From: Undibacter mobilis
Lineage (GTDB): Bacteria; Pseudomonadota; Alphaproteobacteria; Rhizobiales; Xanthobacteraceae
Assembly (NCBI RefSeq): GCF_003367195.1
Contig: NZ_QRGO01000001.1
Location: 544,501-608,500, forward strand
Length of the DNA stretch: 64,000 nucleotides
Reading direction: 5' to 3'
Part shown: positions 1-64,000 of the stretch, piece after piece
How positions within the stretch are numbered: the stretch's first letter is position 1
Layout: each line of letters begins with the position of its first letter
Notes under the pieces: generated by a model
Database searches by the model: none
What the model was told of the DNA's origin: nothing
Seen by the model: only the letters and a program-made list of their open reading frames with translations
Made by a program: the position numbers and the translations under genes

Positions 1-445
1 CATCGTCGCGCCGGGCGTAGGCATCGAGCACCGCCTTGAGCTGGCCGAGCACGAGATCGGTCATGTGTTCGACGCCGCGGATCAGCTTCGGCGGCGGGAA
101 CTCGGCGTTGAGCGCAATGACGCGTTTGGCAATGTTCTTGGCCAGGTCGCCGACGCGCTCAAGATCGTTGGCAAGCCGCAGCGCGCCCACGATTTCGCGG
201 AGGTCCACCGCCATCGGCTGGCGGCGGGCAATGGTGAGCACCGACTTTTCCTCGATTTCATGCTGGAGGACGTCGATGGCGTTGTCGGAAGCGGTGACCC
301 GCTGCGCCATGGTGGTATCGCGCTTGGCCAACGCGTCAACGGCATCGGCAACCTGCTTCTCTGCCAGGCCGCCCATCTCGGCGACCATCCGCGACAGTTC
401 CTGCAGGTCGACGTCGAAAGCCTTGGCGGTGTGCTGTTCGTTCAT
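1..445 (-). CDS. phoU: PhoU, phosphate signalling regulator (partial, C-terminus off window)
   Basis: The gene starts with an ATG at 445 and runs leftwards out of the window, so only about 148 N-terminal residues are seen. They are helical and match the first PhoU helical repeat, including the conserved stretches DLQELSRMVAEMGGLA and LRLANDLERVGDLAKNIAKR. PhoU is a cytoplasmic helper that links the Pst transporter to the PhoR kinase and keeps the Pho regulon off when phosphate is plentiful. It lies 33 nt after pstB in the same direction, as the last visible gene of pstSCAB-phoU. A phoB gene would be expected further left but cannot be seen. Confidence 0.95.
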   Translation of the reverse strand, partial: MNEQHTAKAFDVDLQELSRMVAEMGGLAEKQVADAVDALAKRDTTMAQRVTASDNAIDVLQHEIEEKSVLTIARRQPMAVDLREIVGALRLANDLERVGDLAKNIAKRVIALNAEFPPPKLIRGVEHMTDLVLGQLKAVLDAYARRDD

Positions 446-478
446 AATCCTGATCCTTCAATCCTTGCCGGCGCCGGC

Positions 479-1294
479 CTAGCCGAAGCGGCCGGTGATG
501 TAATCCTGGGTGCGGCGGTCGTTCGGCGCGGTGAAGATCTTGGTCGTCTCGCCGTATTCGACGAGTTCGCCGAGATACATGAAGGCAGTGAAGTCGGAGA
601 CGCGCGCCGCCTGCTGCATGTTATGGGTGACGATGGCGATGGTGTAGTCTTCCTTGAGCTCGTCGATCAGCTCTTCGATCTTGGCAGTCGAGATCGGGTC
701 GAGCGCCGAGCACGGCTCGTCGAACAGGATAACCTCGGGCCGCACGGCGACAGTGCGGGCGATGCACAGGCGCTGCTGCTGGCCACCCGACAGCGACTGG
801 CCGTTGGCGCCCAGCTTGTCCTTGACCTCGTTCCACAACGCGGCGCGCTCCAGCGCGTGCTGCACGCGACCGTCGAGTTCGGACTTCGGCAGCTTCTCGT
901 AGAGTCTGATGCCGAAGGCGATGTTCTCATAGATTGTCATCGGGAACGGCGTCGGCTTCTGGAACACCATGCCGACCTTGGCGCGCAGCAAATTGAGGTC
1001 CTGCGACGGCGCCAGGATATCGTCGTTGTCGAGGCGCACGGTGCCGGTCGCGCGCTGGTTCGGATAAAGGTCGTACATGCGGTTGAGGATGCGCAGCAAG
1101 GTCGACTTGCCGCAGCCCGACGGACCGATGAAGGCGGTGACCTTGCCCTCGTACAGCGAGACATTGATGTTCTTCAGGGCGCGGTGATCGCCGTAGAAGA
1201 AATCGAGATTCTTCACGGTGACCTTGTCGACCAGGCCTTCGGCCGGGTTCACGGTGTTGGTGACGGTCGGGACGGTAAAAGTGGCCATGGTCAT
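479..1294 (-). CDS. pstB: Phosphate ABC transporter ATP-binding protein PstB
   Basis: This 271-residue protein is the ATPase of the high-affinity phosphate importer and works as a dimer on the cytoplasmic face of PstAC. It has a Walker A motif GPSGCGKST, a Q-loop in [22 protein letters not shown], which is typical of PstB, the signature LSGGQQQRL, and Walker [13 protein letters not shown]. The length is usual for the family, with about 20 extra N-terminal residues. The start overlaps the end of pstA by 4 nt (ATGA), which indicates translational coupling. Confidence 0.97.
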
Positions 1295-2154
1295 GACGAT
1301 TTACTCTGCGAAGCGAGGGCGCGGGCGACGATGCTCAAGGTCAGAACCGACAGCGTGATGATAAGCGCGCCGGTCCAGGCGAGCTCCTGCCAGTCCTTGT
1401 AGGGGCTCAATGCGAATTGGAAGATGACAACCGGCAAACTGGACATCGGAGCATTCATGTCGGTGCTCCAGAACTGGTTGTTCAGCGCGGTAAACAACAG
1501 CGGTGCGGTTTCGCCGGAGATACGCGCCACCGCGAGCAGCACGCCGGTGATCATGCCGGCGCGGGCGGCGCGGTAAGCGACACGTCTGATCATCAGCGAG
1601 CGCGGCAGCCCGATCGAAGCCGCAGCTTCGCGTAGCGTATCCGGCACCAGGATGAGCATGTCTTCGGTGGTACGCACCACGACCGGCACCACGATCACGC
1701 CGAGCGCGACGGCGCCGGCCCAGCCCGAGAAGTGGCCCATCTGAGCTACCATGATCTCGTAAACGAACAGGCCGATCACGATCGACGGCGCACTGAGCAG
1801 GATGTCGTTGATGAAACGAACCACGGAGGACAATTTGTCGTAACGGCCGTACTCCGCCATGTAGGTGCCGGCGAGGATGCCGAGCGGCGTGCCGATCAAC
1901 ACCGCCAGCCCGGTCATGACCACGCTGCCGAGGATCGGATTGAGCAGGCCGCCGGCCGAACCAGGCGGCGGGGTCATTTCAGTAAAGACGCGCAGCGACA
2001 GACCGCTGAAACCTTCCCACAGCAGCACGGCGAGAATGAGGACCAGCCAGGTCAGGCCGAAGGCCGTTGCGACGTAGGCAAGGGCCATTGTGATGCCATT
2101 CTTGCGCCGACGCTGGGCGTAGAGCGGGCTTTGCGCGCCAGAGATCAATGCCAT
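1291..2154 (-). CDS. pstA: Phosphate ABC transporter permease PstA
   Basis: This is a 287-residue inner-membrane permease with about six hydrophobic segments and the binding-protein-dependent permease loop region around [13 protein letters not shown]. It forms the phosphate channel with PstC. It begins 2 nt after the end of pstC and overlaps pstB by 4 nt, so the three transporter genes form one transcript. Family length is normal and nothing is unusual about it. Confidence 0.96.
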
Positions 2155-2156
2155 GA

Positions 2157-3179
2157 TCAGGCTCCCACGCGGGCGTTGAGGCGCATCAGCATGATGCGGG
2201 CGAACGCAAGCACGATGAACGTGATCACGAACAGGATGAGGCCAAGCAAGATGAGCGAGGACGTGTAAACCGACTCGACGGCCTCGGTGAACTCGTTGGC
2301 GATGGTCGCCGATATCGTCGTTCCGGGTGCAAGGATCGAGGCCGATATGCGGTGGGCGTTGCCGATCACGAACGTGACTGCCATCGTCTCGCCGAGCGCG
2401 CGGCCGAGGCCCAGCATCACGCCGCCGATGACGCCAACGCGGGTGAACGGCAGCACGACGTAGCGCGACACTTCCCAGGTGGTGCAGCCGAGACCGTAGG
2501 CCGCCTCTTTCAGCACCGGCGGCACGGCCGAGAATACGTCACGCGAGATCGAGGTGATGAAAGGCAACACCATGATCGCGAGGATGAGGCCGGCGGTAAG
2601 AATGCCGATGCCGTAAGGCGGGCCGGCGAACAGGCCGCCAATGCCAGGCACATTGCCGAGCGTATTGATCAGCAGCGGCTGGACGTATTGCTGCAGGAAC
2701 GGGGCGAAGACGAACAGGCCCCAAATGCCGTAGATGATCGAGGGGATGCCCGCGAGCAGTTCGATGGCGATGCCGATCGGGCGACGCAGGAACATCGGGC
2801 ACAGTTCGGTGAGGAACAGCGCGATAAACAGACCGATCGGAACGGCGATCACCATGGCGATGATCGATGTGACGATCGTACCGTAGATGGGCGAGATGGC
2901 GCCGAACTGTTCGGTGACCGGATTCCAGCTTTCGGTAATCAGGAAGGCGAAGCCGAATTTGCCCATGGCTTCCCATGAGCCCCAGACCAGCGAAACGATG
3001 ATGCCACCGAGGATCAACAGAACCGTGATGGCTGCCCCGCGCGTCAGCAGGCGAAAACCGATATCGCCTATGCGTAGTTTTTGAAGAACCTTGCTGCGAT
3101 CGGATGCTTCAGCAACCGAGAGGCTTCCACTTTGCAACGCCACATCCGCCACAGGCCGTCTCCCCAAGGTCTTCTTCAT
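2157..3179 (-). CDS. pstC: Phosphate ABC transporter permease PstC
   Basis: The second Pst permease, about 340 residues from the chosen ATG at 3179 ([13 protein letters not shown]). The open frame extends to 3290, but the extra 37 residues are unlike PstC and would reach almost to the stem-loop behind pstS, so the internal start is preferred. The protein has a short cytoplasmic leader, about six membrane segments, and the EAA-type loop [15 protein letters not shown]. It is co-oriented with pstS upstream and pstA downstream. Confidence 0.94.
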
Positions 3180-3303
3180 CAGACACGCTCCGAAGCCGAT
3201 GTTTGCTGCGGGCGGCCACACAAATGCCTGACGCTGTTCAACAACCGCCAGACCGACACCGGCCGCCACCTTATGATGACCGCCAGACAATAACGTGAAG
3301 GAG

Positions 3304-3330
3304 AAAGGGGCGCCAGAACGGCGCCCCTTT
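3304..3330 (-). terminator. Stem-loop between pstS and pstC
   Basis: A perfect 11-bp inverted repeat (AAAGGGGCGCC and GGCGCCCCTTT, 5-nt loop) begins 13 nt after the pstS stop codon. On the minus-strand transcript the second arm ends in CCCCTTT followed by CTCC, so the U tract is short. Such a hairpin may end part of the transcription, or protect the pstS end of the message, so that more binding protein than permease is made. This role is inferred from position. Confidence 0.75.
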
Positions 3331-3343
3331 CGAAGCGATACGC

Positions 3344-4393
3344 TTAGTTGGTCATCGAGTAGATCGGCTTACCGTTGGCGTCGATCACTTCCTTCGCCCA
3401 GTAGCCTTCGACGTCCTTTACGACCTTCGCCGGCATCGGAACGTAGTGCAGTTCCTCGGCCATCTTGTCGCCCTTGGTGTAAGCCCAGTCGAAGAACTTG
3501 AGGGCTGAGGCGGTGGCGGCCGGGTCGACCGGCTTCTTGTACATCAGGATCCAGGTCGCGGCGGTCATCGGCCACGACTGGTCGCCAGGCTGGTTGGCGA
3601 GAATGACGCCATAGCCGGGCTGCGACTTCCAGTCGGCATTGGCGGCAGCGGCCTGGAAGGCTTCCGAGGTCGGGCCGACGTTCTTGCCGTTCTTGTTGAT
3701 CATGTTGGTATGGGTCAGCTTGTTCTGCAGCGCGTACGCGTACTCGACGTAGCCGACCGAGCCCTTGGTGTTGCCGACGTTGTTAGCAACGCCTTCGTTA
3801 CCCTTGGCGCCGATGCCGACAGGCCACTGCAGCGCGGTGTTCACGCCAACCTTCGACTTCCAGTCCGCGCTGACTTCAGCGAGGTAGTAGGCGAAGTTGA
3901 ACGTGGTGCCCGAACCGTCCGAGCGGTGCACAACGGCGATGGCCTGATCGGGCAGCTTCACCTTGGCATTGAGCTTGGCGATGGCCGGATCGTTCCAGGT
4001 CTTGATTTCGCCCAGGAAGATCTTGGCCAGCGTCGGGCCGTCGAGCACGAGCTCACCCGGCTTGATGCCTTCAAGGTTCACGACCGGCACGATGCCGCCC
4101 ATGACCATCGGGAACTGAACAAGGCCGGTTTCGTCAAGGTCCTTGCCGGTGAGCGGCGCATCCGACGCGCCGAAGATCACGGTCTTGGCTTTGATCTGCT
4201 TGATGCCGCCACCCGAACCGATCGACTGATAGTTCAGACCGATGCCGGTTTCTTTCTTATAGGCGTCCGCCCACTTGGCGTAGATCGGATAAGGGAACGT
4301 GGCGCCGGCACCCGAGATGTCGGCGGCATTGGCCGGAAGCGACACGGCGGCGGCGAGAAGGCCGGCGGCTGCCAGTACGGTCCAGTGTTTCAA
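3344..4393 (-). CDS. pstS: Periplasmic phosphate-binding protein PstS
   Basis: This 349-residue protein has a Sec signal peptide ([20 protein letters not shown], cleavage near ANAAD) followed by the PstS opening [20 protein letters not shown] and the phosphate-binding stretch [12 protein letters not shown]. It captures phosphate in the periplasm and delivers it to PstCA. It is the first gene after the Pho box at 4600-4617 and is followed by a stem-loop. Length and motifs are fully typical. Confidence 0.97.
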
Positions 4394-4585
4394 GGAATCT
4401 CTCCATGTTTGCGGCCTTTGACGTACGAACCCGCAGGGTCGGCACGGTCAGTGCTTGAGTCCTGCAGATGGGCGGCCGCTGTTGTTTAACGCACCCCGAA
4501 TGGGCTTCGGTTCGGGAGTTTTTCTTGCGTTGGCTCAAGTCGTTTCCGAAGCCCGTGGTCAGCCATAGAGTTGGCGTGTCATCGT

Positions 4586-4617
4586 TTTATAAAGCTTCGA
4601 TGACAATCACATGACAA
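4586..4617 (-). promoter_or_regulatory. Pho box and probable -10 upstream of pstS
   Basis: On the minus strand the sequence TTGTCAT-GTGA-TTGTCAT occupies 4617-4600: two identical 7-mers with a 4-nt spacer, which is the geometry of a PhoB-binding Pho box (consensus CTGTCAT repeated every 11 nt). Eight nt further on lies TATAAA (4591-4586), a plausible -10 element, with the second 7-mer in the place of the -35. Transcription would begin near 4580, leaving a leader of roughly 190 nt before pstS. Confidence 0.88.
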
Positions 4618-4642
4618 CGTAAGATATTGAAATATAATAAGA

Positions 4643-5851
4643 TTATTGACCGGCGGGGATTTCGCCTGTGCGCAGAGGCAGGTGCATTGTGAAGGTCGCT
4701 CCCTGACCCAGAACGCTCTCCACCGCGACGCGGCCGCCGTGCCGGTTGAGGATGTGCTTGACCAGCGCAAGACCCAGACCGGTGCCGCCCTGCGAGCGGC
4801 TGTCGGCGACATCGACGCGGTAGAAGCGCTCGGTGAGCCGCGGCAGATGTTCGGGCGCGATACCCGGGCCGAAGTCGCGCACCGCGATGCGCGCCTCCGG
4901 GATGCCGGCCCGGGTGTGCCCCCGCGACAGGGTGATGTCGACGCGCTTGCCGGCCGCGCCGTATTTGAGCGCGTTCTCGACCAGATTTTCCAGGGCACGG
5001 ATCAGTTCGTCGCGGTCGCCGAGCACGGCCAGCGACTCGGGCGGCATCACCAGACGGATTTCGACTTGCCGGTCGCGCGCCAGCGTCTGCAACCCGTCGG
5101 CCACCTGCCGCACCAACGACGCCAGTTCAACCGGTGTACTCGGTGCCATATGTGCGTTGAGTTCGATGCGCGACAGCGACAACAGATCGTCGATCAGCCG
5201 CGCCATGCGCGAGGCCTGCTGCTGCATGATGGCGAGGAATTTTTCGCGCGCGACGGCATCGTTCTTGGCAGGCCCCTGCAGCGTCTCAATGAATCCGAGC
5301 ACCGCGGCCAGCGGCGTGCGCAATTCGTGGCTCGCATTGGCCACGAAATCGGCGCGCATTTCCTCGACGCGGCGCAGCGGCGTCAGATCGTTGAATGTCA
5401 TGAGCAATAGATCGATCTGCCCGCCGTCGTTCTCGGGCAGCGATACCGGCGTGACGAAAGCCTCGAACCAGCGGTCATAAGGCACGCGCTCGAAGAACTC
5501 GACGCGCTGGGCTTCGCGCCGTTTGGTGGCGCGGCGTACCGCGTCGACCAGTTCCGGCATGCGTAACGCGATCAGCGCCGGCTCGCCCGCGCGCAAAGCC
5601 GGCGCGATGCCTTTGGCGGCGTGATTGAAGGCGACGACGCGGCCATCGCGGTCGAGGACGATCGCGGCTGCCGGCAGGCCGCCGATCAGCGCATCGATAA
5701 GACGGACCCGGCGAGACAACCCACCGCGCCGCGGCAGTGAGGCCGGACGCGCCAGCGCACCCTCTTCAGCGACGCGGCCGGTCAATGCGCGCCAGGCGCC
5801 GCGCCAGCGGCCTTGCCTGCTCCTGTCGCTGGAATCGTTATCGCTCGTCAT
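4643..5851 (-). CDS. phoR: Phosphate regulon sensor histidine kinase PhoR
   Basis: A 402-residue kinase. A PAS domain covers about residues 50-155 (ALIGGLPAAAIVLDRDGRVV), the dimerisation/phosphoacceptor motif is ANASHELRTP with His175, and the ATPase domain has the N-box ENLVENALKYG, DFGPGIA and GGTGLGLALV. It would phosphorylate PhoB when phosphate is scarce. It lies just upstream of the Pho box and pstS. I see no hydrophobic membrane segment: the first 50 residues are charged and arginine-rich, whereas most PhoR proteins have at least one N-terminal membrane helix. Confidence 0.9.
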   Translation of the reverse strand: MTSDNDSSDRSRQGRWRGAWRALTGRVAEEGALARPASLPRRGGLSRRVRLIDALIGGLPAAAIVLDRDGRVVAFNHAAKGIAPALRAGEPALIALRMPELVDAVRRATKRREAQRVEFFERVPYDRWFEAFVTPVSLPENDGGQIDLLLMTFNDLTPLRRVEEMRADFVANASHELRTPLAAVLGFIETLQGPAKNDAVAREKFLAIMQQQASRMARLIDDLLSLSRIELNAHMAPSTPVELASLVRQVADGLQTLARDRQVEIRLVMPPESLAVLGDRDELIRALENLVENALKYGAAGKRVDITLSRGHTRAGIPEARIAVRDFGPGIAPEHLPRLTERFYRVDVADSRSQGGTGLGLALVKHILNRHGGRVAVESVLGQGATFTMHLPLRTGEIPAGQ

Positions 5852-5920
5852 GGCGCCATGCCGTGATCAACGCGCGCATCCTAGTGCCTTTCCGGCGCTG
5901 ATGGAATCCAAGCCAGTACC

Positions 5921-6979
5921 CTAGGCGTTCGACTTGGGGCCGTCGCCTTCGAGTTCAGTCACGATCGGCTTGGTCACGGTCGCCACGGGATGCAGCTCGA
6001 TTTTCGACCGCGTACCCTTGAGGCTCAACCACACTTCACGCACACCGACGATCGTAACTGCGAGCGCGAACGGCACAAGATAATAGAGCAGCCGGAACAG
6101 GAGCAACCCGGCGAGCAACTGCTCCTTGTCGTATTGCCACAACGCCACCAGCATCGCCGCGTCGAACACGCCGAGACCACCGGGCGCGTGGCTGGCGAAG
6201 CCGAGCAAAGTCGCGGTGACGAAGATGACCGCAAGCGTAATGAAATCGATGTGTGGCTCCGCCGGCACCAGCATGTACATCGCCAGCGCGCAGAACATCA
6301 GGTCGAAAATGCCGATGACGATCTGCAGCAGAGTCGTCGGCCCATTTGGCAGGTTCACGGTCCAGCCACCGCGGCCGATCTCGCGCGGCGCGGTGAACAC
6401 CCAGGCCAGGTATCCGGCGAGAATAGCGAGCAGGCCGATTCCGATAGCACGGTTGACGCCGGGACCGAGCTGATCGATGGCGCCGGCAGCCTCCGGGTGA
6501 ATGGTGATGCCAATACCCAGCACGGTGACATTGCCCAGCCAGAAGGTCAGGCCGGCAACGAAGCAGATCTTGGCGACGTCAATGGCATCGAGGCCGTACA
6601 TCGAATAGATGCGGTAACGTACCGCGCCGCCGGTAAACACCGTAGCGCCGATATTGTGGCCGATCGAATAGCTGGTGAAACCAGCGAGCGCCGCGATGCG
6701 ATAGGGGATGTGCGTCTTGCCGATGGTGCGCAGCGCGAACAGGTCGTAGAAAGTCAGCGTGAAATAGCCGCCGGCCACGAACAGCGCGGCGATCCCGATA
6801 TCGCCTAGACTGGTGGCATGGACCGCCCGCCACACTTCATTGATGTCGATCTTGTGCAGCATCCGGTACAGGACGGATACGGCGGTCCCGATGATGACCA
6901 GGCTGAGCACAAAGCCGACGCGCTGCCACCCGATATAGCGATGAAAAAGACGCGCCACTGCGCGCAAGAATTCCAGCAT
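5921..6979 (-). CDS. YbhN/MprF-N-type flippase-like membrane protein
   Basis: This 352-residue protein has about eight hydrophobic segments and belongs to the lysylphosphatidylglycerol synthase transmembrane family (YbhN, UPF0104), judged from the conserved stretches GFTSYSIGHNIGATVFTGGA and SHAPGGLGVFDAA. Relatives are lipid flippases or parts of them; no aminoacyl-lipid synthase domain is attached here, so the substrate is unknown. A good ribosome site (GGAGGG) precedes the ATG. It stands alone on the minus strand upstream of phoR. Confidence 0.85.
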   Translation of the reverse strand: MLEFLRAVARLFHRYIGWQRVGFVLSLVIIGTAVSVLYRMLHKIDINEVWRAVHATSLGDIGIAALFVAGGYFTLTFYDLFALRTIGKTHIPYRIAALAGFTSYSIGHNIGATVFTGGAVRYRIYSMYGLDAIDVAKICFVAGLTFWLGNVTVLGIGITIHPEAAGAIDQLGPGVNRAIGIGLLAILAGYLAWVFTAPREIGRGGWTVNLPNGPTTLLQIVIGIFDLMFCALAMYMLVPAEPHIDFITLAVIFVTATLLGFASHAPGGLGVFDAAMLVALWQYDKEQLLAGLLLFRLLYYLVPFALAVTIVGVREVWLSLKGTRSKIELHPVATVTKPIVTELEGDGPKSNA

Positions 6980-7283
6980 CGGCCCTCCGCGGCGTCGTCC
7001 CCTACCGGCACATGGCGTGTTTTTTGAGGCCCCAGAGTCTCAAAATGAGGCGACCGGTCAGACCGCCCCATTGCCGCCACGCGCCTTTTCCGCCAGCGCG
7101 GGCTCCCCCGTAGCAGAACTGGAAGGCCGGCGCGAGGGGCGGCGCATCGGCGGCGGGGCCCATTTCCACGTCGGATCGACGCACCGCCGGTTCGCGCCTT
7201 AGGTAGGACGGCAATGCGGCGACGGGCCTTGTCGCCGCGGCCGACAACCGCCACCTCTTGCTTTCGATTCCGACCCGACCGGA
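6980..7283. other. Divergent intergenic region, no gene seen
   Basis: About 300 nt separate the YbhN-type gene (leftwards) from the reductase gene (rightwards). The short open frames here have no recognisable protein character. It should hold both promoters, but I could not pick out convincing -35/-10 boxes or an operator. Confidence 0.5.
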
Positions 7284-8273
7284 GTGCCCGTGAGCCAGAA
7301 CTTGAGCCAAGGCGAGACCCAGGACCCGCGCATGATGCCGCTGCGCGTCACCCGCAACGAACCCATCGCCGACGGTATCCATTTGTTCGAATTCCGCGAA
7401 CCTGGCGGCCTGGCTTTGCCCGAATTTTCCGCCGGCGCTCATATCGCCGTGCGCGTGCCGGGTGGCGCGATCCGGAAATATTCGCTGTGCAACGACCCGA
7501 CCGAGCGCGACCGCTATCAGGTCGCGGTCAAGCGCGATACGAAGGGCAGCGGCGCCTCCGGCGACCTGATCGACAAGGTCAAGGCCGGCGACACCATCAT
7601 GATCGGCGAGCCGGTCAACGATTTTGCGCTGCCGCCACGCGCCCAGGACTTCCTGTTCATCGCCGGCGGCATCGGTATCACCCCGATCATGGCGATGATC
7701 CGGCAGGTGCGCCGCGACGGCAAGCGCTTCCGCCTGGTCTATATTGCGCACTCGCCGGGAACGGCAGCCTTCCGCGAAGAGCTCTCAGCGCCGGAGCTCA
7801 GGGATGCCGTCACCATTCATTACGATCATGGCGACCCTGCCCACCTGTTCGATCTCAAGCCGTTTCTCAAGGAACGGCTGAATCGCGAACATCTATATTG
7901 CTGCGGCCCGCGCTCGCTGATGGAAGCGGTGCGCGAGATGACCGATCACTGGTCGCCGGCGGCCGTTCACTTCGAGGCCTTCACACCGGCAGCAAGGCCG
8001 ACCGGCGGCGATCGCGCCTTCCGCGTCAAACTGGCGAAGACTGGCACGACGCTCGACGTGCCGGCGGACAAATCCATTCTCGAGGTCTTGCGCGCGAACG
8101 GCCTCGACGTGCCGAGTTCCTGCGAGACCGGAACCTGCGGCACCTGTCGCGCCAAGGTTCTGGCCGGCGAGGTCGATCACCGCGACCTCGTTCTGTCGCA
8201 CGCCGAAAAAGCAGACACGATGATGATCTGTGTCTCGCGCGCCAAAGGCGACGAAATCACGCTCGATCGCTAA
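7284..8273 (+). CDS. PDR/VanB-family FMN/NAD/2Fe-2S oxidoreductase
   Basis: This 329-residue, three-domain reductase carries, in order, a flavin-binding barrel (RKYSLCND near residue 72), an NAD(P)H-binding domain (FIAGGIGITPIMAMIR) and a C-terminal plant-type ferredoxin domain with CETGTCGTC plus a distal cysteine in MICVSRAKG. The layout is that of phthalate dioxygenase or vanillate demethylase reductases, which pass electrons to a Rieske oxygenase. No oxygenase subunit is nearby, so its partner is unknown. Two GTG codons (7284, 7290) can serve as start. The haem-degradation genes lie immediately downstream on the other strand. Confidence 0.9.
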   Translation: MPVSQNLSQGETQDPRMMPLRVTRNEPIADGIHLFEFREPGGLALPEFSAGAHIAVRVPGGAIRKYSLCNDPTERDRYQVAVKRDTKGSGASGDLIDKVKAGDTIMIGEPVNDFALPPRAQDFLFIAGGIGITPIMAMIRQVRRDGKRFRLVYIAHSPGTAAFREELSAPELRDAVTIHYDHGDPAHLFDLKPFLKERLNREHLYCCGPRSLMEAVREMTDHWSPAAVHFEAFTPAARPTGGDRAFRVKLAKTGTTLDVPADKSILEVLRANGLDVPSSCETGTCGTCRAKVLAGEVDHRDLVLSHAEKADTMMICVSRAKGDEITLDR

Positions 8274-8279
8274 ACGCCG

Positions 8280-8612
8280 TTACTGCTGGATCGTGCGCAA
8301 ATACGCGACGACGGCATCGGCGTCGTCGGCGCTGAAGCGGAATTCCGGCATGTCCGGATGCGACGAGGCCAGCCCCTGGCGCAGGCGGCGCGCGAACTGA
8401 TCGAGATCGAAACTCTCGCCGAGGACTCGGAACGGCGGCGCCGCCGGCCGCGCACTCCGGTCCAGCCGGTCGATGGCGTGACAGGCCGCGCAATTGTCCT
8501 TGAGCAGGGCACGTCCGCGCACGGCCGGTTCCTGGGCATGCGCGGAAGCGGCCAGCGCCGCAATGGCGATCCCGGCAGCCAAGACAGCGCTAGTGTGTCG
8601 TCCTCGACTCAT
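8280..8612 (-). CDS. Small class I cytochrome c
   Basis: A 110-residue secreted protein with a Sec signal peptide (cleavage near ASAHAQ), one haem-attachment motif CAACH and a likely axial methionine in DMPEF. It is a periplasmic single-haem electron carrier. It ends 7 nt from the end of the convergent reductase gene and is the last gene on the hutX strand; whether it belongs to the haem-uptake transcript is uncertain. The small size suggests a simple electron shuttle. Confidence 0.88.
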   Translation of the reverse strand: MSRGRHTSAVLAAGIAIAALAASAHAQEPAVRGRALLKDNCAACHAIDRLDRSARPAAPPFRVLGESFDLDQFARRLRQGLASSHPDMPEFRFSADDADAVVAYLRTIQQ

Positions 8613-8681
8613 GGTGGCGACACCTCTAGCAGAAAGACGGGCCGCCGCCTTGACCTTTGTCAGGCGGCGGCCGGACCTCTC

Positions 8682-9203
8682 TCAGCACATCTTGTCGGCG
8701 AGCTTGCGGAACGCCGCAAGCTGGTTGGGAAGCAGTTCGCGCTTGTCGTCGCGACCGACGAAAATCTTGAACATGATACCGCCGTCGCGATTGAACAAAA
8801 GGATCGACGCCGACAGCCGGCCGAAGAACGGCCGCTCCATGAAGCAGATGCCGGCACAGCGTTCCGCACGCAGATGGCCGTGCAGCCCCTTCGCGCCGGA
8901 AAGATTGTAGTAGTTGCGGGCTTCCGAGCCCGGCGGAATTGGGCCGCCGAACTCGAAAATGCCGTCATCGGTGTGAATGATGAAGGTGACGTCACCCCAG
9001 GTGGCGACCTCACCCATCACTTCGACGAAAGCCGCGGTGTTGCCGAAGTTGTCTTTGACGAAACGGATCATCGAGGCTGGCATCGCCTCGACAACGTCGC
9101 GACAGCTAACGCCGTTTTCCTCGGCAAAGGTTTCAATGACGACGCCCGGTTCGGCCTCGAGCTTCGAGCGCAAATCGGACGCCGCCGTCATTGTGTCGGA
9201 CAT
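8682..9203 (-). CDS. hutX: Haem-utilisation carrier protein HutX
   Basis: This protein, about 173 residues from the ATG at 9203 (MSDTMTAASDLRSK), belongs to the HutX/HuvX/ShuX family of cytoplasmic haem carriers, recognised from the start LRSKLEAEPGVVIETFAEE and the core ICFMERPFFGRLSASILLFN. It binds incoming haem and passes it to the degrading enzyme. The frame extends 8 codons further upstream, but those residues are not family-like. It directly follows the haem oxygenase gene and the receptor hmuR, in the same direction. Confidence 0.92.
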   Translation of the reverse strand: MSDTMTAASDLRSKLEAEPGVVIETFAEENGVSCRDVVEAMPASMIRFVKDNFGNTAAFVEVMGEVATWGDVTFIIHTDDGIFEFGGPIPPGSEARNYYNLSGAKGLHGHLRAERCAGICFMERPFFGRLSASILLFNRDGGIMFKIFVGRDDKRELLPNQLAAFRKLADKMC

Positions 9204-9237
9204 GATGTGTTGTCTCGCGCGGGGCAAGGCGCCGCCG

Positions 9238-9582
9238 TCAGGCGACGGCGGCCTTGTTGGTCTGCGTGAGCTTCACTTCAAAGCCCTCGAACTGCGGGTG
9301 CCCAAGATAGAGCGGCGCATTGCTCGAATTGTTGCCCGCGCGCGCATGGGCGGCACGAAACTCTTCCGACTTGGTCCAGGCTTCGAAATTGGCTTTCGAC
9401 TGCCACACCGTGTGCGACGAATAGAGCGTGTGGTCTTCCGCTTCCGGGCCCTTGAGCAGATGGAATTCGACGAAGCCCGGCATGCGGTCGAGATAGGACT
9501 CGCGGCTCGACCAGACATTTTCGAAAGCTTCCTCGGAACCCTTCTTCACTTTGAAGCGGTTCATCGCGATGAATTGAGACAT
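9238..9582 (-). CDS. hmuQ: IsdG/HmuQ-type haem-degrading monooxygenase
   Basis: About 114 residues from the ATG at 9582 (MSQFIAMNRF). It is a ferredoxin-fold antibiotic-biosynthesis-monooxygenase family protein. The Asn-Trp-His triad of IsdG-type haem oxygenases can be matched to Asn8, Trp69 and His79, close to the known positions 7/67/77. Such enzymes open the haem ring to release iron; in Bradyrhizobium japonicum HmuQ and HmuD do this and sit in the haem-uptake locus. Its place between hmuR and hutX supports the role. HmuQ rather than HmuD is a guess. Confidence 0.85.
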   Translation of the reverse strand: MSQFIAMNRFKVKKGSEEAFENVWSSRESYLDRMPGFVEFHLLKGPEAEDHTLYSSHTVWQSKANFEAWTKSEEFRAAHARAGNNSSNAPLYLGHPQFEGFEVKLTQTNKAAVA

Positions 9583-9656
9583 GGCATTACCCTTTTGGCT
9601 GGCGCTTGCTGGCGCGGGTTGGAATGGAAGGATCTTCAATCCGGCTTGTGATCAAA

Positions 9657-11885
9657 TCAGACCCCGCCGAAGTGAACTTTGATAGCGGCTTTGTAAGTGA
9701 TGCCGGGTCCCGGACTGGTCCACAGCATGTCGTTCTGTGACGTGCCGTCGGTCGAGGAGCCCGGAATGGCGTAAGGCCGGTAGTATTCGTTGAAGACGTT
9801 GTCGATGCCGAGGTTGATCAGGACATCCTTCGTTGCCTGATAGGTCGCGTAGAGATTGACGAGATTGTAGGACGTCGAAGGGATGTAGCCTGCCGGCAGA
9901 TCGTTATTGGCGGCGACCGCAGACCACTGCGCCGACAATGTCAGCTTACGATCGATGAGACGCAGACCCGCCGTCGTTGTGACGCGTGCCGGCTGGATGC
10001 TGGCGAGGCCGGCGCCGGTTTGGGTGTTCTGGCCCTTCTGCAAGGTGCCGTTGACCCCGACGAACCAGCCGCCAGCATCGTAGTTGGCTTCCAGCTCCAG
10101 GCCACGAATGCGTGCGCTCGGGATGTTCTGGTACTGGTAGAATTGCGAGAACGTACCGAACGGCGGCACCGCGACCGGGGTCGAGGCCACCAGATCGATA
10201 TAATCGTCAACGTCGTTCTGGAAGGCGTTGATCTTGGCGCGGAATGCATCGCCCTTGGCAAACAGACCGTCGAACTTGAAGTTGATGCCGACTTCCTTGT
10301 TTTTACCAACCTCAGGACGCAGATTTGGGTTCGGCAGGAAGCAGAACAGACCGGTGGTTCCGTCCGGACAGGTAAAGAAGGCAGGACCGCCACCGGTCGC
10401 ATGCGCGCCGGCGATTAGTGTTTCGGTAACCGACGGCGCACGATAGCCTTCGGCATAGCTAACGTAAGGCTGGATTCCGCGCACCGGCGTTACGCCGACA
10501 GTGACCTTCGGCGACAGGCGACTGCCGTCGGTCGTCGTGCTCGCCGACTCCAGCTTGTAATGATCGTAGCGCGCGGCGCTGACGACTTCGAGCCAGCTCG
10601 CATAGTTCGCCTTCCACTGCAGGAAGCCGCCCGCCACCGTGCGCTTGCCGCCTGGCGTGGTGATGTTGGAATTGCCACGCGAATCCGACGACGAGACATC
10701 GTCCTGGAAACCGTCGACGCCGTAGGTGAAGGCGTTCTCCCAATTGCCGATCGCAACCCGCGATGTGTTGTTGAAATCGAACCCGATGGTGTTGATGGCA
10801 TAGCTGCGCGGATCGCCAACGCAGCCAGAGATGTTGTTGCCGGTGCCGCCGTTGCAGTAAGCGCCACCCGATGTGCTGTAGTGATAGATTTTGTGCTGGT
10901 CGGTTTCGGTCCGCGAGGCATAGAGACCGAGATCGAAGTCGAACAGACGATCTTCCGGCCGGCTGTATTTCCAGCGCAAGGTGCCCTGATAGTTCTGGGT
11001 GTTGCTGTCGTAGGCTGACGAGCCCTGATAGAGCGCGCGTTGCTGAGCGGTCGCGACCGGACCGCGGTTGAGCTGGCCGTTCTTGTAGAGATCCTCCTGG
11101 AACAAGCCGCTCAGCTTGACGACATGGCCAGTGGCCGGGCGCGCCGTCAGCTTCAGCACGCCGCTCGACGCGTTCAACCCCGTATTGCCGATCTCGGTAC
11201 CGCTGCCATCCTTGTAGTTCTGCTGCGAGCGATAGACGGCGCCACCGAACACATCGAAGTTCGGATTGACGCGCACGCCGGCGAAGGCCGAAGTGTCGCC
11301 GCGCAACTTATTGGAGCCGATGCTGCCGCCGACATCCATGCCCCACTTCTCGCCGGGACGAACGACATCGTCGATATCCTTGGTTTTGAACGACACGACA
11401 CCGCCGATCGCGCCCGAGCCGTAGATGTTCGCGGTCGGGCCGCGCACCACGTCGACGCTGCCGATCAGGTTCGGATCGAGGAAGAATGAGCCCTGTGCGC
11501 CATGTCCTGAGCGCTGATAGTTCTGCCGCGCGCCATCGACGATGGTGGCGACGCGACCGAAGTCCTGCAGACCGCGAACGTTGATGGTGGTGGCCGGATC
11601 ATCGCCGCGATCCTGCGTCCACAAGCCGGGCACATAATAAAAGAGATCGGAGATCCGCTTCGGCTGAGTTGTTTCGATCTTGTCTTGCCCAATGACGCTG
11701 ACCGGCGCGAGCGCGTCAGTCGTCTTCTCCGGCGTCTTCGTTGCCAGAACGGTGATCGGATCGAGCACCAGCGTTTGCTGGGCCGTTTGCTGAGCGGAAG
11801 CGGGCCGCTCGCCCATGGTCAATGCCAGCGATGAAACCGAAACCAGAAGCGCAAGCGCGCTTCCACGAAGCACAGTCATTCTCAA
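9657..11885 (-). CDS. hmuR: TonB-dependent haem/haemoglobin receptor
   Basis: A 742-residue outer-membrane receptor. A signal peptide ends near residue 30, then come a TonB-box-like LVLDPITVLAT, a plug domain (VRGPTANIYGSGAIGG) and a 22-strand-type barrel that ends in an aromatic-rich strand. The haem-receptor signature YRAP...NPNL is present (YAEGYRAPSVTET and LPNPNLRPEVGKN) with a histidine between (GAHATGG). It takes up haem through TonB. It leads the minus-strand haem genes and is divergent from hemP-hmuTUV. Confidence 0.94.
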   Translation of the reverse strand: MRMTVLRGSALALLVSVSSLALTMGERPASAQQTAQQTLVLDPITVLATKTPEKTTDALAPVSVIGQDKIETTQPKRISDLFYYVPGLWTQDRGDDPATTINVRGLQDFGRVATIVDGARQNYQRSGHGAQGSFFLDPNLIGSVDVVRGPTANIYGSGAIGGVVSFKTKDIDDVVRPGEKWGMDVGGSIGSNKLRGDTSAFAGVRVNPNFDVFGGAVYRSQQNYKDGSGTEIGNTGLNASSGVLKLTARPATGHVVKLSGLFQEDLYKNGQLNRGPVATAQQRALYQGSSAYDSNTQNYQGTLRWKYSRPEDRLFDFDLGLYASRTETDQHKIYHYSTSGGAYCNGGTGNNISGCVGDPRSYAINTIGFDFNNTSRVAIGNWENAFTYGVDGFQDDVSSSDSRGNSNITTPGGKRTVAGGFLQWKANYASWLEVVSAARYDHYKLESASTTTDGSRLSPKVTVGVTPVRGIQPYVSYAEGYRAPSVTETLIAGAHATGGGPAFFTCPDGTTGLFCFLPNPNLRPEVGKNKEVGINFKFDGLFAKGDAFRAKINAFQNDVDDYIDLVASTPVAVPPFGTFSQFYQYQNIPSARIRGLELEANYDAGGWFVGVNGTLQKGQNTQTGAGLASIQPARVTTTAGLRLIDRKLTLSAQWSAVAANNDLPAGYIPSTSYNLVNLYATYQATKDVLINLGIDNVFNEYYRPYAIPGSSTDGTSQNDMLWTSPGPGITYKAAIKVHFGGV

Positions 11886-12132
11886 CCCCCAACCCGTTAC
11901 CGGTGTTTCTTGGATTTTTCGGCGGGCTGGCGAGCGGACCGTGTGCCGGATCCGCGGGGCTGGCTGGCTTTCTGCCGCTTGATCGGCAGCAAGTATTTGC
12001 CTTTGTAACCATCGTGTATTACTGAGGTCAAGGCATGAATACCGTAGTTATAATTACTCTAAACTAGCGAACATCCATGTATTCGTAGTTTAAAATGCCT
12101 CAAATATACAAGTAATTACATGGAACAACGTA
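11886..12132. promoter_or_regulatory. Divergent hmuR/hemP control region
   Basis: This 247-nt gap separates the two haem transcripts. The half nearest hemP (about 12015-12125) is strongly AT-rich compared with its surroundings and holds TAGTT...AACTA repeats around 12043-12064 and TAGTTTAAAAT near 12085. It is the natural place for an iron-responsive operator (Irr or Fur/RirA-type), but no clean copy of a known iron-control box can be shown by eye. Confidence 0.6.
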
Positions 12133-12363
12133 ATGAATACGACAAGAGTGCCGGCAATGAATGATGAAAAGCCCCTCGGAGGGGCAAGCAATGGAGCGCC
12201 TGGTGCAAGTCAAACCGGCAGTCCGCGCGGCGTTTCACTTCGCGATAACCGCGTCGATAGCCGCGAGCTGTTTAACGGCACCCGCGAAATCACCATCGCG
12301 CACGGCGATGAAACTTACCGGCTACGTCTGACGGCACAGAACAAACTGATCCTGACCAAGTGA
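12133..12363 (+). CDS. hemP: Haemin uptake protein HemP
   Basis: This 76-residue protein ends in the HemP signature SRELFNGTREITIAHGDETY followed by RLRLT and KLILTK. HemP is a small DNA-binding/regulatory or accessory protein placed at the head of haem-uptake operons; in Burkholderia it activates the receptor gene. The start may be the ATG at 12133 or at 12157 (MNDEKP); the first 35 residues are poorly conserved either way. It is 16 nt upstream of hmuT. Confidence 0.93.
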   Translation: MNTTRVPAMNDEKPLGGASNGAPGASQTGSPRGVSLRDNRVDSRELFNGTREITIAHGDETYRLRLTAQNKLILTK

Positions 12364-12379
12364 CGCCTGTGAGAAACCG

Positions 12380-13336
12380 ATGAACTGTATCTTTCCAACA
12401 ACACGCCGCGTGCTGATAGCGCTGGGCGTGCTCGGCGTGCTCGCCGCGCCCGCGGTGGCCGAGACCATGGTGACCGATGCCACCGGCCGCAGCGTGACCA
12501 TTCGCGACACCAGCCGCATCGTTTCGATCGGCGGCGCCGTGACGGAGATTCTCTACGCGCTCGGTCAGAGCGACAAGATCGTCGGCATCGACACCACGAG
12601 CCTCTTCCCGCCGCAGGCGATGAAGGAGAAAGCCAGCGTTGGCTATATGCGCCAGCTGTCGGCCGAAGGCGTGCTTGGGCTGCGCCCCTCTTTGATGATC
12701 GCCATCGCCGGCGCGGGGCCGAAGGAGGCGATCAATGTGCTGGAGGCGGCCAAGGTGCCGCTGGTAGTCGTGCCGGAGACCTTTTCCATTGAAGGCGTCG
12801 CGCAGAAAGTGGCGGTCATCGGCAAGGTCGTCGGCGAAGAAGCCCGCGCGCAATGCATCGTCCGCCGCCTGAATGCCGACAAGGATGCCCTGACGAAGAT
12901 CCGCGCCGGCATTCGCGCACCCAAGCGCGTGCTGTTCGTGCTGTCTTTCATCAACGGCCGCGCCATGGCCGCCGGCAAAGGCACCGCGGCCGACGGCATT
13001 ATCGACCTGGCCGGCGGCGTCAACGTGATGAGTGATTACGAAGGCTATAAAAGCATCAATGACGAGGCAGTGATCGCAGCAAAGCCCGACGTAATCCTGA
13101 CCATGAAGCGCGGCGGTGCCGACGATCTGACTGCCGAGACGATTTTCGCCGGCCCCGCTTTTCAGACAACACCCGCGGCTGCGACGAAGGCGTTCGTCTC
13201 CTTCGACGCAGCCTACATGCTCGGTTTTGGCCCGCGCGTCGGACGCGCGGCGCGCGACGTCGCCGATGCCCTTTATCCCGAACTCAAATCCGCTCAGCTG
13301 CCGTCGGAACAGCCCAGCGGCCCGTGCATCGAATGA
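12380..13336 (+). CDS. hmuT: Haemin ABC transporter substrate-binding protein HmuT
   Basis: A 318-residue periplasmic binding protein of the BtuF/HmuT class. It has a signal peptide of about 28 residues and the characteristic opening DATGRSVTIRDTSRIVSIGG, followed by AVTEILYALGQSDKIVGID. It carries haem from the receptor to HmuU. The stop codon overlaps the likely start of hmuU as ATGA, so the proteins are probably made in a coupled manner. Confidence 0.95.
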   Translation: MNCIFPTTRRVLIALGVLGVLAAPAVAETMVTDATGRSVTIRDTSRIVSIGGAVTEILYALGQSDKIVGIDTTSLFPPQAMKEKASVGYMRQLSAEGVLGLRPSLMIAIAGAGPKEAINVLEAAKVPLVVVPETFSIEGVAQKVAVIGKVVGEEARAQCIVRRLNADKDALTKIRAGIRAPKRVLFVLSFINGRAMAAGKGTAADGIIDLAGGVNVMSDYEGYKSINDEAVIAAKPDVILTMKRGGADDLTAETIFAGPAFQTTPAAATKAFVSFDAAYMLGFGPRVGRAARDVADALYPELKSAQLPSEQPSGPCIE

Positions 13337-14421
13337 CCGCGCTTGCCGTCACCGGACCGTCCGCGTCGTTGACGCGGCTGCTGCGCCAGCTGTTGCGGGG
13401 GCCGCTGCTGTTCCCGCTGTTGCTTCTGCTATTGGCGACAGTGGCAGTTGCGGCAATGGCGGTCGGCGCTGCCGGCATTCCTCTCGACCGGATTCCCGCC
13501 GCGCTCGGGCTGACGTCGCATGGCGACATGACGCTGATCGAGCGCGACCGGCTGGTGCTGCTATCGGTGCGGCTGCCCCGCATCGCCATTGCCATTGTCA
13601 TTGGTGCACTGCTCGCCTCGAGCGGCGCCATCATGCAGGGCCTGTTTCGCAATCCATTGGCCGATCCGGCGCTGGTCGGCGTCTCGAGCGGCGGCGCGCT
13701 GGCCGCGGCGGCGGCCATCGTGGCCAGCGATCGGCTGGCGGCAAACTTCAAGCTGCCCTTCGCTCTGCTGCCGCTCGCCGCATTTTGCGGCTCGCTCCTG
13801 ACGGCGCTGATCCTCAAGCGGATCGCGACTCGAGAACGCACCACGTCGATCGCCATTTTCCTTCTCGCCGGGCTCGCGATCGGCGCCCTGGCCGGCGCCG
13901 GGATCGGACTTCTGGTGTTCGTTGCCGACGACCGGCAATTGCGCGACATCACCTTCTGGATGCTCGGCTCGCTCGGCGGCGCCACCTGGGAAAAGGTCGG
14001 ATTGCTGACACCGTTCCTGCTGGCGCTGCTCGCCGCGATCCCCTTCATCAGCCGGGGCCTCGATCTGCTCGTGCTCGGCGAGGCCGAAGCCTTTCACGTC
14101 GGCATTCCGGTTGAACGATTGAAGCGCATCGCGATCGTGCTGGTTGCGGCGTCATCCGGCGCGGCGGTGGCGTTTGCCGGCGTCGTCGGCTTTGTCGGCA
14201 TCGTCGTGCCGCATCTGCTCCGCCTTGTCATCGGGCCGGCGCACCGCAACCTGCTGCCGGCCTCTGCCGTGCTCGGTGCGATCCTGTTACTTGCCGCCGA
14301 CACCGCGGCCCGCACCCTCGCCGCCCCGGCCGAAGTGCCGATCGGCGTGCTGACGGCTCTGGTCGGCGCGCCGTTCTTCCTCGCGCTCCTGTTGCGCCAG
14401 CGCGGATTGGCGGGTCTATGA
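13333..14421 (+). CDS. hmuU: Haemin ABC transporter permease HmuU
   Basis: This FecCD-family permease, about 362 residues from the ATG at 13333, has around nine or ten hydrophobic segments and family landmarks RLPRIAIAIVIGALLASSGA and FVGIVVPHLLRL. A GTG at 13324 is an alternative start, but the 4-nt ATGA overlap with hmuT favours 13333. The 3' end overlaps hmuV by 4 nt. Confidence 0.95.
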   Translation: MTALAVTGPSASLTRLLRQLLRGPLLFPLLLLLLATVAVAAMAVGAAGIPLDRIPAALGLTSHGDMTLIERDRLVLLSVRLPRIAIAIVIGALLASSGAIMQGLFRNPLADPALVGVSSGGALAAAAAIVASDRLAANFKLPFALLPLAAFCGSLLTALILKRIATRERTTSIAIFLLAGLAIGALAGAGIGLLVFVADDRQLRDITFWMLGSLGGATWEKVGLLTPFLLALLAAIPFISRGLDLLVLGEAEAFHVGIPVERLKRIAIVLVAASSGAAVAFAGVVGFVGIVVPHLLRLVIGPAHRNLLPASAVLGAILLLAADTAARTLAAPAEVPIGVLTALVGAPFFLALLLRQRGLAGL

Positions 14422-15215
14422 ACGTCGTCGACGTGCAGGCGCTGTCCGTTCGCGTCGGCGCCAAGCGCCTGCTCGATGACGTGTCGTTCTCGGTTCGTCA
14501 GGGCGAGACCGTCGCTGTCATTGGACCGAATGGCGCCGGCAAATCGACGCTGCTGCGTACCGTCTCGGGCGAGATCGCACCGAGCACGGGCACCATCCTG
14601 CTCAAGGGCCGCGCTCCGCAAGCCTGGCAGCCGCGCGACCTCGCGCTACAGCGTGCCGTGCTGTCGCAAAACATCACGGTCACCTTTCCATTCACAGTGA
14701 TCGAAGTTGTGCGCATGGGGGCAGGCGACCGCCGCGGCAAGGCCATCGACGCCATGGCCGAAGCAGCGCTAGCCGCTGTCGATCTCGCCGGCTTTCACGA
14801 CCGCATCATCGGCACCTTGTCGGGCGGCGAACAGCAGCGTGTGCATTTCGCCCGCGTCATGGTGCAGCTTGCCTGCGGAGAGGAAGCGCACGGCCCCGGC
14901 CTCCTGCTGCTCGACGAGCCGACTGCGAGCCTGGATCTGCGGCATCAGCTCGATCTGGTGGCGGTGGCCCGGCAATGCGCCGCGCGCGGCACCACGACCA
15001 TTGCCATCGTCCACGATCTCAACCTCGCCGCGCTGATGGCCGAGCGCGTGATCGTCCTCAGCCAAGGCCGCCTCGCCGCCGACGGCACGCCCTCAGACAC
15101 CATCAACGACGAGACGCTTAGCCGCGTGTTCGGCGTGTCCTCGGTGGTCGGCCGCGCCCCCGCGGCAGGAGTCCCGTTCGTTCTGCCGCACCAGGCTGAA
15201 CGCTTGCGCGCCTGA
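14418..15215 (+). CDS. hmuV: Haemin ABC transporter ATP-binding protein HmuV
   Basis: A 265-residue ATPase with Walker A GPNGAGKST, signature LSGGEQQRVHFARV and Walker B LLLLDEPTASLD. The insertion between signature and Walker B (VQLACGEEAHGPG) is usual for HmuV. It powers haem import through HmuU. It is the last gene of hemP-hmuTUV and converges on the LysR gene, whose end is 17 nt away. Confidence 0.96.
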   Translation: MNVVDVQALSVRVGAKRLLDDVSFSVRQGETVAVIGPNGAGKSTLLRTVSGEIAPSTGTILLKGRAPQAWQPRDLALQRAVLSQNITVTFPFTVIEVVRMGAGDRRGKAIDAMAEAALAAVDLAGFHDRIIGTLSGGEQQRVHFARVMVQLACGEEAHGPGLLLLDEPTASLDLRHQLDLVAVARQCAARGTTTIAIVHDLNLAALMAERVIVLSQGRLAADGTPSDTINDETLSRVFGVSSVVGRAPAAGVPFVLPHQAERLRA

Positions 15216-15232
15216 TCCTCAGCGCGACACGC

Positions 15233-16165
15233 TCAACGCACCTTGGTGGCGCGCTCCTTCCGGGCCTGCTTCACCGCGCCCGGAACGTTCCGCCGCATCA
15301 GATCCAGCAGATATTCCGCGGCCGGCGTCAGCGGCAGGCCGGCGCGGCGGATGGTGACAATCGATGGCGCGCGCAGGGTTTCGCGCACCGGGATACGCGC
15401 GAGTTGATCGCCGATCCAGGGAGACTGGATCCACTGGATTGGCACCATCGCCAGCAGATCGGAAGCGGCGAGCGACGCCATCAAGGTCAGCGCCGACTGG
15501 CTGCGCAGCGCCAGCTTGGGCGCCGGCAGATCGAAGCGGGTGAACAACTCGCTGAATTCCTCCTCCGCCTTGAAGGTGACCGACGTGGTCGCCCATTCGG
15601 CTTCGATGAGCTGCGACAGTGAACGCGCGTCGCCGAGCGGATGCCCCTTGCGCCCCAGCACGATGCGGACATTCTCGAACAGCAGTTCCTGCACGAGATC
15701 GGACGGCGGCGGCTGTACCGGCTCAGGACCGACGTAGAAGTCCATGCTGCCGTCCTTCAGCGCATTCTCCAGCGTCGGATACCAGCCTTCGATGAGATGA
15801 AGCTGCACATTGGGATAGCGCGTGCGGAACAACGACAGGGCCTTCGGCAACAGCGCAATCAGCGCGACCATCGACAGACCGGCGACCACCTCGCCCCGCG
15901 TGCCGCCATGCAGCTGCTCGAACTCCTCGCGGGCGCGGCGCACCTCGCTCAGCACGGCATTGGCACGGCGCACGAAGGCCGCGCCCATCGGCGTCAGCAC
16001 CATGCCGCGAGCCCGGCGCTCGAACAAAGGCGCGCCGAGTTCGCGCTCGAGATCGCGGACGCTGCGGGTGAGCGCCGGCTGGGCAAGTTCAAGATGACGG
16101 GCCGCCGCGCGCAGGCTGCCGCGCTCGGCCACCGCCACGATGTCGCGCAACTGATTGAGCTTCAC
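15233..16165 (-). CDS. LysR-family transcriptional regulator
   Basis: About 310 residues from a GTG at 16165 (VKLNQLRDIVAVAERGSLRA), which is the normal LysR opening; the open frame continues 19 codons upstream but those residues are not family-like. The winged helix runs to about residue 60 (HLELAQPALTRSVRDLERE) and is followed by an effector-binding domain. It is divergent from the flavin monooxygenase and TRAP genes and has a LysR box in the shared upstream region, so it probably controls that block in response to an aromatic compound. Confidence 0.9.
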   Translation of the reverse strand: MKLNQLRDIVAVAERGSLRAAARHLELAQPALTRSVRDLERELGAPLFERRARGMVLTPMGAAFVRRANAVLSEVRRAREEFEQLHGGTRGEVVAGLSMVALIALLPKALSLFRTRYPNVQLHLIEGWYPTLENALKDGSMDFYVGPEPVQPPPSDLVQELLFENVRIVLGRKGHPLGDARSLSQLIEAEWATTSVTFKAEEEFSELFTRFDLPAPKLALRSQSALTLMASLAASDLLAMVPIQWIQSPWIGDQLARIPVRETLRAPSIVTIRRAGLPLTPAAEYLLDLMRRNVPGAVKQARKERATKVR

Positions 16166-16187
16166 GCGCCCTCTCGCCTTCGGCCAA

Positions 16188-16206
16188 CGATACCGTTTTG
16201 GTATCG
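16188..16206. promoter_or_regulatory. LysR-type operator upstream of the monooxygenase gene
   Basis: CGATACC-GTTTT-GGTATCG is a perfect 7-bp inverted repeat with a 5-nt gap. It contains ATAC-N7-GTAT, the T-N11-A form of a LysR box, and lies 22 nt upstream of the LysR start between the two divergent genes. A further half site (GGTATCG) occurs near 16240. Confidence 0.75.
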
Positions 16207-16380
16207 GGCGGACGTATCTCACATCTATCCGTGATCCCTGTCCAGCGGTATCGCTTGAACCAAGAGAACAACGAAAACAGCGGGACGGAACGTGAGGGCA
16301 CCGGAAAAGCGGCCTGTTTGGCGTGCTTTAGCCGGACTCTTCCGATCAGCCCCGCCACGGGCGAGGGAAATCGGGACGCC

Positions 16381-18045
16381 ATGAGCGGCTCATACGATAC
16401 CGAGGTGCTGATCGTCGGCGCCGGACCCGCGGGCCTGTCGCTCGCCACCGAACTCACCATGCGCGGCGTCACCACTATCGTGGTCGAGCAGAACGACCGC
16501 GTCGGCGTGCAGCCCCGAGCCAAGACCACCAATGTCCGCACCATGGAGCACATGCGGCGCTGGGGCCTGTCCGCCAAGGTGCGCAGCCTGTCGCCGATCC
16601 CGGCGGAAGTGCCGCGCCGCGTGCGCTTCGCCACCTCACTGTTCGGCGGCGACCTCTGGCTGTTCGAGAACTCGTTCTGCGCCGCACGGCAGCGCGACGA
16701 TCGCTTCTCCGAAAATGCCGAGTGGATTCCGCAGTACACGATCGAGAAGGTGCTGCTCGATCACGTCATCAGTCAGCCGAACGCGACGGTGAAGCTCAGG
16801 CACCGCTTCATCGACTTTACCCAGGACGATGACGGCGTCACCACGCACGTTGCCGACCTCGCCAGCGGCGAGACGCGTACGATACGGGCGCGCTATCTGG
16901 TCGGCGCGGACGGCGGACGCTCGCCGGTGCGTGCGCAGCTCGGCATCGCCATGCAAGGCCAGTCCGGCATCGCATCTTTCGTGACCCTCATCCTGAAGGT
17001 GCCCGGCCTTGCCGCCGACCCCCGACTTCAACCCGCCCTGATGCACTGGCTGGTCGATCCGGCCGCGCCCTGCATCATGGGACCGATGGACCGCGACGAC
17101 ACCTGGTTCTTCAACCCCAGCCCCAAGCCGAGCGGCCCTGGCGACGACGCGCAGATTCACGACGAGATCCGCCACGTCTTGGGCGGCCGTTACGACTACA
17201 CCGTGCTCGCCAAGGATCTGTGGACCGCGCACAAGCTGCTCGCCGATCGCTACAGCGACGGCCGCGTCTTCCTCGCCGGCGATGCCTGCCATTTGCATTC
17301 CCCATTCGGCGGCCATGGCATGAATTTCGGTATCGGCGACAGCGTCGATCTCGGCTGGAAGCTCGCCGCCACGCTGCAAGGCTGGGGTGGACCGGGGCTG
17401 CTCGATTCCTATGAGACCGAACGCCGCCCGGTGCATCAGCGCGTGCTCGATTCCGCCACCGAAAATCTGGCGACGCTCAGTGGAAATTTCTCGGCGCCCG
17501 AACTGCTCGAGGACTCCGAACGCGGCGAAGAGGCCCGGCGCATAGCCGGCAATGCGGTCGAGAAAGCCAAGACGCCGGAATTCCGCTCGCTCGGCCTCGT
17601 GCTCGGCTACAGCTACGCCGGCTCGCCGATCGTGGCGCGCGAAGACAAGGCGCCGCCGCAACCCAATGTCGTCGAACTGCGGCCTAGCGGCTATCCCGGC
17701 GAGCGCGCGCCGCATGCCTGGCTCAATGACGGCCGTTCGGTCTATGACACGTTCGGTCTTGGCTTCACGCTGCTGGTGACGGGCGACGCCGCAGCGAGCG
17801 ATATCGCCGCAGCAAAAGCCGAAGCCGCGCGCCAGAACGTGCCGCTTGACGTCACGACGCCCGACGAGCCACGCCTCAATGCGCTCTACGGCGCACGTTT
17901 TGTTTTGATACGGCCCGACCAGCACATCGCCTGGCGGGGCGACAGGTTTGACGATTTTGCCGCGGTTCTCAACATGGCGCGCGGCAGCTACAAGGACGAC
18001 AAAGAACAGGCGTCTCCACAGACGGGACGCCGGCAAAACGGATAA
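16381..18045 (+). CDS. FAD-dependent aromatic monooxygenase (group A)
   Basis: About 554 residues from the ATG at 16381, which has GAGGGA upstream; the frame is open further upstream but without family character. It has the FAD motif VGAGPAGLSLA, the DG motif YLVGADGGRSPVR and the GD motif GRVFLAGDACHLHSPFGGHG, plus a C-terminal thioredoxin-like domain ending in RPDQHIAWRGD. This is the layout of phenol and substituted-phenol hydroxylases using NAD(P)H and oxygen. The TRAP and gal-type neighbours suggest an aromatic acid or phenol substrate; the exact one is unknown. Confidence 0.88.
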   Translation: MSGSYDTEVLIVGAGPAGLSLATELTMRGVTTIVVEQNDRVGVQPRAKTTNVRTMEHMRRWGLSAKVRSLSPIPAEVPRRVRFATSLFGGDLWLFENSFCAARQRDDRFSENAEWIPQYTIEKVLLDHVISQPNATVKLRHRFIDFTQDDDGVTTHVADLASGETRTIRARYLVGADGGRSPVRAQLGIAMQGQSGIASFVTLILKVPGLAADPRLQPALMHWLVDPAAPCIMGPMDRDDTWFFNPSPKPSGPGDDAQIHDEIRHVLGGRYDYTVLAKDLWTAHKLLADRYSDGRVFLAGDACHLHSPFGGHGMNFGIGDSVDLGWKLAATLQGWGGPGLLDSYETERRPVHQRVLDSATENLATLSGNFSAPELLEDSERGEEARRIAGNAVEKAKTPEFRSLGLVLGYSYAGSPIVAREDKAPPQPNVVELRPSGYPGERAPHAWLNDGRSVYDTFGLGFTLLVTGDAAASDIAAAKAEAARQNVPLDVTTPDEPRLNALYGARFVLIRPDQHIAWRGDRFDDFAAVLNMARGSYKDDKEQASPQTGRRQNG

Positions 18046-18057
18046 AGGGAGGACACT

Positions 18058-19089
18058 ATGATTTCACGCCGTACACTTCTCGGCACGGCTGCGGCCGGTG
18101 CTGCTGTTGTCGCCATGCCGGGCGTGCTGCGCGCTGCGCCGGTCAAGCTGAAGCTGTCGCACTATCTGCCGCCGAAGCATCAGATCAACACCGAGCTCAA
18201 CCGCTGGGCCGATGAATTGCGCAAGACCAGCAATGGCGAGCTGGACATCGAGGTGTTCCCCGCCGCGCAAATGGGTCCGCCGCCGCGGCAGTTCGATCTG
18301 GCGCGCACAGGCGTGTCGGATTTGTCCTTCTTCTTCACCGCGCTGGTGCCGGGACGCTTCCCGCTGTCCGAAGTTCTCGGTGCGCCGTTCCTGTTCACCA
18401 ATGCCGCCGGCAAGCCGCTCAGCGCCGCACAGGCATCCTTCATCGGTACTAATCTGCGCGAGGATCTCGCCGCCGAATTTGCCGGCACCGAATTGCTCTA
18501 CTCCGTGCTCTCGCCCACGGTCGGCTTCTTCATGCGCGACAAACTGGTGAAGACGCCCGACGACGTGAAGGGCCTGAAGATCCGCCCGACCTCGGTAACC
18601 ATGGGCTCGCATCTGAAGGCCTGGGGTGCCGCGCCGACCACCATCGCGCCCGCCGAAGTCTCCGACGCCATCGCCAAAGGCGTGATCGACGGCGCCATTT
18701 TCAACTGCGAAGGCGGCGCCGCATTCCAGCTCCAGCAGTCCGCGCGCAAGGTATCGATGTTCGGCGACTCGGCGGCGCCCTTTGCGCTGGTGATGAACTC
18801 CGGCGTGCATAAGGGCCTGCCGAAGGACATGCAGAAACTGATCGCCGACACCACGGGTCCCGAAGGCGGCCGCCGCGTCGGTCAACTCTATGACGACGCC
18901 GAGGCTGCCGGCCGCAAGGTGTTCGAGCAGGCCGGCGTCGAGATCATCGACATCCAGGGCGCGGCCATCGAGCCGTTCAAGAAGCTGGCCGACGTGCCGA
19001 CCGAGGAGCAGATCGCGGCGCTCGAAGCCAAAGGCCTGAAAGCACGCGCCTTGCTGTCCAAGGTCCGCGGCATGGTCGCGCAGGCATGA
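18058..19089 (+). CDS. dctP: TRAP transporter solute-binding protein (DctP)
   Basis: A 343-residue periplasmic binding protein with a twin-arginine-type leader (SRRTLLGTAAAGAAVV) and DctP-family stretches such as HQINTELNRWADELRK and PDDVKGLKIRPTS. The conserved arginine in KIRPTS would bind the carboxylate of the substrate. A strong ribosome site (AAGGGAGGA) precedes it, 12 nt after the monooxygenase gene. Together with the two membrane genes it imports an organic acid, probably the substrate of the adjacent pathway. Confidence 0.93.
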   Translation: MISRRTLLGTAAAGAAVVAMPGVLRAAPVKLKLSHYLPPKHQINTELNRWADELRKTSNGELDIEVFPAAQMGPPPRQFDLARTGVSDLSFFFTALVPGRFPLSEVLGAPFLFTNAAGKPLSAAQASFIGTNLREDLAAEFAGTELLYSVLSPTVGFFMRDKLVKTPDDVKGLKIRPTSVTMGSHLKAWGAAPTTIAPAEVSDAIAKGVIDGAIFNCEGGAAFQLQQSARKVSMFGDSAAPFALVMNSGVHKGLPKDMQKLIADTTGPEGGRRVGQLYDDAEAAGRKVFEQAGVEIIDIQGAAIEPFKKLADVPTEEQIAALEAKGLKARALLSKVRGMVAQA

Positions 19090-19577
19090 GCCTCGAGCGC
19101 GCGCTCGCGCACACCGCAAGAGCCTGCACCGCGCTCGGGGCGCTGGCGCTCGCGGTGATGATGCTTTCGACCAGCTATGACGTGGTGGCGCGGACGCTGT
19201 TCCGCGCCCCGCTGCATGGCGCCGTCGACATCGTCGAAATGATGGTTTTGTGCAGCGCCTTCCTCGGCCTGCCCGAAATCTGCCTGCGCGACGAGCAGAT
19301 CCGTGTCGATATCGTCGACAGCTTCGTGCCGCCTTCGGTCCTGGCGGCGCTCAAGGTGCTCGCGCTGCTGGCGACGATCGTGTTCCTGGGAATTCTCGCT
19401 GCGAATGTCACACATCCGATGATGGACTCCTGGCGCTTCGGTGACATCAAGGCCGACACCGGTTTCCCGACCTATCCGCTCTACGCATTGACGCTGTTCA
19501 CCCTCGTTGCCGCGTTGGCGGCGACGGCGGTCGTCCTCATCCGCACCTTCCGCGCCAAGCCGGCGGCCCAGCCATGA
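19086..19577 (+). CDS. dctQ: TRAP transporter small membrane subunit (DctQ)
   Basis: This 163-residue protein has four hydrophobic segments and the DctQ pattern of a short leader, an early YDVVARTLFRAPLHGAVDIVE-like stretch and a polar central loop (CLRDEQIRVDI). It forms the membrane complex with DctM. It overlaps the binding-protein gene and dctM by 4 nt each. Confidence 0.92.
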   Translation: MSLERALAHTARACTALGALALAVMMLSTSYDVVARTLFRAPLHGAVDIVEMMVLCSAFLGLPEICLRDEQIRVDIVDSFVPPSVLAALKVLALLATIVFLGILAANVTHPMMDSWRFGDIKADTGFPTYPLYALTLFTLVAALAATAVVLIRTFRAKPAAQP

Positions 19578-20881
19578 CGGCAACGACCATCGGCGTCATT
19601 GGGCTCGCCAGCCTCGTCGTCCTTATCCTTTTGCGTATTCCGGTCGCGGTCGCGCTCGGTCTCGTCGGCTTCTTCGGCTATGCGGCGCTCGACGGCTTCG
19701 GCCGGGCCAATTTGATGATCAGCGGCGTGCCGGTCGAGTTCGCCTCGACCTATACGTTGTCGGTGGTGCCGCTGTTCACACTGATGGGCGCCGTGGCGGC
19801 GAGCGCCGGCCTGTCATCCGACCTGTTCCAGGCGGGCCGGGTATTGTTTCGCGGCGCGCGCGGTTCTCTGGCCATTGCCTCGATCTTCGCTTCGGCGATG
19901 TTCGGCGCGGTGTGCGGCTCCTCGGTCGCGACCGCGCTGACCATGAGCAAGGTGTCGATTCCGGAAATGCTGCGCGCCAAGTATCCTCCGGCGCTGGCGG
20001 CCGGTGCGGTCGCCGCAGGCGGCACGCTCGGCATTCTCATTCCACCGTCTCTGATCCTGATGATCTACGCCATCATCGCCCAGCAGTCGGTCGCCAAACT
20101 TTTCATGGCGGCGCTGATCCCCGGCATCATCCTGACCGTGCTCTACAGCATCACGGCGCTGATCTACTACCGCTGGCTCACCGGCAATGCGCCGGAACCG
20201 GAATATGCCCAGCGCCAGAGCGACACGCTGGTGCGCTCTTTCGCCCGCATCTGGCACGTCATTCTGCTGTTCGGGATAACGCTCGGCGGCATCTATGCCG
20301 GCTGGTTCACGCCCACCGAAGCGGCCGCCATCGGCGCGCTCGGCGCCATCCTGCTTGGCCTTGTGCTGGGCCGCCACAAGATGTCCGACACCGTCGCCTG
20401 CTTCTTCGAGACCATCAGCCTGGTGTCGAGCCTGGTGTTCATCGTCATCGCCTCGGCGGTGTTTTCCTATTTCGTGGTGCAGACCGGCGTGTCGAACCAG
20501 CTCATCGGCGTGGTCAAGGGCATCGGGCTGGGAGCCATCGGCATCATCACCGCAGTCTGCGTCTTGTACATCGTGCTTGGCGCCTTCCTTGAAGGCATCG
20601 GCATGCTGCTGATTACGGTGCCAATCACGCTGCCGCTGGTTCTGTCCTATGGCTACGACCCGGTCTGGTTCGGCGTCCTGCTGGTGATTCTGATCGAGCT
20701 CGGGCTCATTCATCCGCCGATGGGCATGAACCTTTTCGCCATCAATGCGGTCACCAAGGACATCGGCATCCTCGACATCTACAAGGGCTCTGTGCCGTTT
20801 CTGATCGCGCCACTCTTGCTGATCGTACTGATGATCATGTTCCCGCAGATCGTGCTCTGGCTGCCGGCGCAGTTGCACTGA
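19574..20881 (+). CDS. dctM: TRAP transporter large membrane subunit (DctM)
   Basis: A 435-residue transport subunit with about 12 hydrophobic segments and the family's typical FGAVCGSSVATALTMSKV and LGILIPPSLILMIYA motifs. It moves the substrate with a sodium or proton gradient. It closes the monooxygenase-TRAP operon and is followed by a palindromic repeat element. Confidence 0.95.
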   Translation: MTATTIGVIGLASLVVLILLRIPVAVALGLVGFFGYAALDGFGRANLMISGVPVEFASTYTLSVVPLFTLMGAVAASAGLSSDLFQAGRVLFRGARGSLAIASIFASAMFGAVCGSSVATALTMSKVSIPEMLRAKYPPALAAGAVAAGGTLGILIPPSLILMIYAIIAQQSVAKLFMAALIPGIILTVLYSITALIYYRWLTGNAPEPEYAQRQSDTLVRSFARIWHVILLFGITLGGIYAGWFTPTEAAAIGALGAILLGLVLGRHKMSDTVACFFETISLVSSLVFIVIASAVFSYFVVQTGVSNQLIGVVKGIGLGAIGIITAVCVLYIVLGAFLEGIGMLLITVPITLPLVLSYGYDPVWFGVLLVILIELGLIHPPMGMNLFAINAVTKDIGILDIYKGSVPFLIAPLLLIVLMIMFPQIVLWLPAQLH

Positions 20882-20884
20882 CTA

Positions 20885-20990
20885 TCATTCCGGGACGCGC
20901 GTGAAACGCGCGGGCCCGGAATCCAGCCGAGCATTCCGAGGCCGACTCTGGATTTCGGGTTCGCGGGCGAGGCCCGCGCCCCGGAATGAC
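20885..20990. repeat. Palindromic intergenic repeat, family A (copy 1)
   Basis: About 106 nt begin TCATTCCGGGACGCGCG and end CGCGCCCCGGAATGA, with inner CCCGGAATCCAG and TGGATTTCGGGTTCGCG that can also pair. It lies between the convergent dctM and galC genes. Related copies occur at 54650, 56011 and, shortened, 59080. Confidence 0.85.
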
Positions 20991-20997
20991 GGAAAGC

Positions 20998-21690
20998 TCA
21001 CACGTCTTCCGGGTTATCGACGTAGACGAGGCCTGCTTTCGCCAGTGGCTCGCGCATGTTGTACATGTCGAGGCCGAGCACGCCGGAGGCCAACTTCTGG
21101 CGCTTGGCATCTTCGTCGTCGAAGCGCTTCTGCGCCTTGGCCGCAACGTCGGCGCAATATTTCTTCGGAATAACGACAACGCCGTCGTCATCGGCAACCA
21201 CGGCATCGCCGGGCTCGACATTGACGCCGGCGCACACCACCGGAATGTTGACCGAGCCGAGCGTCGCCTTGACGGTGCCCTTCGATGAAATCGCGCGCGA
21301 CCACACCGGAAAACCCATCTCCTTGAGCGTCGCCACGTCGCGGCAGCCGGCGTCGATGACGAGGCCCTTGACGCCGCGGGCCTTCATCGATGTCGCCAGG
21401 AGATCGCCGAACATGCCGTCGGTATTATCAGCGGTCACGGCAAGCACGACGACGTCGCCCGGCTGGCACTGCTCGACGGCGACATGGATCATCCAGTTGT
21501 CGCCGGGCTGCGCCAGGATCGTCACCGCCGGACCGGCAATGCAGGCGCCGGGATAGATCGGCCGCATATAGGGCTTCATCAGGCCGTAGCGGCCAAAGGC
21601 TTCGTGCACGGTCGTGGCGCCGAGCTTCTCGAAGGTCGCGATGGCTTTGGGATCGGCGCGCTTGATGTTGCGGACGACGACGTTTCTCAT
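20998..21690 (-). CDS. galC: 4-carboxy-4-hydroxy-2-oxoadipate aldolase (GalC/LigK type)
   Basis: This 230-residue protein belongs to the RraA/class II pyruvate-aldolase family and has the opening [20 protein letters not shown] and the binding-site stretch [20 protein letters not shown], with the Arg-Asp pair that holds pyruvate and the metal. LigK/GalC enzymes split 4-carboxy-4-hydroxy-2-oxoadipate to pyruvate and oxaloacetate, the last step of protocatechuate 4,5-cleavage and gallate breakdown. The adjacent GalB-like gene supports this over a plain RraA-like role. Confidence 0.87.
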
Positions 21691-21709
21691 TTCGATAGCT
21701 CCGCTTGCC

Positions 21710-21830
21710 TGTCCCGGGCGCGACGCAGCACGGAGTGATGCGGCGCAGAACCGGGACCTTCACAAATTCTGAATGCGTAACGGTCCCGGTTCTGCGGAGC
21801 GGCATTTCATGCCGCGCCGCGCCCGGGACA
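21710..21830. repeat. Palindromic intergenic repeat, family B
   Basis: A 121-nt near-palindrome begins TGTCCCGGGCGCG and ends CGCGCCCGGGACA, with inner CAGAACCGGGACC and GGTCCCGGTTCTG arms. It fills the gap between galC and galB, which are in the same direction. Its sequence differs from the CATTCCGGG elements. In RNA it would form a long hairpin. Confidence 0.8.
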
Positions 21831-21834
21831 AGAA

Positions 21835-22557
21835 CTAACCCAGCTCGAACGTCACGCGCGGGAACAGGGTCTGATACGCCTCGCCATAGGTCATCGGGAT
21901 GCCGGTGTTGCGCGAGCCCTGAATGCCGCGGTTGAGCGCGACGCGCTCATAGTAGCCCCAGAGATGCTTCTGCGCCGCGAGGATCTGGAACGCCTTGTAT
22001 TTCTGTTCCCAGACGTCGTCGATCTTGAGAATGAGATCCGGCTTGTAATTGCACTGCTCGGGCTGATGCGGCTCGAACATGTAGAACGGCGGCGCCGAAT
22101 ACTTGTACTGCGCGCCCGGCTTGTGCCCCATGGCCTGCGCCACGACGCGGGTTTCCTGCGCGAAATGGCAGGCGTTCGGATGATCGAAATTGTACGGGTC
22201 TTCGAGCGCGTGGCTGAGCACGAAGCTCGGATTGAGCTCGCGGTAGATATCGACCATGCGGTCGAAATGTGCCTCGTTGAGCTTGAGGGGATAATCGCCG
22301 CAGTCGAAGAATTCGATCTCGGCGCCCAGCAGCTCGGCGGCGCGCTGCGCCTCGTCTTTGCGGCCGGCCTTCACGCTTTCCAGCGTCGCGCCCTTTTCCT
22401 TCCAGGCGAACTGGCTTTCGCCTCGCTCACCGAAGGACAGGCAGACGATCTTGACCTTGTAGCCTTTTTTGGCGTGCAGCGCGATGGCGCCACCGGCGCG
22501 CCAGACGAAATCACCCGGATGGGCGGTAACGATAAGACCTGTCTTCTGATCCGGCAT
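21835..22557 (-). CDS. galB: 4-oxalomesaconate hydratase (GalB-like, PIG-L family)
   Basis: A 240-residue PIG-L/LmbE-family protein with a zinc site recognisable in TAHPGDFVWRAGGAIA (normally AHPDD) and DHPNACHFA. In this family GalB of Pseudomonas putida is a zinc-dependent hydratase that makes 4-carboxy-4-hydroxy-2-oxoadipate from oxalomesaconate. The HPGD variant, with Gly in place of the first Asp, agrees with a hydratase rather than a deacetylase. Its neighbour is the aldolase for that very product. Confidence 0.85.
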   Translation of the reverse strand: MPDQKTGLIVTAHPGDFVWRAGGAIALHAKKGYKVKIVCLSFGERGESQFAWKEKGATLESVKAGRKDEAQRAAELLGAEIEFFDCGDYPLKLNEAHFDRMVDIYRELNPSFVLSHALEDPYNFDHPNACHFAQETRVVAQAMGHKPGAQYKYSAPPFYMFEPHQPEQCNYKPDLILKIDDVWEQKYKAFQILAAQKHLWGYYERVALNRGIQGSRNTGIPMTYGEAYQTLFPRVTFELG

Positions 22558-22584
22558 GGACGCTGTACTCCGTTGCGAAATGGC

Positions 22585-23256
22585 TCAGAAACCGCCGTGT
22601 CTGGCGGCGTCGATGGCCTGCCGCAGCAGGCCGATGAAACTCGTTAGATGCTGGCGCATCGCGCGCTCGGCGGCATCGCCGTCGCCGGCGCAGACGGCGG
22701 CGACAATGGCACGATGTTCGGCCAGCGACGCCTGCGGCCGCCCGGGCAGCAGGATAACGCGATATTGCAGCCGGACGAGATGCGATTTCAGCGTATCGAG
22801 AATGCGGTCGGCGGTAGCATTGCCGGCCATCGACTGAAGCTGCCGGTGCAAGGCGGCGTTGAACTGCGAATAACGCATCGTGTCGCCCTGCGCGATCGCC
22901 TGCTTCATGTCCTTTTCGATGGCCTTGAGGCGGGCGCGGCCTTGCGCATCGCCGCGCAGCGCCGCCCGCCCCGCCACCATGACTTCGATGGCGAGCCGCG
23001 TCTCGGCAATCTCGATGGCTTCGTCGTCGGACACGGCACGCACGCGGGCGCCGCGGTTCGGCTCGCGGACGACGAGCCCTTCCTGATCGAGCATGGCCAG
23101 CGCCATGCGGATATTGGCGCGATTGACGCCGAACTGTTCGGCCAGATCGACCTCGATCAGCCGCTCGTTCGGCGTCAGCCGGCCGCGCGTGATCGCATCG
23201 CGCAGGCGCGCGGTGACGTCGATTTCGGCGACTTTGGCAGCGCGGGCGGCGGACAT
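22585..23256 (-). CDS. GntR-family (FCD) transcriptional regulator
   Basis: This 223-residue regulator has an N-terminal winged helix (LAEQFGVNRANIRMALAML) and a helical FCD ligand-binding domain with metal-site histidines (LHRQL, EHRAIV, QHLTS). It heads the galB-galC pair with a 27-nt gap and probably represses them until a pathway acid binds. A perfect palindrome of FCD-operator type lies 24 nt before its start. Confidence 0.9.
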   Translation of the reverse strand: MSAARAAKVAEIDVTARLRDAITRGRLTPNERLIEVDLAEQFGVNRANIRMALAMLDQEGLVVREPNRGARVRAVSDDEAIEIAETRLAIEVMVAGRAALRGDAQGRARLKAIEKDMKQAIAQGDTMRYSQFNAALHRQLQSMAGNATADRILDTLKSHLVRLQYRVILLPGRPQASLAEHRAIVAAVCAGDGDAAERAMRQHLTSFIGLLRQAIDAARHGGF

Positions 23257-23279
23257 CGGCGAGCAATCCAGTTGACAGG

Positions 23280-23291
23280 ATTGTTAACAAT
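23280..23291. promoter_or_regulatory. Candidate GntR operator
   Basis: ATTGTTAACAAT is a perfect 12-bp palindrome just upstream of the GntR gene. It contains TTGT-N2-ACAA, similar to known operators of FCD-type GntR regulators, and would allow autoregulation. Nearby TTGACA (23272-23277) lies on the opposite strand to the gene. Confidence 0.6.
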
Positions 23292-23331
23292 TCAGCGAGG
23301 CGCTCGTCAATCGGCTCGCAGCCGCATTCTT

Positions 23332-23754
23332 CTAGAAAATCGCCGCGCCGGGCAGCGCCTTCAGCGCCGCATTGGCAACCTCAAGATCCTGCTCGCCGGT
23401 GCCGGAGCCGACGCCGATGCCGCCGATCACCTGCCCCCCGACGATGATGGGCAGGCCACCCTTGAGGTTGACCATGTCGCCGTCGGTGGCGAGTGCCAGC
23501 TTCGTCTCGATGTCGGCACCGAGCCCACCGGTCGGCCGGCCGCTATTGGCCGCGGTCATGGCCTTGCGCTGCGACGAGCGGATGCTCATGAACCGGCCGC
23601 CGTCCATGCGCAGGAACGCCACCAGATTGCAGCCCTCGTCGACGATGGCGATGCATTGCGGCACGCCCATCTTGCGGGCATGCGCGACCGCCGCGTCGAG
23701 CAGCAGGCGGGCGCCTTCGTCGGTGAGCTTGATGGCGGAGCGGGTCGTGGTCAT
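23332..23754 (-). CDS. GlcG/HbpS-family protein
   Basis: A 140-residue protein of the GlcG/HbpS family (formerly DUF336), recognised from LLDAAVAHARKMGVPQCIAI, the central GLGADIETKLALA-like region and the Gly-rich QVIGGIGVGSGTGEQD. Relatives bind haem or cobalamin or help aromatic-acid and glycolate pathways; no certain reaction can be given. It is upstream of the GntR gene in the same direction and may be the first gene of the gal-type transcript. Confidence 0.85.
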   Translation of the reverse strand: MTTTRSAIKLTDEGARLLLDAAVAHARKMGVPQCIAIVDEGCNLVAFLRMDGGRFMSIRSSQRKAMTAANSGRPTGGLGADIETKLALATDGDMVNLKGGLPIIVGGQVIGGIGVGSGTGEQDLEVANAALKALPGAAIF

Positions 23755-23790
23755 GGTCGCGTCCTTGTGCGATTGCCGGTGGCCGGACGG

Positions 23791-24492
23791 CTATTTTGCC
23801 GCCGCCTCGTCGGCAATGCGATAGCCGATTCCCGGTTCGGTCAACACGATCCGTGGATCGTCCGGCTTGTCCTCGATCTTCTGCCGGAGCTGTCCGATAT
23901 AGACGCGCAGATACTGCGTGTCCTCGGTGTGGGCAGGGCCCCAGATCGCGGCGAGGATCTGCTTGTGGGTGAGCACCCGGCCGGCATGCCGCGCCAGGAA
24001 CGAGAGCAGGTCGAACTCCTTGGGCGTCAGCTTGAGTTCGGCGCCGGCGCGGGTGACGCGGTGGCGCACTGCATCGACTTCGAGATTGCCGACGCGCAGC
24101 ACCGGCACCTCGGCCTTGCGCTGCAGGCGGTGGCGCAACGCGGTGCGCATGCGCGCCATCAGCTCGCCGACGGTGAACGGCTTGTTGACGTAGTCGTCGG
24201 CGCCGAGATCCAGCGACTCGATCTTCTCGGCCTCGCGCTCGCGCGCCGACAACACGATGATCGGCACGTCCGACCACTCGCGCACGCGGCGGATCACGTC
24301 CTTGCCGTCGCCGTCCGGCAGGCCGAGGTCGAGCAGCACCACGTCCGGCGGGTGCGCGGCAATTGTCTTGATCGCCTCGGCCACCGTGCCGGTGCTGTCC
24401 ATGACGTAATCATTGGCCTCCAGCGCCGGCTTGAGGAAGCGCAGGATCGCGGCCTCGTCATCGACCACCAGAACCGAAATCTTGCCGCTCAT
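23791..24492 (-). CDS. kdpE: Potassium-response regulator KdpE
   Basis: This 233-residue OmpR-type regulator has a receiver domain with the phosphorylated aspartate in VVLLDLGLPDGDGKD and a C-terminal winged helix (LTPKEFDLLSFLARHAGRVL). Phosphorylated by KdpD, it activates kdpFABC when potassium is low. It overlaps kdpD by 4 nt and ends the operon. Confidence 0.96.
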   Translation of the reverse strand: MSGKISVLVVDDEAAILRFLKPALEANDYVMDSTGTVAEAIKTIAAHPPDVVLLDLGLPDGDGKDVIRRVREWSDVPIIVLSAREREAEKIESLDLGADDYVNKPFTVGELMARMRTALRHRLQRKAEVPVLRVGNLEVDAVRHRVTRAGAELKLTPKEFDLLSFLARHAGRVLTHKQILAAIWGPAHTEDTQYLRVYIGQLRQKIEDKPDDPRIVLTEPGIGYRIADEAAAK

Positions 24493-27155
24493 GGTTGCCG
24501 ACCCTCGCGCGGGAAAGTGAGAACGAAACGCACGCCGCCGCCCGGCGGGCTGTCCACCGCGATCGACCCGCCATGCGCCTCCATGATGCCCTTGGCAATC
24601 GCCAGCCCCAAACCCGTGCTCTGGCGGCCGTCGGCGCGGTCGCCCTTCGGCGCCATGACGAACTTGTCGAATATATGCGGCAGAACCTCGGCGGATATAC
24701 CCGGCCCGTTATCGGTCACGCGCAAGATCGGCACGCCGGCCACGCCGTCGATGACGATGCGTGCATCCTTCGGCGTATGCACCAGCGCATTAGCGACGAC
24801 ATTGCCGATTGCCTGCTCGGCCAAGGTCGCGTCGGCGCGCACAAGCGGCAGATCGTCCGGCAGCGCGACCTCGATCGTCTGCGCCGCGCCGCGCCGACGC
24901 GCCGCACCGACGATGCGCTCCACGATCTCGCGCAGGTCGATCCAGTCGCGCCGCAATTCCAGCGCACCCGCGTCAATGCGGGTGATGGCGAGCAGGTTGC
25001 GCACCATGTCGTCGAGGCCTTCGGCCTCCTGCTTGATCTGGCCCAGCAGGTCTTTCTGGGCGGCGGCGTCGAGCCTGTCGCCATAGTCGATGAGGCTGGT
25101 GGCCGAACCGAGGATCGACGACAGCGGCGTGCGGAAGTCGTGCGAAATCGACGCCAGCAGGGTGTTGCGCACCCGCTCGGTTTCGGTCGCGGTCCTCGCG
25201 CTCACCATTTCACGCGCCAGCGAGGCGCGATCGAGCGCCGCCGCCGTCTGCTCCGACAAGGTCGTCAGCAGCGCCTTCGATTCCGAATCGAGCGGCGGCG
25301 ACCCCGCTTCCTTGGCCACGCCGATGACGCCGAGCGTCCGGTCGCCGATCCGCAGCGGCACGAAGTACCACGGCAGGATTGGCAAGGTGCCGGTATCGGC
25401 GCCGGCCGGCTCATCGTGATGATAAGCCCACCGCGCCGCGGTCATCGCGGCGGCGTCGAGTTCGTCCTCCGGCGGCCAGGCCGCGGCGAGCACGAGGTCG
25501 TCGCCTTGCGCCAGCAGCACCACCACACCGCGGCCGAGCCCGGTGTGAATTTCGCTGGCGGCGCCTTCGGCCAGCGCATCCTGCGTCGCCAGGCGCGACA
25601 TGCGGCGCGTGAATTCGTACAGGCGCCGCATCGCACGCATGCGGTCGGCGGCAATGCGCGCCTGCTCGCGCACGCGCCCGGCCATGGCCGACGACACCAT
25701 GGCGACGACGAGAAAGATCACCAGTGCCAGAAGCTCGTAAGGTTCGGCGATGGTGAAGGTGTAGAGCGGCGTAATGAAAAAGAAATTATAGACAGCGAAG
25801 GACAGCAGCGACGCAAAGATCGCCGGCCAGATGCCGAAATTGATGGCGGTGAACAGCACCGCCAGCATGAAGATCATCGACAGGTTGGGCAGCGGCGTGA
25901 ACAGCGTAATGGCCTTGCCGACGCCCAGCGCCATCGCGACGGCGGCCACGGCATAGACGAAATGCAGCGGCTGCGGCGGCAGCCATCGCCGCGCAGGCTT
26001 TGCCTTCACCACGGCCGCTTCCGCCTCGCGCGTGATCAGGTGGATGGCGATGTCCTGCGTTCGCCGCACCAGCTCGTGCGGCAGCGAGCGACGCAACAAT
26101 TCGCTGAAGAAACCGCTGCGCGAGCGGCCGATGACGATCTGCGTCACGTTTTCGAAGCGAGCAAAGCGCAGCAATTCGGCCGGCAGATCGGCGCCCGTCA
26201 AGGTCTGCGTCTCGGCGCCCAGGCTCTGCGCCAGGGCAATGGCGCCGTCGAGCCGGGCCCGCGCCGCGTTGTCGAGCACCGTCCCCGGGCGTTCCACGGT
26301 TACCGCAATCCACGGCGCGTCCATGAGATCGGCCAGGCGCTTGGCTGCCCGCACCACCATCGGTGAACCCGGATCGGGCCCGATGCACGCCAGAATGCGT
26401 TCGCCCGCCGCCCACGGCCCTTCGATCGCTTGCGCCTGCATCCTTTCGACGAGTGACGCATCGACGCGCTCGGCAGCGCGGCGTAGCGCCAGTTCGCGCA
26501 GTGCCGTCAGATTTTGCGGCTTGAAGAAATTCTCGACCGCGCGCGCCGCGGTCTCCTCGACATAGACCTTGCCCTCGGCGAGCCGTTTGAGCAGTTCGTC
26601 GGGCGGGAAATCGACCAGCACGACCTCGTCAGCCTTGTCGAAGACACTGTCCGGCACGGTTTCGCGCACGCGGACCTTGCTGATCTTCTGCACGACGTCA
26701 TTGAGGCTTTCGAGATGCTGGATATTGAGCGTGGTCCAGACATCGATCCCGGTTTCGAGAATTTCATCGATATCCTGCCAGCGCTTGGGATGGCGGCTGC
26801 CCGGCACATTGGTGTGGGCATATTCATCGACCAGCAGCAGCCCGGGTCGCCGCGCCAGCGCGGCGTCGAGATCGAACTCGCGCATCACCTGGTTGCGATA
26901 GACGATCGGCTTGCGCGGCAAAACCTCCAGATCGCCGATCAAACGCTCGGTCTCGCGCCGGCCGTGGGTTTCGATCAGGCCGGCAACGACATCGCGGCCG
27001 CCGTCGCGCTCGCTGCGGGCGCCTGTGAGCATGGCGAAGGTCTTGCCGACACCCGGCGCCGCGCCGAGAAAGATTTTCAGGCGGCCGCGGCCCTCTTTCC
27101 GGGCCAGGGCCAGCAATGCATCGGGCGATGCTCTTTGCGCTTCGTCTTTAGCCAT
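24489..27155 (-). CDS. kdpD: Potassium-sensing histidine kinase KdpD
   Basis: About 888 residues from the ATG at 27155, which has GAGGAG 5 nt upstream; a TTG at 27176 is possible but overlaps the region of the kdpC stop. Domains in order: KdpD N-terminal domain with Walker A GAAPGVGKT and LLLVDEYAHTN, a universal-stress-like domain, four clustered membrane helices near residues 400-490, a GAF-type domain, the phosphoacceptor SISHDFRTPLSSILGS and an ATPase domain (STGLGLAIAKGI). It senses potassium shortage. Confidence 0.96.
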   Translation of the reverse strand: MAKDEAQRASPDALLALARKEGRGRLKIFLGAAPGVGKTFAMLTGARSERDGGRDVVAGLIETHGRRETERLIGDLEVLPRKPIVYRNQVMREFDLDAALARRPGLLLVDEYAHTNVPGSRHPKRWQDIDEILETGIDVWTTLNIQHLESLNDVVQKISKVRVRETVPDSVFDKADEVVLVDFPPDELLKRLAEGKVYVEETAARAVENFFKPQNLTALRELALRRAAERVDASLVERMQAQAIEGPWAAGERILACIGPDPGSPMVVRAAKRLADLMDAPWIAVTVERPGTVLDNAARARLDGAIALAQSLGAETQTLTGADLPAELLRFARFENVTQIVIGRSRSGFFSELLRRSLPHELVRRTQDIAIHLITREAEAAVVKAKPARRWLPPQPLHFVYAVAAVAMALGVGKAITLFTPLPNLSMIFMLAVLFTAINFGIWPAIFASLLSFAVYNFFFITPLYTFTIAEPYELLALVIFLVVAMVSSAMAGRVREQARIAADRMRAMRRLYEFTRRMSRLATQDALAEGAASEIHTGLGRGVVVLLAQGDDLVLAAAWPPEDELDAAAMTAARWAYHHDEPAGADTGTLPILPWYFVPLRIGDRTLGVIGVAKEAGSPPLDSESKALLTTLSEQTAAALDRASLAREMVSARTATETERVRNTLLASISHDFRTPLSSILGSATSLIDYGDRLDAAAQKDLLGQIKQEAEGLDDMVRNLLAITRIDAGALELRRDWIDLREIVERIVGAARRRGAAQTIEVALPDDLPLVRADATLAEQAIGNVVANALVHTPKDARIVIDGVAGVPILRVTDNGPGISAEVLPHIFDKFVMAPKGDRADGRQSTGLGLAIAKGIMEAHGGSIAVDSPPGGGVRFVLTFPREGRQP

Positions 27156-27177
27156 CCGGCTCCTCGCAGGAGCCAAT

Positions 27178-27780
27178 CTAGGACTTCATCGCATCGAGCG
27201 CGAGGTTAAGCTTCAACACATTCACACGCGGCTCACCCAGAAAGCCCAGGGTCCGGTCCTCGATATGGGAGCCGATCAACGTCCGCAAAGTCTGCTCCGG
27301 GATACCCCTCGCCTTGGCGACCCGCGGCACCTGAAACAGCGCCGCCTCCGGCGACAGGTCGGGATCAAGGCCGCTGGCGGACGTCGTCACCAGATCGACG
27401 GGCACGGCCGTGCCCGGGTTTTCCTTCTTCAGCGTCTCGACGTCGTCCTTCAGCCGGTCGGCCAGCGCCTTGCTGGTGGGGCCGAGATTGGAGCCGCCCG
27501 AATTCGCCGCGTTGTAGGGCGTCGAAACGCTCTTGGTCGCGTCCTTCGGGTCAGGTCCCATCGTCGCCGACAGACGGCCATGGAAATACTTGTCGCTGGT
27601 GAAGGGCTGGCCGATCAGCGCCGAGCCGATCACCTTGCCATCCTTCTCGATCAGGCTGCCCTGCGCCTGAACCGGGAAGATGGCGCCGGCAATGCCGGTC
27701 ATGGCCAGCGGATAGATGAGACCCGTGACGATGGTCAGTGCGACCAGCAGCACGATGGCGGGGCGAATTTCCTTCAACAT
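27178..27780 (-). CDS. kdpC: Potassium-transporting ATPase subunit KdpC
   Basis: A 200-residue subunit with one N-terminal membrane helix and the family motifs ARFHGRLS-like [20 protein letters not shown] and [16 protein letters not shown]. It stabilises the KdpFAB complex. It begins 71 nt after kdpB and is followed at once by kdpD, so structural and sensor genes probably share a transcript. Confidence 0.96.
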
Positions 27781-27851
27781 GAGTTGTCTCCATATTCTCT
27801 GGCGCGCGATCTTTTCCGAAAGCCGGTGCGTACTTTTCGGGATCGCGCGCG

Positions 27852-29924
27852 TTAGGCCAGATGCAAGGCGGTGACGATGATGTCGATCGCCTTGATACCG
27901 ATGAATGGCAGGGCGATACCGCCAAGTGCGTAGATCAGCAGATTGCGGCGCAGCAGCGCCGCGGCGCCGACCGGGCGATACTTCACGCCCTTCAGCGCCA
28001 GCGGGATGAGCGCGATGATGATCAGCGCATTGAAGATGATCGCCGACAGGATGGCGCTCTGCGGCGTCGACAGGCCCATGATGTTCAGAACGCCGAGTTG
28101 CGGATAGAAGGCCGCGAACATCGCCGGAATGATGGCGAAGTATTTGGCGACATCGTTGGCGATCGAGAATGTGGTCAGCGCGCCGCGCGTCATCAGCAAC
28201 TGCTTGCCAATTTCGACGACTTCGATGAGCTTGGTCGGATCGCTGTCGAGATCGACCATGTTGCCGGCCTCGCGGGCGGCCTGCGTGCCCGACTGCATGG
28301 CGACGCCGACATCGGCCTGGGCCAGCGCCGGCGCATCATTGGTGCCGTCGCCGCACATTGCGATCAGGCGTCCTTGAGCCTGCTCGTTGCGGATGTAGCG
28401 CAGCTTGTCCTCGGGCGTGGCCTCGGCGATGAAATCGTCAACGCCGGCTTCGGATGCGATTGAGGCCGCGGTCACCGGATTATCGCCGGTAATCATCACG
28501 GTCTTGATACCCATGCGGCGCAGCGCCGCGAAGCGATCTTTCACATCCGGCTTCACCACATCCTTGAGATGAATGACGCCGAGGATGCGGCCGTCCTCGA
28601 CGAGACCAAGCGGCGTGCCGCCGGCGCGGGCGATCTTGTCCACGGCCGCGCGGAACGCCGGCGGTTCGGCGACGTCGCGCCCCGCCTGCTCACGCGCGAA
28701 CTTGAGCACCGAGTCGATGGCGCCCTTGCGCAGCTTCCGGCCGCCGACATCGACGCCGGACAGGCGCGTCATGGCGGAGAACTCGATGAACTTGGCACCC
28801 TCAGGCACGCCCTGGCGCTTCACATTATATTTGTCCTGCACCAGCGTGATGATGGAACGGCCTTCCGCCGTCTCGTCGGCATCGCTGGCGAGCAATGCCG
28901 CCTCCGCCGCTTCTCGCTCGGTGACGCCCGGCACCGGGATGATCTCGGTCGCCAGCCGGTTGCCGAAAGTGATGGTGCCGGTCTTGTCCAGCAGCAGCGT
29001 ATCGACGTCGCCCGCCGCCTCGACGGCGCGGCCGGACATGGCCAGCACGTTGAAGCGCACCAGGCGATCCATGCCGGCAATGCCGATGGCCGAGAGCAAC
29101 GCGCCAATGGTGGTCGGAATGAGGGTCACGAACAGCGCAACCAGGACCAGCACTGAAATCGCGCCGCCGGCATACATCGCATAACTCGGAATGCTCGCGG
29201 TGGCGAAGACGAAGATGATGGTGAGGCCGACGAGCAGAATGTTGAGAGCGATCTCGTTCGGCGTCTTCTGCCGTTCCGCACCTTCGACCAGCTTGATCAT
29301 GCGATCGAGGAAGGACGAACCCGGCGACGAGGTGATGCGAATGACAATACGGTCCGAGATAACGGTGGTGCCGCCGGTCACGGCCGACCGGTCGCCGCCC
29401 GACTCGCGGATCACCGGCGCGGATTCGCCGGTCACGGCGGCCTCGTTGACCGAGGCGATGCCTTCGATGATATCGCCGTCGCCGGGAATGATGTCGCCGG
29501 CTTCGCAGACCACGAGATCGCCCGCTTCCAGTTCCTCAGCCACCACGCCTTCGTAGAGCTCGTGATTGTCGGCCGAAAGAAGACGCTTGGCGCGGGTCTG
29601 TGCCCGCGTCTGGCGCAGCGTATCGGCCTGCGCCTTGCCGCGCCCTTCGGCCACGGCTTCGGCGAAATTGGCGAACAGCACGGTGAACCAGAGCCAGACG
29701 ACGATCTGCAACTCGAAGGCAATGCCGGCCACCCCGGTGACGATGTCGCGGACCAGCAGCACGGTGGTCAGCGCCGTCACGATCTCGAGCACAAACATCA
29801 CCGGATTCTTCGCCAGCGTGCGCGGATCGAGCTTGATGAAAGCCTGACCGATCGCCGGCAGCACAATCGTCGGGTCGAGCAGCGACGAGGCCGACATCCG
29901 CTTGCGGACTTTGGACGTTTCCAT
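27852..29924 (-). CDS. kdpB: Potassium-transporting P-type ATPase subunit KdpB
   Basis: The 690-residue catalytic subunit has the phosphorylation motif DKTGTIT, the actuator motif AVTGESAPV and the hinge [16 protein letters not shown], with about seven membrane helices. It hydrolyses ATP to drive potassium uptake through KdpA. Length and motifs are normal. It starts 17 nt after kdpA. Confidence 0.97.
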
Positions 29925-29941
29925 GGACGTAAACTCCGGAA

Positions 29942-31645
29942 TTAGAAGAGCTGGCCGGCCTGCATCGCGAGATGCTCGACGATGGGGCCAAGCGCGAGCG
30001 CCGGGAAGAAGGTGAGACCGCCGACGATGAGGATGACGCCGACCAGAAGACCGACGAACAAGCCACCCGTCGTCGGGAAGGTGCCGGCCGAAACCGCGAC
30101 CATCTTTTTCTGCGCCAGCGACCCGGCAATCGCCATGGCCGGCACGATCATCCAGAAGCGGCCGATGAACATCGCGATGGCGCCGGTCACATTGTAGAAC
30201 GGCGTATTGCCGGTGAGCCCCGCGAAGGCCGAGCCGTTATTGCCGGTCTGCGACGAATAGGCGTACAGCACCTCGGTGAAGCCATGCGGACCGGCATTGG
30301 CCATCGACGCGACCGCGGGCGGATAGACGACGGCAATGGCGGTCCAGCCGAGGATCATCAGCGGCAGGATCAGGATGGCGAGCATCGCCATCTTGACTTC
30401 GCGCGCCTCGATCTTCTTGCCGACATATTCGGGTGTGCGGCCGACCATCAGGCCTGCGACGAACACCGTGAGGATGACGAACAGCAGCATGCCGTAAAGG
30501 CCGGCGCCGACGCCGCCGATGACGATCTCGCCGAGCTGGATATTGATCAGCGGGATCATGCCGCCGAGGGCCGTGAAGCTGTCATGCATGGCGTTGACGG
30601 CGCCGCACGAGGCCGCGGTGGTTATAACGGCGAACAAGGCCGAGCCGACGATACCAAAGCGGACTTCCTTGCCCTCCATGTTGCCGCCGGTGAGACCGAG
30701 CGCGTTCAGCGTGTTCGTGCCGTAGGCTTCGGCCCAGTAGCAGAACAGGACACCGGCCAGGAACAGCACGCCCATGGCGGCAAGGATCGCCCAGCCTTGC
30801 TTCTGATTGCCGACCATGCGGCCGAACACATTGGTGAGCGCCGCGCCGAGCACGAAGATCGACAGCATCTGCACGAAGTTGGACAGCGCCGTCGGGTTCT
30901 CGAAGGGATGCGATGCGTTGGCGTTGAAGAAGCCGCCGCCATTGGTGCCGAGCATCTTGATGGCCACCTGCGAGGCGACCGGGCCGACGGCGATGGTCTG
31001 CTGCGCGCCTTCCAGCGTGGTGGCGTCCACATAGGCGCCCAGCGTCTGCGGGATGCCCTGCCAGACCAGGAACAGCGTGAAGACGATGCAGATCGGGAGG
31101 AGGATGTAGAGCGTACAGCGGGTGATATCGACCCAGAAATTGCCCACGGTTTTCGCCGAGGCGCGCGCAAAGCCGCGGATCAGCGCGACCGCCAGGACGA
31201 TGCCGGTTGCGGCCGACAGGAAGTTCTGGTGCGTCAGACCGAGCATCTGGGTCAGATAGGACAGCGTGCTTTCGCCGCCGTAATTCTGCCAGTTGGTGTT
31301 GGTGATGAAGGAAATCGCGGTATTGAAGGAGAGATCCGACGGTACCGCCGTCATGCCGGCCGGGTTGAACGGCAGCACGCCCTGCAGGCGCAGCAGGGAG
31401 TACAGAACGAGGAAGCCGGCGACGTGGAACAGCAGCATGGCGACGGTGTAGGTCAGCCAATGCTGTTCGCGGGTCTCGTCGACACCGCCGACCCGGTAGA
31501 GCAGGCGCTCGACCGGGCGGAGGACGGGCGACAACAGCGTGCGCTCGCCGTTGAAGACGCGAGTCATATAGCCGCCGATTATGGGGGTGAGCGCCAAGAT
31601 GATGGCGCAGTACAGCGCGATCTGAATCCAGCCGATAATTGTCAT
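29942..31645 (-). CDS. kdpA: Potassium-transporting ATPase channel subunit KdpA
   Basis: This 567-residue channel-like protein has about ten membrane segments and four pore-loop repeats, including [28 protein letters not shown] and [13 protein letters not shown], which form the potassium selectivity filter. It binds and passes potassium in the high-affinity Kdp pump. It begins 9 nt after kdpF. Confidence 0.97.
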
Positions 31646-31654
31646 GATACGGCC

Positions 31655-31744
31655 TCAGAACCGTTCCGGGCGCATGAGCGCGTAGGTGAGATAGATGAGG
31701 ATGCCGGCGGTAACCGCAGCGGCGAGCGTGTAATCCAGATTCAT
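31655..31744 (-). CDS. kdpF: KdpF, small stabilising subunit (29 aa)
   Basis: A 29-residue single-helix protein, MNLDYTLAAAVTAGILIYLT followed by YALMRPERF. The closing LMRPERF is the mark of KdpF, a lipid-like stabiliser of the KdpABC complex. It is directly upstream of kdpA. The gene is too short for usual gene finders and is easily missed. Confidence 0.92.
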   Translation of the reverse strand: MNLDYTLAAAVTAGILIYLTYALMRPERF

Positions 31745-31755
31745 GACCGAAGGTC

Positions 31756-31839
31756 CTATAACCGGTCGCAGGCGACGGCGTACCCCACCGTCCCCCCAAA
31801 CAAGCAGAGGGCCCCGGCCAGCATGATGAGATCGAACAT
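31756..31839 (-). CDS. 27-residue membrane micro-protein upstream of kdpF
   Basis: An ATG at 31839 opens a 27-residue frame reading MFDLIMLAGALCLFGGTVGY then AVACDRL, ending 11 nt before kdpF. It is one hydrophobic helix with a short charged tail (CDRL). From memory, similar tiny frames ending in CDRL or CERL occur before kdpF in other Proteobacteria, usually unannotated. A second small helper of the Kdp pump or a leader peptide are both possible. No strong ribosome site is visible, which lowers confidence. Confidence 0.65.
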   Translation of the reverse strand: MFDLIMLAGALCLFGGTVGYAVACDRL

Positions 31840-31962
31840 TGGAAGACCCGTTTGTGCTTCGTGTGCCAGAACGGATTTAGGCGGGGGCGTGTAAGGAAGC
31901 GATGCGGAATGCCGCTGCCGCGCATCAAGAAGCCATAAATGTCAGCCGGATGTTCGGCCCGA

Positions 31963-31988
31963 TGATCCAGCAATCCCCTCCATCCGTA
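31963..31988 (+). promoter_or_regulatory. RpoE-type ECF promoter before the DUF2177 gene
   Basis: TGATCC (31963-31968), 16-nt spacer, CGTA (31985-31988), 35 nt before the ATG at 32024. The -35 TGATCC is that of the RpoE-ChrR sigma group of Rhodobacter sphaeroides. The same TGATCC-N16-CGTA form is found twice near 34.6 kb at the rpoE operon and its divergent neighbour, which makes chance unlikely. Confidence 0.82.
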
Positions 31989-32023
31989 TCACCTGTGGGG
32001 ATTTTCGTATCTGGAGCGCGACC

Positions 32024-32440
32024 ATGACCTACGCCGTCGCCTATCTCGCCATTCTTCTGCCGTTCGGTCTGCTCGACGCCGTCTGGCTCAGCCTCATGGG
32101 ACCTCGGCTCTATAAGCCAACGCTCGGCGACATTCTGCTGGCGAACGTCAATGTCCCTGCCGCGATTGCCTTCTATCTGATTTATCCGATCGGCATTCTG
32201 ATATTCGCTACCCTGCCCGCTCTGAAGGCCGGTTCGGTGGCACCCGCCCTGATCTATGCCGCGCTGTTCGGTGCTCTGGCCTATGGCACCTACGACCTGA
32301 CCAACCAGGCCACCTTGCGCAATTGGACGCTGCAATTGACGCTTGCCGACATGGCCTGGGGCACGATCGCATCCGGCCTGGCCGGCGCCGCCTCGTACTA
32401 TCTGACACGCACGATCAGCGATTGGCTCGGTATCGCCTAA
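32024..32440 (+). CDS. DUF2177 family membrane protein
   Basis: A 138-residue protein with four hydrophobic segments, matching the DUF2177 family (FGLLDAVWLSLMGPRLY-like opening, central YGTYDLTNQATLRNW, close to the family's YxTYDLTNxAxLxxW). Function is unknown. It has its own ECF promoter and so very likely belongs to the RpoE-ChrR stress response together with the genes downstream, which it faces convergently; its stop overlaps the DUF1295 gene end by 4 nt. Confidence 0.88.
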   Translation: MTYAVAYLAILLPFGLLDAVWLSLMGPRLYKPTLGDILLANVNVPAAIAFYLIYPIGILIFATLPALKAGSVAPALIYAALFGALAYGTYDLTNQATLRNWTLQLTLADMAWGTIASGLAGAASYYLTRTISDWLGIA

Positions 32441-33243
32441 TCTCGGGGCGGGCCAGGGAAGAAGGCATTGGTGCGGCGCTGATAAGCGCGGAAAGCTTCG
32501 CCACGCGAACGCAGCATATGTTTTTCAAGAAGCGGGATGCCCGAGACGTAAACCAGCAACCAGTACATACAGGCCGCTCCGGACAACGCTATAAATCCCC
32601 ACGGATACCCTCCGGTGAGATCGATGGCGATCAAGGGATAGGCCAACCAGCCGAGAGCCTCGAAGAAGTAATTTGGGTGACGCGATAATTTCCACAAACC
32701 GGCCTCGTTTACACCGCCGTTGTTGGCCGGGTTCGACTTGAAGCGATTAAGTTGCCAATCGGCAATACCCTCGCCGCAAACCGCGATAATCATGACCAGG
32801 ATCGCCACGGCATCCCAGACGCTGAGCCGGGCGTCCGGCCGATGCGCCGCAACAAATATCGACATCACCAGCGGCAGGCCAGCCATCGCCTGAACCTGCA
32901 AGAACCAGAACATCTGGCGCGGCGCATCACTGCCCCAGGCCTCGATTTTCTCGGCATAACGTGGATCGTTCGAGATTCCTGCGGAGCGGCTGGCGATATG
33001 AACACCGAGCCGCAAGGCCCAGATCGCGGCGAAGGAAGCGACCAGAATTTGCCGCGTCGGCCACCCACTGCCCATCGGAACGAGCGCACCGGCCATGCCG
33101 GTCAAACCGACACCGAACGTCCAGATCGTATCGACCCAGCCGGAATTGCCGCTGCGCTGCTGAACAAGCCACGCCACCGTCATGATCGCCGACAAAGCGA
33201 TCGACATCGCCATGAGAGCGACAAGAAACTCAAAAACAGTCAT
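32437..33243 (-). CDS. DUF1295 family membrane protein (steroid 5-alpha-reductase-like)
   Basis: A 268-residue protein with about six or seven hydrophobic segments and the C-terminal motif NEAGLWKLSRHPNYFFEALG then WLAYPLIA, the hallmark of DUF1295 and of the isoprenylcysteine-methyltransferase/steroid-reductase-like fold. Members may reduce or methylate lipids using NADPH or SAM; the substrate is unknown. It begins 4 nt after chrR in the same direction and is probably in the rpoE-chrR operon. Confidence 0.87.
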   Translation of the reverse strand: MTVFEFLVALMAMSIALSAIMTVAWLVQQRSGNSGWVDTIWTFGVGLTGMAGALVPMGSGWPTRQILVASFAAIWALRLGVHIASRSAGISNDPRYAEKIEAWGSDAPRQMFWFLQVQAMAGLPLVMSIFVAAHRPDARLSVWDAVAILVMIIAVCGEGIADWQLNRFKSNPANNGGVNEAGLWKLSRHPNYFFEALGWLAYPLIAIDLTGGYPWGFIALSGAACMYWLLVYVSGIPLLEKHMLRSRGEAFRAYQRRTNAFFPGPPRD

Positions 33244-33247
33244 GGCA

Positions 33248-33907
33248 CTAGATGCGCACGAATGGCTGCATCATCCTTCCGATAAGACCGGACAGCTTCA
33301 ACTCGCCCTGCATGGCAACAAGACAAATACACTCCTCGTCGCCATCGATTACCGGCGAGTGCCCGTCATCATGATCGGCATCGTCGCAATCGCCGGCGGC
33401 GTAGCGGCCGCCTTCGTGAATGAAGGCGCCGGACAAGACGCAGGTCAGCTCGGTGCCGGTGTGACTGTGTTCCGGAATTCTCAAGCCCGGCGCCGCCTTG
33501 AGCATGAATACGCGCGCGCCGCCCTCGGAGGGAACCTTCACCACACGATGATGCAGTCCGGGCGCAACCCAGCGCCAGGGGCCCAGTTCGTATCCGAGCA
33601 AGTGCTTCTGTTCGGGCTGCCAGACCGGCACAATCGTCCGCTTTTCGTTTCGATTGCGAGTCTGCCCGCGTGAGCTATTCGCTTCGCGATCGAGCAGCGC
33701 CAGCGCATGCAGCGCCGCTCCCGGCGCCATTGCCACCGGATCGATCTCGGCCAGCATCTGACCGCCGGCTTCTTCCAATGCCGCTATATATTCGCGGCAA
33801 TTACCACACATCGCGAGATGACTGGCAACGACCAGACTGCGGCCCTCGTCCAGGGTACCAGCGGCGAATTCCGCCAGCGTCGTATTCTTCGGATGGTGTC
33901 GGCTCAT
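33248..33907 (-). CDS. chrR: Zinc-binding anti-sigma factor ChrR
   Basis: This 219-residue protein has an N-terminal anti-sigma domain with zinc ligands matching those of R. sphaeroides ChrR (His4/5, His30, Cys34, Cys37 in HLAMCGNC) and a C-terminal cupin domain (PEHSHTGTELTCVLSGAF, and a His/Asp-rich DDADHDDGH). It holds RpoE inactive until singlet oxygen or organic peroxide triggers release. It overlaps rpoE by 4 nt. Confidence 0.93.
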   Translation of the reverse strand: MSRHHPKNTTLAEFAAGTLDEGRSLVVASHLAMCGNCREYIAALEEAGGQMLAEIDPVAMAPGAALHALALLDREANSSRGQTRNRNEKRTIVPVWQPEQKHLLGYELGPWRWVAPGLHHRVVKVPSEGGARVFMLKAAPGLRIPEHSHTGTELTCVLSGAFIHEGGRYAAGDCDDADHDDGHSPVIDGDEECICLVAMQGELKLSGLIGRMMQPFVRI

Positions 33908-34482
33908 GTCAGGTCACCAAGACAATCTTTCAGGCGGTTCATCGCAAGTCGTATTCTCGATTTGACCGTCCCGAGCGGGATCTTAAGTTCGCGCGCAATG
34001 TCGCCATGCGCTTGGCCTTCAAAAAACGACAGACGTACCACCTTGAGCTGGTCATCCGTCAGATGAGACAGGGCGGCACGGACACGCCGTTCACGCTCGC
34101 TAGCATCGAGCTCCTCGTCTGGCTGCGGCGGCGCGTCCAGAAACTCGTTTGATTCAAGGTCGAATAGTTTGCTGCGCTGCTCGCGACGAGCAACATCGAT
34201 GCGCAGGTTGCGCGCTATGGTAAAGATCCAGGCTGAAGCGCCCGCGCGCGCGCGGTCAAATTGCTCGGCCTTGCGCCATACCGTAAGCATGGCCTCTTGC
34301 GCCAACTCCTCGGCGGCGGCAGCCGGCATATTGGATCGCATCAAGACGGCTTTGATGCGCGGCGCGTAGTAATCGAACAAGGCTGTAAAGGCCTCACGGT
34401 CGCGCGTGGCGGCGACCGCCTCGATCAGACGAGCCAGATCGGCGGAACATGTGATCTCGTAAGCCCGGGTCGGCATGTTCAT
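33904..34482 (-). CDS. rpoE: ECF sigma factor RpoE (ChrR-controlled group)
   Basis: About 192 residues from the ATG at 34482 (MNMPTRAYEITCSADLARLI). It has region 2 (FTALFDYYAPRIKAVLMR, EELAQEAMLTVWRKA) and region 4 (LTDDQLKVVRLSFFEGQAHG, IPLGTVKSRIRLAMNRLK). The open frame continues upstream to 34716, but that part crosses the promoter. It directs transcription of an envelope and lipid photo-oxidative stress regulon in relatives. ChrR is encoded directly downstream. Confidence 0.93.
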   Translation of the reverse strand: MNMPTRAYEITCSADLARLIEAVAATRDREAFTALFDYYAPRIKAVLMRSNMPAAAAEELAQEAMLTVWRKAEQFDRARAGASAWIFTIARNLRIDVARREQRSKLFDLESNEFLDAPPQPDEELDASERERRVRAALSHLTDDQLKVVRLSFFEGQAHGDIARELKIPLGTVKSRIRLAMNRLKDCLGDLT

Positions 34483-34565
34483 CGCCTGCGAAAACTCCGC
34501 CCGAATCTGGTGTGATTTGGCGCCACTCTCCACGTCGCTCCGATACACTACTTGCATCGGCAATA

Positions 34566-34591
34566 TACGTGATCCGGCCCGGTTTGGATCA
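34566..34591 (-). promoter_or_regulatory. RpoE-type ECF promoter of rpoE-chrR
   Basis: On the minus strand TGATCC (34591-34586), 16-nt spacer, CGTA (34569-34566), about 84 nt before the rpoE ATG. It indicates that the sigma factor transcribes its own operon. Only 3 nt separate it from the divergent promoter at 34595. Confidence 0.85.
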
Positions 34592-34594
34592 CGG

Positions 34595-34620
34595 TGATCC
34601 AGCCGGTATTCCGGACCGTA
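34595..34620 (+). promoter_or_regulatory. RpoE-type ECF promoter of the flavin oxidase/CFA operon
   Basis: TGATCC (34595-34600), 16-nt spacer, CGTA (34617-34620), about 56 nt before the chosen ATG at 34676. It is back-to-back with the rpoE promoter. Its position also shows that an ATG-like start at 34622 cannot be used, since it would lie at the transcription start. Confidence 0.85.
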
Positions 34621-34675
34621 CTTGTTCCTGACAGCGAGCGACCCGACCGGTCGCGGCCAGAGGCAGTTGGGAATC

Positions 34676-36025
34676 ATGTCTGAAAACGGCACGCAGCCCC
34701 TAAAAATCGCAATCATTGGCAGCGGAATTTCGGGAATGGCCGCGGCCTGGCTCCTGTCTGGCCGTCATCAGGTGACGGTCTACGAGCGCGCCGACCGGAT
34801 TGGCGGCCACAGTAATACCGTCGACGCTCGCACCCCAAATGGCACAGTGGCGGTCGATACCGGTTTCATCGTGTACAACCGGCAGACTTATCCAAATCTG
34901 ACCGCACTGTTCGAGCACCTCAATGTGGCTTCGGAGGCGACCGAAATGTCCCTCGGCGTATCGCTTGAGGGCGGCGCCCTGGAATATGCCGGGGAGAATC
35001 TGGCCACCGTGTTTGCGCAAAAGCGCAATCTGTTTAGCCCGCGTTTCTGGTCGATGCTGCGCGATCTGCGACGCTTCTATAAAGACGCGCCGGACGACAT
35101 GCGTCGACTGGGGCAGCAAGCGACACTCGGCGATTATCTCAAGCTCGGCGGCTATGGCGAAGCCTTCCGCGACGATCACTTGCTGCCAATGGCGGCGGCG
35201 ATCTGGTCGGCGCCAGCGCAGGCCATGCTCGATTACCCGGCCGCCGCCTTTATCCGATTCCAGGAGAACCATGGCCTGTTGAAGTTGAAAGACCGGCCGG
35301 TATGGCGCACCGTCAAGGGTGGCAGCCGCAGCTACGTAACGCAGCTGACCAAGCCGTACGCCGAACGCATCCGGCTCAACCAGACGATTCTGTCGATCAC
35401 ACGCCACGTCGATGGCGTGGATATCACGAGCGCCGGCTCCGGCCCCGAACGTTTCGATCACGTCGTATTGGCGACGCACGCCGATCAGGCGCTGGCCTTG
35501 CTGACGGAGCCGAGCGCGGCCGAGCGCACATTGCTGACGCCGTTTCGATATAGCCGCAATCTGGCTGTGCTGCATAGCGATCAACGACTCATGCCGAAGC
35601 GCCGCAAGGTGTGGTCAAGCTGGAACTACATCAGCGGCGCCCAAAACGCAGACGCGCTGACCGTTACTTACTGGATGAACCGGCTGCAGAACCTCAGGAC
35701 AGATACACCTCTGTTCGTGACGCTCAATCCGGCGCAGCCACCGCACGCCGGCACGATCTTCCATTCGGAGATCTACGAGCACCCCCTGCTCGATACGGCA
35801 GCCATGACAGCGCAAACCAAATTATGGTCGCTGCAAAGGCGCCACCGCACATGGTTCTGCGGCGCCTATTTTGGCGCCGGATTCCATGAAGACGGACTGC
35901 AATCGGGCCTGGCAGTCGCCGAAGCGCTTGGCGGCGTGCGACGGCCCTGGAATGTGGAGAATGAATCGGGGCGCATTCATATGCACGTCAATGAGCTGGC
36001 CGCCGTGTCGGAGCAGGCCACATGA
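34676..36025 (+). CDS. FAD-dependent amine-oxidase-like protein of the CFA cluster
   Basis: About 449 residues from the ATG at 34676 (MSENGTQPLKIAIIGSG). It has the FAD motif AIIGSGISGMAAAWLLS, then RIGGHSNTVDA and VDTGFIVYNRQTYPNL, typical of the flavoproteins found with DUF1365 and CFA-synthase-like genes. These are thought to oxidise or desaturate fatty acyl chains; in R. sphaeroides RpoE-dependent relatives take part in furan fatty acid formation. It overlaps the DUF1365 gene by 4 nt. Confidence 0.88.
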   Translation: MSENGTQPLKIAIIGSGISGMAAAWLLSGRHQVTVYERADRIGGHSNTVDARTPNGTVAVDTGFIVYNRQTYPNLTALFEHLNVASEATEMSLGVSLEGGALEYAGENLATVFAQKRNLFSPRFWSMLRDLRRFYKDAPDDMRRLGQQATLGDYLKLGGYGEAFRDDHLLPMAAAIWSAPAQAMLDYPAAAFIRFQENHGLLKLKDRPVWRTVKGGSRSYVTQLTKPYAERIRLNQTILSITRHVDGVDITSAGSGPERFDHVVLATHADQALALLTEPSAAERTLLTPFRYSRNLAVLHSDQRLMPKRRKVWSSWNYISGAQNADALTVTYWMNRLQNLRTDTPLFVTLNPAQPPHAGTIFHSEIYEHPLLDTAAMTAQTKLWSLQRRHRTWFCGAYFGAGFHEDGLQSGLAVAEALGGVRRPWNVENESGRIHMHVNELAAVSEQAT

Positions 36026-36855
36026 GCACCGAAGCGCTCGCGGCTGTGGGGCATTCCTGCCTCTACACAGGGACGGTTATGCACCGGCGCCTCAAGCCGC
36101 ATGCGCATCGGCTGAACTATCGAGCGTTCTGGTGTCTGCTCGATCTCGACGAATTGCCTGACTTGTCCGCCCGGCTGACATTTTTCTCGCTCGAAAGATT
36201 TAACCTGTTCGGATTCCGTACCACCGATCACGGCGACGGCTCCAACCGCCCCTTGCGCGCTCAAGTCGACGCTCATCTCGCCACAGCCGGGATTGATCTT
36301 AAAGGGGGCGCCATCCGGCTTTTATGCATGCCGCGCTTTCTCGGCTTTGTGTTCAATCCGATCAGCGTTTATTATTGTTATGATCGTTCGGGTGCGCTCA
36401 GGGCTCTGCTTTATCAGGTGCATAACACGTTCCGGCAGCGCCACAGTTATCTGATCCCGGTCGATAGCAGGCCGGGAGAACCCATCGAGCAGCGCTGCCT
36501 AAAGGCGTTTTATGTGTCACCGTTCATGGACATGGATATCGCCTACCGCTTTCGTGTGCAGCCGCCGGACGAACGCGTTGCGCTCGTCATCGAGTGCTCA
36601 GACGCGGATGGCCCTGTGTTGATCGCTTCACTCGCCGGCGAACGTCAGGCGCTCACCGATACGGCTCTTCTGCGCGTCTTCCTTTCGTTTCCGCTGATGA
36701 CACTCAAAGTCGTTGCCGGCATTCACTGGGAAGCGCTTAAACTGTGGATCAAGGGCATGCGGCTGCGTCCGCGCCCGCCAGCCCCCTCACCCATCACTAT
36801 TGCAACGCAGCCGCTGCCGAATACGTCCCAAGCTTTCGGGAATAGCCATGACTGA
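36022..36855 (+). CDS. DUF1365 family protein
   Basis: A 277-residue protein with the DUF1365 opening YTGTVMHRRLKPHAHRLNY and the core MPRFLGFVFNPISVYYCYD and VSPFMDMDIAYRF. The biochemical role is unknown; it almost always sits with a flavin oxidase and a CFA-synthase-like methyltransferase, as here. Its start overlaps the flavin gene and its end overlaps the next gene by 8 nt, so the three are translationally coupled. Confidence 0.9.
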   Translation: MSTEALAAVGHSCLYTGTVMHRRLKPHAHRLNYRAFWCLLDLDELPDLSARLTFFSLERFNLFGFRTTDHGDGSNRPLRAQVDAHLATAGIDLKGGAIRLLCMPRFLGFVFNPISVYYCYDRSGALRALLYQVHNTFRQRHSYLIPVDSRPGEPIEQRCLKAFYVSPFMDMDIAYRFRVQPPDERVALVIECSDADGPVLIASLAGERQALTDTALLRVFLSFPLMTLKVVAGIHWEALKLWIKGMRLRPRPPAPSPITIATQPLPNTSQAFGNSHD

Positions 36856-38173
36856 CCTGACATCCGACGTTGCCAGAGCCATTCAAGCGCCGGCGGCGCA
36901 CGCATCGCGACCACGAAGAGTGCCGTTTTTCTCACGGCAATTGCAGCGGCTGCTGGCTCAGGTCACCTATGGCGATATCACCATCGTGCTACCGAACGGC
37001 GAAACGCTTCGCCGGCAGGCGTCCAGTCCGGGGCCTAGCGCCAAACTTGTGATCCGCCGCTGGCGCGCGATTTGGCGGCTGATCAACGGCGGCGAACTCG
37101 GATTTGCGGAGGCCTATATTGCCGGTGACTGGTGGACACCCAATCTTGCAGCGTTTCTGGAATTCGGCGCCCGCAATGACACCGGCATGCCGCACGCAAT
37201 ATCCGGCTCGCTGGTGCATCGCCTCATCGTACGGCTGCGGCATCTGAGAAACCGCAATACCCGACGCGGCAGCCGCCGCAACATTGCAGCGCATTACGAT
37301 CTCGGCAATGCGTTCTACAAACTATGGCTGGACCGCGGCATGCAATACTCCGCCGCGCTGTTCACGGACAACGACCAAACGCTCGAAGCCGCGCAGAACG
37401 CCAAGCTCGCACGTATTTTGCAACTTCTGGATATCAGCGGCGGTGAGCGCGTGCTGGAAATCGGCTGCGGCTGGGGCGCGTTGATGGACCGTCTCACGTC
37501 GCATTGCGATGTGACCGGCATCACGCTCTCTGCTGAACAACTCGCCTTCACCCGCGATCGCATCGCGGGAGCGCCGAATGCTCAGGCGCGGCTGCAGGAT
37601 TACCGCGACATCGCCGAAACCTTTGACCGCATCGTCTCGATCGAGATGATCGAAGCCGTCGGCGAGCGCTATTGGCCTGTCTATTTCGAGAAATTGCGCA
37701 GCGCTTTAGAACCTGGCGGGACGGTGCTTCTGCAGGCGATTACCATCGATGTGGCGCGCTTCGACAAGTATCGGCAGCAGCCCGACTTTATTCAACGCTA
37801 TATCTTCCCCGGCGGCGTATTGCCCACCGTCGACATCATCCGCCAGCAGGCGGCGGGCGCAGGCCTCGAACTGACGATACACCAGCCATTCGGTTCAAGC
37901 TACGCGCAAACGCTCGCCATCTGGCGCGAACGGTTTCTTATGGCCTGGCCGCAGATCAAGCAGCTCGGTTTTGACGACCGCTTCAAGCGGATGTGGCACT
38001 ATTATCTCTGCTATTGCGAGGCGGGCTTCCGTTCCGGCGCCATCGATGTGGGCTTTTTCAAATTCAAACCCGCTGTCGCCGACGCTGCGCGTTGCGGCCA
38101 GTTCATGACAGCGCCGGCGGCATCTGTGAGTGCTGCCAGAGCCGAAAAATCGAGCGTAAGGATCGCTCCTTAA
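36848..38173 (+). CDS. Cyclopropane-fatty-acid-synthase-like SAM methyltransferase
   Basis: About 441 residues from the ATG at 36848; the open frame extends upstream inside DUF1365 but without family character. It has HYDLGNAFYKLWLDRGMQYS, the SAM-binding motif VLEIGCGWGAL and RYIFPGGVLPTV, all typical of CFA synthases acting on membrane phospholipid acyl chains. Two bicarbonate-site residues of true cyclopropane synthases are changed: Cys to Ala (MQYSAALF instead of MQYSCAYW) and His to Gln (LLQAITID instead of LLHTIG). A methyl-transfer product other than a cyclopropane is possible. Confidence 0.88.
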   Translation: MTDLTSDVARAIQAPAAHASRPRRVPFFSRQLQRLLAQVTYGDITIVLPNGETLRRQASSPGPSAKLVIRRWRAIWRLINGGELGFAEAYIAGDWWTPNLAAFLEFGARNDTGMPHAISGSLVHRLIVRLRHLRNRNTRRGSRRNIAAHYDLGNAFYKLWLDRGMQYSAALFTDNDQTLEAAQNAKLARILQLLDISGGERVLEIGCGWGALMDRLTSHCDVTGITLSAEQLAFTRDRIAGAPNAQARLQDYRDIAETFDRIVSIEMIEAVGERYWPVYFEKLRSALEPGGTVLLQAITIDVARFDKYRQQPDFIQRYIFPGGVLPTVDIIRQQAAGAGLELTIHQPFGSSYAQTLAIWRERFLMAWPQIKQLGFDDRFKRMWHYYLCYCEAGFRSGAIDVGFFKFKPAVADAARCGQFMTAPAASVSAARAEKSSVRIAP

Positions 38174-38181
38174 TTGCAAGC

Positions 38182-38220
38182 CTTAACTGCACTCATTGAC
38201 CTTCACTGCACTCATTGAAC
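38182..38220. repeat. Two-copy 19-bp tandem repeat
   Basis: ACTGCACTCATTGA occurs at 38186-38199 and again at 38205-38218, within a 19-nt repeating unit. It lies between the convergent CFA-like gene and the ABC binding-protein gene. No function can be assigned. Confidence 0.7.
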
Positions 38221-38247
38221 CCGCGGCCAATAGCGGACGGAGAGACA

Positions 38248-38280
38248 GTTGCCGCGCAACAGTAACAGGCGCGCGGCAAC
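38248..38280. terminator. Bidirectional stem-loop between convergent genes
   Basis: GTTGCCGCGC (38248-38257) and GCGCGGCAAC (38271-38280) form a perfect 10-bp stem with a 13-nt loop, 6 nt from the end of the minus-strand gene and 75 nt past the CFA-like gene. There is no clear U tract. It probably ends or insulates transcription from both sides. Confidence 0.6.
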
Positions 38281-38286
38281 TTGAGG

Positions 38287-39357
38287 TCATGGCTTAAATA
38301 CGAAGCCAGGTTTAATCTCCACATCCGCGGGTATGGGCTGGAGGTCGGAGAACAGGTCCGGGTATGTCTTCATCACGCTGAGGATGAACTTAGGCTCGAT
38401 ATGCTTGTTCACATCGAACACCGACTTGATCACTCCCAGCCGTTGCAGCGTATCCTGAGCCTTCCACAGCGCACGATAATTATGTGCGGAAATGCGGCGG
38501 TCTACTTGCTGAATGTTATATTGCATCGCAGTCTCGGCCACGTCGAGCTTCAATCCGGGAATCCAGCGCGTACCGATACCGGCGGCCTGTTTGGGATTCT
38601 TACGCATCCACTGGTCGGCCTCCGACACGGCCGCCAGGAATTTCTCGATCGTCGGGCCATTCTTCTCCATCCACGGCCGCAGCGCGACATTGAAACCGAG
38701 ATAAGAAATGACGTCGCCGCCGCGAATCACCTCGATTGCGCCCGGCACATCCTTCATGCCGATCACCGGTGCCGGGTCCCAGCAGACGAACGCATCCACG
38801 CCTTTGGCAAGCAACGCCACCGTCATTTCCGGAGGCGGCGTGTTGACAAGCGTGACATCGGTGGGAGCGAGGCCCGCCTTCTCGAGCAAGCCGAGAATGT
38901 AGAGATGATTGATCGTGCCGAACGAGGTTGCGATCTTCTTGCCCTTAAGACTTTTTAGGTCGCCTTTAACGATGCCTGAATCCCCGTTGGCAACCAGCGC
39001 AAGCGTGGCATCAGATCCGAGTTTGGTGGCGTTGCCGCTAAAGTTGCCGAAGAACACAAGATCCATGCCGCGCAGAATGGCGCCGATGGAGGGCACGCCC
39101 GCCTGCACCATATCGGTTTCACCCGCCTGCAAAGCGTTGAGCGCATCGACGCCCGTGGCATAGGGGCGCGCGATGGTTACGTCGAGCCCGTATTTCTCGA
39201 AGAAGCCGCGCTCGACCGCAATTGGCAGCGCCAGCATGTCTACCGCAGCGACCATGCCGACCTTGAGTTTTACCGGATCCTTGGCCTGAGCCAGTGCCGG
39301 CGATGGCAACAGCAGCAAGGCGAAAAGCAGCGTCATCATCCGTCGCATCTCATTCAC
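38287..39357 (-). CDS. ABC transporter substrate-binding protein (NMT1/SsuA-like)
   Basis: A 356-residue binding protein with a Sec signal peptide (LLFALLLLPSPALAQA) and the NMT1/SsuA-type fold (VERGFFEKYGLDVTIA, ALQAGETDMVQAGVPS). Such proteins bind sulfonates, nitrate, pyrimidine precursors or aromatic acids; the ligand here cannot be told from sequence. It is the last gene of a six-gene operon in which each gene overlaps or nearly touches the next. Confidence 0.9.
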   Translation of the reverse strand: MNEMRRMMTLLFALLLLPSPALAQAKDPVKLKVGMVAAVDMLALPIAVERGFFEKYGLDVTIARPYATGVDALNALQAGETDMVQAGVPSIGAILRGMDLVFFGNFSGNATKLGSDATLALVANGDSGIVKGDLKSLKGKKIATSFGTINHLYILGLLEKAGLAPTDVTLVNTPPPEMTVALLAKGVDAFVCWDPAPVIGMKDVPGAIEVIRGGDVISYLGFNVALRPWMEKNGPTIEKFLAAVSEADQWMRKNPKQAAGIGTRWIPGLKLDVAETAMQYNIQQVDRRISAHNYRALWKAQDTLQRLGVIKSVFDVNKHIEPKFILSVMKTYPDLFSDLQPIPADVEIKPGFVFKP

Positions 39358-39677
39358 CCTCCAGGTTGAAGCGGCTCGACGCGCGTAACCCAGTAAGGAC
39401 GGGCGACGGTTGTCAGGTCCGCTCGTTTCACTCCACGAACTTCAACGGCATTTTCTTGTGTTCCAGACACCCTGCCATAGGTCTGGAACAGCTGAACGTG
39501 GAAACGCTCCGGCGGGAACGGCAGGGTAATCAGCACGTTTACTTTTTCCGGAGCGTTTCCAAAGTCGGCAATCTTGCGCGGCGCTGCGATTGTGAGCCAA
39601 AGCTGCCAAGCAATGTAGCAGCCGGCCACCGCCAGCAGGATGTGCGCCTTTCGCGATTTGAGGGCGTCGCGCAACAT
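39354..39677 (-). CDS. Small single-helix membrane protein in the ABC operon, unknown
   Basis: I do not recognise this 107-residue protein. It has one hydrophobic helix at about residues 11-31 (HILLAVAGCYIAWQLWLTIA) and a soluble, probably periplasmic, remainder rich in beta-type residues (VLITLPFPPERFHVQLFQTY). It lies between the ATPase gene (3-nt gap) and the binding-protein gene (4-nt overlap), so it is surely co-expressed. A docking or accessory role for the importer is plausible but unproven. Confidence 0.75.
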   Translation of the reverse strand: MLRDALKSRKAHILLAVAGCYIAWQLWLTIAAPRKIADFGNAPEKVNVLITLPFPPERFHVQLFQTYGRVSGTQENAVEVRGVKRADLTTVARPYWVTRVEPLQPGG

Positions 39678-39680
39678 GAC

Positions 39681-40439
39681 TCACGCCGATCTCACGAGTT
39701 GGAGAACGCGGCCAGTCAGAGATTTGAACCGATCGTTTTCGTTGAGATCGTCCCAGACACGAGGCCGCGGCAGGTCCACGGCGATCTCGTCGAGTACCCG
39801 GCCCTTTGACAGCGCCACAACTCGATTGGCGAGAAAAACAGCCTCGGCAACGTCATGGGTAATGAAGATGACCGTCGGCCGTTTCGCTTCCCATATCCGC
39901 GTCAATTCCTCTTGCAATGTCATGCGGGTTTGCGCATCCACGCTGGCGAAGGGCTCGTCCATCAACAAAACGTCCGGCTCGTTGGCGAGCGCCCGCGCCA
40001 CGCCAACACGCTGCTGCATACCGCCGGATAGCTCGTTGGGATAACGCCCTGCAGCTTCTGAAAGCTTGGCGAGCGCGAGATATTCACGCGCGATCTTCTC
40101 GCGCTCCGCCCGGCCAACGCCGCGCATTTTTGGTCCGAACGCGACATTTTCTAGGACGGTCCGCCACGGAAACAGCGCGAAAGACTGAAATACCACGCCG
40201 CGATCTGGCCCCGGCCCTTTTACAGGCTTGCCACCGACAAGAATTTCCCCGCTGGAGTGCGGGATGAAGCCGGCGATCAGGTTGAGGATGGTCGACTTGC
40301 CACAGCCCGACGGGCCCACAATGGAGATGAAGTCGCCCTCGGCCACGCTCAGCGAAACATCGTGCACGGCCGTCACCTGCGTGCCGGCATAGGCGTCGAA
40401 GTAGGTCTTTGACAGATTGCGAATGACCAGATTCTTCAT
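39681..40439 (-). CDS. ABC transporter ATP-binding protein (SsuB/TauB-like)
   Basis: About 252 residues from the ATG at 40439 (MKNLVIRNLSKTYF). The open frame continues for another 260 codons upstream, but that stretch is out of frame with the permease and has no family character. Walker A is GPSGCGKST, signature LSGGMQQRVGVARAL and Walker B VLLMDEPFASVD. It drives import with the two permeases upstream, overlapping the nearer one by 4 nt. Confidence 0.93.
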   Translation of the reverse strand: MKNLVIRNLSKTYFDAYAGTQVTAVHDVSLSVAEGDFISIVGPSGCGKSTILNLIAGFIPHSSGEILVGGKPVKGPGPDRGVVFQSFALFPWRTVLENVAFGPKMRGVGRAEREKIAREYLALAKLSEAAGRYPNELSGGMQQRVGVARALANEPDVLLMDEPFASVDAQTRMTLQEELTRIWEAKRPTVIFITHDVAEAVFLANRVVALSKGRVLDEIAVDLPRPRVWDDLNENDRFKSLTGRVLQLVRSA

Positions 40440-41245
40440 CGCGTCACCAGCCCCCAGCGTTGCCCGGTGGCTCGTTCGACCGGCGCCAGGATCCAGCTGT
40501 CGACGATGTACCAGAGGATCCCGAGGATAATCATTCCAAGCAGTATCTCGACCACCGAGCCGGCGCGCCGCGCATCGAACATCAGAAAGCCGATGCCGCT
40601 GGTGCCGACGATGATCTCGGTTGCGATCAGTGCGCGCCAGCCGTAGCCAAGGCCGTTGCGTAACCCGGTCATGATGTTGGGAAGCGCGCCGGGCAATATC
40701 ACTTCCCAGACCATTCGGGCGCGCGAGGCTCCGAGGCTCAGAGCAGCCCGATGCATGGTAATCGGGATCGAGCGCACGCCCAGTACCGTGTTGAGGACCA
40801 CGGGGAAGATCACTGTGTAGACTATGACAACGGTCATGGTGACGAGACCGTAACCGAACCAAATCACGAGGATCGGCAGCCATGCGATGTCGCCAATGGC
40901 CTGGAAGAACAGCAACAGCGGCCAGAGCGCACGGTGCGCTCGCGGGCTGAGCCCTACCAAGATGCCGAGTGGAACGCCGAGCGCAACGCCCCAGAACGTG
41001 CCGACAGCAAGGCGCACCACGCTGTCTTGCAAGTACTCGGGAAGGATGCCCGTATAAACCAGCGAACGGAACGAATGCATGACCTCCCCAGGTCCTGGCA
41101 GGAAGACGCGTGGAAATATCTGTAGCTCGGAGATGATCCACCAGGCTGCGATCACGGGCAGGAACGGCGCAATGGAGCCGATCGATGGCCAGCGCGCCGT
41201 CAGGCGCACGTAGTGGCTCCATAGCTTGAGCGGAAATTCCATCAT
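40436..41245 (-). CDS. ABC transporter permease (SsuC/TauC-like), second
   Basis: About 269 residues from ATGATG at 41245, chosen because it gives a 4-nt ATGA overlap with the preceding permease gene; the longer frame to 41692 is a shadow. It has about six hydrophobic segments and the EAA loop RAALSLGASRARMVWEVILP. It pairs with the ATPase downstream. Confidence 0.93.
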   Translation of the reverse strand: MMEFPLKLWSHYVRLTARWPSIGSIAPFLPVIAAWWIISELQIFPRVFLPGPGEVMHSFRSLVYTGILPEYLQDSVVRLAVGTFWGVALGVPLGILVGLSPRAHRALWPLLLFFQAIGDIAWLPILVIWFGYGLVTMTVVIVYTVIFPVVLNTVLGVRSIPITMHRAALSLGASRARMVWEVILPGALPNIMTGLRNGLGYGWRALIATEIIVGTSGIGFLMFDARRAGSVVEILLGMIILGILWYIVDSWILAPVERATGQRWGLVTR

Positions 41246-42018
41246 GCGCGCTGCACCATTCCCCAGCGCTCGATCGTGCTGCGCTCGATCGGTGCCAGCA
41301 ACAGTCGGTCGAGCATCAGCCACAGGACGCCGATGATGACCATGCCGAGGACAATCACCTCGGTCTTGTAGTAGTCGCGCGCCACAAAGAGCATGTAACC
41401 AAGCCCCGCATTGGTGGCGATCATCTCGGCCGCGATCAAGCCGCGCCAGGCAAAGCCCAGTCCGGTGCGTATACCGGTGACGATGTTGGGAAGCGCGCCG
41501 GGCAGCAGTACCTCGGTCAACATCGCCCATCGGCTTGCACCGAGCGATGCGGCCGCGTTGCGCACATGTAGGGGAATGGTCGAGACGCCGAGCAGAGTGT
41601 TGTACGTCACGATGAAGAACACGGCATTGAAGATGACGAAAGTGATGGCGCCAAAGCCATAGCCGAACCACAACGTCGCGATGGGGATCCACGCGATGCC
41701 TGCTAGCACCGAGAAAAACCTGAACAACGGCGTCAGGAATGCGGAAACAACAGGACTGATGCCCATTGCCACACCCATCGGAATGGCGACCAAGAGCGCA
41801 AGCACCGTGCCGACCGCGACACGCAGGAGGCTCGCGCCAATGTGCTGAATAAGAGTGCCGTCCTGTATTCCCTCAACTCCAGCCCGAACCACAGAGATAA
41901 GGTGGGGAAACAGCCGAGGATTGACGTCGAAGTAAGGCACCAGAACAGCCCAAAGGACGAGCAGCACTGCAAAGGGAGCGCAAAACCAAAGCACTGAAGA
42001 GAACCAGTGTCGCTTCAT
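41242..42018 (-). CDS. ABC transporter permease (SsuC/TauC-like), first
   Basis: A 258-residue permease with about six hydrophobic segments and the EAA loop NAAASLGASRWAMLTEVLLP. It resembles its downstream partner closely in the loop region, so the channel is a heterodimer formed by gene duplication, whereas most SsuC/TauC importers use two copies of one permease. It overlaps the GntR gene by 4 nt. Confidence 0.92.
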   Translation of the reverse strand: MKRHWFSSVLWFCAPFAVLLVLWAVLVPYFDVNPRLFPHLISVVRAGVEGIQDGTLIQHIGASLLRVAVGTVLALLVAIPMGVAMGISPVVSAFLTPLFRFFSVLAGIAWIPIATLWFGYGFGAITFVIFNAVFFIVTYNTLLGVSTIPLHVRNAAASLGASRWAMLTEVLLPGALPNIVTGIRTGLGFAWRGLIAAEMIATNAGLGYMLFVARDYYKTEVIVLGMVIIGVLWLMLDRLLLAPIERSTIERWGMVQRA

Positions 42019-42842
42019 TGCCTTTGCCTCAGGTCATAAGGATCGCTTCGACGAGCTTGCCGACGCCGCGGTCCATTACTTCGCTTGGCCAATTTGGATT
42101 GGGTGTAGCCAAGGACCTGCTCCATGGCGTTGCGAGCTTTTTCGGCGTCGCCTTCTTCGATGGCGCGGGCCGTGGCGGCATGATTGGGAATATTATCTTC
42201 GAACCAGCCATCGACTCTGTCGACCGCGACGACGAAAACCGCGCTCAGAATCGTGTCGATGGCGCCACGGAAGCCTTGCAATACCGGATTGTGCGTGGCG
42301 TCCAGAATAGCGAGGTGAAAGGCCTTGTCCGCGGCGGTTGCGCTGATTTGACTGTCGGCGCTTTCCATTGCTCGCAGGGCTGAACTAATCCGCTGCCGGT
42401 CTGCTTTAGTTGCACGCGCGGCAGCAAGCGCAGCGGCGGCTGGCTCAATGATCGAGCGAACTTCCTGGACGGCCAATAGCAATTGGACGTCGGGCTTGTC
42501 CTGGCCGATCAGCCAACTCAACACGTCGCGATCAAGCAGGCTCCAATCGCGCCGCGGCAATACGCGGGTGCCGTGGCGGGGCTGAACGCTGATGAGTCCT
42601 TTGCCTGACAGCGTTTTGATTGCCTCACGAATCACGCCGCGACCCACGCCGAAGCGGATTTCGAGGTCGTTTTCCGGGGGCAGTACCGCGCCGGCCGGAA
42701 TGATTTCTTGGGCGATCTCGCAGCCGAGTGTCGTCAGCACCGCGTGGATACGGCGCGGCTTCGAGCGCTTTCCGCCGGATTTGGCGCGCTTGGTACGCAC
42801 GAAATGTTCGCTCCCCGCCGTCAGTTCTGGGCTGACTGGCAC
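42015..42842 (-). CDS. GntR-family (FCD) transcriptional regulator of the ABC operon
   Basis: This 275-residue regulator begins at a GTG (42842); the first 30 residues are basic and not conserved. A winged helix follows (LEIRFGVGRGVIREAIKTLS), then an FCD ligand domain (EVRSIIEPAAAALAA, AFHLAILDATHNPVLQ). It is translated together with the importer genes by a 4-nt overlap, so it is likely to sense the imported compound. Upstream (42843-43026) the 8-mer CATCCGAT occurs twice. Confidence 0.9.
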   Translation of the reverse strand: MPVSPELTAGSEHFVRTKRAKSGGKRSKPRRIHAVLTTLGCEIAQEIIPAGAVLPPENDLEIRFGVGRGVIREAIKTLSGKGLISVQPRHGTRVLPRRDWSLLDRDVLSWLIGQDKPDVQLLLAVQEVRSIIEPAAAALAAARATKADRQRISSALRAMESADSQISATAADKAFHLAILDATHNPVLQGFRGAIDTILSAVFVVAVDRVDGWFEDNIPNHAATARAIEEGDAEKARNAMEQVLGYTQSKLAKRSNGPRRRQARRSDPYDLRQRQ

Positions 42843-43026
42843 TTCAAAATATACATCGATTCAATTACCGGTGCAATCATCCGATATTAAACATCCGATG
42901 AATGAGTTATCGTGCAATGCAACAAATTGCGAAGGTCGCATACCCGGAGCGCATCTCCATGCGCACTTTGCCGAGTCAAAAACGATCGCAAAAGTTCGAT
43001 GAATTAAGCGCAGCGGATGAACTGCG

Positions 43027-43306
43027 ATGAGTGTCAATGCGAAGGAGGTGCAAGGACCGGAAGCCCCCCCGATTGGTTACGAGCTCGAACGCGCCGCTGG
43101 TTACGCCCAGGCCGAAAAGTCTAAGGCGACACAGAAAGCCTATATGAGCGATTTCCGGCACTTCGGCTTGTGTGGGTGCAGGAGCGCGGCCTGCGCATCC
43201 TCCCGGCTTTGCCTGAGACCATCGCGGCTTATCTGGTCGACCAGGCTGCACGCGACGCCAAGCCCTCGACGCTCGGCCGGCGCGCCGTGCACATCTCTGG
43301 CGTTAG
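43027..43306 (+). pseudogene. Truncated, frameshifted tyrosine recombinase (integrase) N-terminus
   Basis: The reading frame from 43027 gives EKSKATQKAYMSDFRHF, then near 43165 the frame shifts by one and continues in another frame as WVQERGLRILPALPETIAAY and LVDQAARDAKPSTLGRRAV. Together these are the SAM-like core-binding domain of a phage-type integrase. The catalytic domain is missing: the fragment runs straight into the 3' end of the Liv ATPase gene on the other strand. It is dead and marks an old mobile-element boundary. Confidence 0.85.
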
Positions 43307-44034
43307 CCTTTTCCGCCGAGGTAGGCGTGCTCGAGCTGAGCCACGATATCGGGCTCGCTGGTGGACGCCTCGAAGACGATACGGCCCTGCGTCAAGGCGT
43401 AGACCCGGTTGGCCGTCGCCAGGGCTTTTTCGATCAACTGCTCGACCAGCAGTACCGCCGTGCCCGCGCTCGCCAAGCGGCCGAGCACGTTTAACACGCG
43501 ATCCACGAGGATCGGCGACAGGCCGGCCGACGGTTCATCGAGCATCAGGAGCCGCGGCCGCTGCACGAGGCCCTGCGCCACGGCCAGCATTTGCTGCTGA
43601 CCACCGCTCAGCGCGGCACCCTTTTCATGCCGCTTCGCCGCGATTTCGGGAAAGTACTCGAGAGCTTCCTCGATCCGGGCGGCGCGTTCCGCGCGCGGCA
43701 GGTAATAGCCGGCCAGCAACAGGTTGTCGGTGACGCTCAGTTGCGTGAAGACGCGGTGGCCTTCGATGACATGGGCGACGCCCGCCCGCACCATCGCACG
43801 GGCATCCGAGCCCCGCACATCACGGCCGTCGAGCCGGATCGTGCCATCGCTCGCCGGCAGCAGACCGGAGATGGTGCGCAGCAAGGTCGTCTTGCCGGCG
43901 CCGTTGGGGCCGAGCAGCGCCACCACCTCGCCCTTACCGATGGCCAGGCTGACGCCATGCAGCACGCCGATCTTGCCATAGCCGCTGGCGAGGTCCTTCA
44001 CTTCGATCAGCGTTTCAGCCGCCGAGATAGGCAC
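43303..44034 (-). CDS. livF: Branched-chain-type ABC transporter ATP-binding protein LivF
   Basis: A 243-residue ATPase with Walker A GPNGAGKTT, signature LSGGQQQMLAVAQGL and Walker B LLMLDEPSAGLSP. It pairs with the LivG-type domain of the neighbouring fused protein. Its start overlaps that gene by 20 nt. The family imports amino acids, but also urea, amides and aromatic acids. Its 3' end touches the integrase fragment. Confidence 0.93.
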   Translation of the reverse strand: MPISAAETLIEVKDLASGYGKIGVLHGVSLAIGKGEVVALLGPNGAGKTTLLRTISGLLPASDGTIRLDGRDVRGSDARAMVRAGVAHVIEGHRVFTQLSVTDNLLLAGYYLPRAERAARIEEALEYFPEIAAKRHEKGAALSGGQQQMLAVAQGLVQRPRLLMLDEPSAGLSPILVDRVLNVLGRLASAGTAVLLVEQLIEKALATANRVYALTQGRIVFEASTSEPDIVAQLEHAYLGGKG

Positions 44035-45826
44035 TGACCACCTCCTTGTGCTGGCGGATTTCCGACGGCGTACCGGCCGCGAGGACCCGGCCGAGATTGA
44101 GCACGGTAATCTGATCGCAGATGTCGAAGATCAGGTCTGCATGGTGCTCGACCAGCAGCACGCCGACACCCTGCCGACTGATCTCTCTTATCAACTCGCC
44201 GAGCCGCGCGATCTCATCGACCGAAAGACCTGCCGCCGGTTCATCCAGCATGAGAAACTGCGGACGCAGCATGAGTGCGCGCGCAATCTCCAGAAAGCGC
44301 AGTTCGCTGTGCTGCAAACGGTCGGCGCGTACCGCGGCAAGGCTCTCCAGCCCGACGACGCGCAAGGCAAGCCGACCGGCCTTCTCGAGCTTGCGTTCAT
44401 CGTCGCGGTGACGCGGCAGCGCGAGCATCGACTCGACGAGCGTTCCCTGCCCCGAAATCGTGCCGCCGATCATGACATTCTGGAGTACCGAGCCCTCACC
44501 CACGATTCGCGGCGTCTGAAATGTGCGCGCGATGCCATGTCCGGCACGGGTCTCCGATCTGCCGGGCTCAAGCTCCGCACCGCCGAGCATGACAGTGCCG
44601 CTTTGCGGCCGGTAATAGCCGGAGATGACGTTGAGCATGGTTGTCTTGCCGCTGCCGTTCGGACCGATGAGGCCGTGAATGCGGGCAGGCTCGACGTTGA
44701 GGTCGACGCCGTCGATAGCGCGGACAGCGCCGAAGCTCAGGGCGATGCCCCGCACGGCAATGCTCGTCTTCACGCGCTCTTGCGACAGGATGTCCGGCAG
44801 CAGCGTCGGCCGCGGCACGATGGCGCGATTGGACTGCAGCGGTCGCCGGTTCTTGAAATCCAAGAGCGCCGCGATGCCGCCGGGCGCAACGAGAACCACC
44901 GCGAGCAGCAAGACGGCATAGAGGAATGTCGACCACGCCGCGAGCGGCGCAGCGAATTCCGGCAGCAAGGTCAGGATGACGGTCCCCAGCAGCGGTCCGA
45001 GGATCGAACCGCGGCCGCCGATGAGTATGGCGATGAAGAACAGGACGGACAGGTCGAAGTTGAAGGCTTCCGGCGTGATGTAAGTCTGCAGGGTCGCGAA
45101 CAGGCCCCCGGCGAAGGCTGCAAAGGCGCCGGCCAACAGAAAGACCGAAACCAGCATCTTTGGCTTAGAAATACCGAGTGACTCTGTTGCCACCTCGGCA
45201 TCCCGGATGGCGATCAGGGCACGGCCGAAGCGACTGTGCGCGACATTCGCGGTCATCCAGGTGCTGAGAACCGCACAACCCAGGCAAAAATAGAGAAAGC
45301 CCTTGGTGGTGTTGAACGGAGCGGGAAATTCGGGACCGGGAAGGCCGATGCCGCCGCCGGTGACGCTCTGCCAGGCAAGCGCGATCTGCGTGACGATTGT
45401 CGCGAACCCGAGTGTCGACATGGCGAAATAGAAGGTTCGCAGACGAAGGGCCGGAAGGCCGACGATAACGCCGAAAATGGCGCCGAAGAGCGCCGCCACG
45501 CCGAACGCCACAAAGAGCGGCATCGGCGGCAGCACATTGCCGCCGACCAGCACGCTCGTCGTATAGGCGCCGAGCGTCAGCAGCGCGACATAGCCGATGG
45601 CGAGTTGTCCGGCGAAGCCGACGATCAGGTTAAGACCTGACACCAGCATCCAGTAGATTGCCGCCCGCGTGGCTATCAGCGCCCAGTAGTCGTTGCTGAC
45701 CATGGGAACGAGGGCGGCAAAGCCGAAGATCGCAAGGAACGGCAAGACATGGACCGCCGTGTCGCGCCAGGCTGGCTCGGCCCGGGAAGCCGGAATTCCG
45801 GTGGCCTGCGTGTCGGCCTTCATCAA
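44015..45826 (-). CDS. LivM-LivG fusion: permease plus ATP-binding domain
   Basis: A 603-residue fusion. Residues 1 to about 315 are a LivM-type permease with eight or nine hydrophobic segments (GFAGQLAIGYVALLTLGAYT); from about 350 follows a LivG-type ATPase with Walker A GPNGSGKTT and Walker B LMLDEPAAGLSVDE. The ABC signature is degenerate: LQHSELRFLEIARAL, where relatives have a glycine-containing motif such as LPYGDQRRLEIARAL. One of the two ATP sites of the LivF/LivG pair may therefore be weak. Confidence 0.92.
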   Translation of the reverse strand: MMKADTQATGIPASRAEPAWRDTAVHVLPFLAIFGFAALVPMVSNDYWALIATRAAIYWMLVSGLNLIVGFAGQLAIGYVALLTLGAYTTSVLVGGNVLPPMPLFVAFGVAALFGAIFGVIVGLPALRLRTFYFAMSTLGFATIVTQIALAWQSVTGGGIGLPGPEFPAPFNTTKGFLYFCLGCAVLSTWMTANVAHSRFGRALIAIRDAEVATESLGISKPKMLVSVFLLAGAFAAFAGGLFATLQTYITPEAFNFDLSVLFFIAILIGGRGSILGPLLGTVILTLLPEFAAPLAAWSTFLYAVLLLAVVLVAPGGIAALLDFKNRRPLQSNRAIVPRPTLLPDILSQERVKTSIAVRGIALSFGAVRAIDGVDLNVEPARIHGLIGPNGSGKTTMLNVISGYYRPQSGTVMLGGAELEPGRSETRAGHGIARTFQTPRIVGEGSVLQNVMIGGTISGQGTLVESMLALPRHRDDERKLEKAGRLALRVVGLESLAAVRADRLQHSELRFLEIARALMLRPQFLMLDEPAAGLSVDEIARLGELIREISRQGVGVLLVEHHADLIFDICDQITVLNLGRVLAAGTPSEIRQHKEVVSAYLGG

Positions 45827-46680
45827 ACCCTCCGGGCCGAGGACGAGCCGAACAGGCCTTGCGGCGCCGCCAGCAGCACAACGATGAACATCACGAAGAC
45901 CGCGACCGATGAGAAGATGCCGCCGACGAGGAAATTGGCGGTCTGCTGGAACAGCCCGAGTGCGAAGCCGCCCACCACCGCGCCGCGGTTGTTGCCGAGC
46001 CCGCCGAGCGCGACCGGGACGAAGCCGTAGAAGTTGAGCAGAGGCCCGTTGGCGACGAAGGCCAGCAGCAACTGGCCGCCGGCGAAGCCGGCAAATCCGC
46101 CGATCGCAGCGGCCAAAGCATAGCTGGCCATTCGCAAATTGCGCTCCGGCAGGCCAAGTGCGCGCGCGGCGAAATTGTCTTCGGCAATCGCCACGAAGGC
46201 GTGGCCGACCAGCGTTCGCCGATAAAGGAACTCAAGGCCAAGGATGGTGACCGCGCAGGCCACGATCGGCAGCCAGAACTTCTCGTCGAAGATGCCCGAG
46301 CCGATCCCGAAAATCTTCGGGAAAGGCTGGGGCTCGGTGCTCCATTCGATGGCCGTGACCTGCTGGATCATCAGCGCCAGCGCCAGCGTCGACAGCACGT
46401 AGAGGTGCTGGTCCAGGCTCTTGAGCACCGGGCGGACAGCGACGATCTCGGTGATGACCCCGATCACCGCACAACACAGCAATGTCGCGATCAGCCCCGG
46501 GATGAACGGGAAGCCGAGCCGCACCATGAACAGCGAGCCAAAGACGCCGCCGAGCATACCAAGCTGCCCGGCGGTGAAGCTCATGACGCGCGATGTCGAG
46601 AACATCGTGTTGTATGTCACGCCGATGAGCGCATAAACCGCGCCCACCGCGAGACCTGACGCCAGTATCGAGGCCAGCAT
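45823..46680 (-). CDS. livH: Branched-chain-type ABC transporter permease LivH
   Basis: A 285-residue permease with about eight hydrophobic segments and the family's GVTYNTMFSTSRVMSFTAGQ opening and FVPVALGGLGNNRGAVVGGF near the C-terminus. It forms the channel with the LivM part of the fusion protein, which it overlaps by 4 nt. Confidence 0.93.
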   Translation of the reverse strand: MLASILASGLAVGAVYALIGVTYNTMFSTSRVMSFTAGQLGMLGGVFGSLFMVRLGFPFIPGLIATLLCCAVIGVITEIVAVRPVLKSLDQHLYVLSTLALALMIQQVTAIEWSTEPQPFPKIFGIGSGIFDEKFWLPIVACAVTILGLEFLYRRTLVGHAFVAIAEDNFAARALGLPERNLRMASYALAAAIGGFAGFAGGQLLLAFVANGPLLNFYGFVPVALGGLGNNRGAVVGGFALGLFQQTANFLVGGIFSSVAVFVMFIVVLLAAPQGLFGSSSARRV

Positions 46681-46695
46681 TGTGTGCCGATATCC

Positions 46696-47886
46696 TTACG
46701 CGTAGCCTGGCGCGAGGCGGAACGTTCCGTCCTTCGCGCTGCTGGCGTCGGACATCACCACGTCCTGGCCCGGATAGCCGTTATGCTCCGTGGGCGTGAA
46801 TGTATATTCCCCGAAGTAGCCCGGATACTTCTTCACGCTGTTCCAGTATTTGATGATGTCCTCGTGGGACGCGGCGCCCTCCTGGAAAGCCTTCGCGACA
46901 AGATTGATGGCGTCGTAACCGCCGGCGACCCACCACAGCAGGGTGTCCTTGAGATCGACCTTGCTCTTGAGCTTCGCGACGAACTCCTCGCTGCGCGGCG
47001 GCAGCTTGCCGGCAGCATCGTAGCTGCAACTCCGGTAACCGACCGCGTAGACCTTTTCCCAGTTGGCGGGCTTTTCGATCAGCGCCTTGATCTCGCCTGA
47101 CGACATGGACGGATGGCCGACGAAAGCCACGTCCCAGCCCATATTGGCGCGCGTATTGAAAAGGCGTGCATCCATGCCGGTCGACGTGCTCCAGACGACG
47201 ATGGCTTCCGCGCCGGCGTTCTTGGCGCGCAACAGGTCCGGCGTCATGTCCGGCTGCGTGGCGTCGATATTGGCCTGATAGACCACGTCGGCGCCGTCCT
47301 TCTTGAGCCCGGCGACCGATGCATTGAGGGCGGCGACCCCGTAGCCTGTGGTGTCGCCGATAACGGCGACCTTCTTGGCTTTAAGAATCTGCAGGGTATA
47401 GCGCCGGACGGCGTCGTCCCACTGCGTATTGGACGGCGACAGCCGGAAAGCGTTCGGGAACTTCTTTTCGTCTATCAAGCTGTCGATCACGCAAGGATGA
47501 ATGTTCGGCATCTTGGCGCGCGACATGATCGGGGTGATCGCCAGCGACTCGCCGGAATTCGTCGGACCCCAGACGGCATCAACCTTCAACTGGCTAATCA
47601 TCTCCTGCGTGGCATTGACGGCCTTGGTCGGGTCCCCTTGCGTGTCGCGGGTGATGATTTCGATCTTGCGGCCCTTGACGCCACCGGCGGCATTGATCGT
47701 CTCGGTGGCGAACTTGACGCCACGGTCGAAGCCGATGGCGGGCGCCGAGCTTGGACCGGTCAAGGCGGCCAGCCAGCCGATGCGGATCGGACCGGACTGC
47801 GCAACGGCCGGGCTGGCAAGCCCGAAAGCGGCGGCGCCGGCGGCGGCCGCCGTTCCCTTCGTGAAATCGCGGCGAGTAATCCTCAT
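46696..47886 (-). CDS. livK: Branched-chain-type ABC transporter substrate-binding protein LivK
   Basis: A 396-residue periplasmic protein with a twin-arginine-type leader (ITRRDFTKGTAAAAGAAAFG) and the LivK-like fold (IRIGWLAALTGPSSAPAIGF, AVWGPTNSGESLAITPIMSR). It supplies the substrate to LivH and the LivMG fusion. The adjacent enolase-superfamily enzymes suggest the ligand may be a sugar acid or other hydroxy acid rather than an amino acid. Confidence 0.92.
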   Translation of the reverse strand: MRITRRDFTKGTAAAAGAAAFGLASPAVAQSGPIRIGWLAALTGPSSAPAIGFDRGVKFATETINAAGGVKGRKIEIITRDTQGDPTKAVNATQEMISQLKVDAVWGPTNSGESLAITPIMSRAKMPNIHPCVIDSLIDEKKFPNAFRLSPSNTQWDDAVRRYTLQILKAKKVAVIGDTTGYGVAALNASVAGLKKDGADVVYQANIDATQPDMTPDLLRAKNAGAEAIVVWSTSTGMDARLFNTRANMGWDVAFVGHPSMSSGEIKALIEKPANWEKVYAVGYRSCSYDAAGKLPPRSEEFVAKLKSKVDLKDTLLWWVAGGYDAINLVAKAFQEGAASHEDIIKYWNSVKKYPGYFGEYTFTPTEHNGYPGQDVVMSDASSAKDGTFRLAPGYA

Positions 47887-47943
47887 GACTTCCTCCCTAT
47901 GTTTTTGTATTTAGTGCTTCTTCGTCGCCGCCGGCTCAAGACA

Positions 47944-49026
47944 TCAGGTCCTGAGCCGTTCGACGTAATCCATATTGAACGTGAACCCCCATCCCGGTCG
48001 TTCCGGAACGATCGCATCGCCGTTCTCGAATTCAAGCTGCTCGCGATACAGCTCGGAAAACCACGGCATGTATTCCAGATAGATGGCGTTCGAGAGCCCG
48101 CCCAGCACCTGGATGCTGGTCTCGGGGAACAGATGGCTCGACACCGGCACGTCATGGCTTTCGGCCATGTGTCCCACGCGCATGAATTCGCTGACGCCGC
48201 CGGCACGCTGTAGATCCGGCATCAGAATGTCCGCAGAACGCAATTCCAGCATGCGGCGAAATCCGTAACGCGTGTATTCGGTTTCACCACTGGCGATCGG
48301 CGTATCGAGCGCGGCCGAGACGCGCGCCAGACCGTCGAGGTCCCACGCCGGCAGGGGCTCCTCGAACCATGTCAGATCGAACTCTTCGAGCAACCGGCCG
48401 AGTCTTATCGCCTGGTTTTCGTTCAGTTGCTGGTTGGCGTCCACCATCAGGCGGATTTTGGGACCAATCGCCTTGCGCACGGCGCGCACGCGCGCCGCAT
48501 CGGTCACCGGATCTGCGGCACCAATCCGCATCTTCATCGCCTTGAAGCCCGCCGACATGAAACTCTCGGCTTCGGCCGTGAGTTCATCGATCGTGCTCGT
48601 TAGCCATAGCCCGCCGCTATGATAGGCCGGCACCCTCGCCTGCGCGCCGCCGAGAAGGCGATAGAGCGGCAGATTGACGGTCTTGCCCAGCGCATCCCAG
48701 AGAGCGCCGTCGAGCGCCGAGATGCCGACAACCGGCACGCCCTTATGACCGAGGAAATTTATGTCCTTCCAGGCCCGCGCCCAGAACTCCGCGATGTGTC
48801 CGGCGTCGCGGCCGATCAGAAGATCGGCAAGCTCGTCGATCATCTGGCATAGAACTTTCGTACGCCGATTATTCAGCGTGAAGACCAAGTTTTCGCCGAT
48901 CACTCCGGTGTCGCCGTGAACAAAGATCAGGATGCAGCCAAAGGAATGGATCTGCCCGAACGCTGTGCCGATCGGCTTCTTCAGCTTGACAACGACCGGG
49001 GTCGTCTCGACGCGAGCGATCTTCAT
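47944..49026 (-). CDS. Mandelate racemase/muconate lactonising family enzyme (A)
   Basis: A 360-residue enolase-superfamily protein. Metal ligands can be placed in LMVDANQQL (Asp), TWFEEPLP (Glu) and IASGETEY (Glu); a KMR motif occupies the general-base strand, and a C-terminal His sits in SSHLFPE, so it looks like the mandelate racemase subgroup (acid-sugar dehydratases and racemases). The substrate cannot be named. It overlaps the second such gene by 4 nt and leads into livK after a 57-nt gap. Confidence 0.9.
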   Translation of the reverse strand: MKIARVETTPVVVKLKKPIGTAFGQIHSFGCILIFVHGDTGVIGENLVFTLNNRRTKVLCQMIDELADLLIGRDAGHIAEFWARAWKDINFLGHKGVPVVGISALDGALWDALGKTVNLPLYRLLGGAQARVPAYHSGGLWLTSTIDELTAEAESFMSAGFKAMKMRIGAADPVTDAARVRAVRKAIGPKIRLMVDANQQLNENQAIRLGRLLEEFDLTWFEEPLPAWDLDGLARVSAALDTPIASGETEYTRYGFRRMLELRSADILMPDLQRAGGVSEFMRVGHMAESHDVPVSSHLFPETSIQVLGGLSNAIYLEYMPWFSELYREQLEFENGDAIVPERPGWGFTFNMDYVERLRT

Positions 49027-50159
49027 CGGCGCACCTGACCGGATGTCGCCGCGGCGGACGAGTACTGCGCCACCAGATCGAGATCGGGATCGCAGCCGAG
49101 TCCCGGTCCCTGCGGCACTTGCACTTTGCCGTTTTTTGCCGTCACCCAGGAACCGAAGGGGTTGCCTTCCATCTCAAGCCACAGCACCTCGACCAGCGGT
49201 CTGTCGATCAGCGCCGCCGTAATGTGTAGCGTCGCGATGAAGCCAGGGCCGAAATACGGACTGTGCGGAGCGACCTCAACGCCCTGCGACTGGCAATAAT
49301 TGATGACACGCAGCATCTCGCCGATGCCACCGATCTTTGTCACGCTCGGCTGCGCGACATCGATCGCCCCGGCTTCGATCAGCGATTTGAAGCCGAATAG
49401 CCCGGCGACATTCTCGCCTGCAGAAATCGGGATGCCGCGCTCGCGCACCTGCGCCAGGCCATGGCAATCCTCCGGCGGCCAGACCGGTTCCTCCAGCCAC
49501 ATTAGGTCATCTTCGGCCAAGGCGTCGGCCATGTCGCGTGCCACCGGCACCGACCAAGCGCAATTCACGTCGAGCATGATGCGCGCGTTGGTGGCGCGCG
49601 CGGCCTCTTTCGAAGCGAGCACGGCTTCGCGCGTCGTCTCATGCAGCTTGATGTAACGGTAGCCACTGGCGCAGGCCGCGGCCGTGTTCCGGGCGACCAG
49701 CTCCTCGCGGTTACTGTAGGCCAGAAGGCTCGCATAGGCCTCAAGTTCGGTCCGCTGCCCACCGCCGAAGAGCTGATAGAGCGGCCTGCCGCAGCGCTTG
49801 CCGAGCAGATCCCACAGCGCGATCTCGATGCCGGAATAGGCAAAGACGAAGGGACCGTTGCGGCCGAGCAGATGCACGGCGTGCTGGATGCTTCGAGTCA
49901 GAGCGTTGATGTCGCTGGCGTCACGCCCGATCACGAGCGGACCGACGATGGTGTCCAGCGCCGCCTTGGTGGCGGGGATCGAGGCATGGCCGAAAGCCTC
50001 GCCCCAGCCGACGAGCCCGTCTTCGGTCGTCACCTTGACCAGCAGGATTTCGAGATGCGTCCAGGGCTTGCCGGCGAAAAGCGGCGGCGGGCCGCCCATG
50101 TCGCACGGCAGGGCGACAATGAAGCTCTCGACAGACGTGATCTTCACGGAACTAGCCAT
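49023..50159 (-). CDS. Mandelate racemase/muconate lactonising family enzyme (B)
   Basis: This 378-residue enolase-superfamily protein has metal ligands in IMLDVNCAW, MWLEEPVW and ISAGENVAG, a KLH motif on the base strand (YIKLHE) and His in VAPHSPYFGPG. It is clearly different from enzyme A, so two steps or two stereoisomers are likely handled. It is first in the minus-strand operon that continues into the Liv genes and is divergent from a LysR gene. Confidence 0.9.
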   Translation of the reverse strand: MASSVKITSVESFIVALPCDMGGPPPLFAGKPWTHLEILLVKVTTEDGLVGWGEAFGHASIPATKAALDTIVGPLVIGRDASDINALTRSIQHAVHLLGRNGPFVFAYSGIEIALWDLLGKRCGRPLYQLFGGGQRTELEAYASLLAYSNREELVARNTAAACASGYRYIKLHETTREAVLASKEAARATNARIMLDVNCAWSVPVARDMADALAEDDLMWLEEPVWPPEDCHGLAQVRERGIPISAGENVAGLFGFKSLIEAGAIDVAQPSVTKIGGIGEMLRVINYCQSQGVEVAPHSPYFGPGFIATLHITAALIDRPLVEVLWLEMEGNPFGSWVTAKNGKVQVPQGPGLGCDPDLDLVAQYSSAAATSGQVRR

Positions 50160-50232
50160 GATGTGTCGTTCGATCCCGCCCTGCTTGGCTTTTCTATCCT
50201 TGGGGTCCGGACGCTACCGTGGCGTTAGATAA

Positions 50233-50244
50233 GGTCAATTGACC
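50233..50244. promoter_or_regulatory. Palindrome between the enolase-family operon and lysR
   Basis: GGTCAATTGACC is a perfect 12-bp palindrome in the 113-nt divergent region, 28 nt before the LysR ATG and 74 nt before the enolase-family operon. It is the obvious candidate operator for the LysR protein or another regulator of the island. Confidence 0.6.
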
Positions 50245-50272
50245 AGAGCTTACATCTATATCAGTATTTCTT

Positions 50273-51169
50273 ATGTCCTTGAGTTTCCGCCAGTTGCAGG
50301 TGGTGCGAGCCGTATGCCGGCATGGCTCGGTCATCGGCGCCGCGAGTGCGCTCGGGATTTCCCAGCCGGCGGTGAGCATGATGCTGCGCGACTGTTCACG
50401 CGCCGCCGGCTTTCCGCTTTTCCTGCGCAAGCAGGGACGCCTGCAGCCGACCATGGAAACGTCGGCGCTCATGACCGACCTCGATCGCATCTTCGACGGC
50501 GTCGAGCGCGTCGGCCGCATGCTCGAAGACATGAGGGATACCAAGGTCGGCTCGATCCACATCGCGGCGACGCCGACGCTGGCGGAAAACCTGCTGCCGG
50601 TGGCGGTGACCGCGTTCAAGCAGACCCGGCCGCACGTTCAGATCACGATACACACGATGGACAATATCAGCGTCGTCAACAGCGTCATTGACGAGCATGT
50701 CGATTTCGGGCTGGTGCTCTCGCCCTTGTCGCATTTCGATGCGCAGCTCTTCGAGCTGTGTTCCGCCGAACTCATCTGCGTCGTGCACCCCGACAATCCC
50801 CTGGCCGCGCGGTCGCAGGTCACGCCGAAAGATCTGGAGTCCTACCCCCTCATATCGTTCAGCCGCAGCCTGCCGCTCGGAGTACTGGTCGAAAAGACGT
50901 TCCGCGATGCCGGGGTAGCGCGCCGTATTACGCTCGAGGTCAACCAGTCGTCTGTCGCCTGTGCGCTCGCGCGAGCGGGCGCCGGTGTCGCCATTGTCGA
51001 TCCGTTCTGGCTGATGGACAATCGCGATCACGGTCTCGTGCGACTCAAGGTACGGCCGCGGACGGAAGTGGTCGCCCAGGTTCTGGTGCCGAAGAATGCA
51101 ACCTTGTCACGTCCGACACGCATCATGATCTCCGCGCTCCGCAAAGCCGCCAAGAGCGCCAAGGTGTGA
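50273..51169 (+). CDS. LysR-family transcriptional regulator
   Basis: A 298-residue regulator with the winged helix SFRQLQVVRAVCRHGSVIGA and ALGISQPAVSMMLRDCS, and a type 2 periplasmic-binding-like effector domain (GSIHIAATPTLAENLLP). It is divergent from the enolase/Liv operon with a palindrome between, so it most likely controls those genes in response to their substrate. Confidence 0.92.
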   Translation: MSLSFRQLQVVRAVCRHGSVIGAASALGISQPAVSMMLRDCSRAAGFPLFLRKQGRLQPTMETSALMTDLDRIFDGVERVGRMLEDMRDTKVGSIHIAATPTLAENLLPVAVTAFKQTRPHVQITIHTMDNISVVNSVIDEHVDFGLVLSPLSHFDAQLFELCSAELICVVHPDNPLAARSQVTPKDLESYPLISFSRSLPLGVLVEKTFRDAGVARRITLEVNQSSVACALARAGAGVAIVDPFWLMDNRDHGLVRLKVRPRTEVVAQVLVPKNATLSRPTRIMISALRKAAKSAKV

Positions 51170-51551
51170 CCTGCGCCGCGCCAACGCCGCAAACGACGCT
51201 CTTTGCAGCGATATCGCTATGCGGCACCGCTCTGCACACAAGGTTACGGTTATGGCCTGCCAGTACCCTTGAGAAGATGTCCGTCGTCGTCGCCCCTTAG
51301 GACCTAACCCGCGGATCGCCGCAGCGTAGGGCACGCGTCAGCCGGTCGAAAAGCCTGCGCGATGGACAACGTTCCAGTCTTCCCGACCCCTCCGGAACAT
51401 GAACGGTTACGACACGGCTCTCGCTCTTTAACCGCTTTGCGAGCGCGTATGCCGCTTCTTGGCCTGCAAAGCTCTCATCGTTATCCGCGACGATTGCGAT
51501 GTGCGTAGCGTCAACGGATGACGGCGAACAGAACAGAGGTAAACGGGGTGT
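51170..51551. other. Intergenic stretch between lysR and tRNA-Phe
   Basis: This 380-nt stretch has no intact gene. Besides the Toprim fragment (51381-51536), 51170-51380 shows nothing I can identify; it may be further decayed mobile-element sequence. Confidence 0.6.
51381..51536 (-). pseudogene. Toprim-domain fragment of a mobile-element primase
   Basis: On the minus strand the frame reads THIAIVADNDESFAGQEAAY then ALAKRLKSESRVVTVHVPEG, which is the Toprim core of primase/helicase-like proteins carried by integrative elements in Rhizobiales (IAADNDxxGxxAAxxLAxRL). Both ends are lost: upstream it runs into tRNA-Phe and downstream it decays into non-family sequence. It begins 16 nt from the tRNA 3' end. 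I take it as debris of an integrated element. Confidence 0.72.
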
Positions 51552-51627
51552 TGGTGCCCAGGGGCGGGATCGAACCACCGACACTGCGATTTTCAATCGC
51601 ATGCTCTACCAACTGAGCTACCTGGGC
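51552..51627 (-). tRNA. tRNA-Phe (GAA)
   Basis: The minus strand reads GCCCAGGTAGCTCAGTTGG at the 5' end, an anticodon arm TGCGA-TTGAAAA-TCGCA with anticodon GAA, a GGTTCGATCCC T-arm and CCTGGGC-ACCA at the 3' end. The 7-bp acceptor stem pairs perfectly and CCA is encoded. Its 3' end faces the Toprim fragment and the catabolic cassette, the usual orientation for tRNA-targeted integration. Confidence 0.97.
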
Positions 51628-51774
51628 CCACGCGCTTCCGGACGAGAGTTGGCAACGTCCGGAACCAGACTTGAGGGGCGTCGGGAAACAATCCGTTCGC
51701 GGCCGGTCAAGTCGAGCGCCGCGTTATAGAGGGACTGCCAGCCCCTGTCCAGAACCGTGGGTACGAAAATTCCT

Positions 51775-52377
51775 CTACGGTTTCAGGCCGATAGCCGCCC
51801 GAAAACGGTTCTTGAGGACAACGCCGTCGCGCTCGGGCAGCACCCGGGGCGCCTCCGCTGCGGAAATCGCCAGCCGGGCAAAAAGCGGCCCCGTCCCGGC
51901 CAGCGTTCTGACGCGCGCCACCAGCGCGGCCAGCCCCGCCTCGTCCCGGACATCCATCGCGGCGTCGAAGCCGCACCCCCGCGCCACCGCCACCAGATCG
52001 ACGCCGCCGCCCTGGGTGTGGCTCGGCTGCATGCCGGTTTCGCCGTAATGGCCGTTGTCGAAAACCACGACCGCCAGATTGGCCGGCTTCTTGATGCCGA
52101 TGGTGGCGAGCGAGCCCATGCCCATCAGCATCTCGCCGTCGCCGGTCACGACCAGCACGCGCCGCTCCGGCTGCGCCAGCGCAAGACCCAGCCCCACCAT
52201 CGCCGCGCCACCCATGGCGCCCCAGAGATAGAAGTTGCGGTCGCTGTCGCCCGCCGCGGCGAGATCCCAGCAGGTCGAGCCGAGGCCGGGAATGGCGACG
52301 AGGTCCTCGCCGTGATCGGCGAGCAGCGCCGCCATGGCGGCGCGGCGATCGAGTCCGCCTGTCGGTTGCGCCGTCAT
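51775..52377 (-). CDS. Sulfopyruvate/phosphonopyruvate decarboxylase-like, TPP-binding subunit
   Basis: About 200 residues from the ATG at 52377 (MTAQPTGGLDRRAAM), overlapping the preceding gene by 4 nt. It has the C-terminal TPP-binding domain with VVTGDGEMLMGMGSLATIG and VVVFDNGHYGE, the GDG...N magnesium/pyrophosphate motif. Split two-gene forms of this enzyme are known as ComD/ComE (sulfopyruvate decarboxylase beta part) and related phosphonopyruvate decarboxylases. The true substrate is unknown; no coenzyme M or phosphonate genes are nearby. Confidence 0.82.
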   Translation of the reverse strand: MTAQPTGGLDRRAAMAALLADHGEDLVAIPGLGSTCWDLAAAGDSDRNFYLWGAMGGAAMVGLGLALAQPERRVLVVTGDGEMLMGMGSLATIGIKKPANLAVVVFDNGHYGETGMQPSHTQGGGVDLVAVARGCGFDAAMDVRDEAGLAALVARVRTLAGTGPLFARLAISAAEAPRVLPERDGVVLKNRFRAAIGLKP

Positions 52378-52898
52378 TTGGTCCAGACCTTCTTGCCGAT
52401 GAGTTGCTGCGACAGAATCAGCGCCGCGATGCGTTCGTCGCCGAACACATGCTGCACGGCGCGCTCGGCGAGGCCTTCGACTTCGTCCGGCTTCGTCGCG
52501 CGATAGATCTCGGCCTCGTTGAGCTTCATCACCGGCTCGACGATAGAGCCCATCGGCTGCTGCCACGGATTGAACTCTTCCCACTCGCCGCGCATGGTGA
52601 TCATCATCAGCAGGGGAAAGCGACAGGTGCGCGCCAGCGACAGCATGTTGACGCAGTTGCCGACGCCGCTCGACTGCATCAGCAGCACCGCACGCTGGCC
52701 ACCGAGCCAGGCGCCGGCGGCCAGCGCGATGCCCTCCTCCTCGGTCGACAGCACGACGTCGTGGATATCGGGATCGGCGCGAACGCGGTCGATCAGCCGC
52801 GCGTGGCCGGCGTCCGGCACATAGCCGACCTGCCGGATATCCGCGCGCTTGAGCGTGGCGTAAAGCTGTTCCGGCCAGTCGATCGCGGCGGCATTCAT
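52374..52898 (-). CDS. Sulfopyruvate/phosphonopyruvate decarboxylase-like, N-terminal TPP domain subunit
   Basis: A 174-residue protein equal to the N-terminal (pyrimidine-binding) domain of TPP decarboxylases, with the activating glutamate in STEEEGIALAAGAWLGG. It would combine with the TPP-binding subunit encoded downstream to form one active site. It overlaps yacG by 4 nt. Confidence 0.82.
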   Translation of the reverse strand: MNAAAIDWPEQLYATLKRADIRQVGYVPDAGHARLIDRVRADPDIHDVVLSTEEEGIALAAGAWLGGQRAVLLMQSSGVGNCVNMLSLARTCRFPLLMMITMRGEWEEFNPWQQPMGSIVEPVMKLNEAEIYRATKPDEVEGLAERAVQHVFGDERIAALILSQQLIGKKVWTK

Positions 52899-53104
52899 TC
52901 GTTGCGTTCCTCGATGCCGTCGGACGGGCGGGTGCCGTCCTCGTCTTCTTCCTCTTTCACCGGCACGGCATAGACGCCGGTGAGCCAGCGGTTGAGGTCG
53001 ATATCGGCGCAGCGCTTGGAGCAGAACGGCTTGAAGGCGACATCGGTCGCCTCGCGGCAGATCGGGCAGCGCATGGTGGCGGTCTTTCGGATCGGCTTGT
53101 TCAT
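52895..53104 (-). CDS. yacG: DNA gyrase inhibitor YacG
   Basis: A 69-residue zinc protein with CPICREAT and FCSKRCADIDLNRWL, the four-cysteine site of YacG, and an acidic tail. It binds GyrB and inhibits gyrase; in rhizobia it usually follows maf directly. Here an acyl-CoA ligase gene sits between them. Confidence 0.94.
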   Translation of the reverse strand: MNKPIRKTATMRCPICREATDVAFKPFCSKRCADIDLNRWLTGVYAVPVKEEEDEDGTRPSDGIEERNE

Positions 53105-53129
53105 GGGGTCGCTCGTGGGCCCAATATAG

Positions 53130-54647
53130 TCACTGCCGCTGCGCGTCGCGCGCCCGCAATTCGGTTTTCAGGATCTTGCCGTAATTGTTCTTCGGCAGGG
53201 CGTCGACAAAAACATAGTCCTTCGGCCGCTTGAAGCGGGCAATGCTGGAAAGACACAGCGCGTCGAGTTCCGCCGGCGGCGCCGCGCCGACCACATAGGC
53301 TACCACCGCCTCGCCCCATTCGGCGTCCGGCCGGCCGATCACCGAGACTTCGCGCACGGCGGGATGGGTGAGCAGCACTTCCTCGACCTCGCGCGGATAG
53401 ATGTTGGAGCCACCGGAGATAATCAGATCCTTGGATCGGTCCTTCAGCGTCAGATAGCCGTCGGCATCGAAGGCGCCGACATCGCCGGTGTGCAGATAGC
53501 CGCCGCGCAGCGCGGCGGCGGTCGCCTCATCGTTGCGCCAGTAGCCTTTCATGACCACATCGCCGCCGACCAGGATTTCGCCGGTCTCTCCTGGCGGCAG
53601 CGGCCGGCCATCATCGTCCGCGACGACCACATCGACGCAGGCATAAGGGCGGCCAGCGGAGCCGAGGCGCTCGCGCCAGCGCGGATGATCACGATCGGCG
53701 ATATCCTGCTTCGACAACGTGGTGATGGTCATGGGCGACTCGCCCTGCCCGTAAATCTGCGCCAGCTTCGGGCCGAAACGGTCGAGCGCCTTCAGACAAT
53801 CCTCGACATACATCGGCGCGCCGCCCCAGACCAATGTGCGGATATTGGCGGCATGGCCATCGGCGGCGCTGTCAACGAGGCGCTTGATCATGGTCGGCGC
53901 GGCGAACATCGAGACGTTCGGCCAGCGCTCGAACAGCGCGAAGATTTCATCCGGCTCGAAAGCGCCGCTTTCCGGCACGACCTGCACGCCAAGCCGCGCA
54001 ACATGTTGCATGATATAGAGACCGGAGCCGTGGCTCATCGGCGCGGCATGGAGAATGGCATCACCGGGCGACACGGGATCGACTTCCGAACCATATGCAT
54101 GGCTCGCCCAGGCGATATTGCGATGAGTGAGCATGGCGCCTTTCGGCTTGCCCGTCGTACCCGAGGTGTAGAACAGCCAGGCCAGGTCGTCGCCCGCGCG
54201 CGACACGACATCGATGGCATCGGCCTCGAACAGCGCGTTGTACTCGGCGCTGCCGATGGCGATGAGGCGTTCCAGGGACTTGGGCGCATGCGGCGCAATC
54301 TCGGCGTCGAGGCCCTTGGAGGCAAAGCAGACGCGCGCGCCGGAATGCTCGAGAATGTAGCCGAGTTCGGCGCCATGCAGCTTGGCGTTGGCCGGCACAG
54401 CGGCAAGACCGGCGTGCCAGATGCCATAGAGCAGCACGAGAAAGTCCGGAGAATTCTTGGCAACGATGGCGACGCGGTCGCCGGGCTCAAGCTTGAGCTT
54501 GTTGCGGAGCGCGCCGGCGAGCCTTGCCGCGCGCAGCGCCAGTTCGCCATAGGTCATCGCCACGCGCGGGCCCAAAGCCGCGGCGGGCATATACGGATGC
54601 GACAGACCGGAGCGGGAAAGCCAGGAAGCGAGGTTCATGTCGTTCAC
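53130..54647 (-). CDS. AMP-forming acyl-CoA ligase
   Basis: This 505-residue adenylate-forming enzyme has the P-loop-like FYTSGTTGKPKGAMLTHR, the A5 region YGQGESPMTITTL, GYLHTGDVGAFD and the C-terminal NNYGKILKTELR with the catalytic lysine. It activates a carboxylic acid as AMP ester and CoA thioester. The substrate, fatty or aromatic, cannot be set. It is placed between maf and yacG, next to a family A repeat, which suggests insertion into an older block. Confidence 0.9.
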   Translation of the reverse strand: MNDMNLASWLSRSGLSHPYMPAAALGPRVAMTYGELALRAARLAGALRNKLKLEPGDRVAIVAKNSPDFLVLLYGIWHAGLAAVPANAKLHGAELGYILEHSGARVCFASKGLDAEIAPHAPKSLERLIAIGSAEYNALFEADAIDVVSRAGDDLAWLFYTSGTTGKPKGAMLTHRNIAWASHAYGSEVDPVSPGDAILHAAPMSHGSGLYIMQHVARLGVQVVPESGAFEPDEIFALFERWPNVSMFAAPTMIKRLVDSAADGHAANIRTLVWGGAPMYVEDCLKALDRFGPKLAQIYGQGESPMTITTLSKQDIADRDHPRWRERLGSAGRPYACVDVVVADDDGRPLPPGETGEILVGGDVVMKGYWRNDEATAAALRGGYLHTGDVGAFDADGYLTLKDRSKDLIISGGSNIYPREVEEVLLTHPAVREVSVIGRPDAEWGEAVVAYVVGAAPPAELDALCLSSIARFKRPKDYVFVDALPKNNYGKILKTELRARDAQRQ

Positions 54648-54649
54648 CC

Positions 54650-54784
54650 GTCATGCCGGGCGCAAACGAAGTGAGCGAACCCGGAATCCAGAAACTTGCC
54701 CAGCGTTTGCGGCTGGATTCCGGGTTCGCGCACAGCACGTCGAAGACGCGCGTTAACGCGCTTTTGCGCGCGTCCCGGAATAAC
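54650..54784. repeat. Palindromic intergenic repeat, family A (copy 2)
   Basis: About 135 nt begin GTCATGCCGGGCGC and end CGTCCCGGAATAAC, with inner GAACCCGGAATCCAG and CTGGATTCCGGGTTCGCG that pair well. It fills the gap between the acyl-CoA ligase and maf genes. Confidence 0.82.
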
Positions 54785-54794
54785 GGCACATGAA

Positions 54795-55424
54795 TTAAGC
54801 CAACACCGTGTTCAGCCAGCCGAAGCGGATCGGATAACCTTCGCCGCCCAGCAACGCCATCGTCTCATAGAGTGGCAGGCCAACGACGTTCGAGTAAGAG
54901 CCCACCAGCTTGACGATGAACGTGCCGCCAATGCCCTGCGCGGCATAGCCGCCGGCCTTGCCGCGCCATTCGCCGCAGGCGAGATACGATTCGATGTCTT
55001 CCGAGGTCAGGCGTTTGAAGCGCACGCGCGTTTCGACCAGACGCTGGCGGAAACTCTCGCGCGGTGTCACCAGACAGATCGACGTATAGACGCGGTGATT
55101 ACGGCCCGACAGCAGACGCAGGCACTGCTGCGCCTCATCGAGCAACTCCGCCTTCGGCAAAATGCGGCGGCCGACGGCGACGACCGTATCGGCGGCGAGG
55201 ACGTACGCGCCGCGCAATTCGTCATCGAGGCGCACATTGTCGAGCGCGACTTGCGCCTTCTCCTTGGCCAGCCGGTTGGCGTAGGCGCGCGGGATTTCGC
55301 CGCGCTTCGGCGTCTCGTCGACGTCGGAGGGTTTCAGCGCATCGGGTTCGATGCCGGCCTGGTTGACAAGCGCCAGGCGGCGCGGCGAGCCGGAAGCGAG
55401 GACGAATTTCGGACGGCCGATCAT
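54795..55424 (-). CDS. maf: Maf-like nucleotide pyrophosphatase
   Basis: A 209-residue Maf protein with [20 protein letters not shown], the catalytic aspartate in [16 protein letters not shown], and [20 protein letters not shown] then SNVVGLPL. Maf proteins hydrolyse non-standard or canonical nucleoside triphosphates to monophosphates as a cell-division or housecleaning function. It normally lies between infA and yacG in rhizobia. Confidence 0.94.
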
Positions 55425-55518
55425 GGGGTTAGAGATACCGTCTGGAAAATGAACAAAGCGTTCGAATGGCCGCGGAAACTAGCGGATGAAGGGTGGGAGT
55501 GCAAACTTGCCGCTTGTC

Positions 55519-55537
55519 CCTCCCCCTTCGGGGGAGG
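55519..55537 (-). terminator. GC hairpin after the phosphatase gene
   Basis: CCTCCCCC-TTC-GGGGGAGG forms an 8-bp stem 12 nt past the phosphatase stop. On the transcript a U-rich run precedes the hairpin rather than following it, so it may be a repeat element rather than a terminator. Confidence 0.5.
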
Positions 55538-55549
55538 CATAAGAAAAAA

Positions 55550-56005
55550 TCACTCATTCCCGCCACCATCCGCGCCGAAGCGTTTGCGGATCTGCGCCAT
55601 CAACTGATCGCGCACCGCGCGATAGGCATCCAGCTTCTGTTCGCGCGAACCTTCGATGCCGGTCGGATCGACCGTCGGCCAGTATTCGACATTGACGGCC
55701 GCGGTACGCGTGAGATCCAGCGCCTTGTGATGCGCCGGCGGCGACAGCGTCACGATGAGATCAAAGTTCAGGCCTTCGAGGTCTTCAAGCTCCTCGAAGT
55801 CTATGGGCTTGTGCCGCGAAATATCGATGCCGAGTTCATCCATCACCGCCACGGCGAAGGGATCGAGATCGCCCTTCTGCACGCCGGCGGACTGCACATA
55901 GACCGTCTTGCCGTAAAGCTGCTTGAACAGGCCCTCGGCCATCGGCGAGCGCACGGCGTTGTAGCCGCACGAGAACAACACGGCTTGCGGCCGCGTGGGC
56001 GCCAT
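55550..56005 (-). CDS. Low-molecular-weight phosphatase family protein
   Basis: A 151-residue protein of the low-Mr protein-tyrosine phosphatase/arsenate reductase fold with the P-loop LFSCGYNAVRSPMAEG (Cys-X5-Arg-Ser) and an acidic loop YWPTVDPTG with the general acid Asp. It may dephosphorylate proteins or reduce arsenate; in rhizobia this gene is a fixed member of the hisD-UPF0262 neighbourhood. Confidence 0.9.
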   Translation of the reverse strand: MAPTRPQAVLFSCGYNAVRSPMAEGLFKQLYGKTVYVQSAGVQKGDLDPFAVAVMDELGIDISRHKPIDFEELEDLEGLNFDLIVTLSPPAHHKALDLTRTAAVNVEYWPTVDPTGIEGSREQKLDAYRAVRDQLMAQIRKRFGADGGGNE

Positions 56006-56010
56006 TACCC

Positions 56011-56100
56011 GTCATTCCGGCGCGCGCGTGAAACGCACGAACCCGGAATCCATCCGCTGGATTCCGGGTTCACGGGCCTACGCCCGCACCCCGGAATGAC
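56011..56100. repeat. Palindromic intergenic repeat, family A (copy 3)
   Basis: A 90-nt element begins GTCATTCCGGCGCGCG and ends CACCCCGGAATGAC, with inner GAACCCGGAATCCA and TGGATTCCGGGTTC arms. It lies between the phosphatase and UPF0262 genes and closely matches copy 1, including GTGAAACGC. Confidence 0.87.
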
Positions 56101-56132
56101 AATGATCTGGAAAAGGACGCAACGCATCGGCG

Positions 56133-56627
56133 TCACCCCTTCCAGTGCAACACGCAGATCAGCGTGAACAGGCGGCGCGCGGTGTCCATGTCCACCGTCA
56201 CCTTGTCCTTCAGCCGCTCGATCAGGATGCGCGAGCCTTCGTTGTGAATGCCGCGCCGGCCCATGTCGATCGCCTCGATCTTGTCCGGCGTCGCCGTACG
56301 GATCGCCTGATAGTAACTGTCGCAGATCATGTAGTAGTCCTTCACGATCCGGCGCAAAGGCGACAGCGAAAACAGATGCGCGACCACCGGCGTGCCGTCC
56401 TCGAGGCGAATGTCGAAGACCAGACGATTGTCATTGATGCTGAGACTGAGCGTGTAGGGGCCGCCCTCGTGCTCGACCGGCTTGAAATGATTCTGTTCGA
56501 GCAGATCATAAATGGCGATGGCGCGCTCGTGCTCGACGTCCGGGTTGGCGCGGCCGATCGAGGCCTCATCCAGCGTGACGCCCACCAGGCGTTGCTTCAT
56601 CGCCGCGGGCTTGGCCTTGTCGGTCAT
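56133..56627 (-). CDS. UPF0262 family protein
   Basis: A 164-residue conserved protein of unknown function, recognised as UPF0262 from [30 protein letters not shown] and [13 protein letters not shown]. It is confined to alphaproteobacteria and almost always follows hisD, as here (1-nt gap). Confidence 0.93.
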
Positions 56628-56628
56628 G

Positions 56629-57930
56629 TCAGCTCCCGGGCAGGTTCAGTCTGATCGCCACCGAGCGCGCATGAGCATCCAGCCCCTCCGCCTTGCCGAG
56701 CGCAATGGCGGCGGGCCCGAGCGCGCGCAACTGGTCAGGGCCGCACTTCAGCAAAGACGTGCGCTTCATGAAATCGAGCACGCCGAGGCCCGACGAGAAC
56801 CGCGCCGAGCGCGCCGTCGGGAGCACGTGGTTGGAGCCGGCAACATAATCGCCGATGGCTTCCGGCGTATGCGCGCCGATGAAGATGGCGCCGGCATTGC
56901 GGATCGCCGAGACGAAACGTTCAGGATCTTCCGCCGCGATCTCGAGATGCTCGGGCGCCAGACGATCGACGAGCGGAATGGCATCGTCCAGCTTGCCAAC
57001 CATGATGACGGCGCCGAAGTCACGCCACGACTGGCTGGCGGTTGAGGCGCGCGGCAAGGTCTTGAGCTGCGACTCGACGGCCTTCTCGACCGACGCGGCG
57101 AGCGCAGCGTCGTCGGTGATGAGGATCGACTGCGCGCTGACATCATGCTCGGCCTGCGCCAGCAGATCAGCGGCGATCCAGTCCGGGTTGCCGGTTTTGT
57201 CGGCAATAATCAGCACTTCGGACGGGCCGGCGATCATGTCGATGCCGACCTGACCGAACACGACACGCTTGGCGGCGGCGACATAGGCGTTGCCCGGGCC
57301 GACGATCTTCGCCACCGGCTTGATGGTCTTTGTGCCGTAAGCAAGCGCGGCCACCGCCTGCGCGCCGCCGATGCGGTAGATCTCATCGACGCCGGCGATC
57401 TTCGCTGCCGCCAGCACCAGCGGCGACAATTTGCCGTCCGGAGTCGGCACCACCATCACAAGACGTTCGCAGCCGGCGACCTTGGCCGGCACGGCGTTCA
57501 TCAGCACCGACGACGGATAGGCGGCGGTGCCGCCGGGCACGTAAAGACCGACGGCCTCGATCGCGGTCCAGCGCGTGCCGAGCTCGACGCCGAGCGCGTC
57601 GGTGAAGCAATCGTCCTTCGGCTTCTGGCGCAGGTGATAGGCCTCGATACGGTCGCGCGCCAGTTTGAGCGCGGCGAGCGCCTCCGGGTCGCATAGGGCC
57701 ATCGCAGCGTCTATTTCGGCATCGCCGACACGAAGGCCGAACGTCGACAGATCGACACGGTCGAATTTGGCGGTCAGCGCGATGAGCGCCTCGTCGCCGC
57801 GGGCCTGCACGTCGGCGATGATGCCGCGCACGGCGGTCTCGACATCGGCCGAGGCTTCGCGCTTGGCGCCGAGGAAGGCGCGGAAGCGCTCGTTGAAATC
57901 GGCGTCGCGGGCGTCAAGGCGCAGGGGCAT
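56629..57930 (-). CDS. hisD: Histidinol dehydrogenase
   Basis: A 433-residue enzyme that oxidises histidinol to histidine in two NAD-dependent steps. Landmarks are [52 protein letters not shown], the zinc-ligand region [15 protein letters not shown] and [20 protein letters not shown]. Length is usual. It is upstream of UPF0262. Confidence 0.96.
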
Positions 57931-58021
57931 GGGGTCATCCGGCCGGAAGGCAAGGCTTCAGTAAAGACCCAAGGTCAATGGCGTGCAGGGGCCGATCCGT
58001 CAACCGGGCCGGCGCCGGGCG

Positions 58022-58477
58022 TCAGTCCTTGGCCTCGACGGCATGGACCGGGCGGCCGGTGCAGTTCCAGACCGGGCCGAGATCGACCAGCTCGGCCTCC
58101 AGGCATTCGACCTCAAGCCGCATCGCGGCGTCGCCGGAGAAGATGAGGGTCACGGCGCCCGACGGCGCCTCGGTTTCGCTGAACTCGACCGTCAGCAGGT
58201 TGAGAACGCCGTCCTTGGCGGCCGGATCGACGCCGCGGCACTTGAAGGACTGCACGCGCTCGAAGCGCAGGGCCGAACGGCGGCGGCAGGTCTGCGGCTT
58301 GTCGGCAACGGCCTGTTCCCAGTCGAAGCGGTTGAGCCCGATCACCAGGCGCTTGGCCTGCGGCTGCCAGATGACGTCGGCAACCTTGATCACCGCGTCC
58401 TGCAGGTGGGTCGACACGACTTCGAGGTCCTCTTCGTCGAGGACGGTGAATTTCAATGGCTGGGCTACCCGATCCAT
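58022..58477 (-). CDS. DUF2948 family protein
   Basis: A 151-residue conserved alphaproteobacterial protein of unknown function (LKFTVLDEEDLEVVSTHLQD and FKCRGVD). It is regularly found between murA and hisD, and the same order is kept here. Confidence 0.9.
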   Translation of the reverse strand: MDRVAQPLKFTVLDEEDLEVVSTHLQDAVIKVADVIWQPQAKRLVIGLNRFDWEQAVADKPQTCRRRSALRFERVQSFKCRGVDPAAKDGVLNLLTVEFSETEAPSGAVTLIFSGDAAMRLEVECLEAELVDLGPVWNCTGRPVHAVEAKD

Positions 58478-58618
58478 GGCGGTCGCTCCCCTTGCTCACA
58501 AGCTAGGCAGCGGCGGTGCATGCCGCAAGATCACCTTTCGCCCGCAATTGACGCCGATCAACGCTGCGGACGGCCTCGGGTTCTAGTTTGCCGCCGAACC
58601 GGTTTCGGGAGGCTTATC

Positions 58619-59071
58619 ATGCAGAACGCGCTCCGGACCAAGATCAGGGCGCTGCTCGACGGCCACCGCATCATGACCGTGGCAACGCTGCGGCCGGACG
58701 GCTGGCCACAGGCGACCACCGTCGGCTACGTCAATGACGGCGACAGGCTCTATTTCCTCTGCGGACTCGGCAGCCAGAAGGCCGCCAACATCGCCCGGGA
58801 CAATCGCGTCTCTGCGACCATCGACCGCGATACCGACGACCTGATGGGGATCACCGGGCTATCGATGGCGGCGCATGCCATCCGCGTCGCCGACCGTACA
58901 GAGGCCGCGCGGGTCCTGAGCCTGCTGCCGGCGAAGTATCCGCCCGACACCAGGGTGCCGTTCGCCATGCCAACACCGGACGAAGTCGCCATCTTCCGCC
59001 TCGAGCCGACGGTGATCTCAGTGCTGGATTACACGAAAGGCTTCGGCCACACCGATCTGGTGAAGCTGTAA
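58619..59071 (+). CDS. Pyridoxamine 5'-phosphate oxidase-family flavin-binding protein
   Basis: About 150 residues from the ATG at 58619, preceded by GGGAGG; the open frame extends far upstream without family character. It has the split-barrel pattern IMTVATLRPDGWPQATTVGY and LYFLCGLGSQKAANIARD. Members bind FMN or F420 and reduce or detoxify small molecules. It is inserted on the opposite strand between DUF2948 and murA. Confidence 0.85.
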   Translation: MQNALRTKIRALLDGHRIMTVATLRPDGWPQATTVGYVNDGDRLYFLCGLGSQKAANIARDNRVSATIDRDTDDLMGITGLSMAAHAIRVADRTEAARVLSLLPAKYPPDTRVPFAMPTPDEVAIFRLEPTVISVLDYTKGFGHTDLVKL

Positions 59072-59079
59072 ATCTCATC

Positions 59080-59117
59080 GTCATTCCAAGGCGTTTATGC
59101 GCGGCGTCCGGAATGAC
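59080..59117. repeat. Short palindromic repeat, family A remnant
   Basis: GTCATTCC and GGAATGAC bound a 38-nt element between the convergent PPOX-family and murA genes. It appears to be a shortened copy of the family A repeats and could act as a bidirectional terminator. Confidence 0.65.
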
Positions 59118-59126
59118 GTGGCATAA

Positions 59127-60416
59127 TCATCCGCTGATGCGCTCGATCCTGGCGCCGCAGCGGCCGAGCTTTTCTTCGAGTTTCTCGAAGCCGCGGTCGA
59201 GATGGTAGACGCGGTTGACGATGGTCTCGCCTTCGGCGGCGAGCGCGGCGATCACCAGCGATACCGAGGCGCGCAGATCGGTCGCCATCACCGGCGCGCC
59301 CTTCAGCTTCTTGACGCCCTCGATGGTCGCCCGCATGCCGTCGAGCTGGATGCGGGCACCGAGGCGCGCCAGTTCCTGCACATGCATGAAGCGGTTTTCG
59401 AAGATGGTTTCGGTGATGTGCGAGGTGCCTTCGGCCCGCGTCATCAGCGCCATCAGCTGCGCCTGCAGATCGGTCGGAAAGCCCGGGAATGGCGCGGTCG
59501 TCACGTCCACCGGCTTGATGCCGGCGCCGTTGCGGGTGATGCGGATGCCTTCATTGGTCGTCGTCACGGTGGCGCCGGACTGCGCGATGACGTCAAGCGC
59601 CGCCTGCAACAGTTCCGGCCGCGCATTCTGCAGCAGCACGTCGCCGCCGGTCATGGCCACAGCCATGGCATAGGTGCCGGTCTCGATGCGGTCGGGCAGC
59701 ACGGTGTGGCGCGCGCCGTTGAGCCGGGCCACGCCCTCGACGACCAGACGCGACGTGCCGATGCCGGACACCTTGGCGCCCATCTTGTTGAGGCAATCGG
59801 CGACGTCGCCGACTTCCGGCTCCTGCGCCGCGTTGTCGATCACCGTGGTGCCGCGCGCGAGCACGGCGGCCATCAGCGCCGTATGCGTGCCGCTCACCGT
59901 CACCTTGGGAAACTTGATTTCGCCGCCGCGCAGGCCGTTCGGAGCGCGGGCGATGACATAGCCGCCTTCGATCTCGATCTCGGCGCCGAGTTTCTCGAGC
60001 GCCATGATCAGCAGATCGACCGGCCGCGTGCCGATGGCGCAGCCGCCCGGCATCGACACCTTGGCGATGCCCATGCGGGCCACCAACGGCGCGATGACCC
60101 AGAAGCTGGCGCGCATGGTCGACACCAACTCGTACGGCGCGGTGGTGTCGGCGATGGTCGCGGCGGAGAGTTCGATGGTGCGGCCGGCATTGGCGTCGGC
60201 GCCGGCACGCTTGCCGGCGATCATGACGTCGACGCCGTGATTGCCGAGGATGCGCTGCAACTGGATGACGTCGGCAAGCCGCGGCACGTTCTCGAGGACG
60301 AGCTTGTCCTCGGTCAGCAGGCTGGCGATCATCAGCGGCAAGGTGGCGTTCTTGGCGCCGGAAATCGGAATGGTGCCGTTCAGCTTTTCACCGCCGACAA
60401 TACGAATTCGGTCCAT
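59127..60416 (-). CDS. murA: UDP-N-acetylglucosamine 1-carboxyvinyltransferase
   Basis: A 429-residue MurA that adds enolpyruvate to UDP-GlcNAc, the first committed step of peptidoglycan synthesis. It has [20 protein letters not shown] and the active-site cysteine in [16 protein letters not shown], so the fosfomycin target residue is kept. Length and motifs are normal. Confidence 0.97.
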
Positions 60417-60631
60417 CGTCGCCCCGTTTCCCAGCCCGCAGGCCCTACGGCTTCCGTCAAAAGCCGGCTCACGTCAAAAGAATGCGTGGCTGGATATAGG
60501 GGCGATCTAGACCGCCCGCCCGACCGCCGCAAAGCCAAATTTGGCCGAGGGTTACCGCCCCCCGGCCGCCAGCCCTCATGGCCCGGCAATAAGGCGAAAG
60601 TCCGGTTCCGGTTCCGCCCGGCCGGGGTCCG

Positions 60632-60808
60632 CTAGCCGTTGTCCTCCGATTCGCCGGCGCCTTTGTCCCTGGCGCCGCCCTGGCTCTTGGCTCGTTCCTG
60701 GGCTTTGCGGCGCTTGAGATTTTCCCGCAACGCAGCCGCCAGCCGCGCCTCGCGCGCGGCATTCTGGGCATTCTTGGCCGATTTCGGCGGATCGTCAGGG
60801 CCGGTCAT
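60632..60808 (-). CDS. Conserved small basic protein upstream of murA
   Basis: A 58-residue protein (MTGPDDPPKSAKNAQNAARE then ARLAAALRENLKRRKAQERA) made of a charged helix rich in Arg, Lys, Ala and Glu. Small helical proteins of this type with ALRxNLKRRKAQ are common next to murA in Rhizobiales, from memory. Function is unknown. It is co-oriented with murA with a 215-nt gap in which I see no gene. Confidence 0.8.
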   Translation of the reverse strand: MTGPDDPPKSAKNAQNAAREARLAAALRENLKRRKAQERAKSQGGARDKGAGESEDNG

Positions 60809-60956
60809 GGGCAGGTATGTATCGGGCCCGGTTCGACTTTCGCAAGTTCACGTTATCTTCAGGCCTTGTGCCCAAGTTGCCTTGCGTTTAAAGGGGCGCC
60901 TGTGGCAGTTTCCGCCGCGTTCGCGAACCGGGCCTTCGGCCCTTCGTGTCCCTTCA

Positions 60957-61031
60957 GCTGCCGTAGCTCAGTGGTAGAGCACGTCATTGGTAATGACGAG
61001 GTCGAGTGTTCAATCCACTCCGGCAGCACCA
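60957..61031 (+). tRNA. tRNA-Thr (GGT)
   Basis: The sequence begins GCTGCCGTAGCTCAGTGGT, has an anticodon arm CGTCA-TTGGTAA-TGACG with anticodon GGT, a GTGTTCAATCCAC T-arm and ends CGGCAGC-ACCA. The acceptor stem pairs fully and CCA is encoded. Confidence 0.97.
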
Positions 61032-61047
61032 TCCTTCAGCCTGATCC

Positions 61048-63174
61048 TTAGCCAGCCTTGCCGTCTAGCCGCTCAATGCCCGCCGCCAGCCGCGGCGGCC
61101 AAAGGACGCGCGTGACCCGCGTCATCAGCGCCGGATAGCGGCGTTCGAGCCACGCAAAGCCGATCTGCTGCATGAAGGCGGCGGCAACCAGCAGCGTCAG
61201 GAACCAGGTCAGGAAGTGGTAGCGCGCGGTGGCCACGTAAAACAGTGCCACTGCATGCTGAGCCAGCGCCGCGCCGCCAACCAGCCGCAGCCACGGATCG
61301 AAGCGACGGCCACGCACCACGACATAAACGAGCATCGCGACGCCGGCGGCGTTGAGCGGCACTGTCCAGTATGATTCGGCCGGCCCGGACAGCCAGTTCG
61401 GAATCTGCATCATCGCGCGATGCGTCAAGCCCCCGCTGAAGTCGAGCGTCAAGACTTCGCGCAACGCGCCGATCCATGCCGATGGCGGCATGACCAATAC
61501 CAGCGGATGGCCGGCATTGTCGCTGAACAGCACGAAGCGGCCGCCGAACACCCAGTTGTGCCAGGCCATCGAGAACACCGGCAGGAAGCCGATGCACATG
61601 CCGGCGAGACGCGACCATTGCCGCCAATACAAAGCGGCAAGCCCGGCGCCGCCGAGAAGCACCGCCGCGGCCGGCGCCACCAGAGGCTTCATGCCGATGC
61701 CGAGCGCAATCAGCAGCGCGCCGAAAAAGGCCGGCCAGAAGCGGTTGTCCGGGCCTGATCGTCGCGGGCCAAGAAGCGGCAGCAGCCCGGCCATGAACAG
61801 AATGTAGCAGGCGGGATCGGCAAAGCCGCGCGCCGCCCATTTCGAGTAGTCGATGAAGCTGGTGCCGAAAATGGTGCCGATCGGAATCAAGAAAAGGATG
61901 GCAAACGCCAGAGGCCATGGCGACGGCAGAAAGCGCCGGAACAACGCGAGCACAATGAACGACAGCACCAGAACGAGCGATAGATACCCGAGATAAGTAT
62001 CGCCGAACACGATGTGTTCGAGCGCGCGGAAATAGCGCAGCGCCGGTCCACCGTAATAGAAAATACTCTCGCCACCTTCGAGGAAGCCGCGCCAGTGTCC
62101 CGCCAGCATCGCCTGCAGCATGTCGCGGCCGACGCTGTCGTAGAACATGCCGTCGTCGCCGCCGTCGAAGGGACGCACGCCGCCAAGGAAACTCGCATCG
62201 TCGATGGCGATCACGGCAATCGCCAGCGCGAGCAGAAGCAGCGGCGCGGTTGCGCGGCACGGCCGCAGCCGGATCAGCAACAGCACGATCTCGGCGATGG
62301 CGGCGAATTTGATCAGCGGCTGCAGCCATTGCTTGAGCCGCACGCCAAGCGGCCCTTCAAGGTGCATCGTTAGCGTGTCCGGTTTGATGCCGACACCGAC
62401 GACGCGGCGGCCGGCATCGTCGGGCACGATGGTGCGGCAACCTTTTGCGGCTTCGGGCGCGAAGCGTTCACCCGCGCCTTCCCACAGCACATCGCCGGTC
62501 CAGCACAATTGTCCGCCGACATAAGCGGCCGGCAGCCGGATCATCGTGAACCACGGCATAGTGAGATGCCAGCGATCATAGCCTTTCCAGGCCCGGCCAT
62601 CGCGGCGCGCGCGCTGCACATCGCTCACGGGGTACCAGTTGAAGCGCATCTCGTTGATGAAACCGAGCCGGTGCCAGATCGGATCGGCGACATCGAAGCG
62701 CGTCACCGCGCGCGACAGATCGGACGTGTGAAAGATGCCATCCGCAGAAAAGGCATAGACGCGATCGGGCATGACGCCCGCGCGCCAGCAGCCCGACGCC
62801 GCCGGATCGCAGCGCTTGTCAGGCGGATATTGCTTGTCGAACGCGCCTGCCATGTGGCGATAGACATCGGCTGGCAGATCGCGCTCCAACACGCCGCCGG
62901 GCAGGAAGACATTGAAGCCTTCGTCGATGCGCGGCGGTGCCAGCGCCACCTGCGCGCCGATGGCCACGGCGACAACCGCAGCGGCGGCACCCCAGCGTCT
63001 GGGGTCGACGCGAACGGTCCCGGTGAAGATGGCAACCGCGGCCAGCGCCAAAGCCGCATAGATCGCGACGTCATTGATCGGCAGGCCGGCCACGGCGACT
63101 GCAAGCGCAAACACGGCAAGCTTCACCCCGGTCCGGGAGGTCTGCGACTCGGCTTCGGGGCTTATGTCCTGCAT
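61048..63174 (-). CDS. Large polytopic membrane protein, GT-C-like, unknown
   Basis: A 708-residue protein with about a dozen or more hydrophobic segments. After three N-terminal helices comes a soluble stretch of roughly 200 residues (about 85-285) with several cysteines, probably periplasmic, then a helix-rich half containing GGDDGMFYDSVGRDMLQAML and aromatic loops. The overall plan resembles GT-C glycosyltransferases of envelope polysaccharides, but I cannot show a defined catalytic motif. No homologue is recognised. A methyltransferase gene lies divergently next to it. Confidence 0.7.
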   Translation of the reverse strand: MQDISPEAESQTSRTGVKLAVFALAVAVAGLPINDVAIYAALALAAVAIFTGTVRVDPRRWGAAAAVVAVAIGAQVALAPPRIDEGFNVFLPGGVLERDLPADVYRHMAGAFDKQYPPDKRCDPAASGCWRAGVMPDRVYAFSADGIFHTSDLSRAVTRFDVADPIWHRLGFINEMRFNWYPVSDVQRARRDGRAWKGYDRWHLTMPWFTMIRLPAAYVGGQLCWTGDVLWEGAGERFAPEAAKGCRTIVPDDAGRRVVGVGIKPDTLTMHLEGPLGVRLKQWLQPLIKFAAIAEIVLLLIRLRPCRATAPLLLLALAIAVIAIDDASFLGGVRPFDGGDDGMFYDSVGRDMLQAMLAGHWRGFLEGGESIFYYGGPALRYFRALEHIVFGDTYLGYLSLVLVLSFIVLALFRRFLPSPWPLAFAILFLIPIGTIFGTSFIDYSKWAARGFADPACYILFMAGLLPLLGPRRSGPDNRFWPAFFGALLIALGIGMKPLVAPAAAVLLGGAGLAALYWRQWSRLAGMCIGFLPVFSMAWHNWVFGGRFVLFSDNAGHPLVLVMPPSAWIGALREVLTLDFSGGLTHRAMMQIPNWLSGPAESYWTVPLNAAGVAMLVYVVVRGRRFDPWLRLVGGAALAQHAVALFYVATARYHFLTWFLTLLVAAAFMQQIGFAWLERRYPALMTRVTRVLWPPRLAAGIERLDGKAG

Positions 63175-63304
63175 GGCGCTGCCATAGCATCACGGCGCCG
63201 CCACCGCCACTTGCCGGCTGCGGTTAACCGGCTTTAAAAGCTCGGTAAATCGCCGCGGGGCGAAACATTGTCGGGGCCGAAAAGCCCGTGCTAGAAGCCG
63301 CTTC

Positions 63305-64000
63305 ATGTCGGTCATTCTGTCGCAAAATAAAGAGAGAGAAATCGCGTTCTTCGACAGCCACGGGGCGTCGAAGGCCTATGACGTTTTCACGCCCGACACC
63401 AACGAGCGCATTATCGACATCGTGGCGCGGCTCGGCGGGTTTACGCCCGGCGCCCGGATCGCCGACCTCGGCTGCGGCTCGGGGGTGTTCACCGGCCTGC
63501 TCAACCGCCGCGGCTTTGCCTGCACCGGCGTCGATCTCAGCCCCAAGCTGATCCGCATCGCGCGTGAGGCGCATCCCGGCATCGACTTCCAGGAAGGCGA
63601 CATCGAGCGGCTGCCCTTTGCCGATGACAGCTTTGACGGTGTACTGCTGGCCGGCGTGCTCCACCATCTGCCCGAATTGTCGAAATGCGCCGCCGAGATC
63701 AAACGAATTCTGCGGCCGGGCGGCCGTTTCGTCGCCTTCGATCCGAACCGCATGAATCCGGCGATGTATCTTTATCGCGACCGGTCTTCGCCGCTTTATT
63801 CCTCGGTCGGCGTTACCGAGAACGAGCGCCCGGTGATCGCGCGCAATCTGACCGAGGCGTTTACCGCCGCCGGCTTCAAGACCGGCACCGAATTTCATTC
63901 CGGCATGAAGTATCGCTATCTCGCCTCCGGCGCGCTGCGCTGGCTGCTGCCGGCCTACAATCTCGCCGATAGCGTGTTGTTCGCACCCGCATTCATGGCG
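63305..64000 (+). CDS. Class I SAM-dependent methyltransferase (partial, runs off window)
   Basis: At least 232 residues from the ATG at 63305. It has a Rossmann-type methyltransferase core with motif I RIADLGCGSGVFTG, the acidic residue in CTGVDLSPKLI, and later DDSFDGVLLAGVLHHLPE and RILRPGGRFVAFDPN. It resembles the UbiE/Coq5-like type-11 methyltransferases. The adjoining GT-C-like gene hints at a lipid or polysaccharide acceptor. The stop codon lies outside the window. Confidence 0.88.
   Translation, partial: MSVILSQNKEREIAFFDSHGASKAYDVFTPDTNERIIDIVARLGGFTPGARIADLGCGSGVFTGLLNRRGFACTGVDLSPKLIRIAREAHPGIDFQEGDIERLPFADDSFDGVLLAGVLHHLPELSKCAAEIKRILRPGGRFVAFDPNRMNPAMYLYRDRSSPLYSSVGVTENERPVIARNLTEAFTAAGFKTGTEFHSGMKYRYLASGALRWLLPAYNLADSVLFAPAFMA

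What the first reader, a model, noticed from the sequence alone, without database searches (positions are those of the whole stretch)
31963..38173. RpoE-ChrR lipid-stress module defined by three identical ECF promoters
Three sites with the exact form TGATCC-N16-CGTA occur at 31963 (+), 34591 (-) and 34595 (+), each placed just upstream of a gene start: DUF2177, rpoE-chrR-DUF1295, and flavin oxidase-DUF1365-CFA-like. TGATCC is the known -35 of the R. sphaeroides RpoE-ChrR group, which answers singlet oxygen. The two central promoters are back to back with 3 nt between. The module links DUF2177 and DUF1295, both of unknown function, to acyl-chain modification.
Basis: partly seen in the sequence, partly recalled or inferred. 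Interest (0 to 1): 0.72.

Follow-up and report, generated by a model that had tools for sequence, protein, structure and literature searches.

The report
Light-stress regulon making furan membrane lipids
A bacterial stress switch with three matching promoters most likely turns on genes that build furan fatty acids, membrane lipids that soak up singlet oxygen, together with two uncharacterised membrane proteins that many related bacteria keep beside these genes.

Summary
Three exact TGATCC-N16-CGTA sites stand at 31963(+), 34591(-) and 34595(+); this is the printed ECF11 consensus (PMC5507510, passages). The genome has 8 N16 sites; 3 are here, and one each opens onto a photolyase and a molybdopterin oxidoreductase ORF.

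The 'flavin oxidase-DUF1365-CFA-like' operon is ufaD-ufaO-ufaM by family and order: the furan fatty acid pathway proven in R. sphaeroides and R. palustris (PMC7380195).

New here: DUF2177 and DUF1295 are recurrent partners. Of 46 divergent rpoE/ufaD regions, window included, 45 carry both promoters. DUF2177 has its own such site in 51 of 141 loci (plus window) and UfaD or UfaO nearby in 85 of 140. The published core regulon, as restated in PMC5507510, lists neither DUF. DUF1295 matches steroid/sterol-reductase folds; DUF2177 matches no solved fold. A Chlamydomonas singlet-oxygen gene list also holds CFA, DUF1365, DUF2177 and DUF1295 (PMC4067076).

Both DUFs also occur without furan genes. Known system, two probable new parts, chemistry untested.

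The parts
31963..31988 (+). ECF11-type promoter TGATCC-N16-CGTA upstream of DUF2177
   Evidence: Exact match. Sites of 9 or 10 of 10 bases lie at -40 to -110 of DUF2177 in 50 of 140 other loci.
32024..32440 (+). DUF2177 gene, 138 aa, four-helix membrane protein
   Evidence: PF09945 141.5 bits, cut-off 26.9; model pLDDT 97.2 with 4 helices; no PDB sequence hit
32437..33243 (-). DUF1295 gene, 268 aa, third gene of the rpoE operon, steroid/sterol-reductase fold
   Evidence: PF06966 213.8 bits and Steroid_dh 24.3 bits, cut-off 22.6; 4 nt after the chrR stop; fold and profile matches
33248..33907 (-). chrR, zinc anti-sigma factor with cupin-like domain
   Evidence: TIGR02451 194.3 bits, cut-off 124.5; Cupin_7; H-X3-C-X2-C and H-X-H-X3-E read from the translation
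33904..34482 (-). rpoE, ECF sigma factor (ECF11 type by its partner and promoter)
   Evidence: Sigma70_r2 and r4_2, TIGR02937; overlaps the chrR start
34566..34591 (-). ECF11-type promoter of the rpoE-chrR-DUF1295 operon
   Evidence: Exact match; a site of 9 or 10 of 10 on this side in 46 of 46 regions, window included
34595..34620 (+). ECF11-type promoter of the ufaD-ufaO-ufaM operon
   Evidence: Exact match; a site of 9 or 10 of 10 on this side in 45 of 46 regions, window included
34676..36025 (+). ufaD-like flavin oxidoreductase/desaturase
   Evidence: PF01593 Amino_oxidase; order D-O-M as in R. palustris RPA2571-2569 (PMC7380195)
36022..36855 (+). ufaO-like DUF1365 protein
   Evidence: PF07103 285.9 bits; UfaO is a DUF1365 protein (PMC7380195)
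36848..38173 (+). ufaM-like SAM-dependent fatty acyl methylase (CMAS family)
   Evidence: PF02353 279.6 bits; below the NCBIfam cut-offs for two CFA synthase equivalogs (256.8 vs 400 and 251.4 vs 600)

Best explanation
This is a sigma-E (ECF11)/ChrR regulon centred on furan fatty acid (FuFA) synthesis. Singlet oxygen or organic hydroperoxides lead to loss of ChrR and free RpoE. RpoE transcribes rpoE-chrR-DUF1295 and ufaD-ufaO-ufaM from back-to-back promoters, and DUF2177 from a third. UfaM methylates cis-vaccenoyl chains, UfaD desaturates them and UfaO is needed to form the furan ring; the furan lipid then scavenges singlet oxygen. DUF1295 is most likely an NADPH-dependent membrane reductase of the steroid-reductase superfamily that reduces unsaturated carbonyl lipids left when furans or unsaturated chains react with singlet oxygen. 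DUF2177 is a four-helix membrane partner in the same chemistry. Shown here: promoter sequences, operon layout, families, conservation, DUF1295 fold. Taken from work on relatives: ChrR sensing and the UfaM/D/O reactions. Inferred: the reductase step, its substrate and any DUF2177 role.
Confidence: 0.72

Rival explanations
1. DUF2177 and DUF1295 are regulon hitch-hikers with a general membrane role (for example carbonyl or isoprenoid lipid reduction) and no special tie to furan lipids.
For: G185 and G336 carry both without a DUF1365 match or ChrR over cut-off; the Lactococcus lactis control has both without ChrR or DUF1365; a low-identity DUF2177 subgroup (9 family-sample loci, 31-36 percent to the window protein) lacks sites and module neighbours; 8 of 77 named loci have DUF1295 near DUF2177 but no UfaD, UfaO or ChrR; RSP1087, 1088 and 1089 are operon members not needed for furan synthesis (PMC7380195).
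Against: DUF1365 family in 34 of 37 DUF2177 genomes; G112 and G293, without a ChrR match, still have DUF2177 beside UfaD/UfaO.
Confidence: 0.35
2. DUF1295 is a SAM-dependent methyltransferase of the ICMT kind that adds a further methyl to a lipid, as FufM does in R. palustris.
Confidence: 0.15
3. The sites are chance matches, or serve another ECF sigma factor.
For: Degenerate matches are close to chance (59 vs 48.2); no model specific to ECF11 sigma factors was run on RpoE.
Against: Both central sites kept in 45 of 46 diverged regions; N16 excess; same consensus found by ChIP-seq for an ECF11 sigma (PMC5507510).
Confidence: 0.03
4. The CFA-like enzyme makes ordinary cyclopropane fatty acids and the module is a cyclopropane stress response.
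For: CMAS domain; the R. sphaeroides and P. syringae relatives are annotated CFA synthase (PMC5507510 Table 2).
Against: Scores below the NCBIfam CFA equivalog cut-offs; sits in a D-O-M operon like the proven furan genes of R. palustris (PMC7380195).
Confidence: 0.08

Closest known systems
Rhodobacter sphaeroides sigma-E (ECF11)-ChrR singlet-oxygen regulon
   Same: rpoE-chrR operon, photolyase and ufa genes as targets (PMC6852236 abstract and sections 7, 15, 16; PMC5507510 passages); promoter form as printed for the P. syringae ECF11 sigma.
   Different: Here ufaD-O-M is one operon divergent from rpoE, DUF1295 is the third gene of the rpoE operon, and DUF2177 has its own promoter. Neither DUF is in the core list restated in PMC5507510 (Dufour 2008 itself was not held).
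Rhodopseudomonas palustris RPA2571-2569 furan fatty acid genes (PMC7380195)
   Same: Same three families in the same order D-O-M.
   Different: No product measured here; 'DUF1295' does not occur in that paper's main text, and it is not among the 3 held papers with the word DUF2177.
Steroid 5-alpha-reductase / delta-14 sterol reductase superfamily (7c83, 7bw1, 4quv)
   Different: 10-13 percent identity; no known substrate; catalytic residues of SRD5A2 not mapped.
Chlamydomonas SAK1 singlet-oxygen regulon (PMC4067076 Table 5, passages)
   Same: CFA1, CFA2, DUF1365, DUF2177 and DUF1295 genes are listed among 104 SAK1-dependent induced genes.
   Different: Eukaryotic regulator; homology of the algal proteins to these was not tested here. 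The same paper reports that CFA-like genes are not among the Arabidopsis singlet-oxygen-specific genes.

Membership tests
ECF11 sigma/ChrR system | ChrR-family anti-sigma encoded beside the sigma factor | tested here: met
   TIGR02451 194.3 bits vs cut-off 124.5; the narrower NF051881 not reached, 207.5 vs 300; chrR start overlaps the rpoE stop
ECF11 sigma/ChrR system | Zinc anti-sigma motif and cupin-like C-terminal domain in ChrR | tested here: met
   Cupin_7 56.4 bits over cut-off 27; H-X3-C-X2-C read in the translation; zf-HC2 20.2 bits is below its cut-off 22.2
ECF11 sigma/ChrR system | Autoregulated promoter TGATCC-N16-CGTA | tested here: met
   Sequence only; consensus printed in PMC5507510
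ECF11 sigma/ChrR system | Sigma factor sequence falls in group ECF11 | not tested
   No group-specific model or tree was run; only general ECF families hit
ECF11 sigma/ChrR system | Activation by singlet oxygen or organic hydroperoxide | not testable with these tools
   Needs cells
Furan fatty acid pathway (UfaM/UfaD/UfaO) | CMAS-type methylase, flavin desaturase and DUF1365 protein encoded together | tested here: met
   recurrent order
Furan fatty acid pathway (UfaM/UfaD/UfaO) | Product 9M5-FuFA | not testable with these tools
   Needs GC-MS
Canonical CFA synthase | Score over the NCBIfam equivalog cut-off | tested here: not met
   NF008686 256.8 vs 400 and NF053839 251.4 vs 600 bits
Steroid reductase superfamily (DUF1295) | Fold | tested here: met
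Steroid reductase superfamily (DUF1295) | NADPH binding and C=C reduction | not testable with these tools
   D162, N191, E195 invariant in 60 sequences and aligned to identical residues of 7c83 and 7bw1; catalytic Glu/Tyr of SRD5A2 not mapped
Known solved folds (DUF2177) | Match to a solved structure | tested here: inconclusive

The most novel reading that the evidence does not exclude
DUF1295 and DUF2177 form a lipid repair pair that regenerates furan fatty acids. Singlet oxygen opens the furan to an unsaturated 1,4-dicarbonyl; DUF1295 reduces its double bond with NADPH, and DUF2177 helps close the saturated dicarbonyl back to a furan. Furan lipids would then be renewable rather than sacrificial quenchers, and the same set would serve green algae, in one of which a singlet-oxygen gene list holds CFA, DUF1365, DUF2177 and DUF1295 genes.
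Probability: 0.1. Interest if true: 0.87.

Novelty: new variant of a known kind. Interest (0 to 1): 0.55.

Why it matters
Furan fatty acids are antioxidant lipids of some plants, fish and microbes (PMC7380195); whether cells repair or recycle them after they react is, to my knowledge, open. The locus points to two uncharacterised membrane protein families as probable members of that chemistry, gives a fold-based function for one, and says which genes to delete. The same family names stand together in a Chlamydomonas singlet-oxygen gene list, so one bacterial test would also inform algae.

Tried and rejected

Literature searches behind the statement that I found no held paper linking DUF2177 or DUF1295 to ECF11 or to furan lipids in bacteria: 3 papers; 1; 2; 20 of 177 listed; 5. 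Further searches: 8, 44 (30 of 941 listed), 80 (20 of 1,410 listed). Papers looked at by passages and not used for an argument: PMC3597554 (reports no change of H2O2 sensitivity in an ecf11 mutant), PMC10880074 (scans used 3-6 nt from -10 to start), PMC11313482 (lists the Chlamydomonas DUF1365 gene and CFA2), PMC12712439.

Full report
OBSERVATION. Allowing spacers of 15-19, these are the only matches in 64 kb, all with N16; the shuffled mean is 0.40 and 1 of 100 shuffles reached three. Over the whole 4.10-Mb genome there are 8 N16 matches against 1, 4, 4 and 4 for N14, N15, N17 and N18, and 3 for the backwards pattern. Of the other five N16 matches, one lies 36 bp before a photolyase ORF, one 35 bp before a molybdopterin oxidoreductase ORF (MsrP/YedY-like by eye), one overlaps the opening of an alpha/beta-hydrolase ORF, and two overlap other reading frames. 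Photolyase is a core member of the published ECF11 regulon (PMC5507510, passages).

GENES. Pfam and NCBIfam give DUF2177 (32024-32440 +), DUF1295 (32437-33243 -), ChrR (33248-33907 -), ECF sigma (33904-34482 -), a flavin amine-oxidase-family protein (34676-36025 +), DUF1365 (36022-36855 +) and a CMAS-family methylase (36848-38173 +). rpoE and chrR overlap, DUF1295 follows chrR by 4 nt, and each of the three forward genes overlaps the next, so each set is probably one transcription unit (read by eye). DUF2177 and DUF1295 are convergent and overlap at their stops.

WHAT THE FORWARD OPERON IS. Lemke et al. 2020 (PMC7380195; abstract, two result sections and passages seen) show that RSP1091 (UfaD), RSP1090 (UfaO, a DUF1365 protein) and the methylase UfaM are needed for a methyl-furan fatty acid on phospholipid chains, and that R. 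palustris RPA2571-2570-2569 do the same. The window operon has the same families in the same order D-O-M. The methylase scores below the NCBIfam cut-offs of two CFA synthase equivalogs.

REGULON. The consensus TGATCC-N16-CGTA is printed from ChIP-seq of the P. syringae ECF11 sigma factor PSPTO_1043, which responds to singlet oxygen and t-BOOH (PMC5507510, passages). ChrR passes the TIGR02451 cut-off but not that of the narrower equivalog NF051881. In 46 distinct divergent rpoE/ufaD intergenic regions (window and 45 relatives, all from loci chosen for DUF2177), 45 have both sites at 9/10 or 10/10. The gap between the -35 boxes varies from 1 to 66 nt, so back-to-back promoters are conserved but the 3-nt gap is not.

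DUF2177 AS A REGULON MEMBER. I collected DUF2177 genes three ways. (a) Family sample: 61 genomes, 30 with a match; 27 of the 29 besides the window were fetched. (b) Class sample: 289 genomes, 37 with a match; all 36 besides the window were fetched. (c) 80 named genome loci from an alignment search (the best 80 of 593, so biased to close relatives). In the 64 loci from (a), (b) and the window, the 200 nt upstream hold a 10/10 N16 site in 12 and a 9/10 or better site in 22; the background rate in the same DNA predicts 0.24 and 0.73. Sites at -40 to -110: 12 of 27 (family), 8 of 36 (class), 30 of 77 (named, three duplicates removed), window excluded. Seven of these 50 are in loci without ChrR, DUF1295, UfaD or UfaO in the fetched stretch, so in those the promoter is not just carried along by the cluster. 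Nine family-sample proteins only 31-36 percent identical to the window protein have no such site and no module neighbours.

NEIGHBOURHOOD. Among the 77 named loci UfaD is within the fetched flanks in 61, UfaO in 59, UfaM-type in 61, DUF1295 in 60, ChrR in 46; 5 of the 77 have none of UfaD, UfaO, ChrR or DUF1295. In the family sample UfaD/UfaO is near in 16 of 27, in the class sample in 7 of 36. DUF2177 follows a CMAS-type gene at -3 to 20 nt in 12 loci, DUF1295 at 4 and -3 nt in L181 and L205, and ChrR at 13 nt in L121. Ten of the 12 CMAS genes score only 72-94 bits to the window UfaM, so they may be a paralogue; L185 and L221 score 388 and 416. In G112 and G293, where no ChrR match is listed, DUF2177 still sits beside UfaD/UfaO.

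CO-OCCURRENCE. In the class sample the DUF1365 family is in 34 of 37 genomes with DUF2177 and 119 of 252 without (Fisher p 8.7e-8); ChrR over cut-off in 29 of 37 vs 85 of 252 (p 3.5e-7); DUF1295 at 145 bits or more (my threshold) in 16 of 37 vs 23 of 252 (p 1.1e-6). Relatedness of genomes is not corrected for. Against: G185, G243 and G336 have DUF2177 without DUF1365, and the Lactococcus lactis control has DUF2177 and DUF1295 but no ChrR or DUF1365 match; the Caulobacter vibrioides control has all four. The two DUFs therefore probably have a chemistry of their own that is recruited to the furan module.

DUF2177. Model from 78 sequences: pLDDT 97.2, four helices. Invariant D18, W21, Y30, F50, Y51, Y87, T89, Y90, D91, N94, W101, D109 look like an intramembrane active or binding site (inference). 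No solved fold matches.

OTHER LIGHT-RELATED OCCURRENCES. In Chlamydomonas, Table 5 of PMC4067076 (passages seen) lists CFA1, CFA2, DUF1365, DUF2177 and DUF1295 genes among 104 SAK1-dependent, singlet-oxygen-induced genes. In the passages seen the authors compare only CFA with R. sphaeroides; each of the three DUF names occurs once in the main text. They also state that genes like CFA are not among the Arabidopsis singlet-oxygen-specific genes. A 2021 review (PMC8491031, passages) says that furan modification in Chlamydomonas is being investigated. Arabidopsis UfaM/UfaD and UfaO homologues are reported on lipid droplets (PMC10940516, passages). DUF2177 is also reported in operons flanking heliorhodopsin genes (PMC11109279, one passage).

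MECHANISM AND CONFIDENCE. Regulon membership of the three units: about 0.93. Forward operon makes furan fatty acid: about 0.85. DUF1295 an NADPH reductase: about 0.6. Its substrate being unsaturated carbonyl lipids from the singlet-oxygen reaction: about 0.3. DUF2177 working with DUF1295: about 0.4. Furan regeneration: about 0.1. That furans open to unsaturated dicarbonyls with singlet oxygen, and that saturated 1,4-dicarbonyls can close to furans, is recalled chemistry, not from a call.

VERDICT. A sound observation and a sound interpretation, sharpened to a furan fatty acid regulon. The system is known; the repeated presence of DUF2177 and DUF1295 in it I did not find described in the held library, which lacks the key 2008 comparative paper.

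Noticed in passing
34568-34593: The rpoE promoter holds an inverted repeat CGTGATCC-N10-GGATCACG that covers the -35 and abuts the -10; a third TGATCC lies on the + strand at 34570. It could be an operator or chance.
   Followed up: no
L087, L132, L142, L145, L197 and others, about 1.3 kb downstream of the DUF2177 start: In many relatives a second CMAS-type methylase gene lies between DUF2177 and DUF1295; the window lacks it. It may be a further furan or cyclopropane methylase.
   Followed up: no
L001 and L002 (G000:C1:252873 and G000:C1:330401): Two further N16 sites stand at a molybdopterin oxidoreductase ORF and an alpha/beta hydrolase ORF, likely extra regulon members; an alpha/beta hydrolase family also recurs in 15 of 141 loci.
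   Followed up: partly
L081, L083-L086, L137, L139, L140, L143: A distinct DUF2177 subgroup of the family sample (31-36 percent identity to the window protein) with no ECF11 site and no module neighbours; function separate and unknown.
   Followed up: partly
24489-31645 (-): A kdpABC-kdpD potassium uptake operon (by eye from translations) is divergent from DUF2177, with two very small ORFs near 31745 and 31839 that look like kdpF and an extra small peptide.
   Followed up: no
38287-42842 (-): Substrate-binding protein, ATPase and permeases of an ABC importer plus a GntR-type regulator (by eye) follow the module; no link seen.
   Followed up: no
L165, L200 and 13 other loci: A recurrent membrane protein of about 207 aa with a sub-threshold MASE7 match (22.0 vs 26.2 bits) sits near DUF2177 in 15 of 141 loci.
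   Followed up: no
control genome Lactococcus lactis: Has both DUF2177 and DUF1295 although it has no ChrR or DUF1365 match, hinting that the two DUFs form a functional pair of their own.
   Followed up: no
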